Shown here piece after piece: positions 1 through 64,000 of a DNA stretch of 64,000 nucleotides. Within the stretch, counting starts at the first letter, position 1. Every line of letters starts with the position of its first letter. Origin of the DNA: Nitrospira defluvii. Its GTDB lineage: Bacteria > Nitrospirota > Nitrospiria > Nitrospirales > Nitrospiraceae. The translations under genes and the position numbers were made by a program. The stretch is taken from positions 1,178,001 through 1,242,000 of the forward strand of contig FP929003.1 of NCBI GenBank assembly GCA_000196815.1, in the 5' to 3' direction. The notes beneath the pieces were generated by a model that worked only from the letters and a program-made list of their open reading frames with translations, was not told the DNA's origin and made no database searches.

Positions 1-199
1 CCACGATCTGTTTTCCGTCCAGGAACCCCTTGACGGGTCCCGGGCCTACGAGGTAGGACTCGTCGGCTTTTTTGACGTAGATTCCTGAAGAGTCGGCTTC
101 AGAATAGATCGCCGCTGTCGCGATATTGAGCTCACGACAGCCACGGATGATGCGCATGGCGATTTCGCCACGGTTGGCAATAAGGATCTTCCGAAACAT
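1..199 (-). CDS. Biotin carboxylase, N-terminal part (cut by window edge)
   Basis: Reading leftwards from an ATG at 197-199, the first 66 residues begin [19 protein letters not shown], the standard start of biotin carboxylase and of the biotin carboxylase subunit of pyruvate or 2-oxoglutarate carboxylase. This N-terminal lobe precedes the ATP-grasp domain, which carboxylates biotin with bicarbonate and ATP. The rest lies outside the window, so acetyl-CoA carboxylase AccC cannot be told from a pyruvate/oxoglutarate carboxylase subunit. I give no gene symbol for that reason. The family call is firm. Confidence 0.88.
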
Positions 200-379
200 G
201 ATGGGATTACGAGAGGCCTGGAGCCGTAGCTCACCTCTGATCCGCCTCCAAAAAGATCGCGTAACCTAGCATAGGGTCTAGAGAGTTGTCGAGACGAACG
301 AGCACGAAAGGGTGGATTGTGGGAGGGGCGGATACGGGCAGGAGGTGACGCACCTCCTGCCTGACGAGTCTCGTATCTC

Positions 380-835
380 TTACTTGGGTTGAATGAGGAG
401 CGGCTTCGATTGGGCGCTGCCTCCGCCGGCCACCACGATGATGAAGGACATGCCGGCCTTCGCCTCCGGCACCACAGCCTCAATCGTCGTCTCGTTCACG
501 AACCGGTAGTCGATCTTTTCCTTGGAGGCGGCGCTAAAGGTCACGCCATGGAAGCATTCCTTGCTGCCGAAATTTTCACCCTTGATGGTGATTTTCTCGC
601 CGGGTTTCGCCTCATCGGGTTCAACCTTCGCAATGGAAGGACGCTTGGAACGGTCGCAGACCGGGTCGCTCTCCAGTTTGGAGGTGTCCGATCCCTTGAT
701 CGACTCGGTATTGAACATCGTATACCCGGCGCCTTCGACCATCGCTCCTTCCTGGGCATGCCCAGCGGGGACGGCAACGAACGTGGTTCCGAGCAGAAGG
801 GTGCAGCCGAGCATGCAGGTGACGATAGTGCGCAT
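380..835 (-). CDS. Secreted IPT/TIG-domain protein
   Basis: This 151-residue protein starts with a clear signal peptide (positively charged start, Leu/Val-rich core, AxA-type site near residue 27, GHAQ). Residues of about 65-148 look like one IPT/TIG immunoglobulin-like fold: PSIAKVEPDEAKPGEKITIKG, then a GxNFG motif, then a strand ending in a PLLIQP-like edge. Such domains bind surfaces or ligands in exported proteins. The cysteines at about 59 and 94 could pair in the periplasm. It lies just downstream of the PstS-like gene in the same direction (12-bp gap), so the two are probably co-transcribed. The partner or ligand cannot be inferred. Confidence 0.75.
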   Translation of the reverse strand: MRTIVTCMLGCTLLLGTTFVAVPAGHAQEGAMVEGAGYTMFNTESIKGSDTSKLESDPVCDRSKRPSIAKVEPDEAKPGEKITIKGENFGSKECFHGVTFSAASKEKIDYRFVNETTIEAVVPEAKAGMSFIIVVAGGGSAQSKPLLIQPK

Positions 836-847
836 AAAAGCCTCCTC

Positions 848-1672
848 TTATGGAGATGATGTCTTCGGGAGCGGCGTATAAGATTCGCTGATGATTTTTT
901 GTCCGTCTTCCGACAGGGCAAATTGCTCGAAGGCCTCAACGAGCGGATCCGGCTCATTGTGCGACAGCAACAGGACCGGGCGGCGCAGAGTGTACCGGCC
1001 ATCCTTGACGGTAGGCGTTTCCGGTTCGATCTTATCGACCGGCAGCAGCTTCACGGGCACACCGGATGCCACTGCCTCCAGGGCCTGGCCTAGAGAGACA
1101 AATGCGACTGCCGAGTGGGGCGGGAGGGTGCCGGCAATGGTCTTGATCACTTTTTCGTCTTTGGCGATGAGCTTTGCGCCCTCGGGAATTTTGCCGGCGA
1201 TGCCGAGCTGTTGCTCGAAGGCGTCGCGATTATTTTCATTGCGCGGCCGGTCGATCAGCAGGACCTTCGTATCCGGTCCGCCGAGATCGGCCCATATTTT
1301 GTACTTTCCGGAAAAGAGCTCAGCGACTTCCTGTTTGGTGACCTCTTTGGTGAAGTTCGACCGGTGCACCATGATGGCGATGCCGTCCCACGCGATCTGG
1401 AATGAGCGAAAGCCGTCTTCCGCGGTTCCGGTCACCGCAATCTTGGCCTGTTTGGTCTTCACCAGATCGAGCGGCTTTGAATTGTCGTCCCAGACGACGT
1501 CGATGTAGGCGCGGGGATTGGCTTTTTCAAACGCATGGGCCAGCGATTCGATGACCCGCTGTTCGGGCCCGTGGCCGGCGATGACCATTGATCCGGCTAC
1601 CTCGGCTGAAGCCGGGAGGCAGAAGAGGCAGAGAAGAGCGGCACAGACAAATCCGCTGATACGGGTGTGCAT
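848..1672 (-). CDS. PstS-like periplasmic substrate-binding protein
   Basis: The 274-residue product has a signal peptide ending near residue 23 (LPASAEV). The body resembles the PBP-like family of phosphate-binding PstS proteins: an early GSMVIAGHGPEQRVIESLA segment, then SGKYKIWADLGG, and a late FVSLGQA segment. No permease or ATPase gene is adjacent, so it may be a lone binding protein or serve a transporter elsewhere. It is followed closely by the IPT/TIG gene. Phosphate or another oxyanion is the family expectation; the sequence alone does not prove the ligand. Confidence 0.75.
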   Translation of the reverse strand: MHTRISGFVCAALLCLFCLPASAEVAGSMVIAGHGPEQRVIESLAHAFEKANPRAYIDVVWDDNSKPLDLVKTKQAKIAVTGTAEDGFRSFQIAWDGIAIMVHRSNFTKEVTKQEVAELFSGKYKIWADLGGPDTKVLLIDRPRNENNRDAFEQQLGIAGKIPEGAKLIAKDEKVIKTIAGTLPPHSAVAFVSLGQALEAVASGVPVKLLPVDKIEPETPTVKDGRYTLRRPVLLLSHNEPDPLVEAFEQFALSEDGQKIISESYTPLPKTSSP

Positions 1673-1767
1673 GCTGAACAGGTCTCCTCTCAGTCTTGAG
1701 CCGCTGGACGGCTCTGTCTCGCAGCGATGCCACCGGGCGGGAGTTCCGCCCGGCGTCAGGGCTCTGC

Positions 1768-2085
1768 CTATGCGTCGGTGCCTTCAGGAGGAGCCGCGGC
1801 TCCGGCGCCGGACATCATGTCCGGCGTGACATCCACGCGCTTACCCATGGCGGGCGGGAGTTTGGAAAACCGATCCATACGCTCGTTCAACATGTCATAG
1901 GCTCTGATCTCTTCGAATCCCGGCTTGTGGGAGCCTTTGACCTTGGAGGCAAACGCGGAGAGCATTCTGGTGGCGCCGACTTTGTTGCACTGGGGACAGA
2001 CGGTGTCTTCCGGTCGTGCGTGGACGGATTGGGTTGCCTCGAACTGATGGGTACATTGTTCGCAGCGATATTCGTAGACCGGCAT
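1768..2085 (-). CDS. FmdB-type zinc-ribbon protein
   Basis: I start this gene at the ATG at 2083-2085, because AAGGAG lies just upstream and the protein then begins MPVYEYRCEQC, the hallmark of the FmdB/CxxC_CxxC_SSSS zinc-ribbon family. An upstream extension in frame is possible but unlikely. The 105-residue product has CEQC at about 8-11 and CPQC at about 30-33, which should bind one zinc, followed by a charged, flexible C-terminal tail. FmdB proteins were named as putative regulators; their biochemical role is poorly known. Confidence 0.85.
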   Translation of the reverse strand: MPVYEYRCEQCTHQFEATQSVHARPEDTVCPQCNKVGATRMLSAFASKVKGSHKPGFEEIRAYDMLNERMDRFSKLPPAMGKRVDVTPDMMSGAGAAAPPEGTDA

Positions 2086-2242
2086 GGCCGACTCCTTGGA
2101 TGGCGCTTCCTGGCCTGGCCCTGAGGGGCAAGGCTGGATAAAGCGATTCTCTTTTGGAAACGCTTGACCCTGTGCGTAGCTTTGCACTATTGTACCGAAA
2201 CTTTGTGCCGAAACGCGAGACACAATTGGAGGATCGGTTGAA

Positions 2243-2419
2243 ATGCCCCTGTTAATTCGGAAGTACAAAGGCAGCGGTGGTGTGATGCAGGAAGAGCGTA
2301 TCGACGATCCGGACCGGATTGAACGCTACATGCGTCTTTTTGAAGAGAAAGACGTCAAGAAGCTGGAAACCGGCGTCAAGACCGTGATCGAGAAGGACGA
2401 GTGGCAGCTCCTGCCCTAG
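2243..2419 (+). CDS. Small conserved-looking protein, 58 residues
   Basis: A short gene runs from ATG 2243 to TAG 2417-2419, preceded by GGAGG-like sequence (TTGGAGGATCGG). The product is charged and probably largely helical (central segment IDDPDRIERYMRLFEEKDVKK) with no signal peptide or membrane span. It is divergent from the FmdB-type gene. I do not recognise the family. Codon use matches the neighbours, which supports its being real. Confidence 0.6.
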   Translation: MPLLIRKYKGSGGVMQEERIDDPDRIERYMRLFEEKDVKKLETGVKTVIEKDEWQLLP

Positions 2420-2568
2420 CGCGACCTCCCGGTTTCATCCCATAATCGAATGTTCCTCGCCGTCACGAGACTTGTCTCGGCTCGGTGCCTGCTGCGCATT
2501 GCTCTCTTAGCGAGGCACATGGTAGGTTGAGCCGTGACGGTTATGACGTAAAAATTGGACGGGGTATT

Positions 2569-2772
2569 ATGGTGTATTGGCTTCATATTGCACGGGCGAT
2601 CGATCGTGTGACGCTCCATCGGGACCGTTGCTCCGAAGTCCCTTCCGGTGTGTCGAGCAGCGACTACTGGCAAGGGGGATGGTTCGACTACCCCGACAAG
2701 GAGCGGGCGCTCGCCGCGATGGAACAGGCGGGCACCAGCGAAGAACGTAAATGCGCGTTGTGCAAACCATGA
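2569..2772 (+). CDS. Small unknown protein, 67 residues
   Basis: The likely start is ATG 2569, giving a 67-residue product beginning MVYWLHIARAIDRVTLH and ending with a CALC motif. The body has an aromatic patch (DYWQGGWFDYPDKERA) and looks like a real small folded protein. The final two cysteines in CxxC spacing could bind a metal or be redox-active. No family recognised. It is a single small gene between the 58-residue gene and the EamA transporter. Confidence 0.55.
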   Translation: MVYWLHIARAIDRVTLHRDRCSEVPSGVSSSDYWQGGWFDYPDKERALAAMEQAGTSEERKCALCKP

Positions 2773-2878
2773 CGCCAGGAATGATGAATCATGAATGTTG
2801 AATGATGACGGCGGGATGTCGGGAGGCGCGTCCTCCTGTCCCGCCGACTTCCTTCGTCGTTCGTGATTCCTGTTTGCC

Positions 2879-3757
2879 ATGCCTCAATTCGCGCTGCTCC
2901 TCACGACGTTTGTGTGGGGGGCGACGTTCCCAGCCACGAAGGCCGCGCTCGAACAAATCTCTCCGCTCTCGTTTCTATTCCTGCGATTTCTTCTCGGCAT
3001 GATCGTTGTGTTTGCGGTGCTGCTGTTTCTGCGCCGCCCTCTGATTCGTGACGCCTATATGATGCGGGCCAGTCTGATTGCGACCGCTTGGTTGTTCATC
3101 GGGTATGTGCTGCAGACGGTGGGGCTTCGATTCACGACGGCATCGAACTCGGCGTTTATCACGGTGCTGTACGTGGTATTTGTGCCGTTGTACCTATTTC
3201 GCTTAGGGCTCCACACTTGGGTTTCCAATGGGATCGCCTTGGCCGGTCTCTGGCTGCTGGTCAAGCCGACGGCCTCCGCCAATCTTGGGGATCTGCTGAC
3301 GCTGGGCAGTGCGGCAGCGTTTGCCGCCCATATGGTCTGTCTGGAACGGTATACCCGCGCGGCAGATCCGGTCTCCTTGTTCGCATGGCAATTGTTGCTG
3401 ATGACGGCGGCCATGTCGGGGGCCATGTGGTGGGAACAGCCGACGCCTGCGATGTTTGAGCCGAGCCGCGTCCTGGCCATCGGGCTTGTGGTCACCGGTA
3501 TTCTGGCGACCGGAGCGTTTGCGGTTCAAATGTGGGCGCAGCGGCTCCTCCCTGCACAGCAAGTCGCGTTGTTATTTGCCGTGGAGCCGGCCGTCGCGGC
3601 CTGGCTGGCATGGTATTTTCTCGGGGAACAGCTGGATGCGCAAGGATGGTTCGGCAGTGGGATGATTCTCGGCGGCGTTCTGCTCGGTTCGTGGGTGACG
3701 GGTGAGTCGTCTCCGTCGCAGCCGGACTCTATGGCGGCGCGTTCGGAAGGAGGGTGA
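2879..3757 (+). CDS. EamA-family (drug/metabolite) transporter
   Basis: The 292-residue product is almost entirely hydrophobic, with about ten predicted membrane spans in two halves, each a typical EamA repeat. The first half opens LLTTFVWGATFPATKAALE and the second ends with the family pattern of a pore helix followed by LLGSWV. Members export amino acids, nucleobases or other metabolites by proton exchange; the substrate here is unknown. The next gene begins 1 bp after its stop codon, so the two probably share a transcript. Confidence 0.88.
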   Translation: MPQFALLLTTFVWGATFPATKAALEQISPLSFLFLRFLLGMIVVFAVLLFLRRPLIRDAYMMRASLIATAWLFIGYVLQTVGLRFTTASNSAFITVLYVVFVPLYLFRLGLHTWVSNGIALAGLWLLVKPTASANLGDLLTLGSAAAFAAHMVCLERYTRAADPVSLFAWQLLLMTAAMSGAMWWEQPTPAMFEPSRVLAIGLVVTGILATGAFAVQMWAQRLLPAQQVALLFAVEPAVAAWLAWYFLGEQLDAQGWFGSGMILGGVLLGSWVTGESSPSQPDSMAARSEGG

Positions 3758-3758
3758 A

Positions 3759-4229
3759 GTGGCTCAGAAGTTCGGCAACAATCGGTGGGTGCAAGAGGGC
3801 TTTCTCGACAACCGCCGGCAGGGTACCGTCGTCGGGCGCATGACGTTTGCGGTGTTGGGCGCGGTCGATTTCTATCTGGTCGGCGATTGTCGGGGAGAAA
3901 TCGCCGGGAAGGTGATTCGGTTTAAGAACAGCCGCTTTGTTGATGAGGATCTCGCGGGGCAGGTACTGGGGGATGTGGAAATTCCGCAAATCGGCGACGC
4001 GAGTCTTATCTCTTTCGATCCGCATCCGCATTTGGTCCCGCACCCGTATATCGAGTGGTTTTCCATGCGGAAGAATCACTATCGGATCGAACTGGTGCCG
4101 GAGGATGCCTGGATTGCGACGGAAGAAGAACTGGCGGCGGTCGATTCTGTCAGCGTGGAGATTCGGGAGCGCCTGGCGCCGCAGTACGGGCGTAAGGCGG
4201 CATCGGCAGATGAATCGGAATGGGTGTAG
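3759..4229 (+). CDS. Unknown soluble protein, 156 residues
   Basis: The start is GTG 3759, chosen because GGAAGGAGGG lies at ideal distance inside the end of the EamA gene and the stop-start spacing is one base. The protein has no signal peptide. Its first two thirds look beta-rich (GTVVGRMTFAVLGAVDFYLVGD, written here as separate strands) and a DPHPHLVPHPYIEWF segment is rich in His and Pro. I recognise no family. Translation is probably coupled to the transporter, but this does not by itself tell its function. Confidence 0.7.
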   Translation: MAQKFGNNRWVQEGFLDNRRQGTVVGRMTFAVLGAVDFYLVGDCRGEIAGKVIRFKNSRFVDEDLAGQVLGDVEIPQIGDASLISFDPHPHLVPHPYIEWFSMRKNHYRIELVPEDAWIATEEELAAVDSVSVEIRERLAPQYGRKAASADESEWV

Positions 4230-4240
4230 ATTCGAACGAA

Positions 4241-4267
4241 GGGGGCGGGCCGTGAACGGCCGCCCCC
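4241..4267. terminator. Strong GC hairpin between convergent genes
   Basis: Bases 4241-4248 (GGGGGCGG) pair with 4260-4267, then with one bulged base 4250-4252 pair with 4257-4259 around a TGAA loop. It lies exactly between the ends of two convergent genes and could stop transcription in both directions. There is no clear T-run, so it may be a weak or factor-assisted terminator. Confidence 0.6.
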
Positions 4268-4275
4268 GGTCTCCG

Positions 4276-5292
4276 TCAGGCGAGTTTATTCTTCCCTTCC
4301 CGCACGTGTGCGGGCACTTCTCGAATATCCCAGATCAGCCCCAGCGCTTGCAGGCCCCTCAGCATGTAGTACGTGATGTCGATTTCCCACCAATAGAATC
4401 CCTGGCGGGTTGAGGCGGCATAGTAGTGGTGGTTATTGTGCCAGCCTTCGCCGAGGGTAATCATGGCGAGGATGAAGTTATTCTTGCTGTCGTCCCCCGT
4501 CTTGTAGCGCTGGGAGCCATACACGTGGGACAGCGAGTTAATCGTGCAGGTGCCATGGAGCAGCGCGACGGTGGACACGAAGAACCCCCAAATGAGCATC
4601 TGCGGGCCATTCGTGCCGAGGCTCGGGGCGTAGGCTTCCAGGAGCTTGCCCAGGCCGAACATCCCGAAGCCGCAGATGGTGGGGACGAGGGTATCGAATC
4701 GATCCAGGAAGACCAGTTCCGGAAACTTGGCGAAATCGCCGATGCTCTTCAATCGCGGCGGGAAAAACTTCTTGGAACTAATCCAGCCGATGTGGGCCCA
4801 GAGGAATCCACCCTGGCGCACCGAATGCGTGTCTTCCGGTTTGTCTGAGTAAATGTGGTGGTGTCGATGGTGACCGCCCCACCAGAGCGGGCCGCGTTGG
4901 GCGCAGGACGCCCCGAGCAGGGCAAAGGCGAACTGACAGGCCCGGGAGGTCTTGAAGGTGCGGTGCGAGAAATAGCGGTGGTACCATCCAGTGATGGCGA
5001 ACATGCGTATAAAGTAGAACCCCGCGGCGACCCCTACGGCGACCCAACTCCATCCAACGATGAACACGCCCAGGCAGAGCAGGTGCACGATGATGAGCGG
5101 GATGGCCCGCAACCAGTCGACCGTCGGTGGGGCGGTATCCGTTTGCATTTTTTCAATGCCCGCCCACGAGTCAAACCAGCGTATGATGGTGATCCACGGT
5201 CCATCGTTCGCCGGTTGTTCGCCTGGCTGCACATTGGTTTTGGAAAGCTCACCGTTCTCGGGTAAGGTGAGTGGTTGCAGATCACTACTCAT
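4276..5292 (-). CDS. Membrane fatty-acid (acyl) desaturase
   Basis: The 338-residue protein carries the three histidine boxes of the stearoyl-CoA/delta-9 desaturase type: HRYFSHR, then HHRHHH, then HNNHH, which hold the di-iron centre. Four hydrophobic membrane segments lie between and before the boxes. The enzyme introduces a double bond in acyl chains using oxygen and an electron donor, adjusting membrane fluidity. The N-terminal 60 residues are polar and probably cytoplasmic. It stands alone on the minus strand and converges on the previous unknown gene. Confidence 0.92.
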   Translation of the reverse strand: MSSDLQPLTLPENGELSKTNVQPGEQPANDGPWITIIRWFDSWAGIEKMQTDTAPPTVDWLRAIPLIIVHLLCLGVFIVGWSWVAVGVAAGFYFIRMFAITGWYHRYFSHRTFKTSRACQFAFALLGASCAQRGPLWWGGHHRHHHIYSDKPEDTHSVRQGGFLWAHIGWISSKKFFPPRLKSIGDFAKFPELVFLDRFDTLVPTICGFGMFGLGKLLEAYAPSLGTNGPQMLIWGFFVSTVALLHGTCTINSLSHVYGSQRYKTGDDSKNNFILAMITLGEGWHNNHHYYAASTRQGFYWWEIDITYYMLRGLQALGLIWDIREVPAHVREGKNKLA

Positions 5293-5644
5293 GCCACCTC
5301 CACAGTTATGCGAATCTAGGATGCGTTATCGAGGGGTCGCGCCGCGGTTCCACTAGCGTGACTAACTCATCGCGGCGCTTGCGAAGGATGCGACTAGGCA
5401 GGCCGCTGGATGCTCTGGATTGTGTCGATCAGTGAGTGAGGATACTCAGGCTCAAAGACACGTGCGATCATTATACACAGATTCACGGGGAAATGTCCTG
5501 AGAATTTTTCCGCATGACCGCCATGTTTTTTCGTCAAACGAGCGGCAGAACCGGAGCCGCCGCCCTTCCGGCGTCAGGACGATCTCATTCGACGGGCCGG
5601 TTCGGCGCGAGATTGTTTGACTCTGTTCGGACCGCCCCTCTAAA
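5293..5644. other. Divergent intergenic region, desaturase / hemE
   Basis: About 350 bases separate the divergent desaturase and heme genes and must hold both promoters. I see no convincing -10/-35 pair, operator palindrome or small gene. Confidence 0.5.
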
Positions 5645-6682
5645 ATGCGCCCCATTATGAATGATCGATTTTTGAAAGCGTGCCGGCGCGAACCGGTTGA
5701 TTGCACGCCGGTCTGGTTCATGCGCCAGGCGGGCCGTTATATGGTCGAATATCGCCGGTTACGAGAAAAGCATTCCATTCTCGAGCTGTGCAAGACGCCC
5801 GATCTGGCGGCGCAGGTCACACTGCAGCCGATCGACCGGTTTGCGCTCGATGCCGCCATTATTTTTGCCGATATCCTTCTTCCGCTCGAGCCGATGGGAC
5901 TCTCCCTGGAGTTCGCGGAGGGCGAGGGGCCGATCATCCACAATCCGGTGCGCGATCGGGCGGCAGTGGACCGGTTGAAGGTCATCGACGACACCGAATT
6001 GCAGTACGTGATGGATGCGATCAGCCTGACCCGTAAAATGCTGGCGGGCCGGGTGCCGTTGATCGGGTTTGCCGGGGCACCCTTTACGCTGGCCAGTTAT
6101 GCCATTGAGGGCGGAAGCTCCAGGAACTACATCCATACGAAACAAATGATGTATCGCGAGCCGGAGACCTGGCATCGCCTGATGGATAAATTCGCGCGCG
6201 TGATTACCGGCTATCTGCGCCGTCAGATCAGGGCGGGCGCTCAGGCGGTGCAGTTGTTCGACAGCTGGGTGGGGTGTCTGTCGGCCGGGGACTATGCCGA
6301 ATACGTCGTGCCGCATGTGCAGCTGATTTTCGAGGGACTCAAGCACGAAGGCGTCCCGCTGATCCATTTCGGCACGGGCACCACGGCCATTCTCAAGGCG
6401 ATGCGTCAGGCTGGTGGAGACGTGATCGGAATCGATTGGCGTATCCCGATCGACGAGGCCTGGGCCATGGTGGGTTACGATCGGGCCGTACAGGGGAATC
6501 TCGATCCGGTGACGTTGTTCGGGCCGATCTCCGAGATCGAGCGGCGCGTGACAGACATTCTCCAGCGGGCCGCAGGGCGTCCGGGCCACATTTTCAATCT
6601 GGGCCATGGGATTCTTCCGAACACTCCCGTCGAGAATGTCGCCGCCACGATCGATCTGGTTCATAAGCTGAGCACACGATGA
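5645..6682 (+). CDS. hemE: Uroporphyrinogen decarboxylase
   Basis: The product decarboxylates the four acetate side chains of uroporphyrinogen III to give coproporphyrinogen III. The signature TPVWFMRQAGRYM lies near the start, and the second family motif GFAGAPFTLASY is at about residue 140. The length of 345 residues is normal. Translation may start at ATG 5645 or at ATG 5657 (MNDRFLKA, which aligns better with relatives); neither has a clear ribosome site. Its stop overlaps the next start by ATGA, so hemE and hemH are translationally coupled. Confidence 0.96.
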   Translation: MRPIMNDRFLKACRREPVDCTPVWFMRQAGRYMVEYRRLREKHSILELCKTPDLAAQVTLQPIDRFALDAAIIFADILLPLEPMGLSLEFAEGEGPIIHNPVRDRAAVDRLKVIDDTELQYVMDAISLTRKMLAGRVPLIGFAGAPFTLASYAIEGGSSRNYIHTKQMMYREPETWHRLMDKFARVITGYLRRQIRAGAQAVQLFDSWVGCLSAGDYAEYVVPHVQLIFEGLKHEGVPLIHFGTGTTAILKAMRQAGGDVIGIDWRIPIDEAWAMVGYDRAVQGNLDPVTLFGPISEIERRVTDILQRAAGRPGHIFNLGHGILPNTPVENVAATIDLVHKLSTR

Positions 6683-7629
6683 GCATGTCCTTGACAGCAC
6701 AACCGGTTGCCGTCTTGCTGATGGCTATGGGCGGTCCCGATTGTCTGGAAAATGTGGAGCCGTATCTTCAAGACGTTCGAGGCGGACGACCGACTTCTCC
6801 GGAACTGGTGGAGGAAATCCGCGAGCGCTATCGTATGACCGGTGGGAAATCTCCGGTGCTCGATATCACGCGTGAGGTGGCACGGGCGTTAGAACAGCGG
6901 CTGAATCGGTCGGGCGATGCGCGATACCGCTGTTATGTGGGGTTGCGCCACTGGCATCCGTTCATCAAGGAAGCCTACGCGGAATTGCTCGAGGCCTTGC
7001 CGGACCGCATCATCGGGTTGTGCATGGCCCCGCAGTATTCTTCGCTCAGCATCGGCGCGTATATGAAGAAGGTCGAGGAGGCGCGGGCGGAACTTGCCAG
7101 CGAGACTCCGATCAGCTTCGTGACGAGTTGGCATCGCCATCCATTGTTGGTTGCTGCCATCGTCGAGAACATTCGCCGGACGTTGGAGAAATTTCCCGCC
7201 GAGGTGCGTGGGCAAGTGCCGGTCCTGTTCACCGCCCACAGTTTGCCGGAGCGCGTGGTGGCCATGAAGGATCCGTATCCCGAGGAAGTACAAGGAACCG
7301 CCCGGGCGGTCTCTGAGCAACTCGGGAGTCAGCCGACTCGGTTTGCCTATCAAAGTCAGGGACGCTCCGGTGAGAAGTGGCTCGGTCCATCGGTCGAAGA
7401 GACGTTGGGTGAATTGGCGCAGGAAGGTCATCGCCATGTCCTGGTGGCGCCGATCGGCTTCATTTGCGACCATGTGGAAACTCTCTTCGATATCGATATT
7501 GAACTCAAGCAGCTGGCTCTGACCAAGGGGCTCCGGCTGGAACGTATTCCCATGTTGAACGCCTCGGCTCCATTGATCGACATTCTGATGTCGGTGGTGG
7601 AAGCGCACGAGTCCTCGCTCGTTCATTAA
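6679..7629 (+). CDS. hemH: Ferrochelatase
   Basis: This 316-residue enzyme inserts ferrous iron into protoporphyrin IX. Family landmarks are VLLMAMGGPDCLENVEPYL near the start, VLFTAHSLPERV with the catalytic histidine, and GFICDHVETLFDIDIE with the conserved glutamate. It overlaps hemE by four bases. A palindromic repeat element follows immediately after the stop, before the oxidase gene. Confidence 0.96.
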   Translation: MSMSLTAQPVAVLLMAMGGPDCLENVEPYLQDVRGGRPTSPELVEEIRERYRMTGGKSPVLDITREVARALEQRLNRSGDARYRCYVGLRHWHPFIKEAYAELLEALPDRIIGLCMAPQYSSLSIGAYMKKVEEARAELASETPISFVTSWHRHPLLVAAIVENIRRTLEKFPAEVRGQVPVLFTAHSLPERVVAMKDPYPEEVQGTARAVSEQLGSQPTRFAYQSQGRSGEKWLGPSVEETLGELAQEGHRHVLVAPIGFICDHVETLFDIDIELKQLALTKGLRLERIPMLNASAPLIDILMSVVEAHESSLVH

Positions 7630-7631
7630 CC

Positions 7632-7751
7632 GGATGTTGAAAAAGGCCTGCAGCGTTGTTCTCGCATCGCTCCGAGGTTCGACGTACCCAGCCACGTACG
7701 ACTCACCTCCTCGCTGGCTGTGGCCGCGCTGCAGGACCGTGTTGAACATCC
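7632..7751. repeat. Palindrome-flanked intergenic repeat, copy 1
   Basis: The element opens GGATGTTGAAAAAGGCCTG and closes TTGAACATCC, so its ends form an inverted repeat. Inside are CGTACCCAGC and CACGTACGACTC. The same order of blocks occurs at 16353-16474, so this is a REP/MITE-like family member. It sits between hemH and the oxidase gene and could fold into a long hairpin in the operon transcript. Confidence 0.75.
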
Positions 7752-7839
7752 TGCGGGAATCATTCGTCGCTTGTCCTAACACTCGAATTGTTCAGATAGC
7801 GTCACAGTCTTGGTTCACTCTCTATTAGCGGCACCACCA

Positions 7840-9294
7840 GTGGCGCGCACTCCACGGTCAGTTGTCATCGTCGGCGGAGGCATCTCAGGCCTCTCTACGG
7901 CGTTTGCTCTCCAGGAGCAGGCGGCCGCGGCTGGTATGGCCCTCACCTGTACCATCCTTGACGCGGCACCGGTCTGGGGTGGAAAAATTCTCACCCATCG
8001 GGTCGGGCAGTTGGTCATGGAAGCGGGGCCCGACTCGTTCCTCTCGCAAAAGCCCTGGGGCATGGAGCTCTGCCGGCGTCTCGGGATAGCCGATCAGCTC
8101 ATCAACACCAACCCGGTTGAGAAAAAGGCAAGTGTCTTGAGGGGCGGGCAGTTGCACGAGTTGCCGGAAGGGCTCGTGACATTCACGCCGACTCAGCTGG
8201 GGCCGTTTTTTCGCAGTGGTTTGTTATCCTGGGTCGATCTTGCCCGTATGGGCTGCGATGTGCTGATTCCGCCGCGTCGTTCCACCGACGACGAATCGCT
8301 GGCGTCGTTTTTCCGTCGCCGGTTTGGTCGTCATGCATGCGAGCGGGTGATGGAGCCGCTGATGGCCGGCATTTATGCCGGCGATGCGGAGCAGATGAGC
8401 CTTCGGGCGACATTCCCCCGCTTCTACGAGCTGGAGCAGGCGCACGGCAGTGTGATTCGCGGCATGATGGCGGCCCGCCGTGCACGGGCGCAGAAGGTGT
8501 CCGGAGGAGGCCCCCGGCACACGATGTTTGTGACGCTGAAGAACGGCCTGGCTGATCTGGTGGCCGGGCTGACGGCGCAGATCCAGCAGGCCGGCGGGGT
8601 GCTGAAAGCCGGTGTTCAGGCGGAGGCGTTACGGGTGCGCTCGCATCAGGCCGGGCGCTGGATGTACGATGTGATGTGCACCGACGGGACGGCGATTTCG
8701 GCGGAAGCGCTGGTCTTGGCGACGCCGGCGTATGTCAGCGCTGAACTCGTTCGGCCGTTGACGCCGATGGCGGCCGGCTTGATGGACATGATTCCCTATG
8801 CCTCGACAGCCACAATCTCTCTCATCTATCCTGCCGAAGCAGTGGGGAACCGGCTCCAAGGCTTCGGCTTCGTGGTTCCACGAAGCGAGGGCCGTGATCT
8901 GATTGCCGCGACTTGGACCTCCCTCAAATGGCCTCATCGTGCACCACCGGAGGATGTGTCGGTGCGTTGTTACCTCGGCGGGGTCGGGCGAGAAGTCATT
9001 TTGCAGCGCGACGATGAGGCCCTGGTCCGGTGCGTACGCGAGGAATTGGCCTCCATCGTGGGCCTGCAGGCGACACCGCATTATGTCGAGGTGAATCGCT
9101 GGAATCGGGCCATGCCTCAATATACTCTTGGGCACCTCGATCGGCTTGTGCAACTGGATGCGGCACTCTCGCGATTCGGCGGCTTGGCCGTCACCGGCGC
9201 AGGCTATCGGGGTGTGGGCCTTCCCGATTGTATTCGGGACGGCGCTGATACGGCGGCAAAGATACTGCATTATCTACACACCGCGCCGATGTGA
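7840..9294 (+). CDS. hemG: Protoporphyrinogen oxidase (HemG/HemY-type flavoprotein)
   Basis: The enzyme oxidises protoporphyrinogen IX to protoporphyrin IX with oxygen, using FAD. The dinucleotide motif VVIVGGGISGLSTAFAL is near the N-terminus and a C-terminal GGLAVTGAGYRGVGLPDC segment matches the family FAD-binding tail. I start at GTG 7840; a TTG at 7810 in the same frame would add ten residues. The product has about 484 residues, normal for the oxygen-dependent type (also called HemY). It completes the hemE-hemH cluster although separated by a repeat element. Confidence 0.92.
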   Translation: MARTPRSVVIVGGGISGLSTAFALQEQAAAAGMALTCTILDAAPVWGGKILTHRVGQLVMEAGPDSFLSQKPWGMELCRRLGIADQLINTNPVEKKASVLRGGQLHELPEGLVTFTPTQLGPFFRSGLLSWVDLARMGCDVLIPPRRSTDDESLASFFRRRFGRHACERVMEPLMAGIYAGDAEQMSLRATFPRFYELEQAHGSVIRGMMAARRARAQKVSGGGPRHTMFVTLKNGLADLVAGLTAQIQQAGGVLKAGVQAEALRVRSHQAGRWMYDVMCTDGTAISAEALVLATPAYVSAELVRPLTPMAAGLMDMIPYASTATISLIYPAEAVGNRLQGFGFVVPRSEGRDLIAATWTSLKWPHRAPPEDVSVRCYLGGVGREVILQRDDEALVRCVREELASIVGLQATPHYVEVNRWNRAMPQYTLGHLDRLVQLDAALSRFGGLAVTGAGYRGVGLPDCIRDGADTAAKILHYLHTAPM

Positions 9295-9336
9295 GGTGTC
9301 AATAATGGTGAGAACGGGAAAAGAGGGAATACCCAG

Positions 9337-9768
9337 ATGCTGAACAACCAATTGGTGATCTCCGATGTGACCGGTCCCTTTCGCGAGCCACGGGAGCCCG
9401 TCTTGTCCTATGACTACTCGATCCAGCGGGCGACCTGGGCGGCGACCCATGCCGTTCGGGTCAAGATTGCCCAGGCGGAGGAGTTGGACTATGTGAAGGA
9501 GAAGTTGTTGGGCACGGTCACCGGGAGCCCCGGGCAACAGCTGATGCTGAATAAATTTCTGTCCCGCAAGATCGGTGACCAGAAGGTTCGGATCGCCGAT
9601 GCCGAAGGGTGGTTGAAAGAACGCGGTGATGTGTTAGTGGCCCCCTTCACGGGTTCGCTCGCCCATTACTTTCCACAATTGGAGGCCTGGGTTCAGGTGG
9701 AGCAGGATTCCTTGCGGGCCGAGATCAAGAACCTGGTCGGCCTGGTGGCCAATCCTCCGGCCGTCTGA
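9337..9768 (+). CDS. Unknown soluble protein, 143 residues
   Basis: The protein starts MLNNQLVISDVTGPFREP and is predicted to be mainly helical in its second half (VKEKLLGTVTGSPGQQLMLNKFL; QVEQDSLRAEIKNLVGL). There are no cysteines, no signal peptide and no membrane span. It follows the heme oxidase gene by 42 bases in the same direction and may be part of that transcript. I do not recognise the family and see no basis for assigning a role in heme metabolism beyond position. Confidence 0.75.
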   Translation: MLNNQLVISDVTGPFREPREPVLSYDYSIQRATWAATHAVRVKIAQAEELDYVKEKLLGTVTGSPGQQLMLNKFLSRKIGDQKVRIADAEGWLKERGDVLVAPFTGSLAHYFPQLEAWVQVEQDSLRAEIKNLVGLVANPPAV

Positions 9769-9955
9769 TGATTGCGCCTTCTGTGACCTTCAGTCCACTG
9801 CTCATCCAGATTCCATCCGTCACGCCGCCCCCAGCCTCTCGTGACATGCCCTGAACCGTTCTTCCCCCCGGCTGATGCACGTCTCGGGACTCGCACTCGC
9901 GACACTGCCGGCAAGTCCCCAACGCACAGAATCTGTGGATAAGCGTGTGAATATC

Positions 9956-10148
9956 AGCCGCCTCCTCGCCAAAGCCCCTCAGTAGATAGGCCCTTCAGCG
10001 GCCTGCACAAGTTTTAGGCATTGGGGTGGTCTCTATCCGGACCACTAGATGCTGTATGGGATGAAAACCCTTAGGAAGATTATGCCTGCTGAATGCGAGC
10101 CTGGGGATAGCGAAGGCAGTCTGGGCCTGGAGTTTCGCGGCAGCGGCT
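9956..10148 (+). ncRNA. Candidate structured RNA (strand uncertain)
   Basis: Hand folding gives nested perfect helices: 9956-9961 with 10143-10148, 9962-9965 with 10129-10132, 9988-9993 with 10123-10128, 9994-9999 with 10088-10093, and 10016-10021 with 10082-10087. Terminal hairpins lie at 10026-10031/10040-10045 and 10099-10102/10114-10117. The region is otherwise a 379-base gap with no gene. It touches the end of the neighbouring minus-strand gene, so it could be a free RNA on either strand or a 3' UTR fold. It is not a tRNA, RNase P or SRP RNA. The ~190-base size with a closing stem recalls 6S RNA, but I cannot match it. Confidence 0.35.
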
Positions 10149-10762
10149 CAAAAAATGCGTCGATATTGTTTGCTATGGACTCCGGAATCGTCGGCAAATC
10201 CAAGTGATCCGGTGTCGGGATTGCTGGTATCGTTCAGGTCGATGCGATAGTGCCCGAGGACGTGTTCCATCGCTTCTTCGAATGGGATGGCCTGCGGGTA
10301 GAGGTTGCCCGGAGCGTGGGCGCCGCGGGCCAGGGTGCCGACCGCCTCCGGAGTCGCATATTTGGGGTCTGAAAAAATGTACAAATCGGCCACGGCCTGG
10401 TCCCCGAGTTTGTGTCCTGGGCTGGTGGCCGGCAACATGGAGGGGAGGCTCTGAGCCAGCCTGGCCTGCTTGAACTGTTTGAGGAGACCCACAACTTGGC
10501 TGGTGGTTGCCTGCGCCGGTACCACGATACTGACGGCATTAAACTCCGTCAGCGTCGCCTGGACTTTATACATGACCGGGGCCGCATCCGGATCTTCGGT
10601 CGTCACTTGCGAAATTTCCGGACCGGCGGCCTGCTTTTGTTTGCCGCTGGGAACGGCCAGGTTGATCAGCAGCCACATCACCAGAATGGCCCCGAATAAG
10701 ACAATGAGTGGATGAATTCCGGCTCGCTTGCCTTCTTCGTATGGATCCTGCTCTGTGCTCAT
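10148..10762 (-). CDS. Membrane-anchored unknown protein, 204 residues
   Basis: A short charged N-terminus is followed by one transmembrane helix at about residues 19-39 (LIVLFGAILVMWLLINLAV), then a periplasmic or cytoplasmic domain of about 160 residues. That domain has alternating strands and helices, for example YKVQATLTEFNAVSIVVPAQ. No family is recognised. The start overlaps the end of the mazG gene by four bases (ATGA arrangement), so the pair is co-translated. This suggests, but does not show, a linked role. Confidence 0.75.
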   Translation of the reverse strand: MSTEQDPYEEGKRAGIHPLIVLFGAILVMWLLINLAVPSGKQKQAAGPEISQVTTEDPDAAPVMYKVQATLTEFNAVSIVVPAQATTSQVVGLLKQFKQARLAQSLPSMLPATSPGHKLGDQAVADLYIFSDPKYATPEAVGTLARGAHAPGNLYPQAIPFEEAMEHVLGHYRIDLNDTSNPDTGSLGFADDSGVHSKQYRRIF

Positions 10763-11664
10763 GGATGAGTCCTGGTCGGCTCCGTCGAAGAGACGAGGGG
10801 AGAGGCGGCGCCCGCGGGTGCTGTCGATTCCACCAGCTTCGCGGCCTCCCAGTAGTGATCCATTTCCACCGTGGAGAGGTCGTTGACGCTCTGTCCCCTT
10901 CGAGCCGCCTCGTGCTCAATGAACTGGAATCGTGCGGTGAATCGGTTCGTGGCGAGACGGAGCGACTCCTCCGGATTCACCTTGATGTGCCGGGCGACGT
11001 TGACCAGGGAAAACAGCAGGTCGCCCAACTCCGCGGCCATTTCCGCGGTCGGCTCCGGCTTGGGTTCGGCAGCGGAAGGCCGCGCAGCCGCATCGGTGAT
11101 GGCTTGCTTGAGTTCCGTAATTTCTTCCTCCACTTTGCCAAGCACGGCCGCCAGGCCCTGCGGGCTGTCCGGCCAGTCGAACCCGACCCGTGCCGCGCGA
11201 ACCTGCGTCTGATAGGCGCGAAGTAGGGCCGGGAGCGCTTGCGGAATGTCATGCAGGACCGAATCCGGTTTGCCGGCGTTCTTGCGTTCGGCCCGTTTGA
11301 TATCTTCCCACCGATGGACAACCTGGTCGGAATTGAGTGAGGGCTGACCGTTCGCCCCGTCACCGAACACGTGGGGGTGGCGGCGTACGAGCTTGTCGCT
11401 CAACTGTTCCAAGACGTCGTCAATGGTGAAGGTGCCCGCTTCAGTGCCGATCTGGCTGTGAAACAACACCTGCAACAGTACGTCGCCCAGTTCTTCCTTC
11501 AGCTTGGCGAAATCCTGCCGGTCGATCGTATCGAGGGCCTCATAGGTTTCTTCGATCAAGTAGGGCTTGAGGGATTCGTGCGTCTGCTTGCGATCCCAGG
11601 GGCAACCGCCCGGCGCCCGAAGCCTGGCCATGATGGCCACGACGTTGTCGAAACGTGCTGACAT
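10759..11664 (-). CDS. mazG: MazG-type nucleoside triphosphate pyrophosphohydrolase
   Basis: The 301-residue protein hydrolyses NTPs/dNTPs to monophosphate and pyrophosphate, clearing non-canonical nucleotides or tuning ppGpp-linked stress. It has the two-domain layout: an N-terminal MazG domain beginning LRAPGGCPWDRKQTHESLKPY with metal-binding EETYE and EELGDVLLQV motifs, and a C-terminal half with EITELK and AAELGDLLFSLVN. Length and motif spacing fit full MazG. The C-terminus has a long polar tail. It is the first gene of a two-gene transcript with the membrane protein downstream. Confidence 0.93.
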   Translation of the reverse strand: MSARFDNVVAIMARLRAPGGCPWDRKQTHESLKPYLIEETYEALDTIDRQDFAKLKEELGDVLLQVLFHSQIGTEAGTFTIDDVLEQLSDKLVRRHPHVFGDGANGQPSLNSDQVVHRWEDIKRAERKNAGKPDSVLHDIPQALPALLRAYQTQVRAARVGFDWPDSPQGLAAVLGKVEEEITELKQAITDAAARPSAAEPKPEPTAEMAAELGDLLFSLVNVARHIKVNPEESLRLATNRFTARFQFIEHEAARRGQSVNDLSTVEMDHYWEAAKLVESTAPAGAASPLVSSTEPTRTHP

Positions 11665-11794
11665 GCGAAACCCTCCGTCGCGCCACTCTAACTGAGTTTT
11701 TCAGCACCTTCAACGGGGCCTCTCGTCTTGCGCCTCTTCAGGCCCTGTGGTAGGGTACCGCTCTGCATTTTCCATTGGTTGATCGGAGGTTTTT

Positions 11795-12223
11795 ATGGGT
11801 GATGACAAGGAGCAAGGATTCGTCATCCGCGATCGTCGAGGACGGGGTGAAGATGCCCCCCCACCGGCCCAGGCGACTACGCCTCCGGCAGCAGAGCCCT
11901 CGGCCTCCGCGCCTCATCATGACCATGATGCCGATCCTCATACGCATGCAGGACATTTGCCGGTCAACTTCTCCTCCTTCGTGATCTCCATGGGGAGCTC
12001 GGCTCTGATGCTGATGGGGGAACAACTCGATCCTCAGCAACCGGCCATGCCACTGAACCTTCCTCAAGCCAAAGAAATCATCGATCTCTTGTCTATGTTA
12101 GAAGAAAAAACGAAGGGCAACCTCACCCCGGACGAGCAGGTCGTGATGAAAGACATGCTCTATGCTCTGAGGATGAAATTCGTCAGTTTGACCTCCGGGA
12201 AATCGACGCTTCACACCCCGTAG
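11795..12223 (+). CDS. DUF1844-family protein
   Basis: The start ATG is set by GGAGGTTTTT just upstream. Residues 1-55 are low-complexity, Pro/Ala- and His-rich (APHHDHDADPHTHAGH), and residues of about 57-140 match DUF1844: VNFSSFVISMGSSALMLMGE then DLLSMLEEKTKGNLTPDE. Relatives in Deltaproteobacteria and Nitrospirota are of unknown function. The histidine patch may bind metal, which is inference. The gene stands alone, opposite mazG. Confidence 0.85.
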   Translation: MGDDKEQGFVIRDRRGRGEDAPPPAQATTPPAAEPSASAPHHDHDADPHTHAGHLPVNFSSFVISMGSSALMLMGEQLDPQQPAMPLNLPQAKEIIDLLSMLEEKTKGNLTPDEQVVMKDMLYALRMKFVSLTSGKSTLHTP

Positions 12224-12618
12224 CCTTGTGAGTGGCTCCAGCGTGCCGTCCCGATCTGCGGTGTCGGTCCTTCCCCGGTCGAGCGTATCCTACCAGCCGG
12301 TCCTCCCATTGATTGCCGCGGGGGCAAGAATAGGGGGAGGATTCTCGGTAGATTCCAAAAGAACTCTTTCCATTTCCTGGGATTCTCAGAGGCGTCCAGC
12401 CGGCCGTGTCCTGGGGCGAGGCGTCACGTTCTTACCCGCCCACCCCACGCCTGCCGAGACAGGTTCTTTTTCCATAGAGGTACGTTGAGGGTCTGAACGA
12501 AACGGGAACGCCGCCGGCGGACTGTTTCAGCATCCCGGCAGATCTTTTGAGACTCCACCCGGAATTGGTTATAGTGAGGCAGGATCGAATGGGCCGGGCG
12601 TGAGGCGGAGTATCGAGA
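12224..12618. promoter_or_regulatory. 395-base intergenic region with a candidate promoter
   Basis: No gene is seen. A candidate sigma-70 promoter for the kinase gene is TTTGAG at 12546-12551, an 18-base spacer, and TATAGT at 12570-12575, about 45 bases before the start codon. A short CCTG/CAGG hairpin followed by TTCTTTTT near 12449-12471 could be a weak terminator for the DUF1844 gene. Confidence 0.35.
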
Positions 12619-14916
12619 ATGCCTGAATCGACGGATATGACGAAGCTCATCCCCCCGGGGGTGCTGCGCGAGAAAGTGCCGTCGACGCCCGCCTCCATCG
12701 AGAGCGAGCGGCGGAAGCGTCATGTCCGGCCTGTGTGGATCGTCCTGATCCTGCTCCTGCCCTGTCTCGCTCTCACCTTTTATTACGCTCAAATGGCGGT
12801 GCCGGTCGGGGAAGAATCGGATTCCTTTTTCCCCAGCACCGGGTATGCCTTCGTGCTGCTGCTGGTCAATCTCGACTTGATCGGCTTTGTTGTTCTCACG
12901 CTGCTCCTCTCGCGGAATCTGATCAAAGCCTATTTCGAACGGCGTCACCGGCTCGTGGGGTCGGGGTTCCGCGCGAAGCTGGTCGCCGCCTTCATCGGTT
13001 TTTCGCTGATCCCCACGGTTCTCCTGGCGCTGGTGGCCAGCGGCCTGGTCAACAAGGCGGTTGATGTCTGGTTCAACGACCAGATCGAGCACGTGATGAA
13101 GGATTCGTATGAAGTCGCGCGCATGCACCATGCCGGGCATGTGTCGCTGGCGATCAACAGCGCGCGCGCCATCAGCCACGAGATTTTCCGCGAAGAGCTG
13201 TTGTTGCCCGAGCAGCGGGATTTACTGGTTGCGGCGATCGCCCGGAAGCGCGCGGAATATGCCACGGCCGGAATCGAGATTTTTTCCTCGAAGATGGAAA
13301 CGTTGACCAAGTCGCTGGATCCCGAGGTGCCGGTGGCGGTACTCGATCTGCCGATCGGCCAACTGGTGCTGCAGGTGATCAACGGCAAGCAGGAACTCAC
13401 GTCCGTCCAGGAGGCACAGACGGGACGGCTGGTGAGGGCCGGTGTCCCGATTGCTTCCAGCATCCGCCGTGGAGAGATCGACGGGGTGGTGGTGGTCGAT
13501 GCCTATGTGCCGGAATCGTTGCTCGGCAAGATGGAAAGCATCGGGCGTCAATATACCGAATACAAACAGATGAAGGCGATGAAGAACCCCATCAAGGCCG
13601 GCGCCTATCTGCTGGTGGCGGTCATCACGGTCATGATTCTATTCAGTGCAACCTGGTTCGGGTTTTATGTGGCGCGCGGCATTACTGTGCCGATTCAACG
13701 GTTGGCCGAGGCGACGGAGGCGATCGCGCAGGGGGATCTCTCGGTGCGCATCGAAGCGAAGGCGACGGATGAGATCGGCACCCTCGTCGAATCCTTCAAT
13801 CGCATGACCGCCGATCTGCAGAGCAGCAAAACGAAAGTGGAAGAAGCCAACGTCTCGCTCCGGCAATCCAACCTCGAGCTGGATCGACGGCGTGCTTACA
13901 TTGAAACGGTGGTGGATACGATTGCCGCGGGACTGCTCTCCATCGACCGGCAGGGGATCATTACCACCTTCAATCCCTCTGCGGAGCGTATGCTGGGGTT
14001 GTGGGCCGATCGGTTTCGGGGCCGGTCCGCCAACGAGGTGTTCAAGGAATACAAACTGGATCTGTTCCAGTCCGTCTACGATCGGATGCTGGTCGATCAG
14101 CGAGACAATATTGCGCTCGAAGGACAGTTGGATTTGCAGGGGCGGTTTTTGACCATCGGTGTGCATTGCTCCCGCATGAAGGATGAGTCGAACAAGGACC
14201 TCGGGTTCGTGCTGATTTTCGAAGACCTCTCGGAATTGATCAAGGCGCAGAAGGCGGCGGCCTGGCGGGAGGTCGCGCAGCGGATCGCCCATGAGATCAA
14301 AAATCCGCTGACGCCCATTCAGCTTTCGGCGCAGCGGCTGCGAAAAAAGTTCCAGGATAAGGCTCCGGATTTCGACCGCATCTGTGACGAGTCCACGCAA
14401 GTGATCATCAACGAAGTCGGCAGCCTCAAACAAATGCTGGACGAGTTCTCGAAGTTTGCGCGGATGCCGGCCCCGCACATGACGGTGAATTCGCTGGATG
14501 ATGTGGTGAAAGAAGTGGTGGCGCTGTACGACAGCGCGCATCGCGAAGTGGAATGCGTGGTGACGCTCGATCCGGACCTGCCGCTCTTCAATTTCGATCG
14601 GGAACAGATCAAGCGTGTCCTGGTCAATCTGTGCGATAACGGGATCCACGCGATGAACCACAAGGGGCATCTGTGGATCACGACGCGGTACGACACGAAA
14701 CAGCGTCGCGCGGTCGTCACGGTGGCGGATGAAGGGACGGGTATTGCGCCGGAGGATCAAGAAAAGTTGTTCGTGCCCTATTTTTCCCGGAAGAAAACGG
14801 GGACCGGGTTGGGACTGGCGATCGTGCGGCGGATTGTGACCGATCACGACGGCCAGATTCACGCCGGAAACCATCAGCCCAAAGGGGCCTTGTTCACGTT
14901 CGAGTTGCCGGTGTGA
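12619..14916 (+). CDS. NtrY-like membrane sensor histidine kinase
   Basis: The 765-residue protein has membrane helices at about 42-62, 74-98 and 115-140, a periplasmic sensor stretch, another helix near 330-350, a HAMP domain near 350-400, a PAS domain near 430-535, a HisKA domain with the phosphorylated histidine in RIAHEIKNPLTP (about H558), and a C-terminal ATPase domain with GTGLGLAIVRR. This order matches the NtrY family of nitrogen- or redox-linked sensors. It is followed after 33 bases by its sigma-54 response regulator. The stimulus is unknown. Confidence 0.92.
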   Translation: MPESTDMTKLIPPGVLREKVPSTPASIESERRKRHVRPVWIVLILLLPCLALTFYYAQMAVPVGEESDSFFPSTGYAFVLLLVNLDLIGFVVLTLLLSRNLIKAYFERRHRLVGSGFRAKLVAAFIGFSLIPTVLLALVASGLVNKAVDVWFNDQIEHVMKDSYEVARMHHAGHVSLAINSARAISHEIFREELLLPEQRDLLVAAIARKRAEYATAGIEIFSSKMETLTKSLDPEVPVAVLDLPIGQLVLQVINGKQELTSVQEAQTGRLVRAGVPIASSIRRGEIDGVVVVDAYVPESLLGKMESIGRQYTEYKQMKAMKNPIKAGAYLLVAVITVMILFSATWFGFYVARGITVPIQRLAEATEAIAQGDLSVRIEAKATDEIGTLVESFNRMTADLQSSKTKVEEANVSLRQSNLELDRRRAYIETVVDTIAAGLLSIDRQGIITTFNPSAERMLGLWADRFRGRSANEVFKEYKLDLFQSVYDRMLVDQRDNIALEGQLDLQGRFLTIGVHCSRMKDESNKDLGFVLIFEDLSELIKAQKAAAWREVAQRIAHEIKNPLTPIQLSAQRLRKKFQDKAPDFDRICDESTQVIINEVGSLKQMLDEFSKFARMPAPHMTVNSLDDVVKEVVALYDSAHREVECVVTLDPDLPLFNFDREQIKRVLVNLCDNGIHAMNHKGHLWITTRYDTKQRRAVVTVADEGTGIAPEDQEKLFVPYFSRKKTGTGLGLAIVRRIVTDHDGQIHAGNHQPKGALFTFELPV

Positions 14917-14949
14917 ACGGCTCCCGCCGACGCGTAGTGTGGAGAAGAC

Positions 14950-16350
14950 ATGTCTGCTTCGATTCTGATTGTCGATGATGAAGTCTCCATCCTGAACTCC
15001 TTGAGCAGCATCCTGGAGGATGAAGGATATGAGGTCAGCGTGGCCAAGAGCGGCATCGAGGCGCTCAAATTATGTGCCGTGAGTCCTCCCGAACTGATGA
15101 TGCTGGATATCTGGATGCCCGACATGGATGGGTTGGAGACGCTCCGGCGCTTGCGCGAGCTGGTGCCGCAGACGCAGGTCATGATGATGTCCGGGCACGG
15201 GTCGATCGAGACGGCGGTGAAAGCCATCAAGCTTGGCGCTTACGATTATATTGAGAAGCCGCTCTCGCTCGAAAACGTCACGCTACGGGTCAAACATGCG
15301 TTGGATCAACACCGGCTCGAACAGGAGAATCGGACGCTCCGGACGAAGGTGGAGCGGAAGTTCGAACTGATCGGGCAATCGCCGGCGATGCGGCAGCTCA
15401 AGCAGATTATCGAAACAGCGGGGCCGACGAACAGCCGGGTCTTGATCGGCGGCGAGAACGGTACGGGCAAAGAGCTCGTTGCCAGAGCCATCCATCAGCA
15501 CAGCGCCAGGGCAACCCGCCCGTTTGTGGCGGTGAACTGTGCCGCCATTCCTGAAACGTTGATCGAGAGCGAATTGTTCGGGCACGAACGCGGGTCTTTC
15601 AGCGGGGCCACGACGATGAAGCGGGGCCAGTTCGAACAGGCCGACGGCGGGACGCTGTTCCTGGATGAAATTGCGGACATGAGCCTGAGCACCCAGGCCA
15701 AGGTCCTGCGGGCGCTTCAAGAGCAGCAGTTTACGCGGGTCGGCGGGACCAAACTCATCAAGGTCGATGTGCGGGTCCTGGCGGCCTCGAACAAGGATCT
15801 GTTGAAGGAAATCGAGAAGGGGACGTTCCGGGAAGACTTATTTTACCGCCTCAATGTGGTTCCGATCGTGGTGCCGACCTTGCGGGACCGCCGTGAGGAC
15901 ATTCCATTGCTGGTGAAACATTTTCTCCATGTGCATGCCGAGGAGCAGGGCTTGAAGATCAAGCAAGTCTCGCCGGAAGCCATGGAGGTGTTCATCCAGT
16001 ATGAATGGCCGGGCAACATTCGCGAACTGCGCAACCTGATCGAGCGGCTCATGATCATGGTGCCGGGACCGGTCATTGAGGCCTCGCATGCGTCGGTGGC
16101 GTTGCAGGTGCGTCCTCAGCTGTCCGCTACGCAACAGGCTGCCGGGGCGCAGGTGCCCCATTCCCTCTTGACGAGGCACTACGACTCGCTTCGCGATGCC
16201 CGCAATGCGTTCGAGAAGGAGTTTATCGCCCGCAAGCTGCGTGAACATCATTGGAACATCTCGCGCACGGCCGAAGACTTGCAGATCGAGCGCAGCCACT
16301 TGCATCGCAAGATTAAGTTGCTCGATGTGGAGATGCGCCCCGAGAGCTAG
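14950..16350 (+). CDS. NtrX-like sigma-54 response regulator
   Basis: The 466-residue regulator has a receiver domain with the phospho-acceptor Asp in LDIWMPDMDG (about D53), an AAA+ domain with Walker A GENGTGKE (about 167) and Walker B TLFLDEI, and a C-terminal Fis-type helix-turn-helix (NISRTAEDLQIERSHLHRKI). The sigma-54 contact loop reads GSFSGA rather than the usual GAFTGA. It should activate sigma-54 promoters after phosphorylation by the kinase encoded just upstream. The target genes are not indicated in the window. Confidence 0.93.
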   Translation: MSASILIVDDEVSILNSLSSILEDEGYEVSVAKSGIEALKLCAVSPPELMMLDIWMPDMDGLETLRRLRELVPQTQVMMMSGHGSIETAVKAIKLGAYDYIEKPLSLENVTLRVKHALDQHRLEQENRTLRTKVERKFELIGQSPAMRQLKQIIETAGPTNSRVLIGGENGTGKELVARAIHQHSARATRPFVAVNCAAIPETLIESELFGHERGSFSGATTMKRGQFEQADGGTLFLDEIADMSLSTQAKVLRALQEQQFTRVGGTKLIKVDVRVLAASNKDLLKEIEKGTFREDLFYRLNVVPIVVPTLRDRREDIPLLVKHFLHVHAEEQGLKIKQVSPEAMEVFIQYEWPGNIRELRNLIERLMIMVPGPVIEASHASVALQVRPQLSATQQAAGAQVPHSLLTRHYDSLRDARNAFEKEFIARKLREHHWNISRTAEDLQIERSHLHRKIKLLDVEMRPES

Positions 16351-16352
16351 GC

Positions 16353-16474
16353 AGGCTGCTGAAAAAGGCCTGTAACTTCGTTCTCGGCTCGAAACAATCC
16401 TCAACGTACCCCGAGGGTACGCCTCCGGTTCTTGCTCGCCTGCGGCCTTGTTGCAGGACCTTTTTGAGCAGCCT
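16353..16474. repeat. Palindrome-flanked intergenic repeat, copy 2
   Basis: The ends AGGCTGCTGAAAAAGG (16353-16368) and CCTTTTTGAGCAGCCT (16459-16474) are complementary at 15 of 16 positions. Inside is a second perfect palindrome, CGTACCC CGA GGGTACG. The block order (arm, GGCCTG, TTCTCG, CGTACC, GTACG, GCGGCC/GTGGCC, GCAGGACC, arm) matches the element at 7632-7751. It begins right after the NtrX-like stop codon and may act as a transcript end. Confidence 0.8.
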
Positions 16475-16538
16475 GGATCTCCTTCCGAATCTCCCGCTGT
16501 TGACCAACTGTCTCTCGCATCGCTAAGATGCGACCCCT

Positions 16539-17576
16539 ATGACTACCTATCGTGATGCCGGAGTCGATATCGATGCCGGCGATGAATTCGTCGAGCGGAT
16601 CAAGCCGCATGTTCGGGCGACTTTTCGCCCGGAAGTGATGACCGATCTGGGCGGCTTCGGAGGTCTGTTCCGATTCCAAGCGAATCGCTACCAGGATCCG
16701 GTGCTCGTGTCGGGGACCGACGGCGTCGGGACCAAACTCAAAATCGCCTTTCTCATGGACAAACACGACACGGTCGGGATCGATCTGGTGGCGATGTGCG
16801 TCAACGATATTGCCGTCAGCGGCGCGGAGCCGCTCTTCTTTCTCGATTACTTCGCGACCGGGAAACTCTCCTTAAAGACGGCCGAGGCCGTGGTTCGCGG
16901 GATTTCAGACGGGTGCCGTCAGGCCGGCTGCGCCCTCATCGGTGGGGAAACTGCCGAGATGCCGTCTTTCTATGCGGAAGGGGAGTACGACCTGGCCGGT
17001 TTTGCCGTGGGCGTGGTCGATCGCCCGAAGATGATCGACGGCCGGCAGATTGTTCCCGGGGATGCCGTGATCGGGTTGGCCTCAACCGGTGTCCACAGCA
17101 ACGGCTTTTCGCTGGTGCGCAAGGTGTTGTTTGAGAAAAGCCGACTGTCGGTGGAGAGTGTGATGCCGGAACTCGGCGGTGCGCTGGGTGAGACCCTGCT
17201 GACGCCGACGCGGATTTATGCCAAACAGGTGCTCTCATTGGCCGAAGCCTGCCCGATCAAGGGAATCGCGCACATCACCGGCGGTGGAATTACCGAAAAT
17301 CTGCCGCGGGTCTTTCCGGCTCGCTGTGGGGCGCGAATTCGTCGCGGATCCTGGCCGGTGCTGCCGATTTTTCAGACGATTCAGGAACGCGGGGGCGTGG
17401 AGCTGAGCGAGATGTACCGCGTCTTCAATATGGGCATCGGGTTGATTCTGGTTGTGGCGCCGGAACACGTCGATCGTGTGATGGCCAAAGCGGGAGAAGC
17501 GGGAGACCGGGCCTATCACCTCGGCGAAATGGTGACGCAAACGACGGACGAAGGTGTGGTCGAATATGTCGGGTAA
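16539..17576 (+). CDS. purM: Phosphoribosylformylglycinamidine cyclo-ligase (AIR synthetase)
   Basis: PurM closes the imidazole ring in purine synthesis using ATP. The start MTTYRDAGVDIDAGDEFVER is diagnostic, followed by LVSGTDGVGTKLKIAF and LIGGETAEMP. The length of 345 residues is normal. Its last 11 bases overlap the purN start, so the two are translationally coupled. The two genes give consecutive-pathway enzymes. Confidence 0.97.
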   Translation: MTTYRDAGVDIDAGDEFVERIKPHVRATFRPEVMTDLGGFGGLFRFQANRYQDPVLVSGTDGVGTKLKIAFLMDKHDTVGIDLVAMCVNDIAVSGAEPLFFLDYFATGKLSLKTAEAVVRGISDGCRQAGCALIGGETAEMPSFYAEGEYDLAGFAVGVVDRPKMIDGRQIVPGDAVIGLASTGVHSNGFSLVRKVLFEKSRLSVESVMPELGGALGETLLTPTRIYAKQVLSLAEACPIKGIAHITGGGITENLPRVFPARCGARIRRGSWPVLPIFQTIQERGGVELSEMYRVFNMGIGLILVVAPEHVDRVMAKAGEAGDRAYHLGEMVTQTTDEGVVEYVG

Positions 17577-18240
17577 GTTACCGCGCCTGGTGCGCGTCGG
17601 CGTATTGGTTTCCGGCCGGGGATCAAATCTTCAGGCGATCATCGATGCCATCGAGGCAGGGACGTTGTCGGCTGAGATTGCGGTTGTGCTCAGCAATAAG
17701 CAGGATGCCGGCGGGCTGGAACGGGCGCGGAAGCATGGTGCTCCCGCCGTGTGGCTGGATGCGAAACCGTTTGCCGGCCGTCCCGATAGTCGCGAGGCCT
17801 ACGATAGAGCTGTGCTGGAAGTGTTGCAGAAGCACGAGGTAGATCTCGTGCTCCTGGCCGGGTATATGAAAATCGTCACAGCGGTGCTGATCACGGCCTA
17901 CGAAAACCGGATGATGAATATTCATCCGTCGCTCCTCCCGTCGTTTCCCGGCCTTGATGTGCAGAAAAAAGCCATCGACCACGGGTGCAAAATCGCCGGT
18001 TGTACCGTGCACTTCGTGACCGAAGGGGTCGACGAAGGTCCGATCATCATCCAGGCGGCCGTGCCGATTCTTGAAGGGGATACGCCGGAGGCCCTGGCGG
18101 CTCGCATCCTGGAGCAGGAACACCGCATCTACCCTCGCGCGATTCAACTCTACGCGGAAGACAAGCTGCGGGTGGAGGGACGGCGGGTATCGGTGGCGGA
18201 CGCAGAACCCGTGGCGACGGGATTTTACAATCCCGGATAA
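17566..18240 (+). CDS. purN: Phosphoribosylglycinamide formyltransferase
   Basis: PurN transfers a formyl group from 10-formyltetrahydrofolate to GAR. I start at ATG 17566 (MSGKLPRLVRVGVLVSGRGS); a GTG/ATG a few codons earlier is also in frame but less likely. Motifs are VLVSGRGSNLQAIIDAI, LAGYMKI, the catalytic NIHPSLLPSFPG segment with its His, and HFVTEGVDEGPII with the catalytic Asp. The 224-residue length is typical. Confidence 0.96.
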   Translation: MSGKLPRLVRVGVLVSGRGSNLQAIIDAIEAGTLSAEIAVVLSNKQDAGGLERARKHGAPAVWLDAKPFAGRPDSREAYDRAVLEVLQKHEVDLVLLAGYMKIVTAVLITAYENRMMNIHPSLLPSFPGLDVQKKAIDHGCKIAGCTVHFVTEGVDEGPIIIQAAVPILEGDTPEALAARILEQEHRIYPRAIQLYAEDKLRVEGRRVSVADAEPVATGFYNPG

Positions 18241-18312
18241 ACTCTTGCGCAGATCTGTAAGTTCGTATGGAGACGCGCGCTCCGGTTGTGTATAATGCCG
18301 CGTGAGAGTTGT

Positions 18313-18388
18313 GGGGGGCTAGCTCAGTTGGGAGAGCACTACGTTCGCAACGTAGGGGTCGGGGGTTCAACTCCCCTGCCCTCCACCA
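18313..18388 (+). tRNA. tRNA-Ala (anticodon CGC)
   Basis: A complete cloverleaf of 76 bases including encoded CCA. The acceptor stem GGGGGGC pairs with GCCCTCC and holds the G3-U70 wobble pair that identifies tRNA-Ala. The anticodon stem CTACG/CGTAG encloses TTCGCAA, giving anticodon CGC at 18346-18348. The T arm GGGGTTCAACTCCCC is present. Confidence 0.97.
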
Positions 18389-18697
18389 AACCTCATCTGT
18401 GCAACCAGAAGCTACTACGGTCCTTCCTTCCGTCCTGATCACGCCCGCAGATCGCTCTGGATAGTCCTGGATAGCCTTCTTTCTCGCTCCCTCTCGACGG
18501 CAAGCTTCAGTCTCCGCCTCTTGCGGATCTCCGTTAGTATCGTCCGCCGCCTGAATTCTTCACGATTGTCCTCAGTATCCCTGCATTGTCGTCGGATATG
18601 TTTGGCTTGTGCCGTCTACAATTTAGCGGGTAGAGCAGTCTGGAAGAGAGCAAGTCAAACGAATCACGGGAACAGGGCTAAGGGGCAGGCACTGAAG
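18389..18697. other. Intergenic region after tRNA-Ala
   Basis: This 309-base stretch lies between tRNA-Ala and the end of the HPt gene. I see no open reading frame with a credible start, no hairpin with a T-run and no repeat. Confidence 0.5.
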
Positions 18698-19027
18698 TCA
18701 GTGGATGTAGACAATCTCGACGCGCGCGAGGAAATCTTTCAACCCTTTGAGGTGATCCTGTAGCGCGGAGAGATTGTGTGCCATGGCGGCCCGCTCAAGC
18801 TGGTCGCCGATTACGCTGATTTGATCGAAACCGTACCCGCCGCCGTCGCCTTTCATGCGATGGCCCAGCATGCGAATTGTGTTGAGGTCGCCCTGTTTCA
18901 GGCAGGACTCGATCGTCGTGAGATCCCGCTGCCTGTTGGCAAGGAATCCGGGGATGATCGCTTCAAGGCTGGAATCGATACGGACGGGAATCTTGTCGGA
19001 GCCTGGTTCAGCATGATGGTGCATCAT
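18698..19027 (-). CDS. HPt (histidine phosphotransfer) protein
   Basis: The 109-residue, all-helical protein has the HPt signature [14 protein letters not shown] with the phosphorylated histidine at about 56. It should carry phosphate from the receiver domains of the upstream hybrid kinase to another receiver. Its ATG overlaps the kinase stop codon (ATGA), so the two are made together. No DNA-binding partner is encoded nearby, so phosphate may flow to the adjacent cyclase or receiver proteins, which is inference. Confidence 0.9.
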
Positions 19028-20793
19028 TGCGCTCGCGTCTTTTCATAGGCCAGGAGTAATTCCAGAAGCGTGGTTCGTTTCAGCGGCTTTGTCATATGGG
19101 CATTGCATCCGGCTTCAAAGATTCTCGCCGATTCTTCCTTGAGGGCCAGGGCCGTGAGGGCAATGATTTGAACTGCGGGGAGGCCTTGCTCCTGCTCCCA
19201 ACGCCGAATGGTTCGTGTCGCGGTCAAGCCGTCCATGACCGGCATCTGCATATCCATGAGGATGAGGTCATAGTGCCCGTTTTGAAATTTTGCGACGCCG
19301 ATTTGCCCGTTGTCGGCCAGATCCACTCGATGGATGGTGTTCTTCAGATAGGACTGGATCAACACTTGATTGTCCGGTGAGTCCTCCACCAGCAAGATCC
19401 GCAGGGATCGTCCTTGGGGTGGGGCCTGGAGAGCGGCGCCTTGCGGAGAAGGTGAGAAGCCGCTCTTGCTGCGGCCTAACGCGATGCTGATGGTTTGTTG
19501 AAGATCGGAGCGACGGATCGGTTTAACCAGGTAGCCGCCCAGGCCGAGGTCGTAGGTCTTGGCGATGTCGTCGGCCCACCGGTCGGAGGCAAGCATGATG
19601 ATCGTGAGGCTGCTCAGCCTCGGATCGGCATGGATGCGTTCGATGACCTCAAACCCGTCCATTCCCGGCATCCGGCAATCGAGCAGGAGCAGGGTGAACG
19701 GAGCGTCGGACTTCAGCGAGACTTCCAGGGCCTCCATGGCCTGCTCGCCGCTGTCGGCTTCCACCACGGTCGCACCCCACCCGAACAGTGTTTCTCGCAG
19801 GATCAGCCGATTGGTCGGGTAATCGTCCACGACCAGGCAGCGGAGTCCGGCCAGGTTCATCGTACCCGACACTTTCGCCGGCGGCGGGGCTGTTTGCACG
19901 CCAAGCCGGACCAGGCAGTGGAACGTGCTGCCCTCGCCGAGTCTGCTTTCGACCCAGATCCGCCCACCCATCAGGGCGGCGAGTTGTTGCGAAATCGACA
20001 GGCCCAGCCCGGTGCCGCCGTACTGACGTGCAATCGTACTGTGGGCTTGGGTAAACGTCTCGAAGATGGTCTTGATCTTGTCGTGCGGGACGCCGATGCC
20101 TGTGTCGCTGATTGAGAATCGAATCGCCCCCGGCGTCCGCAGCTCGGGATCGTTGGTGATACTCATGACCACCGAGCCCTTCTCCGTGAATTTGATCGCG
20201 TTGCCCAGCAGATTGAGCAGGATCTGATAGAGCCGGTTGGGATCGCCGATGAGATGGCAGGGCACGTCGTTGGCGAGGTGGCAGACGAGTTCGAGACCTT
20301 TCTCGTTGGCACGCAAGGCCAGCATTTCACTGGTTTTGTCGATCAGCTCGGACAGGTCGAAGTCGATCGAGTCCAGGTCCAGGCGGCCTGATTCGACCTT
20401 CGATAGATCGAGGATGTCATTGATCAGGCTCAGCAGACTGGCTCCGGCGCGGCGGAAGATGCGCAGATATTTCCGTTGTTCCGGAGTGAGGGTGGTTTCC
20501 CACAAGAGATCGGCCATGCCGATGATGGCATTCATCGGGGTGCGGATCTCGTGGCTCATGCTGGCCAGGAACTCGCTCTTGGCACGGTTGGCCACATCGG
20601 CGGCATCTTTGGCCCGTTGCAGTTCTTCGACGCGGCGCTGCAATTCCTTGGACACACGCTGGAGTGCCCGTTCGGCACGCAGGCGCGCAGCCTGCTCGCG
20701 TTGCAGTGCGGTGGAGGGTCGGGAAGCGGTGCGGGGGAGGCGTGCGGGAGAAGTCGAGGCGGTTCGGCTGGTCTGCGTGATGCGTTTCGCCAT
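19024..20793 (-). CDS. Soluble hybrid histidine kinase with two receiver domains
   Basis: The 589-residue protein lacks membrane spans. After a basic N-terminal tail comes a coiled coil (about 30-75), a HisKA domain with H81 in [15 protein letters not shown], a HATPase domain ([19 protein letters not shown]), then two receiver domains with Asp in [13 protein letters not shown] and [13 protein letters not shown]. There is no recognisable sensor domain, so it may be activated by a partner protein through the coiled coil. It is the third gene of a four-gene signalling operon, with the HPt gene overlapping its end. Confidence 0.93.
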
Positions 20794-20875
20794 GGCGTGG
20801 TCCGGTCGTCTCAGTCCGGCATGACCGCTCCGTCTCGCGAGTGGGGGACACGATGGTCGCGACGGCGGGAGGTCA

Positions 20876-21880
20876 TCAATCTTTATGCGTGTGGTGCACG
20901 AGGGTCAGGACTCCGGCTTGCTTGGCCCGATTACGCCCTTCCTGCTTGGCCTGGTACAGGGCCTGGTCGGCGGCCCTGATAAGATCGGTCGGCGCGGCGA
21001 CGCGGCTTGGCACGGTGCAGGCAAAGCCGAGACTGATGGTGACGGGATCGCCGTTCGGATGTTTCATCTCCGCTTCGCAAACTTTGCGCCGGAGCGTATC
21101 GGCGACCTGGGCCGCGCCGTCTACCGTGGTGCCGGGCAGCACGATGACGAACTCGTCGCCTCCGTACCGGGCCACCAAGTCGCCGGGGCGATTGACGTGA
21201 CTGGAGATCAGCTGGGCCACCTGGCGAAGACATTCATCTCCGGCCTGGTGCCCGTGGCTGTCGTTGTACGTCTTGAAGTAGTCGATATCGAGCATGATGA
21301 GGGACAGCGGGGTCGATTCGCGCGCGGCCCGGCGCCATTCCTGGTCCAGAAAATCGTCGAACTGGCGTCGATTGGTGATCCCGGTGAGCCCGTCGAGGCA
21401 CGAGAGACGCAACAGCATCTGGTTGGCTTCCTGCAATTGGCGCATCACCTCCAGGAGTTCCTGTTCGCGGGCGCGGCGCCGCTCGATTTCATGGACCAGC
21501 CGGAGCACACAGCGGACGCGGGTGAGCAGCTCGATTTTACTGATGGGTTTGGCGACGTAATCGATTGCCCCGGCCGCAAAGGCCAACTGCAGATCGACCG
21601 GATCCGTTTTTACGGTCACCATGATGATCGGGATGTCGCGATAGCGTTCGACGGCTTTAATCTGCCGGCAGGCCTCAATGCCGTTGGTGGCCGGCATGAC
21701 GATATCCATCAGGATCAGATCCACCCGGCCCGCCATTTGCCGTGGGCCGTCGAGCCCCAGCAACCGGAACGCCGCGGCGGCGGACTCCGCCACAAAGGTT
21801 TCTTCGTAACCGGCATTGGCGAGGATGGATTGAATCAACAGACGATCGTCCGTCGAGTCATCGACGATCAGGATACCCAT
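20876..21880 (-). CDS. Receiver-GGDEF diguanylate cyclase
   Basis: The 334-residue protein has a receiver domain (phospho-Asp in [13 protein letters not shown], about D59), a coiled linker (about 130-160), and a GGDEF domain with the intact active site RYGGDEF at about 238-244. The product-inhibition site RPGD lies five residues before it. It should make cyclic di-GMP when phosphorylated. Its neighbours, a receiver protein and a hybrid kinase, suggest control by phosphorelay. Confidence 0.93.
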
Positions 21881-21924
21881 GGTCAGTGTCTCCCTGAAAG
21901 TGTGTCGTAGGACGATGCTAGCAG

Positions 21925-22572
21925 CTAGTCTGGGTAAACGCCAGGGTAATGCTTTTTAATGCAGGGGGTGCAGAGACCATGACTGAATTCGGCTTCCGAA
22001 TGTTGCTGGATATACTCTTCCAATTGTTGCCAGAATCCCTGATCGTTCCGGATTTTCTTGCAGGAGGCACAGATCGGCACCAGGCCTTTCAACACCTTTA
22101 CTTCGCGCAACGCCTGTTGGAGTTCGGCATTGCTGCGGCGAAGCTCCATCTCGCGGGTCTTGCGGCAATCCATTTCTTTTTTCAGCATCAGCGCGGAATT
22201 CACCCGGGCGAGCAGCTCCACACTGCTGACCGGCTTGGTAATGTAGTCCATGGCCCCGGCGGCAAAGGCCGCCTGCAGATCGCCTAGTGCGGTCTTGGCC
22301 GTGACGACGATCACCGGAATGTCCCGCAGGCTCTCCAGGCTCTTGATCCGTTGGGTGGCAGCGACGCCGTCGATGCCCGGCATGAGAAAGTCCATCAGGA
22401 TGAGATCGACGGGCGGAGTGTGCTGAGGCGGCTCGGGCTGATCGATACCAAGCTGGTCGTAGGCTGCTGTCGCCGAGTCCGCGATAAGCAGGTCCAGATG
22501 GCCGGCTTTCTTCAGAATGGTCTTCAGCAGCAACTGTTGGTCGGGGGAGTCGTCAACGATCAGGATGCCCAT
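21925..22572 (-). CDS. Receiver protein with C-terminal CxxC zinc-like tail
   Basis: The first 125 residues form a receiver domain ([13 protein letters not shown], about D61; it begins [20 protein letters not shown], nearly the same as the neighbouring cyclase). A coiled coil at about 130-165 follows. The last 50 residues carry CASC and CTPC with [20 protein letters not shown] between, a tail that recurs at the ends of PAS/GAF signalling proteins of Deltaproteobacteria and may bind zinc. It has no output enzyme and is the first gene of the operon. Confidence 0.88.
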
Positions 22573-22736
22573 CCGCGGCCTCGTCTGGTTGGGGGCGTGG
22601 GAGCAGGTCCTGGACCTGCCTATCGGGCATGGTGAAAGCGGTTCATGCCCAGGGTTGCATCGATGTGATGCAACCTGTCAGAGCCGTATCGGCAGAATCG
22701 ACGAAGAGATTAAGGGGCCGGAAGGGGGCGTCGTGT

Positions 22737-23186
22737 CTAGCGCTGGAGGGCCGCCTTCACGAGGTCGCTGACGACTTTGCCGTCGACGGATTGGCCGGCG
22801 AGTTTGGCCATGACGGCTTTCATCACCTGGCCCATGTCTTTGAGGGATGAGGCGCCGGATTCCTTCACTGCGGCGTCGACGATCCGGGCCAGTTCATCGG
22901 GGGAGAGCGCGGCGGGAAGATAACTCTCGATAATGCTGATCTCCTGCCGTTCTTTTGTCGCCAGGTCCTGCCGGTTACCCTTTTCGAATTGCTCGGCGGC
23001 TTCCTTGCGTTGCTTGATGAGCGTGGTCATGATCCGGCTCATGGCGGCATCGTCCAGGTCTTGTTTCAGCTCCACTTCTTTGTATTGCACGGCGGCTTTA
23101 ATCATACGGATGACGTCCATGCGCAGCTGGTCTCTCGACTTCATCGCCGATTTGAGATCTTCGGTCAAACGGTCATGTAGCGACAT
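22737..23186 (-). CDS. GatB/YqeY-family protein
   Basis: The 149-residue helical protein begins MSLHDRLTEDLKSAMKSRDQ and ends with VSDLVKAALQ, matching the YqeY family, which resembles the tail domain of GatB (tRNA amidotransferase). The role of the stand-alone form is not settled; tRNA binding is the family expectation. It lies on its own, downstream of the signalling operon. Confidence 0.92.
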   Translation of the reverse strand: MSLHDRLTEDLKSAMKSRDQLRMDVIRMIKAAVQYKEVELKQDLDDAAMSRIMTTLIKQRKEAAEQFEKGNRQDLATKERQEISIIESYLPAALSPDELARIVDAAVKESGASSLKDMGQVMKAVMAKLAGQSVDGKVVSDLVKAALQR

Positions 23187-23358
23187 CGGGTTCCTTTCAG
23201 GAGGCGTCGGTTCTTGTCGCGGAGGATAGCGTCTTTGCCCGAGGCAGTCAACGTGTGTGGGCCGGCCGCGTTTTCATGTTGAGCGCGGCGCAGCGCTATC
23301 CCATAATGTCCCGTCGGGGCTGTGCATCAGCGGATAGATTCATCGAAAGGGGGGCGTC

Positions 23359-23571
23359 ATGGAGTACAGGAGCGGCAGAGTCGGTGCGGGGATGCGCGTG
23401 ATCGGCTTGTTGGCAGGATTGGCTGCGGCGGGGAGCCTCGTGACCGGCTGTGCGAGTGAACAGCCAAAACCGATGGCTCAACCCTCATTGGAGCAGGTGA
23501 AGGGCAATGCGGACCGGGGGTTCGACAAGCTCAAGCAGGAGGAGCGTGAACATAAGCCGGCGGGCATGTAA
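23359..23571 (+). CDS. Small lipoprotein, 70 residues
   Basis: The product has a hydrophobic signal followed by a lipobox (SLVTGC) with lipidated Cys at about 31. The mature part is only about 40 residues, polar and helical (EQVKGNADRGFDKLKQEERE). The start could be ATG 23359 or the internal ATG near 23392. It has the look of small envelope lipoproteins of unknown role. Confidence 0.65.
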   Translation: MEYRSGRVGAGMRVIGLLAGLAAAGSLVTGCASEQPKPMAQPSLEQVKGNADRGFDKLKQEEREHKPAGM

Positions 23572-23598
23572 TCGGCCGGGGCTAGGCGTGAAAGCTGG

Positions 23599-25029
23599 TT
23601 ATGGGGCGACGCGGGAATTTCGCCAGGGGAGCAGCGCCACGAGTGGCTTCACCAGCGGCAACTGCCACAACAGGTGCCGTTGTGGCAGCGCGCCGATCTC
23701 TCGTGGCTCGCCGAAAGTTTTCAGCAGGCTGAGGGCAATCAGCAATCGTAGCGCTCCGGAGAGGCAGAATAGGAACGGCAGGTTGGACGCCGGGGCGAGT
23801 TCCCAGAGGCCGAGTGAGAGTTGCGCCGGGAGGATGGTGGCCAACCAGCTGCCGGTCAACGCCCCGCTGCCCCAGCCGATTGCGTTCGTGGCATTGGCCA
23901 GGGCTACGCCTCTGGTGCGCTCGTGAGGACGGAGCGAGTCGAATACATAGTTTTGGAGTCCGAGCGACAGTCCCGCCCAAATCACCCCGCCGAAAAAATT
24001 CAGGCTCAGTAGAAACAGATAGTGTTCGCTCAGCAAGTAGCCCATCGGTAGGAGCGGGACCGCCAGACCCGTGACCATGAGCAGGGTCTTGTTCCCGTAT
24101 CGATCGCCGATCTGCCCCCATGGCGCGAGGGTGAGGAATTGCGCCGAAATGCTGCTGGCCATCCAGCCTGCATACTGCAGGTAGGACCAGTGCAGGTCTC
24201 GCAACAGGTAGACGACAAAGAACGGGCCGGAGATCAATACCGAGAAGTGCATGAGTCCTGAGAACAGCAGGAAGTGCCGGAAATCCGGCGTGGCGCTCTC
24301 TGCAAGAAAATGCCTGAATCCATGCGGAGCGTCGATGTGATGCACCGGCACCAGTTCGGAAACCCTGGTCTGGCAGCGGGTCGCTCCCACTCGCGCGGCG
24401 GCCGCGCCGAGAAAGATGATGAGGAACCCGATCCAGCTGAGTTCCCACTTCTGCCCCAGTGTCAGGACCATCCCGGCAATGCCCAGGACCACAAAACTCG
24501 TCAACGCCGTCACGCGCGCTCGCTGGGCAAAGTAGGCCCCCCGGCTGCTCGTTTCCACGACATCGACCAACAGGCTGTTCCACACCGGGGCCGTGGCATG
24601 TCCGAAGGCAAAATACAGCATGGCGCAGCCGATCAGCAGCCAGGGACCATGCTCGGGCATGAGCAGGGGAAGCGAAAGGATCGGTAACCAGCAGAGGGCT
24701 TGTGCCCAGCCTCCGCCGATCAGGAGGTGCGCAGGCATGCGGAGATATTGGAGCAGTTTCACGGAGAGGAGCTGTGCCATCACGCCGACCAATTGAGGCA
24801 GGGCGGACAGGATGCCGATGTGGAATGGAGAGGCATGCAAAAACAGGGCAAAGGCCGAGAAATAGTTTTCCCCGCCGCCCTGCGCGGCTGCCTGAAAGGC
24901 CGCATCGCGGACACCGTACCGGCGGCTTTCAGCCTTGGGATTTCGGTCGGACGACTGCCCATGATCGCCTGAAGGTTCAAGATAATGAAGGGGGAGAGAC
25001 GCCTGCTGCTGAGGGACTGGTTGGTTCAT
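23599..25029 (-). CDS. MFS transporter
   Basis: I start at ATG 25027-25029 (MNQPVPQQQASLP); an upstream in-frame ATG at 25110 would overlap the next gene's leader. The protein has about twelve hydrophobic spans in two bundles of six, separated by a central polar loop (RVSELVPVHHIDAPHGFRHF). This matches the major facilitator superfamily and resembles the group of unknown-substrate MFS proteins. The substrate cannot be told. Confidence 0.8.
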   Translation of the reverse strand: MNQPVPQQQASLPLHYLEPSGDHGQSSDRNPKAESRRYGVRDAAFQAAAQGGGENYFSAFALFLHASPFHIGILSALPQLVGVMAQLLSVKLLQYLRMPAHLLIGGGWAQALCWLPILSLPLLMPEHGPWLLIGCAMLYFAFGHATAPVWNSLLVDVVETSSRGAYFAQRARVTALTSFVVLGIAGMVLTLGQKWELSWIGFLIIFLGAAAARVGATRCQTRVSELVPVHHIDAPHGFRHFLAESATPDFRHFLLFSGLMHFSVLISGPFFVVYLLRDLHWSYLQYAGWMASSISAQFLTLAPWGQIGDRYGNKTLLMVTGLAVPLLPMGYLLSEHYLFLLSLNFFGGVIWAGLSLGLQNYVFDSLRPHERTRGVALANATNAIGWGSGALTGSWLATILPAQLSLGLWELAPASNLPFLFCLSGALRLLIALSLLKTFGEPREIGALPQRHLLWQLPLVKPLVALLPWRNSRVAP

Positions 25030-25177
25030 GAGGTTGTGGATAGTAACCGAAGTATGTTGAGCACTATGATACCTGATGGTTTTCCGGATTATATCAGAGC
25101 CATTCAACATGGCCGAAGTTGAGAGTGAATCCTGCCGGCCGGTTGACCCCCTTCTCCGCAGTGAGTACGATAATCCT

Positions 25178-25864
25178 ATGGATCTCCCGATCTCAGTTGC
25201 ATGCGGTCAGCCAGTCAGGGGAATGAACGGAGGGTGGGGCGTCTGCTGTCTGGCCCTCATGGTGGCTGTGATGGCTGGAGTGGGATTTCCCGTTGCGGTC
25301 GTGGAGGGACGGGACTTGATGGTTCCGAAGGAGCAAGCCACGACTGAGTTTGAACCCACCGAAACGCCCTCGCTGGATGTACAACAGAAAGGCGTGCCCC
25401 AATCGCTGTTCACATGGATCAAGATGGCGCGCGGTTATGAGGTGGAGTGGGACACGTTCGGGAGAAAAGGGTGGTACACCCAGGATCCCCGCTTGAAGCC
25501 CATTGCTCCGGGAACCACGCTGTTCTCTCCGGATACTACGGCCGTCTACATCGTCTTTGAAGTGGCACCGCTTGAGGACCCGGCGCAGTTTGCCGCTCAA
25601 GTGTTTTCCGTGGGCGCAGACGGGAAGACCGGCGATCGTGCAATCGTGACCGATAGTCTCGAGGTGCCGGGCCATGAGCGCTATGGCTTTCTGGAGCTGA
25701 AGAAACCGTCTGAACAATGGCCGCAGGGAAACTATCTGGTCAAGATTTATATCACCTCGTTAGGTCAGCAGCCCTTTCATGCCGTGAATCAGGTCGGGAC
25801 CATGCGTTTTGCCGTGACCGACCAGCCGCCCGCGCCTGCCGCGTCAGATTCTCCGGCCCGTTGA
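25178..25864 (+). CDS. Exported unknown protein, about 228 residues
   Basis: I choose ATG 25178 (MDLPISVACGQPVRGMNGG); an upstream start at 25076 is in frame. A hydrophobic segment at about residues 22-40 (CLALMVAVMAGVGFPVAVV) is a signal peptide or anchor. The mature part looks beta-rich: PLEDPAQFAAQVFSVGADG, VPGHERYGFLELKKPSEQ and GNYLVKIYITSLG recall a C-terminal immunoglobulin-like fold. No family is recognised. It is divergent from the MFS gene. Confidence 0.65.
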   Translation: MDLPISVACGQPVRGMNGGWGVCCLALMVAVMAGVGFPVAVVEGRDLMVPKEQATTEFEPTETPSLDVQQKGVPQSLFTWIKMARGYEVEWDTFGRKGWYTQDPRLKPIAPGTTLFSPDTTAVYIVFEVAPLEDPAQFAAQVFSVGADGKTGDRAIVTDSLEVPGHERYGFLELKKPSEQWPQGNYLVKIYITSLGQQPFHAVNQVGTMRFAVTDQPPAPAASDSPAR

Positions 25865-25945
25865 ATATCCCCTGTCGCTTGGTCTACCTTCACTCACCGC
25901 CTCTTACGGGCGCGGTGCGATCGCTTTTTACCCGGGAGCAGGTGC

Positions 25946-26221
25946 ATGAAAGAGACCGATGCGGAGAAACTGGCGCTATTGTACGAGCGGTTCTGTGATG
26001 TCTGCCTGGTTGAGAAAGAAGTGTGGACTGAAATCTATATGCCGCGGACGTTCAAGGACGGGACCGCGGTTCGAACCAATCTGCAAGACACGTATGACGT
26101 GATCATCGACGATCAGTCGGTGGAAGATGCCTTGGAGGCGAATATCCCTCTTGGGAAGGCCGCATTGAGTGCGGCCATCCAAGAGTATCGAGCCCATGTC
26201 AGCTTTGTGAAAAAAAGCTGA
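25946..26221 (+). CDS. Unknown small soluble protein, 91 residues
   Basis: The start is ATG 25946 with GGAG-containing sequence (GGGAGCAGGTGC) upstream. The protein begins MKETDAEKLALLYERFCDVC and is acidic in the middle (DVIIDDQSVEDALEAN), predicted mostly helical. No membrane span. No family recognised. It converges on the glutathione peroxidase gene with 6 bases between stops. Confidence 0.65.
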   Translation: MKETDAEKLALLYERFCDVCLVEKEVWTEIYMPRTFKDGTAVRTNLQDTYDVIIDDQSVEDALEANIPLGKAALSAAIQEYRAHVSFVKKS

Positions 26222-26227
26222 CCGGTC

Positions 26228-26851
26228 TTACTGCTTCGTCAGAAAGCGCTCCACGTCTTTCACCACTTCGTCGGCCACCGGTTTTGTGCGATGGTGATAA
26301 CGGGCGACGACGTTGCCGGAGCGATCGACGAGATATTTCTGAAAGTTCCATTCCACTTCACCGGGGAACGGGCTCTGTTCGGTGAGATACCGGTAGAGGG
26401 GATGCTTGTCACTTCCCTTCACGCTGATCTTACTGAAGAGCGGGAAGCCGACACTGTATTTGGTCAGGCAGAATCCCTTGATCTCCTCGTTCGTCCCCGG
26501 CTCCTGCTGGCCGAAATTATTCGCCGGAAAGGCCAGAATCTCAAAGCCCTTATCCTTGTACGTCTCATACATTTTCTCGAGGTCTGAATACTGCGGCGTG
26601 TTCCCGCAGAAGCTGGCGGTGTTGACCAGCATGATGACCTTTCCCTTGTATTGACTCAACGAGACGGGTTTCCCGTCGATATCGTTCAACGTGAAATCAT
26701 AGACGGTCGCAGCTTTGGCAGCCATGCGCGTTGCTCCTTGTTCCGCCGCATCGACCGAACCGAGGCCCGTTGCAAGGGCGCCAAGCCCGAGACCCACTGT
26801 GAGTCCGAGGACCAGTACCTTCCATGAACAAGTCGGTCGAGAGATCGGCAT
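26228..26851 (-). CDS. Glutathione peroxidase family protein (exported)
   Basis: The 207-residue protein has a signal peptide (about 1-36, with AEQ at the probable cleavage) and the glutathione peroxidase fold: VNTASFCGNTPQYSDLEKMY with the active-site cysteine in NTASFCG, then LAFPANNFGQQEPG and the WNFQKYLVD motif. The cysteine form normally reduces peroxides with thioredoxin. Export suggests a role in the periplasm, unusual but known in this family. Confidence 0.88.
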   Translation of the reverse strand: MPISRPTCSWKVLVLGLTVGLGLGALATGLGSVDAAEQGATRMAAKAATVYDFTLNDIDGKPVSLSQYKGKVIMLVNTASFCGNTPQYSDLEKMYETYKDKGFEILAFPANNFGQQEPGTNEEIKGFCLTKYSVGFPLFSKISVKGSDKHPLYRYLTEQSPFPGEVEWNFQKYLVDRSGNVVARYHHRTKPVADEVVKDVERFLTKQ

Positions 26852-26866
26852 ATGAAGACTCCTTGG

Positions 26867-27784
26867 TTAGAGACGTTCCAGCGCCGCGACACGCTCTTCG
26901 ATGGGAGGATGCGTCGCGAGTAAGTGCATAAACCCGGAGGTGTTGCCCGAGATCTTCATCGTGGCCAACGCATCTTGGGTCGAATATTCGAACTGGGCCC
27001 GGTTCACCCAGCGATCGATGGCCTGCAAGGCCTTGATCATGGACTCCTTCCCGTACACCTTAGCCGAGAAGGCATCGGCCGCATATTCCCGGCGGCGGGA
27101 ATGCCAGCTGACGACCAGCATGGCCAACACGGACAAGACCACCTGCAAGAAAATATAGACCACGAAGCCGAGGATCGGGCTGCCGCTCTGGCCTTCTTCC
27201 CGGTCACCGCCCTGCGGCTGGGCGACCATTTGATACACGAAGTTGCTGATGTAGTGGACGAAGGTGTTCATCAAGCCGGCGAGCACCGTCGTGGAAAACA
27301 TGTCGCCGTTGAAGACGTGCCCCATCTCGTGGGCGAGCACCGCCTTTACTTCATCTTCCCGCAGGTTAGCCAGCAATCCGGTCGAGACCGCGACCATGGC
27401 GTTATTTTTGCTCGGTCCCGTGGCAAAGGCATTGGGGTCAGGCGATTCATAAACCCACACTTCGGGCATGGTGATGTGGAGCCGTTCGGCAATCTCCTGC
27501 ACGGACCCGTAAATCACCTGTTCCGCGTTTGTGCGAGGTTGGGTAATTTGCACGCAATCCAGCATGGCGCGGGCCATTTGTTTGGAGAAGAGCAAACTAA
27601 TGAATGCGCCGCCGAAGCCGATGACCAGCGACCAGACCAGCAGTTCCTGACTGAAGGCTCCCCGGACATCGATGCCGAAAGCCGGCAGGACGACGTTGAC
27701 CAGCACTCGGACGGTAATCGACAGGGTGAGATAAATGAGAATGTTCGAAATGAGAAGCAGCCCGATACCCTTCAACGACTTCAT
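26867..27784 (-). CDS. htpX: HtpX-type membrane metalloprotease
   Basis: I start at ATG 27782-27784, with AAGGAGGACAGAT upstream. The 305-residue protein has two membrane helices near residues 7-29 and 42-62, the zinc motif HEMGH (in VLAHEMGHVFNGD), further helices near 160-210, and a C-terminal domain with EYAADAFSAKV and a TNPPIEERV-like ATHPPIEERVAAL end. HtpX degrades damaged membrane proteins under stress. It is the first of a minus-strand pair with the peroxidase gene 15 bases downstream of its stop. Confidence 0.93.
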   Translation of the reverse strand: MKSLKGIGLLLISNILIYLTLSITVRVLVNVVLPAFGIDVRGAFSQELLVWSLVIGFGGAFISLLFSKQMARAMLDCVQITQPRTNAEQVIYGSVQEIAERLHITMPEVWVYESPDPNAFATGPSKNNAMVAVSTGLLANLREDEVKAVLAHEMGHVFNGDMFSTTVLAGLMNTFVHYISNFVYQMVAQPQGGDREEGQSGSPILGFVVYIFLQVVLSVLAMLVVSWHSRRREYAADAFSAKVYGKESMIKALQAIDRWVNRAQFEYSTQDALATMKISGNTSGFMHLLATHPPIEERVAALERL

Positions 27785-27999
27785 ATCTGTCCTCCTTGGA
27801 GGTCCGTTCTCCTCGCTCCCTTGTTCTACGGAGAGGAACGAACCTTGGATGTTATTATACCGGATCCTGAGCTGATTATTGGCCCCTGGGCAAGGGGATT
27901 TCTCGCGTCTCAATGGGGAGAGATAATACCAGGTTCCCGGTCAGTCAAGTCGCCGGCTCGGTTGACCGGCTCCGCGGCCTTCTGCTAGAACCGTTGCCT

Positions 28000-28446
28000 A
28001 TGAGCAGGGCCTCTGGTTTTCTGCAGTTCGGGTTTGTCTGCGCGCTGATGTGCGGCACGGCCATCGCCCCCGCGCTGGTGCATGCTGCCGAGCAAGCACC
28101 TCAGGTTCCGCCGCTTCAGGTGCCGGTTGATCAACTCGACGGCATTCAGCGGGCTACCCTCATCCTCGACAGTTACTCCTATACGCCCGGTCATTTGATC
28201 GTCCAGGCAGGAAAGCCGGTTGAGTTGCTCCTGACCAGCATCACCACGATTACCCCGCATAACTTTATCCTCACCAACGAGGCTGCGGGGTTATCGATCG
28301 AACGAGATGTGTCCTCGGGCCGTACGGTCACAGTGCAGTTTACCGTGAGGAAGCCCGGTCGGTATCCCTTCTATTGCGACAAGAAGCTCCTGTTCTTTCC
28401 GAGTCATCGGGAGAAGGGCATGGAAGGTGTGCTGGAAGTTAGATAA
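28000..28446 (+). CDS. Secreted cupredoxin-domain protein
   Basis: The start ATG 28000 gives a signal peptide ending near VHAAE (about 28). The remaining 120 residues look like a single cupredoxin domain. Likely type-1 copper ligands are the His in ITPHNFIL, the Cys in YPFYCDKK, the His in PSHREK and the Met in KGMEG, in the order H-C-H-M. This would be an electron carrier in the periplasm. Its stop codon TAA is in the same reading frame as the squalene synthase-like gene that follows. Confidence 0.8.
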   Translation: MSRASGFLQFGFVCALMCGTAIAPALVHAAEQAPQVPPLQVPVDQLDGIQRATLILDSYSYTPGHLIVQAGKPVELLLTSITTITPHNFILTNEAAGLSIERDVSSGRTVTVQFTVRKPGRYPFYCDKKLLFFPSHREKGMEGVLEVR

Positions 28447-28458
28447 GAAGGTTGCCCC

Positions 28459-29499
28459 ACGGCTATCGACTCCGCAAGACACGAACTGCTTCACGGCATC
28501 CTCAGGCAGGTTTCCCGGTCGTTCTATCTGACCCTCAACGTGCTGCCGGCGACGGTGCGCGACCAGATGGGCTTGGCCTACCTGTTTGCGCGTGCCGCCG
28601 ACACGATTGCCGATACCGATCTGATCGACCGCGAGCAGCGACTCCGCTATCTCACCCAGTTTCGAATGCAGTTCAGTTCCAGCGCTGGGGCGCGGAGTGA
28701 CCTGCACGCGATTCAAGCCGCCTTGATTCCTCATCAAGCCGACTCCGCAGAGCGAGTGTTGCTCCAGCGGCTGGAAGACTGTTTGACGCTGTACGATCAA
28801 TTCGATCCAGCCGACCAAGAACGGATTCGGTGGTTGATGGGGGTGTTGCCGGACGGGATGGCGATGGATCTTTCGCATTTTCAGGGCGATTCGGCTCAGA
28901 ATCTAACGGCGTTTCAGACCCTGGACGAATTGGATCAGTACACGTACTACGTCGCCGGTTGTGTCGGTGAATTCTGGACCCGAATGGTCTGCGCGCACTG
29001 CCCGTCGATGTCGGATTGGGATGTGACGAAAATGTCGGCCATCGGGGTACGATTCGGCAAGGGATTGCAGCTGACGAATATCGTGAAGGATCTGGCCCGG
29101 GATCTCCATCGTGGGCGGTGTTATGTGCCTGAGCCGCTTCTCCGTGAGGCGGGCCTGACGCCGGTTGATTTGCTGAATCGAGAGAGCCTGCCGAAGTTCA
29201 GGCCGGTATTGATGCGGTTGATCAAAATGGCCATCGAACACTTGGATCAGGGCTGGATGTACACCATGGCCTTGCCTCGCCTTGAAATTCGTCAGCGATT
29301 GGCATGTATGTGGCCGATTCTGTTGGCGGGTGAAACGCTGAAACGTGTGGCGGCTGCGCCTGATCTCCTCGACCCGTCGGTCAACGTCAAAGCGCCGCGC
29401 TCCGTCGTCTATCGCGTCATGGCGATGACCACCTTGACGGGCGGTTGCGGATACGTAGGGACGGCCTACTGGGGGCGCTTGCGGAAGCAGATCGTCTGA
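28459..29499 (+). CDS. Squalene/phytoene synthase family enzyme
   Basis: The enzyme condenses two prenyl diphosphates (squalene for hopanoids, or phytoene). Motifs are LFARAADTIADTD and NIVKDLARDLHRGRCYVP, the two aspartate-rich metal sites, and SRSFYLTLNVLP at the family N-terminus. That N-terminus lies upstream of the first ordinary start codon (GTG 28540), so I place the start at ACG 28459, seven bases after AGAAGG. Between the preceding TAA (28444) and GTG 28540 there is no ATG, GTG or TTG in frame. The frame is also that of the cupredoxin gene. Function is firm; the start is uncertain. Confidence 0.85.
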   Translation, partial: TAIDSARHELLHGILRQVSRSFYLTLNVLPATVRDQMGLAYLFARAADTIADTDLIDREQRLRYLTQFRMQFSSSAGARSDLHAIQAALIPHQADSAERVLLQRLEDCLTLYDQFDPADQERIRWLMGVLPDGMAMDLSHFQGDSAQNLTAFQTLDELDQYTYYVAGCVGEFWTRMVCAHCPSMSDWDVTKMSAIGVRFGKGLQLTNIVKDLARDLHRGRCYVPEPLLREAGLTPVDLLNRESLPKFRPVLMRLIKMAIEHLDQGWMYTMALPRLEIRQRLACMWPILLAGETLKRVAAAPDLLDPSVNVKAPRSVVYRVMAMTTLTGGCGYVGTAYWGRLRKQIV

Positions 29500-29545
29500 T
29501 CAGGGAATCCTCTATCTGCCGACATTCTGGAGGTCTGCCGTTGCC

Positions 29546-29941
29546 GTGAAATGTATTGCGGAGCCCTGGATGATCCGACTACTCGGTGCGATGTACGGAG
29601 TGGTTGCCACATGGTTTGCTCCGGCCATGGTTCTGGCGGTCCTTTCGCTGTTCGGTCTTTTGTTGAATCCTCGGGTGATTGGACTCAGGCATCTGCTCGT
29701 TGAGGTCGCAACCGTGTCGTTCCAATTCGGATGCGCTGCGCTTGCGTCTATGGGGTTATGGCGTCTACGGAGGTGGGGCCTGGGGGTGGCTTGCGCCTAC
29801 AATCTGGTGTGGGCCGGAGTGCTCGCCATGCGCGGCTTTGAGAGCGGAGGCAGTCTTTCGTTGCAGGATGCGATGCCCCTCGCGTTGGTGTTGCTGGCCG
29901 TACTCCTGCTGCTGCCCGCGGTTAGAAGTGCGACATGCTAG
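29546..29941 (+). CDS. Small membrane protein, 131 residues
   Basis: The protein is almost all hydrophobic with about four membrane helices, for example VVATWFAPAMVLAVLSLFGLL and LALVLLAVLLLLPAV. No conserved motif is seen. It follows the squalene synthase gene by 46 bases in the same direction and may belong to that transcript. Confidence 0.65.
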   Translation: MKCIAEPWMIRLLGAMYGVVATWFAPAMVLAVLSLFGLLLNPRVIGLRHLLVEVATVSFQFGCAALASMGLWRLRRWGLGVACAYNLVWAGVLAMRGFESGGSLSLQDAMPLALVLLAVLLLLPAVRSATC

Positions 29942-30073
29942 GGAGCCGGGACAGGGCTGAATCGTGCGGATCCTCGGCACAAGCAATTCATCATGCCGTG
30001 GCGGTTCCAGCCCAGTAGGATCGGCTCTCATTCCGTCCAGTGCGTGGTGCGCCGTCCGTCATCCAGATTTCCT

Positions 30074-30376
30074 CTACTTCTTCTGCGGCTCCAGCAATTT
30101 TTCGCCTTTCTTGAATACCGCATAGATCGCTTGCGACGGGCAGGCGTCGAGGCACAGTCGGCAGCTTTCGAGGCAACGGGAAGGATCGAATTTGTAGGGC
30201 GGCGTGGAGAGCCATGCGCTGGTCGGGCAGATGGGAACGCAAATGGCTTGATGGGTGCAACGGTCAGGATGGCGGACCAGGTGATCGCGAATAACCAGCA
30301 TGGGTTTCACTCCTTCGAAGAGACCTTGGGAGAAGATCTCGAACATGTTTTTCTGTGGGAGACTGCTCACTTCCAC
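30074..30376 (-). CDS. Ferredoxin-like 4Fe-4S protein
   Basis: The 100-residue protein has eight cysteines in two groups. The first, CTHQAICVPICP, and the second, CLESCRLCLDACP, suit two [4Fe-4S] clusters, although the first spacing is unusual (C-x5-C-x3-CP). It probably moves electrons. Its start overlaps the end of the next gene upstream by 10 bases. It is the last gene of a four-gene minus-strand cluster of cysteine-rich proteins. Confidence 0.75.
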   Translation of the reverse strand: MEVSSLPQKNMFEIFSQGLFEGVKPMLVIRDHLVRHPDRCTHQAICVPICPTSAWLSTPPYKFDPSRCLESCRLCLDACPSQAIYAVFKKGEKLLEPQKK

Positions 30377-30780
30377 TCCTTGACCAGGTCTTTGAGCCGG
30401 TCTTTCAACTCTGGAATCTGTTCCATATTGTTGCGAATCGCCCCGAGAATATTTTCCAGGCGGGCGGTCCGTTGTGCGTCCTTGTCTTTCTTCAGCAGCT
30501 GATCGTATCCGATATAGGCTTCTGGGTGTTTTGGTTCGAGGTAGCTGCGGCCTGCCTGCAGGGCTTCACCCAATTCATAAGGCTCTGCCGACGGCGGCGG
30601 AAGCACCACAAATGATCCGTCCGTGCAGATCAGCGCGGCCGCGCCGGCTTTGCTCTTGAGCGGTGCCACTGTTTCCACGGTCTTTCCGGCGAGTTGTTCC
30701 CACCGGCTCAGCAGGCCGGGGAAGGTTTTCATAAAGGCCACTTTTTCCATGTTGGCCTTCCATTTCTCGTCGGCTGGCAT
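30367..30780 (-). CDS. Unknown protein in iron-sulfur gene cluster
   Basis: The start MPADEKWKANMEKVAFMK at ATG 30778-30780 gives 137 residues. The protein is predicted as mixed helix/strand with a single Cys (ALICTDGSFVVL) and no membrane span. An in-frame upstream extension looks like non-coding sequence. No family is recognised. Position between ferredoxin-type genes suggests a role in assembling or using an iron-sulfur protein, which is only inference. Confidence 0.6.
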   Translation of the reverse strand: MPADEKWKANMEKVAFMKTFPGLLSRWEQLAGKTVETVAPLKSKAGAAALICTDGSFVVLPPPSAEPYELGEALQAGRSYLEPKHPEAYIGYDQLLKKDKDAQRTARLENILGAIRNNMEQIPELKDRLKDLVKEWK

Positions 30781-30815
30781 AGAGATCTCGCGCGAGTCAG
30801 CAGGGGGTGATGAGT

Positions 30816-31166
30816 TTAGGCCTTCAACGGAGAGAGAAGCGGGAGCGGGGCTTGGTCGGCCATCAAGAGTCGTTCGACCACTTCTCCCTTGACGATGTGT
30901 CGCTCCATGATTTCCTTCACGTCCGCCTCGGACGTCACGCGGTACCAGATTCCTTCGGGATAGACCACCACCGTCGGGCCTTGTGCGCAATAATCGAGAC
31001 AGCCGGCTTTGTTGGCGCGGACGACGCCTTTCAGATTGAGTCGCTTGGCCTCCTGCTTGAAGCAGGCGTGGAGCGCATCGGAGCCGAGCTTGGAGCAGCT
31101 GCCGCGCGGGTCATCCGGTTCGCGTTTGTTGGTGCAGACAAAAATATGTCGCTGATAGCCGGTCAT
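30816..31166 (-). CDS. Thioredoxin-like [2Fe-2S] ferredoxin
   Basis: The 116-residue protein begins MTGYQRHIFVCTNKREPDDP and contains Cys at about 11 and 24 plus a second pair in ANKAGCLDYCAQGPTVVVYP. This matches the thioredoxin-like [2Fe-2S] ferredoxins (HoxE/NuoE-like lone domain). It should transfer electrons. It lies 35 bases upstream of the unknown 137-residue gene. Confidence 0.88.
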   Translation of the reverse strand: MTGYQRHIFVCTNKREPDDPRGSCSKLGSDALHACFKQEAKRLNLKGVVRANKAGCLDYCAQGPTVVVYPEGIWYRVTSEADVKEIMERHIVKGEVVERLLMADQAPLPLLSPLKA

Positions 31167-31204
31167 GTCAACAAGTCCAAGGTTCCGGGGTGCGATGTAA
31201 GGGA

Positions 31205-31573
31205 TTAGGCGCGGGCATGAAATTGCTCGATCAACTGCTTCACGTCCGTCGAGCTGAGGAGCGATGAGCCGGCGGCCTGGGTGCCTGCGATGGCGGCAAT
31301 TTCATTGAGGCGCAACTGCGCCCGTTGTTTGGCCTCAGGTTCCGACAAGGCGGAGGCCTGCCCCTTGGCGAGTTTGTCGAATTCGGCGCGGATGTCGCGG
31401 AAGTCCCGCTGCAGATTCTTCATCATGGAGCAGGGTTCACAATACCATTTCGGGCTTTGATCCGAAGCGGGCGACAGCCGGTCATAGGTCCGTCCGAAGA
31501 AATCTTTTCCCAGCGAAAACTTCATCAATGGTGCGCCCGCGGCGCTGCAGGCATTACAGGATCCGGCGTCCAT
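31205..31573 (-). CDS. CxxC-containing unknown protein, 122 residues
   Basis: I start at ATG 31571-31573 (MDAGSCNACSAAGAP). The protein has CNAC near its start and CEPC at about 47-50, which could bind a metal or iron-sulfur cluster, then a long helical region (NLQRDFRDIRAEFDKLAK). No family recognised. It heads the minus-strand cluster that includes both ferredoxins. Confidence 0.65.
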   Translation of the reverse strand: MDAGSCNACSAAGAPLMKFSLGKDFFGRTYDRLSPASDQSPKWYCEPCSMMKNLQRDFRDIRAEFDKLAKGQASALSEPEAKQRAQLRLNEIAAIAGTQAAGSSLLSSTDVKQLIEQFHARA

Positions 31574-31685
31574 GCGTGAGGTGCTCCTCTTAAGCGGAGA
31601 TGGTCGATGGTCTGCGAATCTTACCGCACTGAACTTTCGCGTAGCAAGGTGCGCAGCTTCCTGACGGTGATCCCGCTCGGCCATG

Positions 31686-31691
31686 TATAAT
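31686..31691 (+). promoter_or_regulatory. Probable -10 box of the alanine dehydrogenase gene
   Basis: TATAAT matches the sigma-70 consensus perfectly and lies about 45 bases upstream of the start codon. A -35 box at the right distance is weak: TGACGG lies 18 bases before it. Confidence 0.4.
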
Positions 31692-31735
31692 ACGGGGTAT
31701 CAGGGCGAAACGGTGTGGGGCGCAAGGAGGCGGCT

Positions 31736-32839
31736 ATGATCATCGGGGTTCCGAAGGAAGTTAAGGACTACGAGTATCGGGTGAGTCTGACGCCTGACGG
31801 CGCTCGTGCCTTGCTGCAGGCGGGGCATCGGGTTTTGATAGAGCCGTCGGCGGGGCAAGGGAGCGGATTTTCGGACGACGCGTATCGGCAGGCCGGCGCT
31901 CAGGTGGCCGGCTCCAAACCCGAGGTGTTTCAGCAGGCGGAACTCATTGTGAAGGTCAAGGAGCCGCAGCTGTCCGAGTGTGCGCTCTTTCGGCCCGGGC
32001 AGGTGCTGTTTACCTACTTGCATCTGGCCTCGTTGCCGGATCTGACCAAGGCGTTGGTCGCGGCCGATATCACGGCCATTGCCTATGAGACCGTTGAGGC
32101 CAGAGATCACAGCCTGCCGATGTTGCGGCCGATGAGTGAGATCGCCGGGCGCCTGGCTGTGCAGGTCGGAGCCCATTATCTCGGGACGGTACAGGGAGGG
32201 CGCGGTCTCCTGCTGGCCGGCGTGCCCGGGGTACCGCCTGCTCATGTCGTGGTGTTGGGCGCCGGCGTGGTGGGAACGTCGGCCGTCAGAATCGCCGCGG
32301 GCATGGGAGCGCGGGTGACTGTCATCAATCTGGATCTTGATCGGCTCCGGTTTCTCGATGACCTGTACGGCGGACGTATCGCGACATGCGCGGCGACGGA
32401 GTCAGCCATTGAACGCGCGGTCGTCGAAGCCGATCTGGTCATCGGCGCGGTGTTGGTCCCCGGGGCGCGCGCGCCGAAGGTCGTGTCGAGAGCACTAGTC
32501 AAGAAAATGAAGCCTGGCTCCGTGATTGTGGATGTGGCCGTGGATCAAGGGGGCTGTTGTGAAACCACCAGGCCCACCACGCACTCGGATCCGGTCTATG
32601 TAGTGGATGGTGTTCTGCATTACTGCGTTACGAACATGCCGGGCATCGTGCCCCACACCTCGACTCTAGCCTTGACCAACACCACGCTCCCTTATATAGT
32701 CCGGCTCGCATCGGAGGGAGTCGAGAAAGCGATTCGATCAGACCCCGGTCTGGCCAAGGGTGTGAACGTGATGAACGGCAGAATTACCTGCCAAGGTGTG
32801 GCCGATGCACACGGCTTGCGTTTTACCCCCGTGATGTAA
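31736..32839 (+). CDS. ald: Alanine dehydrogenase
   Basis: The enzyme interconverts L-alanine with pyruvate and ammonia using NAD. I start at ATG 31736, with AAGGAGG six bases upstream. Motifs are [20 protein letters not shown], the NAD fold [17 protein letters not shown] and the C-terminal [15 protein letters not shown]. The 367-residue length is normal. It is a single gene, next to a tRNA-Pro gene. Confidence 0.96.
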
Positions 32840-32874
32840 GACAATCCGGCTTCCCGTTTCTGGTTCTGCCCGGT

Positions 32875-33395
<521 letters not shown>

Positions 33396-33686
33396 ATGAC
33401 CGACACCGGCGAATCAGTGCGCGCGAGAATTCTTGTCAGCGGGCATGTGCAGGGGGTTGGGTATCGTGCTTTTACCTGTCGGATGGCGGCTTCGCGTGGA
33501 GTGACGGGTCACGTCGAGAATCTCGATGGCGGGCAGGTGGCGGTGGATGCTGAGGGGAACCGGGGCGTCCTTGAGGAATTCCTGTCGGATCTCAAGAAGG
33601 GCCCTGTCGGGTCGCGTGTGACGCAGGTGCAGGTGGAGTGGAGTCGCGCTACCGGCCGATCCCAGGCCTTTACGATTAAGCAGTAG
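33396..33686 (+). CDS. acyP: Acylphosphatase
   Basis: The enzyme hydrolyses acyl phosphates. I choose ATG 33396, which gives the normal 96 residues. The motif [20 protein letters not shown] holds the active-site Arg (in GYR), and [13 protein letters not shown] holds the Asn. An in-frame upstream extension is non-homologous. The sigma factor gene follows 11 bases after its stop. Confidence 0.93.
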
Positions 33687-33697
33687 GTAACGGAATT

Positions 33698-34696
33698 ATG
33701 GCTCGACGTGCAGCAGTGCGACAGGACAGCGCAGTGAATTCACCCGTCTCGGCTCGCCGCCCGCGCGTGGCGCGCGGGGATGAGGACGAAGATGCGGAGT
33801 CGGGGAGCCACGCCGAGGCCGAAGAGTCCGGAGCGGACAATCGTCCGGCGGAATCCGGGCGGGCCGAGGGTCTCGACACGATCAAGAGTTACCTTCGCGA
33901 GGTCCGCAAATCGACGCTGCTGAATTTCAAAGAGGAACAGGCATTGGGCAAGCGGGTCATGGCTGGCGACGAAGCGGCGCGCCAGGAGATGATCGAGGCA
34001 AATCTCCGTCTGGTGATCAGTATCGGCAAGCGGTACATGAACCGGGGGTTTCCCTTTGCGGATATCGTCGAAGAGGGCAATCTTGGTCTGATCAAAGCGG
34101 TAGAGAAGTTCAATTACAAGCGGGGGTTCCGCTTCAGTACTTACGCCTCCTGGTGGATTCGCCAGTTTATCGAACGAGCCATTATCAACCAGGGGAAGCT
34201 TGTTCGGTTGCCGGTTCATGTCGTCGAACGGTTGAACCGGTACCTGGGCAAGGTGGAACAACTGGTCCATGAGCTGGGACGGGAGCCAAGGGCCGACGAA
34301 GTCGCCGCCAAGCTGAAAACCAGCGTTGCGGAAGTCGATGACTTGAAGCAGCTGGTCCGCACCACATGCTCCCTCGACAGCCCGATCAGCGACCGGCAGG
34401 ATACGTTTCTGCGCGATGTGATCGAAGATCCGCTCTGCCTGACGCCGGCGGAGACGACTGAAGGCGTGATGCGGCGGGCTGAACTCATGGCCTGGGTGAA
34501 AGAGCTGCCTGAAAAGGAACGCACCGTAATCTTGGCGCGGTTTGGACTTGACGGGGCCGAGTCGCGGACGTTAGAAGAGATCGGCCAGGAAATGGGGCTG
34601 ACCCGCGAGCGGGTTCGCCAGATCGAAACGGCTGCACTGGCCAGGCTTCGCGGCATTATTGAACGGAAAACCATGAAGCGGGCGGATCTCTTATGA
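33698..34696 (+). CDS. Sigma-70 family RNA polymerase sigma factor (RpoD/RpoS group)
   Basis: The 332-residue factor has sigma region 1.2 ([19 protein letters not shown]), region 2 ([19 protein letters not shown], then [16 protein letters not shown]), region 3 and region 4 ending in [14 protein letters not shown]. The absence of a long region 1.1 or insert and its size resemble group 2 (RpoS-like) factors, so it may serve stress or slow-growth genes. Residues 1-65 are low complexity. An adenine phosphoribosyltransferase gene follows after 24 bases. Confidence 0.93.
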
Positions 34697-34720
34697 GAAC
34701 GTCCCCATTCGCGTGCACGT

Positions 34721-35236
34721 ATGAATTACAAAGCCCTCATTCGAGAAGTTCCAGACTTTCCTAAGCCCGGCATCCTCTTCTACGACATTACGACCCTTCT
34801 CAAGCATGCGCAGGCGTTCCGCTCCATCGCGGATGAGCTTGCCGCTCGTTACGAAGGCCAGCGCATCGCAAAGATCGTCGGGATCGAGTCGCGAGGCTTC
34901 ATCATGGGTGGGACGTTGGCTGCCCGTCTCGGCGCCGGGTTCGTTCCGGTGCGCAAGCCGGGGAAGCTGCCTGCCGATATTTATGAGGTCGAATACAACC
35001 TGGAGTACGGATCCAGCGTGTTGGCGATTCATCGGGACGCTGTGTCACCCGGGGAGCGAGTGTTGATCGTGGATGACCTGCTGGCCACCGGCGGCACGGC
35101 AGCGGCCACGATCGACTTGGTGCGGCAACTCGGCGGGGAGATTGCTGGGTTGGACTTCCTGATCGAGCTGAAAGGCCTCAACGGACGTGATCGGCTGGCG
35201 GGTTACGACGTGCATTCGATGATCATCTATCCGTAA
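34721..35236 (+). CDS. apt: Adenine phosphoribosyltransferase
   Basis: Apt makes AMP from adenine and PRPP. The protein begins MNYKALIREVPDFPKPGILFYD and has GIESRGFIMG and the PRPP-binding loop VLIVDDLLATGGTAAA. The length of 171 residues is typical. It follows the sigma factor gene closely and the DksA-like gene follows at 35342. Confidence 0.97.
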   Translation: MNYKALIREVPDFPKPGILFYDITTLLKHAQAFRSIADELAARYEGQRIAKIVGIESRGFIMGGTLAARLGAGFVPVRKPGKLPADIYEVEYNLEYGSSVLAIHRDAVSPGERVLIVDDLLATGGTAAATIDLVRQLGGEIAGLDFLIELKGLNGRDRLAGYDVHSMIIYP

Positions 35237-35341
35237 ATCCCCAAGATCTTGGGGAGCCAGGTACTTGTCAAACGATCTGTCGCGTGATATACCTGCCGAA
35301 CTTTTTCGCCTTGCACTCATCACGAAAGGGCATGAGACTCT

Positions 35342-35917
35342 ATGGCGACGAAAGTCCACGCGAAGAAAAAAACACCAACGACGAAAGCAAAAGCCCCCGC
35401 TCCTGAGAAGCCTGTGAAAAAAGAGCGGTCGGCTCCGGTTACTGCTATGACTGAAAAAGACGAAGACAGCGTTGCCGCGCGTGTTGTGGCAGCGCTTACA
35501 CTGAAAGAAACACCCAAAGAACGAGAAGAGCGTCAGCGTCGGCGTGAAGTCCTGCAGCGAATGCTCCTGAGCAAACGCCAGGAAATCATGCGCGAGATCG
35601 AGGGCAACCTTGGCCAATCGTTGACCGAAGATCAGCAGCGCCGCCTGGAGTCCGCCAGGGATGTGGGGGATCAAGCCCTCATGGATCTGGATCGCGAACT
35701 CGGCATTTCGTTGATGGAAATGCGGAACCGGAAGCGGCAGGCCATCGATGAGGCGTTGACCCGACTCAGCGAAGGCACCTACGGGATTTGCGCGGAATGC
35801 GGCATCGAGGTCAGTGAAAAGCGGTTGGAGGCGGTGCCCTTCGCCAAGCTCTGTGTTCAATGCCAGTCTCGACAGGAATTGCTCGAGAAAATCGAGAAGG
35901 AAGAGGATCGCGACTAG
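35342..35917 (+). CDS. DksA/TraR-family zinc finger protein
   Basis: The 191-residue protein has a basic, low-complexity N-terminal tail (about 1-60), a coiled-coil body, and the four-cysteine zinc finger CAECGIEVSEKRLEAVPFAK followed by LCVQCQ. DksA-type proteins bind the RNA polymerase secondary channel and work with ppGpp. The basic tail of about 60 residues is a lineage-specific addition that resembles a DNA- or RNA-binding region, which is inference. Confidence 0.93.
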   Translation: MATKVHAKKKTPTTKAKAPAPEKPVKKERSAPVTAMTEKDEDSVAARVVAALTLKETPKEREERQRRREVLQRMLLSKRQEIMREIEGNLGQSLTEDQQRRLESARDVGDQALMDLDRELGISLMEMRNRKRQAIDEALTRLSEGTYGICAECGIEVSEKRLEAVPFAKLCVQCQSRQELLEKIEKEEDRD

Positions 35918-36036
35918 CTCACAGGAGCCGGCCGCATCCATTCACCGTTCCGCTTCAGCTTGTGACGCGCCTCAGTCTGTGATCGGCGTTCGAGTGTCCA
36001 AACTTCGGTAGTCTGCCCGACCCTTTCCTGTTCCCT

Positions 36037-36735
36037 ATGACTCACGTCGATCCGAAGGCGGTGATCCTGCTCAGTGGCGGGTTGGATTCTACCGTCACGG
36101 CTGCCATTGCCAAGCAGGATGGCTACCGGCTCTATTGCCTGACTATCTCCTACGGCCAGCGCCACCATGTCGAAGTCGAGCGGGCGAGGGCCGTTGCCCA
36201 GGCCTTGAGTGCCGCCGCTCATGTGGTGGTGGACGTGGATCTACGGGCGTTCGGAGGATCCGCTCTCACGGACGATGTGACTGTGCCCAAGGACCGCACC
36301 CAAGAGGACCGGGCAGGCGGGATTCCCGTCACCTACGTGCCGGCTCGCAACACCATTTTTTTGTCTTTGGCTCTGGCATACGCCGAAACGCTTGAGGCAC
36401 AGAGAATTTACTTCGGGGCCAATGTGCTGGACTATTCCGGTTATCCGGACTGCCGCCCCGATTTTATCCACGCGTTTGAAACGGTCGCCAGGCTTGGAAC
36501 CAAGATCGGGATGGAGGGGCGGTCTGTCGAAGTGTGTGCGCCCCTCCTGATGCTCTCCAAAGCCGAAATCGTGCAACGCGGGCAGGAACTCCGGGCTCCC
36601 TTGGAACTCACGCATAGTTGCTATGACCCCGGCGCTGATGGCGTGGCCTGCGGCCGATGCGACAGTTGCCGGATTCGGCGTGAAGGCTTCCGCCTGGCGG
36701 GAGTTGTGGATCCGGTCCCCTATGCGATACTCTAA
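36037..36735 (+). CDS. queC: 7-cyano-7-deazaguanine synthase
   Basis: QueC converts carboxy-deazaguanine to preQ0 with ammonia and ATP in queuosine synthesis. The PP-loop motif ILLSGGLDSTVTAAIA and the C-terminal zinc cysteines in SCYDPGADGVACGRCDSCR are present. Length 232 is normal. No other queuosine genes lie nearby and I saw no preQ1 riboswitch in the 119 bases upstream. Confidence 0.97.
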   Translation: MTHVDPKAVILLSGGLDSTVTAAIAKQDGYRLYCLTISYGQRHHVEVERARAVAQALSAAAHVVVDVDLRAFGGSALTDDVTVPKDRTQEDRAGGIPVTYVPARNTIFLSLALAYAETLEAQRIYFGANVLDYSGYPDCRPDFIHAFETVARLGTKIGMEGRSVEVCAPLLMLSKAEIVQRGQELRAPLELTHSCYDPGADGVACGRCDSCRIRREGFRLAGVVDPVPYAIL

Positions 36736-36831
36736 CGGACATCGCGGCGACTAAGGTGATGGTCGCGCGGTGCCGTGAGCCCGGTTCGTGTTTCCGCCTG
36801 CGATCACACAAGAATCTGGAGAGCTGTGCCT

Positions 36832-37008
36832 ATGACGCCTGAAGAATTCTTTATGTACCTGATCATCGCCCTCGTGATCATTGCGCCGATCGGTGCGCGG
36901 CTCTACCGTCGGTTGACCTTGAATCGCACGACGCAAATGCTTCGGGATCAGTTGAAGCAATCACAGGGACCCCGGACGACAACCCCGCCTGCTGAGCCCC
37001 CGCGATGA
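36832..37008 (+). CDS. Small single-span membrane protein, 58 residues
   Basis: I start at ATG 36832 (MTPEEFFMYLIIALVIIAP). One transmembrane helix at about 7-24 is followed by a short, positively charged tail that ends in a Pro-rich segment. The stop overlaps the start of the cytochrome gene by ATGA, so the two are translationally coupled. It may be an anchor or partner of the cytochrome. Confidence 0.7.
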   Translation: MTPEEFFMYLIIALVIIAPIGARLYRRLTLNRTTQMLRDQLKQSQGPRTTTPPAEPPR

Positions 37009-37427
37009 AACGAATCAGAGTCAGGAGTATTCAGATGAAGGTCTGGGTGATGGGAGTCGGACTCGCGGTGATGGTTGCAGCTCTGGCGGCTTGCGAGTCC
37101 AATGCGACCAACCAAGACGCCGCAAAGCCGGCTGGAGGTGTGACACCGGCGGAAATGCAGGTCGGCGAGGCGAAATTCACTGCCAATTGTGCCGCCTGTC
37201 ATGGTGTGCGCGGTGTCGGGACCAAGCAAGGTCCGCCGCTTGTGCATAAGATTTATGAACCGAATCATCACGCCGATATGGCGTTCCAGCGGGCCGCAGA
37301 GAACGGCGTCCGCGCTCACCACTGGGAGTTCGGCAACATGCCGAAGATCGAAGGCGTGACGTCTGGAGACGTGGAACATATCACTCGATATGTCCGATGG
37401 CTGCAGCGGGAGGCCGGGATTTATTAA
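37005..37427 (+). CDS. Lipoprotein c-type cytochrome
   Basis: The 140-residue protein has a signal sequence with lipobox LAAC (Cys at about 30) and one heme c site, CAACHG, with a probable distal Met in the GNMPKI segment near residue 115. It should carry electrons on the outer leaflet of the inner membrane or in the periplasm. The first ATG at 37005 overlaps the previous stop; ATG 37035 is an alternative start closer to the signal. Confidence 0.85.
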   Translation: MKRIRVRSIQMKVWVMGVGLAVMVAALAACESNATNQDAAKPAGGVTPAEMQVGEAKFTANCAACHGVRGVGTKQGPPLVHKIYEPNHHADMAFQRAAENGVRAHHWEFGNMPKIEGVTSGDVEHITRYVRWLQREAGIY

Positions 37428-37616
37428 CGTCACTGCCGGTTCGTATTTCCCGTCAGGCTGTGTGGTCACTGTCGACCACTTTCCCTCAACACCCCTTCGT
37501 TTGACAATGTCCGCGTGCGGTTCGTAAGGTATTTGCATGCCATCACGAGGCCGTTGACGCCCGCAGGACGTGGCCAGGCGGGCCTCGGTGGTCAGACCTT
37601 TTCACAGGAGGAACCT

Positions 37617-38444
37617 ATGAGACACGGAGCCTGGTCCATGCTGGGGGCTGTGGGGGTATTGCTGCTGACGTCGGGTTGCGTAGCCATTGAGGCCGGCCAT
37701 GAGGGGGTGATGGTCGAACAACCGTTCTTCTTCGGCCACGGAGGCGTTGATCCGGCTCCCTCCAAGACGGGCCGGGTCTGGGTTGCGCCGACGACGAAGG
37801 TTATCGAAGTGGATGTCCGGCCATTACAGTATTCGGAACATTTCGACATTATTTCGGCTGAAAACGCTCCGGTCTCCTTCGATGCGTTTATGATCGCCAA
37901 TGTGGTCGAAGGGCGCTCGCCGGAGATCGTCGGTCGCTACGGCACCAACTGGTACCAAAACAACGTGAAGGAAGCCTTCCGCACGTTCGTTCGAGAAGAG
38001 GTGCAAAAGTACCCGCTGTTTCAATTGACGACCGATCCGACGACCAGGACGAAACTGCAGGACGCCATTGCGCGTGAAGTGCAGACCAAACTCATCGACA
38101 AGCAAAACCTGCCGATCCGGCTCAATCGAGTCGTTGTCGGTAGCATTCTGCCGCCGAAGGGCGTCGTCGAGCAGACGACTCAAACCATTGTTCAAGAGCA
38201 GCGCAAGATCACGATGGTCGAGTTCCAAAAGGCGGAAGAGGCGCGTGAAAAAGCCGAAAAGCAGCGCGGGATCGCCGATCGCGCCTATCGGGAATCGTTG
38301 GGACTGACGGCGCCGGAATTCGTCGATCTGCGCCGTATCGAAGTGCAGAAGGAAATCGTGCAGCACTCGCCGTCGGCCTTGACGGTGATCATGGGATTGG
38401 AACGCGTCGGCATTAACATGCCGCCCCTGGCGAGCGATCGGTAA
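37617..38444 (+). CDS. SPFH/band-7 (prohibitin-like) lipoprotein
   Basis: The start ATG 37617 has CAGGAGG at good distance. The 275-residue protein has a signal with lipobox TSGC at about 18-21, then an SPFH domain (about 30-200) with EVDVRPLQYSEHF and NVVEGRSPEIVGRYG, and a coiled, Glu/Lys-rich C-terminal region (QKAEEAREKAEKQRG). SPFH proteins form membrane microdomains that organise other proteins. The lipoprotein form is less common than the membrane-span form. Confidence 0.85.
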   Translation: MRHGAWSMLGAVGVLLLTSGCVAIEAGHEGVMVEQPFFFGHGGVDPAPSKTGRVWVAPTTKVIEVDVRPLQYSEHFDIISAENAPVSFDAFMIANVVEGRSPEIVGRYGTNWYQNNVKEAFRTFVREEVQKYPLFQLTTDPTTRTKLQDAIAREVQTKLIDKQNLPIRLNRVVVGSILPPKGVVEQTTQTIVQEQRKITMVEFQKAEEAREKAEKQRGIADRAYRESLGLTAPEFVDLRRIEVQKEIVQHSPSALTVIMGLERVGINMPPLASDR

Positions 38445-38479
38445 GACTCACGAATGCAAATGTGTTGGGCGTATCGGGA

Positions 38480-38516
38480 CGGGGACAGGAGCGGAAGACA
38501 TCCGGTCCTGTCCCCG
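38480..38516. terminator. Hairpin between convergent genes
   Basis: Bases 38480-38490 (CGGGGACAGGA) pair with 38506-38516, and an inner CGGA pairs with TCCG (38492-38495 with 38501-38504) around AGACA. The arms are perfect over 11 bases. It lies between the SPFH gene and the next minus-strand gene. There is no T-run in either direction, so it may work with a factor. Confidence 0.6.
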
Positions 38517-38529
38517 AAGCCTCGGTGGA

Positions 38530-39261
38530 CTACTTCACCACCCAGACACGGTAGGTTTTCGCATTGAGCGGTTTCGCGATTCGCAGAGTGCCCACCTCGC
38601 CTGGATTCATGACATCGTCACCGGTCGCGGTTTTCCTGGCCGGATGACGACTGCTCCGGACCAGGACGCCTTGATCGTCATAAAAGTCCACCATCACATC
38701 CGCTGATTCGCGCAAGCTGCCTTGGTAGGCGGTTCCCAGCCAATCGAGACGCTTGAGCGCCTGGTACACGATGACGAGTGTGCCATCAGCCTCTTCGCGC
38801 GCGCTGACGATCTTCAGCGCCCGATTCTGATCCAAGCCGGGTTCGGTTCCGCCCGTTGTCTGTGCGATCAGCACCCGTTCCACCTCATCTGCGTGGAAGA
38901 CGGCCTTCACCTTACAGTACACCGTGCGTCCCGTTTCGCTCTGCTGAACGATCTGTTGATCGGTCACATGCTTCGAGGCGAGGGTATGCACCAGAGTGCG
39001 GAATAGTTTCGAGTCGACAATCGAAGCGGTCTGTTCTCGCACCGCCGCTGAGGTGCTGATTGCCTGATAGAGCGCTTCGGTGCAGGCGTGGTGCCTGGCT
39101 TCTGATACGGTTTCCGGTTCGTGATAGGCGTACCGATAATCTCCGATGACATCGACCCGCGAGTGTTCTGGCAAGGCCTGGGCCGGTGCGGCAAACACGA
39201 GACATTGAGCGGCGATTGCGAGGAAGGCACCGCTTCCCGAAAGCGACAGCTGCGGGGTCAT
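38530..39261 (-). CDS. Exported unknown protein, 243 residues
   Basis: The start MTPQLSLSGSGAFLAIAAQ at ATG 39259-39261 has GGAGG upstream; the signal peptide ends near AQALPEH. The mature part (about 30-243) includes an LPP20/SLAP-like start (VSEARHHACTEALYQAI) and an Ig-like end (VMVDFYDDQGVLVRSSRHP). No family is certain. Confidence 0.65.
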   Translation of the reverse strand: MTPQLSLSGSGAFLAIAAQCLVFAAPAQALPEHSRVDVIGDYRYAYHEPETVSEARHHACTEALYQAISTSAAVREQTASIVDSKLFRTLVHTLASKHVTDQQIVQQSETGRTVYCKVKAVFHADEVERVLIAQTTGGTEPGLDQNRALKIVSAREEADGTLVIVYQALKRLDWLGTAYQGSLRESADVMVDFYDDQGVLVRSSRHPARKTATGDDVMNPGEVGTLRIAKPLNAKTYRVWVVK

Positions 39262-39547
39262 ACGAGCCACCTCCCTTTCCGTGCCCGGCTCCACCTGATG
39301 AGTAAAGACAGTCGTCGCCTCTCGACGCTAAGGTTATGCTACCACGCGTGAGGGGGCGCAGCAATGCAACGCCGCTCGGCACTCTTGCCCGGAACGGAGC
39401 CTCCCTTGATCGGTCATGAGCCTCGTCGTGTGGTGGGCCGTGCGTCGGTGAGACGGTCGCCCGCGTGCTCAAGCGGCGTGGGTCCTGTCGCAACTCTGCG
39501 AAAAAGCATAGGATACCTTGACTTGATGGAGGTCTTCACTCACACTC

Positions 39548-41821
39548 GTGCAGGACGCTATGTATGACGGCACCGAGCAAGACCTGCTTCGCCTCCTCGC
39601 CTCACGGGCCGGTATTTCACCCGACTATCACGACATCGCCGGTACTCTCCATGTGACCAGTGACGAGACGCGTCGAGCCATTCTGTCCGCCATGGGTTTT
39701 CAGGTCGGATCGGGTGTGGTACTGTCTCAGGAGCTGACCGCCTTGGACGAGGCGCCCTGGCAGCAACCCTGCGATCCCATTCTCATTCTCCAGCAAGGGT
39801 ATGGCGCCACGCAGTGGACGTTTCGGCCTGCGCTGGAGGAAGGGGAGGAGCAACAAGTCGCGGTAGCCTGGAGTCTCATGGATGAAAAAGGGACCATCGT
39901 TCATCGTGACGAAGCCGGCCCCGGCCTGAATCCATGCGAGGTCCGTTCGCTGGCCGGGCGGCGCATGGTGCGCGTTGAACTGCCGTTGGTTCAGAACCTG
40001 GAACTCGGCTATTACGACTTGTCGGTCGGCACCATGGGCAGCAAGGTGGTGACCAGGGGGACGCTCCGCGTGGTCGTGGCCCCGCCGCATTGTTTTGTGC
40101 CGGAGGAACTGGCTCGGGGTGAAAAAGTATGGGGCTTGGCGGTGCAGCTCTATTCGTTACGGTCGCAGACCAATTGGGGCGTGGGCGATTTTACGGATTT
40201 GTCCCGGTTGGTCGAATGGGCAGGCAAAGAGCTGGGAGCCGGCATCATCGGACTGAATCCATTGCATGCACTGAAAAATTCTCGCCCCCACCATCTCAGC
40301 CCCTATTCCCCGACCAGCCGGTTATTTTTGAACGAGCTCTATATCGACCTCGATCGGCTTCCGGAGTATCACGCGTCGCCGGATGCGCAACGGCTGCGGA
40401 ACAGTGCAGAGTTTCAAAAGGAACTGGAGCAGGCGCGCGCGGCCGACCTGGTGGATTCAGAATCCGTGATCAAGGCGAAGCGCACAATGCTGGACCTCGC
40501 CTACCGACAGTTTCTGAAGGAGAACTATACGGGAACCGAACCGTCGCTGGAGCCGACCACTGCGCGAGGGTGGCTGTTGCACCGGTTTATTCGGGACGAA
40601 GGAGAATCGCTGGAGCGATTTGCGGTATTCCAGGTGCTGGAAGAGGAACGACGCCTGATCGAACAGTCGCTCAGGCTGTGGCCTGAGTGGCCCGACCAGT
40701 ACCGGACTCCCGATTCACCGGCGTTACGTGAATTTTCCAAACGGCATCGCAAGCGAGTCCGGTTTTTCCAGTATATGCAGTGGGTGGCGGCGGATCAGTT
40801 GAGAGCGGCCAACACCCGGGCGACACAGGCGCACATGACGGTCGGCTTGTACCCTGATCTCGCACTGGGAAGCGACCGAAATGGTGCGGAGGCGTGGATG
40901 CTGCAGGACGTCCTCGCGCTCGGTGCGGACTGCGGCGCGCCCCCGGACGCGTTTGCGCCGCAAGGGCAGAATTGGGGGTTCGCTCCGTTTCATCCGTTGC
41001 GCCTCAAGTCCACGGGCTATCGCTCGTTCATCGAGTTGCTCAGGAAAACGCTCCGGCAGGGCGGGGCGATCCGCATCGACCATGTGATGACGCTGTTCCG
41101 GCTGTTCTGGGTGCCTCGCGGGATGAGTGCGGAGGCGGGAGCCTATGTGCAGTATCCGGCCGAGGATCTGCTGCGGATTCTCGCGCTGGAAAGCCTGCGC
41201 GCGCAGACTCTGGTGATCGGAGAAGATCTGGGGACGGTGCCGGACTATGTGCGGGAACAGCTGGCGCGGTATAAGATTCTCTCCTATCGAGTCTTTTATT
41301 TCGAACGGAACTGGGATGGGTCCTGCAAGCCTCCGTCGGCCTATCCTGAGCAGTCCCTCGCGGTCGTCACGACACACGACCTTCCGACGCTGACCGGCTA
41401 TTGGACAGGGGAAGATATCCGATTGCGGGCAAAGCTCGGCATGTATGCGAACGAACAGGCCGTGCAGCAAGCCTTCGAGGAGCGCACGCGTGACCGGGGG
41501 CATATCCTTCGGGCCTTGAACGGGGCGGGGTTGTTGCCCTCCGGGGTGAGCGATCGGCCTGATTCTGTTCCGGTGATGACGTCCGCTCTGTGCCGCGCGA
41601 TCCATGTCTACCTTGCGACGTCGCCGGCCTGGGTTGTCATGGCCAACCTTGACGATGTGATCGGTGAAGTGACACAAATGAATCTCCCTGGCACCGTGGA
41701 CGCTTATCCGAACTGGTCGCGTAAACTGTCGCTGTCTCTTGAGGAGCTCCAACGGGATGAACGCGTACAAGCACTCGCCGCAGCCGTGTGTACTCTCCGC
41801 CCTTCGGCTGCAACTGCCTAA
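39548..41821 (+). CDS. malQ: 4-alpha-glucanotransferase
   Basis: MalQ transfers alpha-1,4 glucan segments and works on maltodextrin or glycogen. The protein opens with the N-terminal domain typical of bacterial MalQ, then the GH77 core with VWGLAVQLYSLRSQTNWGVGDF, LNPLHAL, the catalytic Asp in AIRIDHVM, and GEDLGTVPDYV. Its 757 residues are near the upper end of the family. I start at GTG 39548, 15 bases after GGAGG; ATG 39560 is an alternative. Confidence 0.94.
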   Translation: MQDAMYDGTEQDLLRLLASRAGISPDYHDIAGTLHVTSDETRRAILSAMGFQVGSGVVLSQELTALDEAPWQQPCDPILILQQGYGATQWTFRPALEEGEEQQVAVAWSLMDEKGTIVHRDEAGPGLNPCEVRSLAGRRMVRVELPLVQNLELGYYDLSVGTMGSKVVTRGTLRVVVAPPHCFVPEELARGEKVWGLAVQLYSLRSQTNWGVGDFTDLSRLVEWAGKELGAGIIGLNPLHALKNSRPHHLSPYSPTSRLFLNELYIDLDRLPEYHASPDAQRLRNSAEFQKELEQARAADLVDSESVIKAKRTMLDLAYRQFLKENYTGTEPSLEPTTARGWLLHRFIRDEGESLERFAVFQVLEEERRLIEQSLRLWPEWPDQYRTPDSPALREFSKRHRKRVRFFQYMQWVAADQLRAANTRATQAHMTVGLYPDLALGSDRNGAEAWMLQDVLALGADCGAPPDAFAPQGQNWGFAPFHPLRLKSTGYRSFIELLRKTLRQGGAIRIDHVMTLFRLFWVPRGMSAEAGAYVQYPAEDLLRILALESLRAQTLVIGEDLGTVPDYVREQLARYKILSYRVFYFERNWDGSCKPPSAYPEQSLAVVTTHDLPTLTGYWTGEDIRLRAKLGMYANEQAVQQAFEERTRDRGHILRALNGAGLLPSGVSDRPDSVPVMTSALCRAIHVYLATSPAWVVMANLDDVIGEVTQMNLPGTVDAYPNWSRKLSLSLEELQRDERVQALAAAVCTLRPSAATA

Positions 41822-41851
41822 ACTGTCCTCGCTGCGCGGCACGACATCGTG

Positions 41852-43003
41852 ATGAAAAGCCGGAATCAGGTGGTGCTGGCTATCGCCGCGATCCTCTTCC
41901 TCATCGTGATGGTGATGGAATGGATGTTCCCGCTGAATGTCGTCGGCGCATTCGGTTTTGTGTTGCCGATTTTGCTGGTGGCCACAGTCCGAAGTCGGCG
42001 GCTCATGGTGGTGACGCTCGCACTGTGCATCCTGGTGACATTTGTCGGTCTCTTCCAGCCGGGCAAGAAGCGCGAACGGTTCACCGCCGTCGTGTTTAAT
42101 CGCATTATGGTGGCCTGTGTGTTGACCGGGGTGGCCTACATCGGTGTGACATGGGAGGAGCGGAAAGCCCGCGAAGAAGCCGCCAAGGCTGCCCTGGCGA
42201 CGCAAACCGAACACCTGTTGTTGGCGAATACGCAGCTGGTCGAGATTAAAGACAAGCTGGCGCGATCAGAACGGTTGGCGGCCGTGGGGCAATTGGTGGC
42301 GTCGGTGGCGCATGAGGTCGGGACGCCGTTACATTCGATTGCCTGGCATGTGGAGGCGCTCGCGGAAGAGCCTGGTGTCACTCCTGCGATGCAGAAGCGT
42401 ATCGGTATCATCGATGAACAGTTGAATCGCGTGGTGCGGATCATTCAAGATCTCTTATCGTCCACCCGACAACGCAAGCCTGAGCCGACATGGTATCCGG
42501 CGGAACGCCTGATCGAGCCGGTCGTAGCGCTGATGGAACCGGGATACCATGCCAAGGGTGTGACGCTTCACACCGCGGTGGCGTCGGCTCTGCTGGTGTG
42601 GGCCGATGCCGAAAAGATCCACCAAGTGTTGGTCAATCTCCTGAGCAATGCACTCGCGGCCACAGGGGCGGGGGGGCATGTCACGGTCGCCGTGACCATT
42701 CGTCAAGCTTCCTCGGAGGAGATGGAGGGCGCGTCCTGCACCGGCCGGCCAGATCTCAGTACGGTGGTCACGTTGGTGGTGAGTGATTCAGGCTGTGGGA
42801 TGCCTCGGGAGGATGTCGAGCGAGCCTTTCAACCGTTCTTCACCACAAAGGCCGTGGGAAAAGGCACCGGGTTGGGCTTATTTCTGAGTCGGGAGGCTGT
42901 GTCTGCTCATGGCGGCCGTTTGACACTGGAGAGTGAGATCGGCAAGGGCACGACGGTGACCGTGGTGCTGCCTGGGCTGCCGTCGGATTCGGCTGTCGCA
43001 TAG
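41852..43003 (+). CDS. Membrane sensor histidine kinase
   Basis: The start ATG 41852 gives 383 residues. About four membrane helices fill residues 7-100, then a coiled segment (about 105-150), a HisKA domain with the phospho-His in SVAHEVGTPLHSI and an ATPase domain (VNLLSNALAATG, then GKGTGLGLFLSREAV). The sensing part is the membrane domain. It is followed after 13 bases by a sigma-54 regulator, its likely partner. Confidence 0.92.
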   Translation: MKSRNQVVLAIAAILFLIVMVMEWMFPLNVVGAFGFVLPILLVATVRSRRLMVVTLALCILVTFVGLFQPGKKRERFTAVVFNRIMVACVLTGVAYIGVTWEERKAREEAAKAALATQTEHLLLANTQLVEIKDKLARSERLAAVGQLVASVAHEVGTPLHSIAWHVEALAEEPGVTPAMQKRIGIIDEQLNRVVRIIQDLLSSTRQRKPEPTWYPAERLIEPVVALMEPGYHAKGVTLHTAVASALLVWADAEKIHQVLVNLLSNALAATGAGGHVTVAVTIRQASSEEMEGASCTGRPDLSTVVTLVVSDSGCGMPREDVERAFQPFFTTKAVGKGTGLGLFLSREAVSAHGGRLTLESEIGKGTTVTVVLPGLPSDSAVA

Positions 43004-43016
43004 GAGAAGGAGACGC

Positions 43017-44411
43017 ATGAGTCAGGCGAAGTTATTCGTAGTGGATGACGACGAGGCCGCTCGAACCTTGCTGGCGGAAGCGCTGGCGAAGGAGGGGTAT
43101 GAGGTTGAGGCCTTTTCCAGCGGCCAGGCAGCGGTGGAACGCGGCAAACAATCGCGGGCCGATGTCGTCCTGACCGACATCCGGATGGAGCAAGGCGACG
43201 GATTTCTTGTGTTGAAGGAGTTCAAGAAGTTCAGTCCGGACACCTCGATCGTCTTGTTGACCGCGTTCGGATCTCTGGAGGGTGCGATCGAGGCGATCAA
43301 GCAAGGAGCCTACGACTACCTGGCCAAGCCGTTTAAGAGGGACGAGATCCGTCTCGTCGTCCAGCGCAGTCTGGAGCATTGTCGCCTGGTGCGGGAAAAC
43401 GCCCGCTTTCGCGAAGATGCGCGCGCACGCGAACCCTGGTCACAGTTGGTGGGCAGCAGCCCTGCGATGCTGGAGGTGTACAAGCTGGTGGCCCGTGTTT
43501 CCGAGGGGCGCAGCACGGTGCTCATCGAAGGAGAAAGTGGAACAGGGAAAGAACTGATTGCGCGAGCTGTCCATTTGAACAGTCTGCGTCGCGACAAACC
43601 GTTCATTCCAGTCAATTGCGGCGCCTTGCCCGATCATCTCCTGGAGTCGGAAATGTTCGGGTATGAGAAGGGCGCGTTTACGGGCGCCGTCGGAGCCAAA
43701 GCCGGGCTGTTCGAGGCCGCCGATGGCGGTACGCTGTTTCTCGATGAGATCGGCGATCTCGGCCAGGCGCTTCAGGTCAAGCTCCTGCGGGTGATGCAAG
43801 AGCACGAGGTGCGGCGTGTCGGCAGCACGGCATCGGTGAAAGTCGATGTGCGCATCATTGCCGCGACCAATCGGGATTTGGCCACGCTCGTGAAGGAAGG
43901 CAAGTTTCGCGACGACTTGTACTATCGTCTGAACGTGGTGCGGATTGTCCTGCCGTCTCTGGCTGAGCGGCGTGAGGACATTACGATGCTCGCGCATCAC
44001 TTTCTGCAAAAATACGCCAAGCAGTCGTTGCATGTGAGAGGGTTTTTACCGGAAACGATGGCGCTGTTGAAGCGCTATCATTGGCCGGGGAATGTGCGTG
44101 AACTGGAGAATGCGGTGGAACGGGCGGTCTCGCTCAGCCATGGCCCGCTGTTGCTTCCCGAAGATCTCCCCGAGTCGATCAGGGTTGAGCCGGATTCAGG
44201 TGAGCTGCTCAAGGGGCCACCCGCCGAGGGGGATCAAGACGCGCTGTTGACCTTAGACGAGGTCGAGAAACGGCATCTGGCTCGGGTGCTTAAGGAGACG
44301 CGAGGCAACAAGGTCAAGGCGGCGAAGATTCTGGGGATCGATCGGCGAACGTTATATCGAATGGCGGAGCGATTCGGATTGGATTTCGGCGATGAGGCCG
44401 AGGAGAAGTAA
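43017..44411 (+). CDS. Sigma-54 response regulator
   Basis: The 464-residue regulator has a receiver domain with Asp in [13 protein letters not shown] (about D53), an AAA+ domain with Walker A GESGTGKE, the canonical GAFTGA loop, a LFLDEIGDL Walker B, and a C-terminal Fis-type helix-turn-helix ([20 protein letters not shown]). It is a second sigma-54 system independent of the NtrX-like one at 14950. Its genes and stimulus are unknown. Confidence 0.94.
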
Positions 44412-44418
44412 GACAACC

Positions 44419-44865
44419 CTACAATAGTCGAAGCGCATTCTTGAGCAGGCGAATTTCGTTCGCGGCACTTTGCGGCAGCGGTGTTTCTGCATCCTCCCAC
44501 GAATCGAATATCCCGTCTTTTCCGCGATGGAACACTTGCAGTCGCAATCGTGTGGTGCTGTCGTCCTGCGGGACGACCCGCGCCTCGACCCGAGTCTTCC
44601 CTACGCCGAATCTCCAGCGCAATAATCCGTTCCAAGGGCTTCTGATCTCCTGCCGCATTCCGGTCGTGATGTTGCCGGTGTCATCCTGGTCGACCGTATA
44701 GCCGCCTTGGGTCAGGACGTCGGACAGTGCCGTTTTCACCTGTTCGGCAGGAACTGGAAGTGTCACTTCCATCACATCGGGCTCCGGGGCGGGTGGGCCC
44801 CCCGCACATCCGGCGAGCGCTGCGACGAGAACCAGCGCCATGATGGCAGGGACGCGAGCACTCAT
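44419..44865 (-). CDS. Lipoprotein of unknown function, 148 residues
   Basis: A signal sequence ends at lipobox LAGC (Cys at about 20). The mature region is beta-rich with alternating strands (VMEVTLPVPAEQVKTALSDVL, then TRVEARVVPQDDSTTRLRLQ) and recalls BamC/DUF3568-type envelope lipoproteins, without certainty. Its start overlaps the end of the small RAM-domain gene by four bases, so the two are co-translated. Confidence 0.7.
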   Translation of the reverse strand: MSARVPAIMALVLVAALAGCAGGPPAPEPDVMEVTLPVPAEQVKTALSDVLTQGGYTVDQDDTGNITTGMRQEIRSPWNGLLRWRFGVGKTRVEARVVPQDDSTTRLRLQVFHRGKDGIFDSWEDAETPLPQSAANEIRLLKNALRLL

Positions 44866-45116
44866 TTCGGCTTGCCCTCCTGAAGGCGATAGACCATATG
44901 CGTATCTGTCTGATCGACACCGGGGATGGCGTGAATTTTCGCGAGCACCAGTTGGGTCAGTGCGTCCTGGTGGGGAATTTCAACGATGGTGAAGATGTCG
45001 GGCTTTCCCCAACAGGGGTCGATTTGTTTGATTTCCTTTATATCCCCAAGGGCTTTGACGACATCAGCGGTTTGGCCGGGATGAACGTTGATCAATACGT
45101 AGGCTCGGTCCGGCAT
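44862..45116 (-). CDS. Stand-alone Lrp/AsnC-type ligand-binding (RAM) domain
   Basis: This 84-residue protein is the C-terminal RAM domain of Lrp/AsnC regulators without the DNA-binding part: MPDRAYVLINVHPGQTADVV is the family start and TDTHMVYRLQ the end. Such stand-alone RAM proteins are thought to bind small molecules or to form heteromers with complete regulators. The lipoprotein gene follows with overlap. Confidence 0.85.
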   Translation of the reverse strand: MPDRAYVLINVHPGQTADVVKALGDIKEIKQIDPCWGKPDIFTIVEIPHQDALTQLVLAKIHAIPGVDQTDTHMVYRLQEGKPK

Positions 45117-45208
45117 GGAGTAAATCTCCCGTGAGGTGGTGGGGCGTCAACGTCTGCCAACGAATCGAAACCTAGCGGATTGCTCCGGATGAAGTCAACC
45201 GAATGCCC

Positions 45209-45230
45209 CCGGCTCGGGCAGGAGAGCCGG
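45209..45230. terminator. Candidate hairpin after the proline-rich gene
   Basis: CCGGCTC at 45209-45215 pairs with GAGCCGG at 45224-45230 around an eight-base loop. It lies 13 bases beyond the end of the minus-strand gene. No T-run follows. Confidence 0.35.
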
Positions 45231-45242
45231 CGTCGCGCGGTG

Positions 45243-46955
45243 TTACTTGGGAGCCACGATGACTTCTACTCTGTAGGTGTCGCCGACTATCGAAAGATCT
45301 GCTTCCAACCCTCGGGGGTTGCCCACTCGCCCGTCAGGATCGTAGATGAAGCACACCAACGTGGCTCCGTTCGGACGCCCGGAGTAATGGGCTTTGTCGG
45401 TGGCGATCTGCTCGGCGATGTCTCTGCTCGTTAATCCTGACCGAGTCTGTTTGACCACCACCACCGTTTTTTCCCAGTCGAGGAGGTAGCTCGTCCGGCG
45501 AGCACCGTCGGCATAGGGCGGAGTCCATTCTTCCGTCCCCACCTCATCGAATTGTAACCGGAGAAGTGCGTAAAAGAGGTCCTGCAGATCGTACTCGTCC
45601 GTGATCTCCAGTGTAGGCCGGTATTCTTTTCGCAGCCGCAGTTGTCGAGCGACCAGGTGGAAGCGCGCGCACATTCGGCGGAGTGTGTCGAGCGTTGCGC
45701 TTTCCGATTGATGATGGTTCCTATTCGTATCCGGCGGCGTTGTGAGTACCGTTGGTGTCTCTGGCGGTTTGACGGGAGATATGAACGGCAGTTCCGGTTT
45801 GGACTCAGGGACTGATGCGAGCGCGGGCATGGCTGGTGGGAGCGAAACCTCGGTTTGAACTTGGGGAACGGGCGGTCCGGGGTCGCGCGCTTGTTTTTCT
45901 GCTGCTATCTCGGGTGTGGCTTGGCTTGCCGGAATCACCGCAACGGGGGCTGGAGCTGGTTTTTGTTCCGGGATGTCTGTGGGCTTGGAGGCCTGTTGCG
46001 GCGTCGGAGGGGGCTCGATAGGAGCAGTCGGCACAGGTGCCGGGACGGGACTCATTCGTGGAATGGGGGGAATGGTTCTCGATGGAATCGTGGACCGCGC
46101 CGGCGCCATTGTCGGTAGTGGAGTCGGGGCGGTTTCGCCGCGCACTGTCTGCTCCGAGGGCGTTGTGCTATTCGTTGATGGCGCAACGACAACAGGTTCT
46201 GCGGGCAGTGATGGTGAAGCGGGCTGGGATGCCGGCGCAGTTTTCTCAGCCGGGAGCCCGAGGGATTCAGATGTTGCAGAGTGCAGTGGGGGTGATGGTG
46301 GTTGCGGGGGCAGGCGTTGTATCGATGTGTCGCGAATCGGATGTGAGGCGGTCCCAGGGATGACCGGTGGGGGGGCGGAAGTGCACGTGACGGGTGTTGT
46401 CATAACGATTGGAGCGATGGGCTGAGCAGGTTGGCTGACATTCGTCGTCGCTACTGCGGCGGTTGCCGGAGCGGTGGTCATACTGACGGTCGCGGGGGAG
46501 ACGGCGTTCGCCGCCTGGGATGGCGCGACTGGAACTTCGGGTTGACTTGGAGGAATTGCCGTCAGCGTGGGGCGTTCTCGGGCTGCCGGCGGAGGTGGCG
46601 CAGTTTCGGCCGGTGTGAGGCCCAAAAGCTCTGCTTTCTGATTCTCCAGCTGGACAATCAGTTCTTTGAGCAGAGTAGTGCTCTGTGCGGACTCCGTGCG
46701 ATTGCCGATTCGGAGCTTGTGATTCTTGTGGGCCTGGTATTCCGGCGACTTTTCACCGAACAGTCGCCGGATCGATTCCCGGAAGGAAAGTTCGGTTCTG
46801 GCGCGGACTGCGTCACGATACGGGAATCCATCTCTGCTCAGATCATCGATCTGTGAGCTCAGTTCACGCAACGTGGTGATGCCGCGGTTGAGTTCTTCGA
46901 TGGCGTTCTGTTTCGATCGGGCGCGTTGCGGTTCGCTTGCTTTCGCTCGTGCCAT
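45243..46955 (-). CDS. Proline-rich protein with C-terminal DpnII/MboI-type nuclease-like domain
   Basis: The 570-residue protein has three parts. Residues 1-113 are helical and resemble the N-terminal domain often joined to the nuclease-like module (TELSFRESIRRLFGEKSPEY). Residues 114-410 are a long Pro/Ala/Thr/Ser-rich linker with no fold. Residues about 425-570 match the REase-like DpnII/MboI family (LEITDEYDLQDLFYALLRLQ; CFIYDPDGRVGNPRG). However the usual acidic residues seem replaced: the typical MDFLL position reads TSYLL and VIEVK reads VVVVK. It is probably a catalytically inactive binding version. The next upstream gene is a single receiver protein. Confidence 0.75.
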   Translation of the reverse strand: MARAKASEPQRARSKQNAIEELNRGITTLRELSSQIDDLSRDGFPYRDAVRARTELSFRESIRRLFGEKSPEYQAHKNHKLRIGNRTESAQSTTLLKELIVQLENQKAELLGLTPAETAPPPPAARERPTLTAIPPSQPEVPVAPSQAANAVSPATVSMTTAPATAAVATTNVSQPAQPIAPIVMTTPVTCTSAPPPVIPGTASHPIRDTSIQRLPPQPPSPPLHSATSESLGLPAEKTAPASQPASPSLPAEPVVVAPSTNSTTPSEQTVRGETAPTPLPTMAPARSTIPSRTIPPIPRMSPVPAPVPTAPIEPPPTPQQASKPTDIPEQKPAPAPVAVIPASQATPEIAAEKQARDPGPPVPQVQTEVSLPPAMPALASVPESKPELPFISPVKPPETPTVLTTPPDTNRNHHQSESATLDTLRRMCARFHLVARQLRLRKEYRPTLEITDEYDLQDLFYALLRLQFDEVGTEEWTPPYADGARRTSYLLDWEKTVVVVKQTRSGLTSRDIAEQIATDKAHYSGRPNGATLVCFIYDPDGRVGNPRGLEADLSIVGDTYRVEVIVAPK

Positions 46956-47063
46956 GTGTCCTGTCCCTCTGTTGAGAAAAGTCTATCCAAGCGGGTGATA
47001 TCTGGCAAGAAATCCCTGCTTCTATCCGTGAGCCGGGAGGCAGGGACGGGCGGCGCGGGCGGG

Positions 47064-47558
47064 TTAGTCAACCCACTCGACATCGCCGTGGCCGGGCCGT
47101 GGCGCATTTTTCTGATCGGGAGCGGCGGGAGCACCGGCTAAGACCTCTCGGACCACCGACAACAGCGTTTCGCTTGTAAAAGGCTTCTTGAGAAAGGGTA
47201 ATCCCGCTCGTACGAGGCCGCGATCTTGTAGTTCAGAGCTCGGGCTGCCGGACATGAGCAGGACGCGGATCTCACGCTTGTCTTGCAGGAGCCGCTCAAC
47301 CATGTCGAGACCGTTCACGCGGGGATAAGGGTTCCTGTCGACGGAAAGTTGAAAGCCCGGCGGGGGTAGAAAGACATCGGCGATCACGAGGTGGATCGGG
47401 TCGGGGTGTTCGGCATAGAGCTTGAGCGCTTCGGCACTGCCCGGTGCCTGGAGCACCGTGTAGCCGGCGTCCCGCAAGGGTTTGGTACTGACAAGAAGGG
47501 CGCTGGGGTCGTCGTCGACTATTAGGATCGTCGAGAGCTGTTTGCGACCGGGGGCCAT
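47064..47558 (-). CDS. Single receiver-domain protein with unusual loop
   Basis: The 164-residue protein is one receiver domain: ILIVDDDPSALL, the phospho-Asp in LVIADVFLPPPG, then LLMSGSP and the Lys in LKKPF. A loop of about 15 residues (PPPGFQLSVDRNPYPRVNG) follows the Asp strand where other receivers have a short turn. The C-terminus is a flexible tail. With no output domain it probably acts by binding a partner. Confidence 0.88.
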   Translation of the reverse strand: MAPGRKQLSTILIVDDDPSALLVSTKPLRDAGYTVLQAPGSAEALKLYAEHPDPIHLVIADVFLPPPGFQLSVDRNPYPRVNGLDMVERLLQDKREIRVLLMSGSPSSELQDRGLVRAGLPFLKKPFTSETLLSVVREVLAGAPAAPDQKNAPRPGHGDVEWVD

Positions 47559-47595
47559 GGTGGACTCCTTTGTTCGGTGTCGGTATCCCGAGGCC

Positions 47596-48438
47596 TCAGA
47601 ATGGAGGGTGTTGCTCCTTCAATCGTTCGTATTCGCGTTGTTCGCAACCGCCATGCTTGGGGCGCAGGGATTCAGGGACCTCCGCGAAACGGATGGTGCA
47701 ATAGCGTTGGGCCTGGCGCCGCCGGTCGAGGTCTTGTTGTTCTTCGAGTTGCTGAAGTCGCACGGTGAGGTCGATGGCTGGAAGATCTTTGCCGGACGAA
47801 TTCTCTTGGCGTGATAGGATCGGTTCGTCTTCGCTGGATCTGGGGTGAGGTCCGTTCAACCGCCAGCGTGTCAACACATCGTCCTGATTGAACACAATGA
47901 TCAAGCCGAACTGGGAGTAGTCCCAGATCAGTTCTCCCTGCTCCGGGCGCGCCCAAATGGAGCGAGGCAGACCGTATCGATTCCAGATCTCGTCACGCAG
48001 CATACCCAGCCGTGGTGTGAGGTTCCGGATTGCCGTGATCTGCGCTTGTATCGGAGAAACGTCTTTCTGTTTTCCGGGACTGCTGTGTCTGGAGAGTGAT
48101 TCCAGCGCGGTGCGCGGGACGCGCAGCAATCGCCACACCGTGATAAGCCCCTGCGCGCAGTCAGTCGGATGCAGGTCTTCAAAAAGCATCTGCGTATCGA
48201 TGGGAAAGCCGCCGACTTCCTGGGTACGCGTGAAATTTTTGACCTCTTGGACGGCGGCGACGTATGCGCGTTGGCGCCCGTCCTCTACGTTAGGGGCGCA
48301 TGAAGCTCGCCCTGTAAAGAACACGTCATCCCCGAAATGAAAGAGCGCTTGCTCGGTCCAAAACGGACGATTCTCCCCGGCATGTGCCGTGGAGGTCACC
48401 GCAAGACTCAATAATGTGAGGAGAAGGTAGTGAGCCAT
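47596..48438 (-). CDS. Exported unknown protein, 280 residues
   Basis: The start MAHYLLLTLLSLAVTSTAHA at ATG 48436-48438 gives a signal peptide with AHA cleavage. The N-terminal 100 residues look folded (FTGRASCAPNVEDGRQRAYVA), the rest includes RYGLPRSIWARPEQGELIWDY, resembling surface proteins that predict lipoprotein assembly, and a helical, charged tail. No family recognised. It lies upstream of the receiver-protein gene with a 37-base gap. Confidence 0.65.
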   Translation of the reverse strand: MAHYLLLTLLSLAVTSTAHAGENRPFWTEQALFHFGDDVFFTGRASCAPNVEDGRQRAYVAAVQEVKNFTRTQEVGGFPIDTQMLFEDLHPTDCAQGLITVWRLLRVPRTALESLSRHSSPGKQKDVSPIQAQITAIRNLTPRLGMLRDEIWNRYGLPRSIWARPEQGELIWDYSQFGLIIVFNQDDVLTRWRLNGPHPRSSEDEPILSRQENSSGKDLPAIDLTVRLQQLEEQQDLDRRRQAQRYCTIRFAEVPESLRPKHGGCEQREYERLKEQHPPF

Positions 48439-48602
48439 ATGCGCGACTGGAGCAAGGGCGTTGCGGAACGGCACTCTTGCAGTATATCGCGTCAGGCAAA
48501 AAATACGACATAAGAGCGATTATGCACGTCCAGGGATTGTCGGACAGAGATTGTGAGTCGGATCCGGGGGCTGGACTGTAGAGCCAGGCAGCGGGGCAAT
48601 CG

Positions 48603-49292
48603 CTAGTAGTTCATGGAGGGAGTCAAATTTTCCCTGCCCGACGAGGCGGGGGCGGCGTGGGCCTTCGGCGGACTCATTTCGGTGCTCATGAGGCCGGACC
48701 CCGGCGGGCAAACGCTCTCCGGCGCGACAGCGCCAGGATTGCGCAGACCCCAGGCCGTTGCGAGGGCATGACAGGTGAGGAGGCTGACCCCTTCCTCAAT
48801 ATTGCTGAAGCGTTCGGTCGATTGAGCCTTTCCGCTCCATTCGATTTCACCGGTATTCACATCCACGGCTCTGAGGGCAACGGTGGCTGAATAGACCCGC
48901 TGGCTGTGAGGAAAGCCGCTACTCCAATCCAGAGCTTCCCAGGAACCCACCTCGGCATTGCTGAACACCACCAACCGAGCGCCGACGAGTTTGGCCATCC
49001 GCAGCACATCCGTTTCCAGGTACTGGTAGCCCGTGAGGCTCACTTTCTGGTCGGCCGCCGCCTGCAACACCTTTGTCTGGTCCACGACGAGCACGCCCTT
49101 CTTGAGCAACCATGTGCTCGCACTCTGAACCGTGTCCGGGCGTCCGCCCCAGACGACCGCTCTGGTGTAGGGGGAGGGGAGCTTGGAGTGGAAGCCATCC
49201 GTCGTCGGGGTTTCGATGAACGCGTAGCCGCGGCAACCCGTTGTTGCCAAGAAGAGGAGCGATAGATAGATGAGCAGATTCGCCGGTTTCAT
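48603..49292 (-). CDS. Lipoprotein of unknown function (CsgG-like region)
   Basis: The start is ATG 49290-49292 and the signal ends in lipobox TTGC (Cys at about 20). Residues 50-190 recall the CsgG-type fold: VLVVDQTKVLQAAADQ, then VYSATVALRAVDVNTGEIEW. The C-terminus is a disordered Pro/Ser-rich tail. It is likely an outer-membrane or periplasmic lipoprotein, with function unknown. Confidence 0.65.
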   Translation of the reverse strand: MKPANLLIYLSLLFLATTGCRGYAFIETPTTDGFHSKLPSPYTRAVVWGGRPDTVQSASTWLLKKGVLVVDQTKVLQAAADQKVSLTGYQYLETDVLRMAKLVGARLVVFSNAEVGSWEALDWSSGFPHSQRVYSATVALRAVDVNTGEIEWSGKAQSTERFSNIEEGVSLLTCHALATAWGLRNPGAVAPESVCPPGSGLMSTEMSPPKAHAAPASSGRENLTPSMNY

Positions 49293-49594
49293 GGGTCTCT
49301 TCGGAAGAGCATGTGCTGCGAACACGTCGGGAGCCTAATCAAGAGACCGTTTGGACGACGGTAGTATACATGAACAATTCTACCTACGTCTGCCCTATTC
49401 GTCGAGCGGGCTCCGTTCTCGACGCAGGCGAGGTCTGCTACCCTCACCTCCTTATGCGAATTGCCGAGGGTTCGTTCGGTGAACCGGCCGAGGTGTTGGA
49501 GCGGTTGGGGCGAATGCCGTGGCAGGCGGCAGGGATGCGGAATGTGCCTGGAAAAGCGGCGGTTCTGCTCACGGCTGACAGAACCGCCGCAGTC
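49293..49594. other. Intergenic region with small-gene terminator
   Basis: The 302 bases between the lipoprotein gene and the small membrane gene hold that small gene's terminator (49551-49590) and must hold the lipoprotein promoter. I see no other gene. Confidence 0.5.
49551..49590 (-). terminator. Rho-independent terminator of the small membrane gene
   Basis: GCGGCGGTTCTG at 49556-49567 pairs perfectly with CAGAACCGCCGC at 49579-49590. Read on the minus strand, the hairpin is followed by TTTTCC. It lies five bases past the stop of the 43-residue gene, so it is its transcription end. Confidence 0.8.
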
Positions 49595-49726
49595 TCACAG
49601 GATCTCGACCTGCGGAAAGGCGTTTTGCTCGCCTGTCTTCTGGGGCCGGTCAGCCATGATCATGAGCTGGATGGCAATCAGCGGAAGAAGCGCATAGCCG
49701 ATCAGGATCAACGGGAACTCAATCAT
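49595..49726 (-). CDS. Very small membrane protein, 43 residues
   Basis: The gene runs from ATG 49724-49726 to TGA 49595-49597 with AAAGGAG seven bases upstream and a strong terminator just after it. The protein starts MIEFPLILIGYALLPLIAI and has one membrane helix at about 4-27, then a polar tail (QKTGEQNAFPQVEIL). The complete expression unit makes it a real gene. It resembles small subunits or partners of membrane complexes, but I recognise no family. Confidence 0.75.
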   Translation of the reverse strand: MIEFPLILIGYALLPLIAIQLMIMADRPQKTGEQNAFPQVEIL

Positions 49727-50149
49727 GATAGAAACTCCTTTGTTATGCGGAGCCTCCACTGCAAGCTCGATACCGTGTCATGGTAAAGCTCTAACGCATT
49801 GATTCTTATAGCTACACAAGCTATAAGCTCAAAAACCAAGGTGGTCTTAGGCAAGAATCTTTGTAGAGAACTGTGCAATGAGAACATTTTGCGCTGAGCC
49901 GGAAGGCCTAAGGGTAGGAGGGCAAAAGGGAGATGCCGGTCGGGCAAGGGACCTTAATGTGGATAGCATCAATATGCAGGGGGCATAACGAAATGGGGGA
50001 AGCGAAAGCGGAACGCTGCCGGAAGTCCCTTCGCGCAGGCCCAGGTAGAGCAGGAGGATGATCGATGCACGGCCAGGAGCGAGCGCGAAAGAATACGTAA
50101 CCGCGTGGCGAGCGAGTGGCCCGAGCAGTCCCGGTTGAGGTGGAGATGG
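49727..50149. other. Region upstream of the small membrane gene
   Basis: About 420 bases carry no gene. A perfect inverted repeat (49805-49827) is listed separately. The region ends at the left end of the island. Confidence 0.5.
49805..49827. promoter_or_regulatory. Perfect inverted repeat, possible operator
   Basis: CTTATAGCT (49805-49813) and AGCTATAAG (49819-49827) are exact inverted copies around ACACA. It lies about 80 bases upstream of the small membrane gene start. It could bind a dimeric regulator. The motif does not match the CRP or FNR sites. Confidence 0.4.
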
Positions 50150-50193
50150 ATTGGTGCCCCCGACACGAATTGAACGTGCGACCCGCGGTTTAG
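50150..50193. repeat. Left attachment site (tRNA-Arg 3' fragment)
   Basis: These 44 bases are identical to 56552-56595, which include the 3' part of tRNA-Arg. After 50193 one base differs and similarity fades. It is the displaced tRNA end left by an integration event. Confidence 0.88.
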
Positions 50194-50375
50194 AAAACAG
50201 GCCTGGAGAGATTTTGAAACGCTCGGTGTATCAATGGTTTCCCCATTTTTTGCCGCCAAAACAGCTACTTGTGCGCGTTCCACTGATTCGATGGATTCGA
50301 GGGATATAGGTGGGTGTTGAAAGTTTTTAGCACAAATTTAGCACAGCAGTTTGGGTTGAACCCCTTCGCTAAGAC
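50189..50375. repeat. Island repeat A
   Basis: Contains blocks also seen at 51942-52074: ACAGGCCTGGAGAGATTTTG, GATTCGAGGG and the motif TTAGCACAAATTTAGCACAG (50327-50346), followed by a GGGTTGAACCCCTTC segment. It is likely an old integration remnant. The region 50194-50410 has no gene. Confidence 0.7.
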
Positions 50376-50410
50376 ATCTCGTAAGAAACAGCGATAACCC
50401 GGTTCGTAAT

Positions 50411-50701
50411 TTACTGACCTGCCTCAGAACAGTAGCCCAACTTTTGACACAGTATGACGAGTCTAAGTATCACGATGAAAGCGCCTATCGTGATGCCGGC
50501 GCCACCTGTCACATAGGACAACCTTATCGCAATCGGATGGCCAAATAGTTTTTTCGTCATGGCTTGCGAGTCAAACCACCACCACGACTCTGGCGGATCA
50601 ACCACACGCCATCTCCGCCATGTGGCATAGGTCCAAACAATACCTACAAGAACCATGAGTGCGCCCATGGCAAGATCTTGAAGTAGCCTTCCCCATGTCA
50701 T
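50411..50701 (-). CDS. Island cargo: small membrane protein, 96 residues
   Basis: The protein has two hydrophobic spans at about 10-28 (MGALMVLVGIVWTYATW) and 62-85 (VTGGAGITIGAFIVILRLVIL) with a central polar loop containing SWWWFD. It lies 29 bases after the Fic gene in the same direction and may be co-transcribed with it. No family recognised; it could be an effector or partner of the Fic protein, which is inference. Confidence 0.65.
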   Translation of the reverse strand: MTWGRLLQDLAMGALMVLVGIVWTYATWRRWRVVDPPESWWWFDSQAMTKKLFGHPIAIRLSYVTGGAGITIGAFIVILRLVILCQKLGYCSEAGQ

Positions 50702-50730
50702 TAAGCACCCTTAAACGATTCCCAGCCCCC

Positions 50731-51843
50731 TTATTCTGGGACTGGCGTGAGGCTATAACTTGTGTTTTTACTGCCACCTTCATTGCGAATGAGCACCCCT
50801 CGATCAATCAGTTCCTTGATGTCACGTTGGGCAGTGGGCATCGAACATTTCGCCAGCGCTGCCCATTTTCTCGCTGTCAGTTTGCCCTCAAACCCGTCGA
50901 GCAATCGATTCAACACTTTCCGTTGGCGTTCGTTGAGCACGAGACCGGTATGGCGTTGCCAGAACGCTGCCTTACGCAGCACATCCGCGCATCCCGTCTC
51001 GGCAGCCTCGATCGCCTTGGACACGCATTCAACAAACCACAGCATACGTTGCGTGATGTCGAGATCACCTTTCTGAGTGACTTCGAGCGAGGCGTAGTAC
51101 TCGGGGCGCTCGCGATGAATCTGCCCCGCCACGCTATAGAATCGCTGTGGAGACTGTTCCAAGCGTGCAAGACTCCGCTCTGCGAGCGCGCGTGCAATCC
51201 TGCCGTTCCCATCGTCGAAGGGATGGATGGTCACAAACCAGAGGTGTGCGATTGTTGCATGGAGGATGCCGTCGATCGTGAGGGGTTCATTCAGCCATGC
51301 GAGAAGCATTTCCATCTCAGCATCCACGCGCTCAGCTGGGGGGGCTTGAAAGTGAACCTTCTCACGTCCGACCGGACCTGAGCGCACTTGCATGGGACCA
51401 TCGGCATCGTCTCGCCACCCTCCGGTCTTTATCTTGCGCACACCGGAATAGCCAGTTGGAAACAGCGCGGCCTGCCACCCATACAGTCGCTCCCGAGTGA
51501 GAGGGGTATCCAGCTGGCTCGTCGCATCGAGCATCATCGCAACCATGCCCTCAGTGCGTCGGTCTTCTGGACCAAGGGCGGCCCCAGGAACACCAAGCCG
51601 GCGTGCTACCGAGGAGCGGACACTGGAGGGGTCCAATCGTTCGCCTTCTATTTCTGCACTTTTGACGGCCTCTTCCGTGAGAGCCAGAAGTTCCGCCTCA
51701 AGGCGCAGCTCGAAGCCCAATTGCATCATTTTGCCCAGGAGCCGACCTTGCTTCAGGTGGGCTTGGCCGAGCGGGTTGAGTAATGGCTCAGCATTCCAGC
51801 GGAAGTGTGGCCAATCGGGCAACTCCCAGATATGCACATTCAC
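50731..51843 (-). CDS. Fic-family protein with built-in inhibitory motif
   Basis: The 370-residue protein has an N-terminal domain of the type found in Fic proteins (DUF4172-like), a Fic core with the complete active site HPFDDGNGRIAR (His at about 207), and a C-terminal winged-helix-like part (AKCSMPTAQRDIKELIDRGV). Fic enzymes attach AMP or similar groups to target proteins. The motif SAEIEG at about 62-67 matches the class II autoinhibition pattern (S/T)xxxE(G/N), which blocks the active site. It is first gene of a two-gene cargo unit. Confidence 0.93.
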   Translation of the reverse strand: MNVHIWELPDWPHFRWNAEPLLNPLGQAHLKQGRLLGKMMQLGFELRLEAELLALTEEAVKSAEIEGERLDPSSVRSSVARRLGVPGAALGPEDRRTEGMVAMMLDATSQLDTPLTRERLYGWQAALFPTGYSGVRKIKTGGWRDDADGPMQVRSGPVGREKVHFQAPPAERVDAEMEMLLAWLNEPLTIDGILHATIAHLWFVTIHPFDDGNGRIARALAERSLARLEQSPQRFYSVAGQIHRERPEYYASLEVTQKGDLDITQRMLWFVECVSKAIEAAETGCADVLRKAAFWQRHTGLVLNERQRKVLNRLLDGFEGKLTARKWAALAKCSMPTAQRDIKELIDRGVLIRNEGGSKNTSYSLTPVPE

Positions 51844-52178
51844 CTCACATCGTGATTTGAATATACGCCTATTCGCATCACGATGCTAGCTATTCGCGTC
51901 ATCAGATGAGGCGAATTTGGACTCATTCGCATCATGGAGTCGTTTAGGAAGCAGGCCTAGACAGAATTTGAAACGCTCGATGGATTCGAGGGGTATTGGT
52001 GGGTTTTGAAAATTTTTAGCACAAATTTAGCACAGCGATTTGGGGTGAACCCCTTCACTGAGACAGCATTGCTTGACAGCGACTGCCTATCTTTTTTTTG
52101 TAACCTAACGGGCGGTCGTGCTAGCAGGAAGGAATATTTGCGTGCAGGCTCAGACTAAAGAATCCCTGAGAAGGAAAA
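51844..52178. other. Non-coding stretch in island
   Basis: The 335 bases hold repeat B (51942-52074) and no gene. AT content is visibly higher than in the flanking chromosome. Confidence 0.5.
51942..52074. repeat. Island repeat B
   Basis: Compared with repeat A it shares the opening GGCCTAGACAGAATTTG-type block, GATGGATTCGAGGG, TTAGCACAAATTTAGCACAG (52016-52035) and TGAACCCCTTCACTGAGAC, with a stretch of about 60 bases missing. Identity is high enough to imply recent common origin. Confidence 0.75.
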
Positions 52179-52538
52179 CTATTTAGCGAATCCTGATCGA
52201 GTGACAAGTTGAAGTAGTAAGTCACTCAGAGAGGCGTTGGCTACCCATTCCTCGGCAACCTGTATGTTTCGAAGGTACGCTTTCACTGCTGCTGATAACT
52301 CGCCGGCATGCGTGGGCTTCGATTCTGCCGCCGTGATTTTCACCGGCCTAACATCGACTAAGAATCCTGAACAGTTCCCAGGATCAGGGACTTCGAGCTT
52401 CAACAATCTTCCCTCAGAATCATATGCAACATAGCTGCCGCTCATGACATCAGGCGATTCTAAACCTCGTTCCGCGTCATGAGCCGATTTGAAAACAATA
52501 AGATCGCCGCCATCAACGACTATAATGGGAGCAAGCAT
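52179..52538 (-). CDS. Island cargo: unknown protein, 119 residues
   Basis: The protein starts MLAPIIVVDGGDLIVFKSAHD and shows alternating strands and helices, with no signal peptide or membrane span. The first 60 residues look like a compact beta domain. No family is recognised. It is more AT-rich than the chromosome and lies between repeats B and C. Confidence 0.6.
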   Translation of the reverse strand: MLAPIIVVDGGDLIVFKSAHDAERGLESPDVMSGSYVAYDSEGRLLKLEVPDPGNCSGFLVDVRPVKITAAESKPTHAGELSAAVKAYLRNIQVAEEWVANASLSDLLLQLVTRSGFAK

Positions 52539-52619
52539 TCGAACACCTATCAGCGTGATTTGTCAGTGGAGCTCTTTGGCTAAACACTAATCCTCCTACC
52601 TCCTCACACCGAAATAGCA

Positions 52620-53021
52620 CTACGTGCGTGGTTTATCTTTTGGAAGTTGTCCGGACCAAGCTCGCATCAGATCTTCAATCGTTCTAATCTTTGCTCGTTC
52701 CCAGGCATCCTGGGTGCCATGTTGTTGTTCGCGCTTACCGAGTTGATAACGAAGTTCTGACTCACTGTCTTCCGTGTGGGCTTGATAGAACAGCCACTTC
52801 AAAAAATTAACCGGCTTAATCGATTCCAGCAGTTTGTTAACAGTATCATTGGGTCGTAACAGTCCTGGGGACAGTTGATATTCGATCTCGATAAGTTGAA
52901 ATAATTCCATTACGGCTTGCTGCGGAAATTCTGACCAGAATGCCTCATAGGCGGCTTGAGGTTCTAGTTTTTCGCGATTACCAAACCGACTTCGGATGGT
53001 GTCGTGCCACTGTCCAAACAT
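52620..53021 (-). CDS. Island cargo: unknown protein, 133 residues
   Basis: The protein begins MFGQWHDTIRSRFGNREKL and is predicted all-helical, with many Trp, Glu and Gln residues. No family is recognised. It is 81 bases upstream of the 119-residue gene in the same direction and may be its partner. Confidence 0.6.
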   Translation of the reverse strand: MFGQWHDTIRSRFGNREKLEPQAAYEAFWSEFPQQAVMELFQLIEIEYQLSPGLLRPNDTVNKLLESIKPVNFLKWLFYQAHTEDSESELRYQLGKREQQHGTQDAWERAKIRTIEDLMRAWSGQLPKDKPRT

Positions 53022-53081
53022 ATTTAGTCAATACGCCTTGGCAATTCTCAAAAGAGTAATTTCGTAAGGGCTTGATTGAGC

Positions 53082-53197
53082 CGTGGTTTCCCCGATTTTC
53101 CCTGATAGTGGCTCAGTTTAGGCGCTGTCTATTGAGTCAATAGGTTCTGAATAGATTGAGAGGTTCTGACAACTTCTAGTACAAATCCAGCACACCA
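53082..53197. repeat. Island repeat C (degenerate)
   Basis: It shares GTGGTTTCCCC and GGTTCTGACAACTTCTAGTA-like parts with repeat A, and TAGTACAAATCCAGCACACC is a decayed copy of the paired TTAGCACA motif. It is older than copies A and B. Confidence 0.5.
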
Positions 53198-53218
53198 AAT
53201 TTCCTCGGGAGCCGTCAC

Positions 53219-53521
53219 TTACTCACGGATCACAACTTGGGACTTTGACCAACGTTCCCAACCAAATCCACACAGCAAACCAGCAAAGCTGTAGAGGAAA
53301 ACGTTCAGAAGAATAGAGATGCTCAGCGATATCAACGAACCTATTGTGATCTCCTCTCCTTCGCCCAGCAAAAGGACCCACGACGGCCATAAGTACATGC
53401 CGTACCTCGCGGCTACTGGAATTCGATTTATGTTCAAATACAGTTCAATGTACACAGACAGCAGCAGAAAGACGGGAATTGCACCACCTGCCAGTGCGAA
53501 CCATCTTACAACCTTGATCAT
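53219..53521 (-). CDS. Island cargo: small membrane protein, 100 residues
   Basis: The protein has two hydrophobic segments, at about 7-27 (WFALAGGAIPVFLLLSVYIEL) and 60-83 (ISLSISILLNVFLYSFAGLL). No family recognised. Together with the gene at 50411 it is the second small membrane protein of the cargo. Confidence 0.55.
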   Translation of the reverse strand: MIKVVRWFALAGGAIPVFLLLSVYIELYLNINRIPVAARYGMYLWPSWVLLLGEGEEITIGSLISLSISILLNVFLYSFAGLLCGFGWERWSKSQVVIRE

Positions 53522-54126
53522 CGCCGCCTCAGTCCAAAAGATGCGTCACCTGAATTCGTTCCACGGCTTCTCAACTGAATGGTTCCCATTCCTCAACGTC
53601 GGTTTTCGAATAAATGACTCATTGAAGTTCGCGGGGTGTTCCAGCTCCCCCTGTTCTGATCGTATCGCAGAACGCGGGGAATGCCTTCCAAACTTTTTTT
53701 TCGCGCACGGGTCAAAAACGAGCTGATTTTTGGTCGCTCCGTGTCTCCCCTCCAAACGATGCGCACAATTGCTGCTCTGAGCGCATGAAAGCGCACATAC
53801 GCCTCCTTCTGCTCACTTCCTTTTGCGTCTGAGCTGTCACAAACTTTGTCCTCTGCTGTCCCCTCGTGTCCCCTAGTGACCTCTTCCGGGGCCTTTGATT
53901 CGGTCCGGTGATTCGCCTAGGGTGAGACGAACGGGAACAGGGCTCACCAAGAGGTGCAGATGTCCGGATTGGAGCGCGTCACACAGCAACACCGTCGTCC
54001 GTCACCGGGAGACAAAGCCGGTCCGCGCCCAATGCCGGCAGGCTGGGGCGCGGACCGGAATGGCCCCCGTCTTGGTAACACGGGGGCGCTACCTACAGTG
54101 CTCCTTACAGGAGTTCGATAGGTTCC
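53522..54126. other. Island stretch without a clear gene; origin region
   Basis: A minus-strand open frame at 53546-53755 has no ribosome site or known family, and I do not call it a gene. The last part (54018-54087) holds two strong hairpins thought to be a replication origin. Confidence 0.45.
54018..54087 (+). other. Candidate rolling-circle replication origin
   Basis: Two hairpins stand side by side. The first pairs 54018-54030 (CCGGTCCGCGCCC) with 54046-54058 without mismatch, and its loop contains the palindrome TGCCGGCA. The second pairs GCCCCCGT (54063-54070) with ACGGGGGC (54080-54087) around CTTGGTAAC. They lie 40-110 bases before the replication-initiation gene, the usual site of a double-strand origin. 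Confidence 0.55.
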
Positions 54127-55137
54127 ATGGATTTGGCATTCATCCTCTCGATAGATTGGCTGGCGTTTACAGTGCTGGCCAGCAAACCCTCAAGAGGCCA
54201 TGAAGGTCCTGGGTGGAGACTGGAGTCGAGGCAAAGGGGGTTTTCGAGGCTATCCCCTCTCGTGGATTAAGACGGATGGACTGCGCGGAGTGGGGAAGCT
54301 TGGGACGAATGCTCCGAGGCCTCCGAATGAGATCCATGTGGATCTTTCGAGTGGATTGGTTTCTGCCCTGACTCTCGATCAGATTCGAGTCCTGCTCCCG
54401 TGGGTGCAGCACAACAAGGGCATGTCACCCGCATCGACTGTGCGCTCGATGACCGATCCGCAACCGTCTCAGTCTCAACGGTTCGAGAGGCCGTGTCTGC
54501 CGGTCAGTGCGTGACGCGTGCGGCACAGGTCAAACACTTCGTCTTGAACCTGACGCACGGGACGGGAGCGACGACCGGCGAAACCCTGTATTTCGGGAGC
54601 CCGCAGAGCCAGACTCTCCTGCGCATCTATGACAAGCGATTGGAACTTCAAAGCAAGGGGCAGGAGAACTGGCAAGACTATGGGACTCGGTGGGAATTGG
54701 AATCCAAGAAGGATCGAGCGCAACAGTGTGCCCGTGCATTAGCCATGGTAGACGAAGCCGACTGGAAGGAGTTCGTGATCGGCTTGCTCAGGTCCTATGT
54801 GGATTTCCGGCAGATCTCGAAGGATGCCGAGGATGAAGAACGATACTGGGCTCCAGTCTTGGAGTGGTACGCCCTTCTGACGGAGGGATTTCAAAAGGGG
54901 CGATTAGCCCAGGAAACGCAGGTGCAGACCCTGCAAGATGCGAAACGATGGGTGAGCGACACCCTGACGCCAATGCTGGCGGTCATATGTGCCACCCCTG
55001 GAAGGGAAGAATGGCTACTAAACGAAATTGTCAGGGGCATCTCTCGGTGGAAAGACCGGCACCGGAATTTGCTCAAACAGCCACCCACTCGGTTTCACAC
55101 GTCGTCTGCCGGCGGGAACGCGGGCAGTCCATGTTAG
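54127..55137 (+). pseudogene. Replication-initiation factor, frameshifted
   Basis: The family (replication initiation factor, RstA/Rep-type) reads across three segments. Frame 1 from ATG 54127 gives SIDWLAFTVLASKPSR; frame 2 (about 54197-54395) gives LGGDWSRGKGGFRGYPLSW and EIHVDLSSG; frame 1 from about 54410 gives GHVTRIDCALDD and on to 55137. Two compensating frameshifts break an otherwise complete protein of about 335 residues. Rep relatives start rolling-circle replication. Unless translation slips at both sites, the element cannot replicate with this gene. Confidence 0.8.
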
Positions 55138-55145
55138 GGGGACTG

Positions 55146-55167
55146 GGGGTGTCGAGAGACTCCCCCG
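55146..55167. terminator. Hairpin between rep and the HTH gene
   Basis: GGGGG and CCCCC (outer) with inner GTC/GAC around GAGA form a hairpin that overlaps the end of the rep reading frame. It may be a transcription stop or a signal of the element. Confidence 0.4.
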
Positions 55168-55491
55168 GTGTATCTGCATATGCTTACCGTCAAAGAGCTC
55201 TCGGCTTGGCTCAATATCAAGCCGTCCACACTCTACCTCTGGGTCTCACAGAACAAAATCCCGTGCCGCCGTATTCATGGCCTCGTCCGGTTTGAACCTG
55301 AGGCGATCCAAGCTTGGCTGGACAGCTTCTCTCCCACCTCCCCTGCAAAACCCCCTCGGTCTTCCCGGAAGAGCTCTGAGGACGTAGACCACCTGATTGC
55401 GGCCGCCAAACATGCCGCCTATACTTCCCGCCACGGGGAAACCATCACACCGAGCCCACGCACGAAGGAGGAGCAGCATGGGGCTCGTTAA
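55168..55491 (+). CDS. Excisionase-like helix-turn-helix protein
   Basis: The protein begins MLTVKELSAWLNIKPSTLYLW at ATG 55180, or with four extra residues at GTG 55168. The first 55 residues form a MerR/excisionase-type HTH that ends in VRFEPEAIQAWLDSF. The rest is a disordered, basic tail. It overlaps the integrase start by 14 bases, the typical layout of an excision control protein with its integrase. Confidence 0.83.
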   Translation: MYLHMLTVKELSAWLNIKPSTLYLWVSQNKIPCRRIHGLVRFEPEAIQAWLDSFSPTSPAKPPRSSRKSSEDVDHLIAAAKHAAYTSRHGETITPSPRTKEEQHGAR

Positions 55492-56548
55492 ACGGAACAA
55501 TATTTGGTGGATGTCATTTACGTATGAAGGGCGGCAAGTGCGGCGATCGACCGAAACCTCGGACAAAAAGCTGGCCGAAGCCATCCTCAGCAAAGTCAAA
55601 GTGCAGATTGTGGAGGGGAAGTACTTTGACAAGCCCAAAGAGGAAGCCAGGACATTCCGAGAGTTGATGGATCGGTATTTGCGGGAGCATGCCAGCCGAC
55701 GGTCGGGCTACCGTCGATATGTGAACATGGTCACGAATCTGACCGCGCATTTTGGTAATCCCAAGTTGGAGCACGTGACACCCAAAACGATCGTCGCCTA
55801 TAAGAACAAACGGTACGCGGATGGGGTCACACCGGCCACGATCAATCGCGAATTAGCGCTCATGAAGAAGGCCTTCAATCTGGCCTGTCGCGAATGGGAA
55901 TGGACCAAGGACAATCCGGTGTGCCGGGTATCCATGGAACGGGAGAACAACACGCGGGATCGATGGCTGACATGTGAGGAGGAACGACGGCTCCTTGCGG
56001 CTTCAGCACCGTGGTTACAGGAAGTGATCGTGTTCGCGATCCATACCGGGCTGCGATGTGGGGAAATTCTCAATCTCACTTGGGCCGGTGTGGACCTCAA
56101 TCGCCGAACTGCCACTGTGTTTAAGTCGAAGAACGGGGAGCGGCGGACGATTCCGCTCAGTCACACGCTCGTGCAGGCTCTTCAGAACAAAGCTCGTGGC
56201 CGGCGCATGGATTCGGAATTAGTGTTTACGAGTGCGGCACACACACCGTTGGATGCACCCAACCTACGCCGGAGTTTCCGGTTGGCGCTGAAGCATGGTC
56301 AGGTGTTGGATTTTCGGTTCCATGATCTGCGCCATACCAGTGCGACTCGCATGGTGCAGGCCGGTGTGGACTTGTACAAGGTCCAACGGATTCTGGGGCA
56401 TAAGTCGCCGATGATGACGCAGCGATATGCACATCATTATCCGGAAAGTTTGCGGGATGGAGTGGCGATTTTCGATGCGGGAAGGTCGTTTAGCACAAAA
56501 TTAGCACAAGCGGGGATTCGGCCAGAGCAGGTTTCGCTAACCTGTTGA
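55478..56548 (+). CDS. Tyrosine recombinase (integrase)
   Basis: I start at ATG 55478, with GAAGGAGG just upstream. The 356-residue protein has an N-terminal arm-binding region (MGLVKRNNIWWMSFTYEGRQ), a core-binding domain (about 65-150) and a catalytic domain with Arg193 (HTGLRCGE), His282 and Arg285 (HDLRHT), His308 (GHKSP) and Tyr317. All five catalytic residues are present. The end of its reading frame contains two spaced TTAGCACA motifs that recur in island repeats A and B. It should insert the element in tRNA-Arg. Confidence 0.96.
   Translation: MGLVKRNNIWWMSFTYEGRQVRRSTETSDKKLAEAILSKVKVQIVEGKYFDKPKEEARTFRELMDRYLREHASRRSGYRRYVNMVTNLTAHFGNPKLEHVTPKTIVAYKNKRYADGVTPATINRELALMKKAFNLACREWEWTKDNPVCRVSMERENNTRDRWLTCEEERRLLAASAPWLQEVIVFAIHTGLRCGEILNLTWAGVDLNRRTATVFKSKNGERRTIPLSHTLVQALQNKARGRRMDSELVFTSAAHTPLDAPNLRRSFRLALKHGQVLDFRFHDLRHTSATRMVQAGVDLYKVQRILGHKSPMMTQRYAHHYPESLRDGVAIFDAGRSFSTKLAQAGIRPEQVSLTC
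56490..56510 (+). repeat. Paired TTAGCACA motif in integrase end
   Basis: Bases 56490-56510 hold two copies of TTAGCACA spaced about one helical turn. The same pair occurs at 50327-50346 and 52016-52035. The spacing suits a protein-binding site such as an integrase arm site. Confidence 0.55.
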
Positions 56549-56551
56549 AAA

Positions 56552-56595
56552 ATTGGTGCCCCCGACACGAATTGAACGTGCGACCCGCGGTTTAG
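56552..56595. repeat. Right attachment site
   Basis: This 44-base copy of 50150-50193 overlaps the 3' part of tRNA-Arg, so the tRNA stays intact after insertion. Confidence 0.88.
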
Positions 56596-56630
56596 GAAAC
56601 CGCTGCTCTATCCAACTGAGCTACGGGGGC
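56554..56630 (-). tRNA. tRNA-Arg (anticodon CCT)
   Basis: A 77-base cloverleaf read on the minus strand, with encoded CCA. The acceptor stem GCCCCCG pairs with CGGGGGC. The anticodon stem GCGGT/ACCGC holds TTCCTAA, so the anticodon is CCT (for AGG). It is the integration target of the island. Confidence 0.97.
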
Positions 56631-56680
56631 GTGGGGATACGATACTGAAAGTGAGGAGGATTGTCTACCTAGGTGACGCG

Positions 56681-56711
56681 CCTCCGAAGGGGCCGTGGCC
56701 ACCTTCGGAGG
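56681..56711. terminator. Hairpin after lipoprotein gene
   Basis: CCTCCGAAGG (56681-56690) pairs exactly with CCTTCGGAGG (56702-56711). It lies 28 bases past the lipoprotein stop and before tRNA-Arg, both on the minus strand. There is no T-run, so strength is uncertain. Confidence 0.5.
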
Positions 56712-56739
56712 TGAGTCGATCCTAAGAAGCGAACGGATG

Positions 56740-57150
56740 CTAGCGTCGATTGGCTTGGTCGCGCTGACAACTCTCTTCGGCCAACATCCGCTGCCCAACT
56801 GAGCCGTCTTTGGGAATGCGTGCCAGGCAGGCGTCAAGGCTATCACCTGCAGCACCCGCCGCCGCCCGGTTCCCACTCTTGGCGGTGGCATTCCCGGCGA
56901 TCGACTGACGAAGCGCCTCATCCCTCTGGCAGCCTTCTTCCGCGAGCTGGCGTGTGCCCGCCGTGCCGCCGGATTGGATGCGTGCCAGGCAGGATTGCAG
57001 TGAGTCATAGGCCTGCGCGGAGGCTTTCATGGCAGCGCTCGATGAGGACGTCGATCCGCCGCCGGTCATGGTCTCTTCCGTAGCACAGGCACTGAGTAAC
57101 AACAGGGATAAGGACAGAACTACAGCACCGTGAGAACGCGAGTACGTCAT
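56740..57150 (-). CDS. Lipoprotein with two internal repeats
   Basis: The start is ATG 57148-57150 and the lipobox LLLSAC gives Cys at about 20. The mature protein has two similar 35-residue units, each with a cysteine pattern: LQSCLARIQSGG then LAEEGCQRDEALR, and LDACLARIPKDG then LAEESCQRDQANRR. Each unit has two Cys about 20 residues apart that may form a disulfide. No family is recognised. Confidence 0.75.
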   Translation of the reverse strand: MTYSRSHGAVVLSLSLLLLSACATEETMTGGGSTSSSSAAMKASAQAYDSLQSCLARIQSGGTAGTRQLAEEGCQRDEALRQSIAGNATAKSGNRAAAGAAGDSLDACLARIPKDGSVGQRMLAEESCQRDQANRR

Positions 57151-57231
57151 TGAGGAATCCTCCTTGATCAAGAGCGATGGGCGCACAGTAGCATAAACCC
57201 TCTCTATCTGGAAACACCTCCGGACGGTCGT

Positions 57232-58602
57232 TTAGGGGAGTGCCCTCGGACCCTGGCCCAGGAGTGCGAGTCGGGAGGGAATTTGTTTCAGCAGGTCGGG
57301 CCGTACCTGGAATATCCCCGGAATTCGATGGCCGATGGCATATACGAGTCCGCCGACCTGATTGCCCATCGCGAGTCGTCCGGCGATGCGCCCGTCTTTT
57401 CCGGTCGCGACGAATTCAGCCACGGGGGCGACAAGACCATAGGGGGCAAGCGGACCGGCCTGCTTCAGAACTCGTTCTTCCGCCGGCAAATTGACGATAC
57501 GGCTGACAACCAGGTCTGCGACGTCCTGGCGCAGTTTTTCGGTCGGCTGATCCTCAAGCACCCATTCGTTCCGATCATGAATAAGAACGTACTGCTCTTC
57601 ACGTGTCTTGATCGAGAGCATGGCGATGTCCCCGATATCGACGCCGAGCAGTCGCTTATCCTGCAGGGCGAAGAGATCTTTGGTCAGATCTTTGATCGCA
57701 GAGGGGCTGATTTTGTAAATCGGCCCCTCTGCGCTGGTTTGGGCGAACGCTTCCCCGCTCGTCGGGTCCGGCTGAAAGAGACGTACCACGTGCTCAACGC
57801 CGCCGGATTGCAGAGTGATCTTTACTTTGGGCTTGGTAAGTGATGGCGCGAGCTTTTCCCGTTCAGGTCCCTGATCGACGATTGCCAACGCTTTGAGGTC
57901 TTCCAGCCTGAAGAGCAGCGCTTGCACCTCGATTCGGTCCCCTTCCGCCTCGATCGGATAGCGGAGTTTCCATTTCTTTTTTGGTTTCTCATCGACTGCG
58001 TAGAGCACGATTTCCGTGGAGGGATACGTCAGGCGCAGCCGTTCGGCCTCCTGCTGGTTGAATTGCAGAAGTTCCTTGCGGCGGAAGGAAAGCAGGCTTT
58101 TGTTGAGAAAGTCTTTCGGTGCCAGATCTGTCAGGAGCACGGCCTCGTCGGATGCCCGCAGCACGTAGAGGGTGGAGGAGAGGGGGCCCGCGTCTCCTAT
58201 GGAGAGCGTCTCCTGTTTGTCTCCAGCGGTCAATGTGATGACCGTGGATGGATGGTCGAGGCCGAACGGCGTCAATGAAACCGGATGGGTTTCGACAAGC
58301 CGCGAGACTTTTCCCATGACCAGAGCGCGGACCAAGGCTTGCACCTGTCGCTGGTCGGCGTCGGTTTGGATAGGGGCGGTAATTGTCCAGGGGTGGCCGA
58401 GAGTTTGGCTCAGGATCACCTCACCGGATTGACTGCGGACTGTCAGCGCGGAGATTTGAGCTTCGGCGAACGGCAGAATTTGTTTGGCCTGGGTAGCCGT
58501 CGTGACTTCGGTCCGTTGCTCAGGGATCTCAATGAAATACAGATAGAGCCCAAGCCCCGCAAAGAGGACGGCCAGTATGAGCGTGGGCCAGTAGCGCGCC
58601 AT
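57232..58602 (-). CDS. DUF4340-family protein of a Gld-type ABC system
   Basis: The 456-residue protein has one N-terminal membrane helix (about 5-24) and a large external part that matches DUF4340. The region is made of repeated beta-alpha units (LTVRSQSGEVILSQTL; ITLTAGDKQETLSIGDAG). It starts four bases after the end of the GldG-like gene, in a four-gene operon. Relatives always lie with Gld-type ABC transporters. Confidence 0.85.
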   Translation of the reverse strand: MARYWPTLILAVLFAGLGLYLYFIEIPEQRTEVTTATQAKQILPFAEAQISALTVRSQSGEVILSQTLGHPWTITAPIQTDADQRQVQALVRALVMGKVSRLVETHPVSLTPFGLDHPSTVITLTAGDKQETLSIGDAGPLSSTLYVLRASDEAVLLTDLAPKDFLNKSLLSFRRKELLQFNQQEAERLRLTYPSTEIVLYAVDEKPKKKWKLRYPIEAEGDRIEVQALLFRLEDLKALAIVDQGPEREKLAPSLTKPKVKITLQSGGVEHVVRLFQPDPTSGEAFAQTSAEGPIYKISPSAIKDLTKDLFALQDKRLLGVDIGDIAMLSIKTREEQYVLIHDRNEWVLEDQPTEKLRQDVADLVVSRIVNLPAEERVLKQAGPLAPYGLVAPVAEFVATGKDGRIAGRLAMGNQVGGLVYAIGHRIPGIFQVRPDLLKQIPSRLALLGQGPRALP

Positions 58603-58606
58603 GGGA

Positions 58607-60136
58607 TTACAAACGACGCCGCTTCCGCCACACCAGGAGGCCGCACAGCACGGTCATCGCCGGGAGCAGAATCACCTGGACATACAGCAGAATGCGTTCC
58701 TGGAGCGGGTTGGGGGTAAAGGGGCGCACGGCAGGGTCTTTGGGAGTGAGGGAAATGAGATCGCGTTCTTCAGAGAGCCAACCCACAGTGCGTTGAAAGA
58801 AGTCGCTGTTGCCGACGAAGTTGATAAAGCCGTTACTGGCGAATGCGGAGTTGCCCACCACTACCACTGCTGGGCGTGGTTTACCTTCCTCGGGAGCCTG
58901 TTTCGGGGTCAATGCGACGGCCAGAGCAAGAGGGCCTTGCACGTCTTCCTTTTCGGTGTAGCTGACCACGCGCCCTTTCATATCGGTTTCGGCCCAGCTG
59001 CGCGGTGAGGTGCGCGCAAGCGGGACATAATCCCACTCCTTGCCCTGCTCCTCCTGAAACGTGAGGTGACGAGCCAGCGGAAACAGCACGGCAGCCGTGA
59101 GCTCATGGGTAATTTCATGGTCGGTGAAGGTGCGAACCAGGAGGGCGGTCAGGTCGCCCTGTGCCAGGCGGTCTTGCAGGTCCACAAGAACGCCCTGACC
59201 CAGTTCAATGCCCCAGACTTTCAGCAGGTCGTCCATGTTCGACTGGGTGTCGGGGTCGACCATGACCAGGAGGTGTCCCCCCTTCGCGACGTAGGCCTGG
59301 ATGCGTTCCTTCTCTTCTTTGGTGACCGCTCGCCGCGGGCCGGCAATAATTAGCACATCGGTGTTCTCAGGCACGGCCGGTTCCTGCAGCAAGGTGACGG
59401 TGCCGATGTCATACCCTTGTTTCTGCAGCACTTCTTTCGTCAGCGTCAGCCCGCCGCGGTCTGTGTCGTCAAGACTCCGCTCACCGTGTCCCTCCAGGAA
59501 CACCACCCGCTTCTTGGTGTCTTTGGACACGCGGACGAGCGCACCGGTAATTTCCACCTCAGCCGGGGACGTGATGCGAACTGATTGCGGGCCGCTTTCA
59601 AAGATCGCGATATCGGTTCTGGTGATGCCATAGTTTTGTGCGACTTTCGGCTGACGCTCGGGGTCGATGAATTGGACGGTCAGCTTGGAACTGGCCTGCC
59701 GATAACTGTCGAAGCGTTCTTTGTAGGCCTGGTACCCGGGGTCCTTTTCCCGCGTGAACACCGTGATGCTGATATCCCGGGTGAGGTTGCGAAGGACGCG
59801 GTACGTTTCCGGCGCGAGCGTGTAGTTCTGATTCTCGGAGAAGTCCCAGCGGATCGAATGCCGAGCCGCCAGGAAGTTCACGATGGCGAGGATACCCAGA
59901 AACAGCGCCACCATCAGCGCGCTGTTGGCGCCCATGCGGGTCGATCGTTGGGAGGAAAAGGTCTTGAGGCGGTCAAAGTGAATGGTAAAGGCCCAAATCA
60001 AGGAGACGAGGGCCAGCCCTTCCAGGACTGTCACGAGCCACAGTTTGTCGGGCACGAGGGTATAGGCGAGAACCCCGGCAATGGCCAGCCCGGTTCCGAT
60101 GGCGCCGATGGGAAGGAGGCGTCGCGTCATTTCCAT
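58607..60136 (-). CDS. GldG-like ABC-system protein
   Basis: The 509-residue protein has membrane helices near residues 12-58 and 72-90, a large outside domain with LTRDISITVFTREKDPGY and FIDPERQPKVAQNYG, and a C-terminal membrane helix near 485-505. This matches GldG/ABC-type auxiliary proteins. It overlaps the permease gene by 10 bases and works with it. Confidence 0.87.
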   Translation of the reverse strand: MEMTRRLLPIGAIGTGLAIAGVLAYTLVPDKLWLVTVLEGLALVSLIWAFTIHFDRLKTFSSQRSTRMGANSALMVALFLGILAIVNFLAARHSIRWDFSENQNYTLAPETYRVLRNLTRDISITVFTREKDPGYQAYKERFDSYRQASSKLTVQFIDPERQPKVAQNYGITRTDIAIFESGPQSVRITSPAEVEITGALVRVSKDTKKRVVFLEGHGERSLDDTDRGGLTLTKEVLQKQGYDIGTVTLLQEPAVPENTDVLIIAGPRRAVTKEEKERIQAYVAKGGHLLVMVDPDTQSNMDDLLKVWGIELGQGVLVDLQDRLAQGDLTALLVRTFTDHEITHELTAAVLFPLARHLTFQEEQGKEWDYVPLARTSPRSWAETDMKGRVVSYTEKEDVQGPLALAVALTPKQAPEEGKPRPAVVVVGNSAFASNGFINFVGNSDFFQRTVGWLSEERDLISLTPKDPAVRPFTPNPLQERILLYVQVILLPAMTVLCGLLVWRKRRRL

Positions 60137-60897
60137 CGTGACGAATCCACTACGCGGTGAGCGAGGAACAACATGAAGACGGTGCCACTGACGTAATAGA
60201 CGAGATCTTTCGTGTCGACCAGCCCACGGACCAAATGATCGAAGTGTTCCATGAACGAGAGGTAGGAAACCACGTGACCGGCCGGCGTGTCACCTAAGAG
60301 TGAGCCGAGACCGGCCAGCAGCCAACACATCAAGAGCAGGCCGAAGCTGGTAAAGGCGGCCACGATCTGATTTTCTGTGATGGATGAGGCGAAGAGGCCG
60401 ACGGCCAGAAAGAACCCGCCGAGCAGCGCCATCCCCAGGTAGCCGGTCAAAACGGGGTACCAATCAAAATCGCTGAAGAGCGCCAGTGTGAGCGGGACCA
60501 GGGTGGTGAGGAGCAGCATCCCGGTAAAAACAAGGTACACGCTGATGAATTTGCCGACGATAATCTCGCTGACGCGTATCGGGGCGGTCATCAAAAATTC
60601 AAAGGTCCGCAGTTTTCGCTCCTCTGCCAGGAGTCGCATGGTGAGGATCGGAAGGATCAACAGCAGCACGAAGCGCATGCTGGCAAAGAGATTGCGGAAG
60701 ACCAGGTCGTTCAGGTTGATCTGCGCGGAGCTTCCCTGCATCTGCATCAACTGAATGGCTTGGGCGCCGGTAAAAACAATATAGAGGTAGGCGAGGAAAC
60801 CGAAGGTCAGCAGGAAAACTCCGCCCACGACATAGACGATCGGGGAGACGAAATACGAGCGCAGTTCTTTGGCGATAATGGCTTGAACCGGTGGCAT
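60127..60897 (-). CDS. ABC-2 permease (GldF-like)
   Basis: The 256-residue permease has about six membrane helices and starts with the ABC-2 pattern VQAIIAKELRSYFVSPIVYVV. The segment AEERKLRTFEFLMTAPIR is the typical coupling region. It is preceded by the ATPase gene with a four-base gap. The substrate is unknown; in Bacteroidetes the Gld system serves gliding, but here it is probably a general exporter. Confidence 0.92.
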   Translation of the reverse strand: MPPVQAIIAKELRSYFVSPIVYVVGGVFLLTFGFLAYLYIVFTGAQAIQLMQMQGSSAQINLNDLVFRNLFASMRFVLLLILPILTMRLLAEERKLRTFEFLMTAPIRVSEIIVGKFISVYLVFTGMLLLTTLVPLTLALFSDFDWYPVLTGYLGMALLGGFFLAVGLFASSITENQIVAAFTSFGLLLMCWLLAGLGSLLGDTPAGHVVSYLSFMEHFDHLVRGLVDTKDLVYYVSGTVFMLFLAHRVVDSSRWK

Positions 60898-60901
60898 CGG
60901 G

Positions 60902-61870
60902 TTAGTGTCGCTCGCTTTCGCTTGTATCGTTCGTCTTCGGGAGGCCGTCTTCTCGCTGAGTCAATTTGAGGAAGACGTCTTCTAAAGTCATGGAGACCGG
61001 TTTCATTTCAATCAACCCCCAGTCCTGTCCCACTGCAAACCGTGCCACTTCTTCCCGGATATCTCTGCCGAGGGCGCACTCGATAAGAATGGTGTGGGCC
61101 TCGGAGGTTGTCAGCACATGCTCGACCCCGGGGACCTCGCGAAAACGCTCGAGGACATCCGACGGAGGGGTTTTGAGGGTCACGCTGATCTTCTCCGATC
61201 GCCGGAGCCGGGCGGACAGTTGGTCGGGCGTGTCTTCGGCGACGATGCGGCCGCCGTTGATGATTACGACACGCTGACAGACGGCCGTGGCTTCAGGGAG
61301 AATGTGGGTACTCAAAATCACTGAGTGAGAGCCGGCCAGGCTCTTGATCAATTCTCTAATCTCGATAATTTGTTTTGGGTCGAGCCCCACCGTGGGTTCG
61401 TCCAGGATCAGAACCGGTGGATCGTGAATCAGCGCTTGGGCTAGCCCGACTCGCTGCCGATACCCGCGTGACAGATTGGCGATGAGTCGCTGTCGGACAG
61501 ATCCTAGAGAAAGCCGTTCCATGACACGGTCCATGCCGGCCGTCAACTCTGTGCCACTGAGCCCGCGGAGTTTTCCAACGAAGGCAAGGTATTCGGAGAC
61601 AGTGAGTTCTTGATACACCGGTGGCGTCTCGGGTAGATAGCCGATGCGCTTTTTTACCTCATCCGGTTGCTCTGCACAGTCGAACCCTGCGACCTGCGCT
61701 GTTCCTTCCGTTGCCGGAATGAAAGAGGTCAAGATGCGCATGGTGGTCGTTTTCCCAGCACCATTCGGGCCGAGGAAGGCCAAGACCTCACCTTTGTCGA
61801 CACGAAAGGTGACGCGGTCGATCGCCGTCAGATTGCCATACCGTTTTGTGATGTTACGAACTTCGATCAT
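60902..61870 (-). CDS. ABC transporter ATPase (GldA-like)
   Basis: The 322-residue ATPase has Walker A GPNGAGKTTT, the signature LSRGYRQRVG and Walker B LILDEPTVGLDP. The C-terminal 90 residues form an extra domain (SEKISVTLKTPPSDVLERF) typical of this family. It is the first gene of the four-gene operon. Confidence 0.95.
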   Translation of the reverse strand: MIEVRNITKRYGNLTAIDRVTFRVDKGEVLAFLGPNGAGKTTTMRILTSFIPATEGTAQVAGFDCAEQPDEVKKRIGYLPETPPVYQELTVSEYLAFVGKLRGLSGTELTAGMDRVMERLSLGSVRQRLIANLSRGYRQRVGLAQALIHDPPVLILDEPTVGLDPKQIIEIRELIKSLAGSHSVILSTHILPEATAVCQRVVIINGGRIVAEDTPDQLSARLRRSEKISVTLKTPPSDVLERFREVPGVEHVLTTSEAHTILIECALGRDIREEVARFAVGQDWGLIEMKPVSMTLEDVFLKLTQREDGLPKTNDTSESERH

Positions 61871-62116
61871 GCAGTCGAGAGAGACGGCTGGATGGGTGTG
61901 CTTCCTACTGTTTGTTGATACGGCACGTGGTGTGGCAAATCGAAACGAATATTACCGACCGCTCTTGGTGCAGTCAAGAGACGCATAGGGGGTTCGGTGT
62001 TCGGAATGGCAGGAAAGACCCAGTCCGTCTTTACAGCGTGATGCGTAACTGCTAAAGTTCCGCGACTTTATCCATCCAGTTGCTCCGCACAATGAACGGA
62101 AAGAGGTTTGTCTGGG

Positions 62117-62494
62117 ATGAGGAGTGAGTTCAATCAGCCGAGGCCCAGCCTGCTCGGCGTGTTAGTGATCGGCGCCGCACTCTGCGTGGCTCTCGCCGGA
62201 CTCGGAAGTTTTTTGACCTCGGTCTATGCCGCCAGTAACACCGTACACGAGATCAAAGGAACGGTTGAAGCCGTCAATCCAACGGATGACCCACCTGTCA
62301 TTGTGGTCAGAGGGCAGCATGGAGCAAATGAAGAAACGGTGGTCGGTGCGGTGCTCAAGCAGGGTGCCACCATCGTGCGCGGGAAAAAGCGGATCGGGCT
62401 CGATCGGATTCACGCTGGAGACAAGGTGACGTTGAAGTATGTCAAAACTCGCGACGGCCTCGCCGTTCGGTCAATTGTGCTCCACCGCAATTAG
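62117..62494 (+). CDS. Exported unknown protein, 125 residues
   Basis: I start at ATG 62117. A hydrophobic segment at about 13-40 (GVLVIGAALCVALAGLGSFLT) is a signal or anchor. The rest looks like an OB-type small beta barrel: HEIKGTVEAVNPTDDPPVIVV and HAGDKVTLKYVKTRDGLAVR. No certain family. It is divergent from the ABC operon and followed by a lipoprotein gene. Confidence 0.65.
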   Translation: MRSEFNQPRPSLLGVLVIGAALCVALAGLGSFLTSVYAASNTVHEIKGTVEAVNPTDDPPVIVVRGQHGANEETVVGAVLKQGATIVRGKKRIGLDRIHAGDKVTLKYVKTRDGLAVRSIVLHRN

Positions 62495-62550
62495 CCAATG
62501 ACTAGATGCCAGTTATGGATTTGTTACTCACAAGGAGGTAGAGAGATTTT

Positions 62551-63210
62551 ATGATTCGACAGCATGTGGTGCGGGGGATATCTGCGCCGGTGGCCGTCGG
62601 GTTGCTGCTCCTGTTGGGCTGCTCCGGGAAAGGCGACATTATTCCGATGAACCTGACCCCGAAAATGCAAGCGGATGCCACCGGTGCTGCGCAGGTGGTA
62701 AAGCCTATGGCGGGGCCTCGAGTGATGGTTATTCCGTTTGAAGATGGGCGCGCCGATCGAACCAAGGTAGGGAGTCGAAGCTCGATGTGGGGAGGAGAGA
62801 CATATTTTAATGTGTCGAGCGGAAGTGCTGGCGAGGAAACCGCCCAGGCATTTGCCGATTATCTCAAGCGCAAGGGATGGCAAGCGCAATATGCCAAGAC
62901 TGCTCCCGTAGCCTCAGAAGCCGGTCCCGATGTTGTGGTTTCCGGGAAGATTCTCGAATTGGCGGTCGATGCCCGGCGCGGGGTATTTCTTACTGATATT
63001 GAAGCCCGAACCAAGCTGGTCATTCAGGCGAGTAACCGAGAAGACAGCAGCTCACTCGTACGAACCGACGCACATTCAGGTAGCCATGACAATGTGTTGT
63101 GGTTCGAGCCGCAGGATGGAGAAAGTATTCTGTCAGAAGTGTTGGAGAAGAATTTCGAGCGGTTCGTCGTAAGCACCAAATTCGAAGACAGGGCTATTCG
63201 ATTTCGTTAA
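62551..63210 (+). CDS. Lipoprotein of unknown function, 219 residues
   Basis: The start ATG 62551 gives a signal with lipobox LLGC (Cys at about 25). The mature domain resembles outer-membrane lipoproteins with a pattern of conserved PRVMVIPFEDGRAD, then a helix and VVVSGKILELAVDA. No certain family. It follows the small exported protein gene by 56 bases. Confidence 0.7.
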   Translation: MIRQHVVRGISAPVAVGLLLLLGCSGKGDIIPMNLTPKMQADATGAAQVVKPMAGPRVMVIPFEDGRADRTKVGSRSSMWGGETYFNVSSGSAGEETAQAFADYLKRKGWQAQYAKTAPVASEAGPDVVVSGKILELAVDARRGVFLTDIEARTKLVIQASNREDSSSLVRTDAHSGSHDNVLWFEPQDGESILSEVLEKNFERFVVSTKFEDRAIRFR

Positions 63211-63551
63211 ATCAGGTCGCGCCGGGAAATCGATGAGCTGGTCCGATTTTATCCGGCTGATCCGAGAGCCTGACAATTTGGACTTGTGTTTACTATTGAA
63301 CTATCAGTTAGTTTTGAGCGCAGAGGCGTCCTGCCTATCGGTGAGCGGAAGAAGCTCCCCTGTTTCGTCGTTCCGCTTAGCAAAATTATGGATTTCTTCT
63401 TCGTCGAGCATTGAGTTCTCTGCCCGTTTGTAGGGGGCATTGCTACCCAGACGGTATTGTCGCCAAAGGCAATCTTGCGTAGCCTTACTTCACTGAGTAT
63501 GAGAGTTGTCTGGCAGGCGGTGAGGTGTAGGCTTTCACACGAGGTGTTTTT
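63211..63551. other. Intergenic region before rlpA; possible gene remnant
   Basis: The 341 bases hold no sure gene. On the minus strand an open frame without a start includes RKIAFGDNTVWVAMPP, and in another frame a 35-codon ORF (63304-63411) reads MLDEEEIHNFAKRNDETGE and onward. These may be two parts of a broken gene. No ribosome site is clear. Confidence 0.35.
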
Positions 63552-64000
63552 ATGGATATGAACTCCCCCAACCCCTTCCGTCGTAAGGCTGGTTACGCTG
63601 CAATTCCTTTGGCTGGCTGTCTTCTCCTGAGTGCCTGTTCCGCGCTGCCGAAAGGTGAACTTACGTTGGACCTTGGCATTAAAGATCGGGGAGTCGCTTC
63701 ATGGTATGGCAAGGAGTTTCATGGAAAGCTCGCAGCAAATGGGGAGGCCTTCGATATGACGGCCTTCACTGCTGCTCATCGCAAATTGCCGTTAGGTAGT
63801 GTGGTTCGTGTGGTTAATTTTACCAACGGAAAAACCGTTCAAGTTCGAATTAATGATCGAGGACCATACGTTGCAGGGCGTATGCTGGATCTTTCGCATG
63901 CGGCGGCTCGCGAGTTGGGCATGGTTGAAGCTGGTACTACGGCGGTGCAGATTGAGGTGGTTGGAGATCATCGTCCGGTCGCGCAGATTCCCTCGACCAA
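63552..64000 (+). CDS. rlpA: RlpA-like septal ring lipoprotein (cut by window end)
   Basis: The gene starts at ATG 63552 and runs off the window. A lipobox LLSAC (Cys at about 29) is followed by the RlpA double-psi beta-barrel: GVASWYGKEFHGKLAANGE, FTAAHRKLPLGSVVRV and VRINDRGPYVAGRMLDLSHA. These hold the conserved Glu, His and Asp of the family. RlpA acts as a lytic transglycosylase on naked glycan strands at the division site. A C-terminal SPOR domain, if present, lies outside. Confidence 0.93.
   Translation, partial: MDMNSPNPFRRKAGYAAIPLAGCLLLSACSALPKGELTLDLGIKDRGVASWYGKEFHGKLAANGEAFDMTAFTAAHRKLPLGSVVRVVNFTNGKTVQVRINDRGPYVAGRMLDLSHAAARELGMVEAGTTAVQIEVVGDHRPVAQIPST

Follow-up and report, generated by a model that had tools for sequence, protein, structure and literature searches.

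How can a domain of the nuclease type be retained after the acidic residues of its active site have been replaced, and what would it do in the cell? The question is raised by an open reading frame of Nitrospira defluvii, located at positions 45243..46955 (minus strand, stop codon included) of the window, i.e., the whole stretch of 64,000 nucleotides of contig FP929003.1 that was analysed. The frame is a real gene, as the earlier sequence-only reading of this DNA had assumed, and its product of 570 amino acids is here designated PSN (pseudonuclease).

Domain organisation and predicted fold of PSN

The C-terminal part of PSN had been assigned to the DpnII/MboI nuclease-like family. Based on Pfam profile searches, residues 424-570 match PF18742 (DpnII-MboI; E value 1.8e-51) with 174.1 bits, far over the cut-off of 27, and the match spans positions 2-150 of the 150 positions in the model. 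This was the sole match in PSN when Pfam and NCBIfam were searched; NCBIfam holds no model for either PSN or the intact paralogue encoded in the same genome. A sequence search of the PDB with PSN returned no relative, its sole match being a chance one to the Pro-rich arm described below. An AlphaFold2 model based on an alignment of 54 relatives predicts a helical bundle at residues 10-110 (46626..46928, minus strand) and an alpha/beta domain at residues 411-570 (45246..45725, minus strand), mostly with pLDDT values above 90. The latter comprises the PF18742 domain and a leading helix, an assignment based on the Pfam match, the model, a fold search and dN/dS. Residues 115-410 (45726..46613, minus strand) have pLDDT values largely near or below 50 and are predicted to be disordered. 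This stretch of 296 residues, which is rich in Pro, Ala, Ser, Thr and Val and includes 76 Pro, lies between the two folded parts and corresponds to the Pro-rich arm of about 300 residues that had been described. The suggestion that the N-terminal part is the family's companion domain receives moderate support from a distant match (hhalign E value 4.7e-5, probability 68%) to the N-terminal domain of solitary PF18742 homologues.

Pairwise dN/dS values were 0.05-0.12 for the N domain, 0.05-0.20 for the C domain and 0.42-0.74 for the arm, which indicates strong purifying selection on each of the folded domains but not on the arm. The length of the arm also varies, from 42-115 residues in most early branches of the family to 170-307 residues in the majority of main-clade genera. 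The arm of PSN includes the motif RPTLTAIPP at residues 128-136 (46548..46574, minus strand), at a set distance past the helical domain in many relatives. Similar motifs (RPxLTLVPP-like) occur in 61 of 93 arms, compared with 16.5 expected in shuffled arms, a count that is descriptive, as the pattern was picked by eye, post hoc, on the same sequences. Most of the matches fall 20-29 residues into the analysed stretch, and this fixed position appears to be a stronger hint than the count.

The predicted model of the C domain contains the elements of the PD-(D/E)xK core in their usual order (H454-468, E472-477, E487-492, E497-503, H510-524 and E532-538), and the same order is present in the predicted fold of the intact paralogue. 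In the fold search with the PSN domain, the best nuclease matches were BamHI and BstYI (126-131 residues aligned) with a Z score of 7.8, which is middling on the scale of the tool itself. A Foldseek search of the PDB with the model of the paralogue gave no match at an E value below 0.001, the best nuclease again being BstYI, and a fold search among viral proteins gave weak PD-(D/E)xK matches only, none of them below 0.001. Taken together, the profile match, the order of elements and the run of PD-(D/E)xK entries agree in predicting a PD-(D/E)xK fold for this domain. PSN would share this fold with restriction enzymes of the BamHI/BstYI/BglII type, although the identity is only about 10%, and PSN has neither a restriction-modification context nor their acidic site.

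Loss of the catalytic residues

The catalytic columns were read from an alignment with active-type homologues. The column of the catalytic Asp is occupied in PSN by Ser489 (45489..45491, minus strand), that of the Glu by Val500 (45456..45458), and that of the Lys by Lys502 (45450..45452), in line with the original proposal that the acidic residues had been lost and the Lys kept. Compared with active PD-(D/E)xK nucleases, both the Asp of strand 2 and the Glu of the E-x-K motif in strand 3 are therefore missing and the Lys is present. The orthologue set covered 19 genus-level groups within the family of Nitrospira relatives and amounted to 96 copies. The reference set comprised 26 solitary homologues, namely two paralogues from the genus, including the one in this genome, and 24 proteins whose genomes belong to many other phyla. 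A complete D..E.K set was found in none of the 96 orthologues and in 25 of the 26 solitary proteins, which excludes chance. The latter base rate was obtained with homologues gathered by peptide patterns that are conserved but lie outside of the catalytic strands. The sole non-canonical protein among the 26, from a Lysobacteraceae bin (L183), has a degenerate set of Asn, Asp and Lys. The acids have not moved to neighbouring positions of the Asp strand either: none of the 84 main-clade copies has an acidic residue anywhere across positions 486-492, nor is column 500 acidic in any of them, and Lys502 is kept in 82 of the 84. Neither of the two outcomes that had been named in advance as refuting the proposal, acids at shifted positions or no match to the nuclease family, was obtained. 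The residue that replaces Asp varies among orthologues (Thr, Ser, Ala, Met, Arg, Gly or Val). PSN thus combines the loss of catalytic residues relative to active-type relatives with retained purifying selection, as befits a pseudonuclease, and we strongly infer from the alignments that catalysis is absent.

The solitary proteins, which include the paralogue and proteins from Hydrogenophaga, Undibacterium, Xanthobacter, Caulobacter, Shewanella and others, share the whole domain with PSN, have the same order of helices and strands, and in some cases carry a related N-terminal helical domain. In contrast to PSN, they keep D..E.K (25 of 26), are only 250-290 residues long, have no long arm, and are scattered instead of being fixed at one locus. 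In six active-type proteins (L159, L163, L165, L173, L174 and L201), a Cys-rich, zinc-ribbon-like domain (CxNGH...CxxCG) takes the place of the N-terminal helices, and Candidatus Scalindua rubra (L199:5212-6457) has a PF18742 gene that is divided between two reading frames.

Among the orthologues, 12 early-branching sequences keep either the Asp (g3, g7, g8, g11, g12, g13b and g18) or the Glu (g2 and g10), and never Asp and Glu together with the Lys as a canonical set. When the domain tree was built with the three catalytic columns removed, the orthologues formed one clade apart from the solitary proteins (support 100/100). In a second tree, computed from the products of the nearby kinase, NtrC and malQ genes and independent of PSN itself, genera with only the Asp and genera with only the Glu are interleaved, and at least four changes at the Asp and at least two at the Glu are needed. 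Catalysis has probably decayed stepwise, in several lineages, and an ancestor with both residues followed by several separate losses would be the simplest reading that admits losses only. Given a parsimony count of 2 on the latter tree, the Glu may alternatively have been lost a single time and regained in two genera. Genus g13b (L084, L086) has two PSN copies, the syntenic one without Asp and Glu and another located elsewhere in which the Asp is kept and the Glu lost. A similar evolutionary pattern, that of repeated pseudonuclease origin, has been reported for the fungal RNase II pseudonucleases Ssd1/Dis3L2, in which the catalytic signature was lost at least four times and a nuclease-independent function and other regions were conserved (PMC8097288). 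Those proteins differ from PSN in being eukaryotic, in having the unrelated RNase II fold, and in having a known RNA-binding function.

Genomic place of the gene and of its relatives

PF18742 was found in 146 of 175 genomes and in 18 of the 22 genera of the family. Beyond the family, by contrast, only 8 genomes in the sample of the phylum have it. PSN is essentially a single-copy core gene that occupies one conserved chromosomal place in most genera of the family. Directly downstream lies a gene for a stand-alone Lrp/AsnC ligand-binding domain protein (44862..45116, minus strand; profile match; 54 of 55 syntenic loci), followed by one for a small putative lipoprotein (44419..44865, minus strand; 49 of 55 loci). 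Convergent to these are genes whose profile matches identify an NtrC-type sigma-54 response regulator (43017..44411, plus strand) and a histidine kinase (41849..43003, plus strand), each present at 54 of the 55 loci, and malQ is found at all 55. In the window, the block formed by malQ, kinase and NtrC on one side and lipoprotein and AsnC-domain protein on the other extends over 39548-45116; it is found family-wide, also where PSN is absent. Because g20-g22 and some reduced genomes have no PSN orthologue, the gene is not essential family-wide. Genera g20 and g22, as well as two reduced genomes of g17, have the block but not PSN. PSN thus appears to have joined a block that was already in place and to be dispensable at times, and its neighbours are not necessarily its partners. 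A functional partnership with the AsnC-domain protein, which had been considered, is weakened by the same observation.

Upstream of PSN lies a gene for a single receiver-domain protein (47064..47558, minus strand), which 20 of the 55 loci have there in the same orientation as PSN. The odd loop that the sequence-only reading had noticed in this protein is consistent with the finding that PF00072 is matched in two stretches, the match being split by a Pro-rich inserted loop past the phospho-acceptor region. Further upstream, an apparent island (49313-56630) contains a gene for a Fic-domain protein (50731-51843) and one for a phage-type integrase (55397-56548) that lies beside a tRNA-Arg (56554-56630). 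The island parts the PSN operon from a DUF4340/ABC_transp_aux transporter cluster (57232-61870), which in other genera is found at a shorter distance upstream. No cognate DNA methyltransferase is encoded near PSN, the neighbours being the kinase, NtrC, lipoprotein, AsnC-domain and receiver genes and envelope-type genes, and no Argonaute was found among the neighbouring genes scanned. The sigma-54 promoter consensus gave 7 matches in the window, compared with 10.7 expected, none of them within the operon region. Scans for promoters and terminators over 44300-49600 gave no excess over chance, and an Rfam search over 41000-57500 returned only a tRNA.

The second PF18742 gene of this genome (L118:7804-8595) encodes the motif MDFLL...VVELKK with Asp, Glu and Lys intact. 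Its low GC content at third positions (0.45) and the phage-type integrase gene about 2.4 kb away make it consistent with an island. It adjoins a gene (8641-9426) with weak similarity to nucleoside 2-deoxyribosyltransferases, with the integrase gene (10948-12117) nearby, and the unit as a whole (L118:7804-12117) looks like a mobile, possibly defence-related one. Within the genus, the intact paralogue was found in G000 and G024 only. Among the PADLOC models, PSN is best matched over residues 417-567 by Aga_Helical-REase (E value 3.2e-22), an Argonaute-associated class II model; PSN differs from that system in having no adjacent Argonaute, in the loss of its catalytic residues, and in being a core gene and not an island gene. 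Two occurrences are likely due to misbinning or mislabelling, namely a Nitrospira-type pseudonuclease in a bin assigned to 'Phycisphaerales' (L185) and a contig with the Nitrospira paralogue labelled Nitrosospira (L153).

A probable non-cutting role for PSN

Conservation of the C domain was compared between orthologues and solitary proteins using one sequence per genus, with mean identities matched at 0.54 and 0.58, respectively. Positions 455, 473, 480, 482, 483, 489, 493, 500 and 527, among others, are relaxed in the orthologues. At the same time, R437, R440, E444, G507, R543, G545, E551, E564 and K570 have become invariant or nearly so, and R442, R446, D453, D456, D459, T504 and D520 are conserved or nearly invariant in the dead and the active-type sets alike. 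The relaxed surroundings of the old active site, together with the newly conserved positions, argue that the function has changed and that the binding cleft was not simply kept as it was, despite the residues conserved in both sets.

We lean towards the view that PSN is a domesticated pseudonuclease which would act as a two-headed, non-cutting tether. An active-type solitary PF18742 protein, with a helical and a nuclease domain as in the intact paralogue, would have settled upstream of the existing AsnC-lipoprotein/NtrC-kinase/malQ block. It would have gained a role that needs no cutting and would then have shed its catalytic residues stepwise, and during this loss the linker between its domains would have lengthened in most of the main clade. 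In the present-day protein, the C-terminal pseudonuclease head may dock on nucleic acid or on protein, perhaps on itself as a dimer, and the helical head may dock on a second partner, with the disordered Pro-rich arm and its at least one recurring short motif giving reach. The odds of the ligand of the C-terminal head being nucleic acid or protein are about equal, with nucleic acid slightly favoured by the strong retention of Lys502 across the main clade. As for the history as a whole, it would be that of a solitary, probably defence-related nuclease fold captured once in the ancestor of most genera for a housekeeping role, which lost catalysis several times independently and became a long-armed tether, with intermediates that have only the Asp or only the Glu still living, i.e., a bacterial parallel to the fungal Ssd1. 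This extended scenario we regard as a close call that falls slightly on the doubtful side.

Should the head keep its DNA cleft along with Lys502, PSN might be a sequence- or structure-specific DNA binder that binds without cutting, as the sequence-only reading had proposed for the domain, a tentative reading to which we would give somewhat less than an even chance. It is consistent with the retention of the Lys, with the residues that are (nearly) invariant in dead and active-type sets alike, and with a fold resembling DNA-bound BamHI and BstYI. However, the columns of S480, R473, A482, G483 and H527, which are near the catalytic motifs and strict in the active-type set, are relaxed, and the net charge of the C domain is slightly negative; as its median of -3 is the same in active-type homologues, charge does not strengthen the case for DNA binding. 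ERCC1 and Eme1 are subunits of dimerisation and docking to XPF and Mus81, and a pseudonuclease fold that serves as a protein-protein scaffold of this type, with no role in nucleic-acid binding, is a possible reading that we hold still more loosely. In its favour, the newly invariant positions lie away from the old motifs, the arm carries a motif, and most genomes have no active PF18742 partner, but Lys502 and other residues of the old site remain conserved.

It is improbable that PSN antagonises active defence nucleases of the PF18742 family or serves as their immunity partner, either as a dominant-negative form or as a decoy. This genome does have the intact paralogue (L001/L118) near an integrase gene, but the restriction of that paralogue to two genomes of the genus is at odds with a PSN that is near-universal and vertically inherited. 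We consider it more improbable still that PSN remains a nuclease with a rearranged site, in which the Glu would be replaced by an acid at position 515 (K+13, in the helix after strand 3) and the Asp by another residue. An acid at K+13 is the location of the migrated Glu in some restriction enzymes of the Ecl18kI/Cfr10I type. In the main clade, a fraction of 0.95 has an acid at position 515 and 0.99 at position 512, compared with 0.73 and 0.50, respectively, of the solitary homologues; the early branches that keep the Asp are mostly acidic at 515, where the acid might compensate for their loss of the Glu. The main clade cannot compensate in this way because its Asp is absent, and the lack of acids along the Asp strand, along with the varied replacing residue, leaves no conserved substitute; moreover, Lys502 itself is lost or replaced in several early branches that keep the Asp. 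That PSN is a decaying pseudogene or an annotation artefact, for which the lost catalytic residues and the fast-evolving arm might be cited, can be dismissed, given open frames in all orthologues listed, conservation across 18 genera, and a dN/dS of about 0.05-0.2 in both folded domains that refutes it.

The orthologues of PSN provide, at one locus, a clean natural series from an active-type through a half-broken to a dead PD-(D/E)xK domain, which makes the order of events in the conversion of an enzyme to a non-enzyme directly testable. Among the papers in the library searched, none was found to use the name DpnII-MboI. To annotate a PF18742 match in the Nitrospira family as a restriction enzyme would be wrong. 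With PSN, a near-universal and as yet uncharacterised core gene is named in a bacterial family that drives nitrite oxidation.
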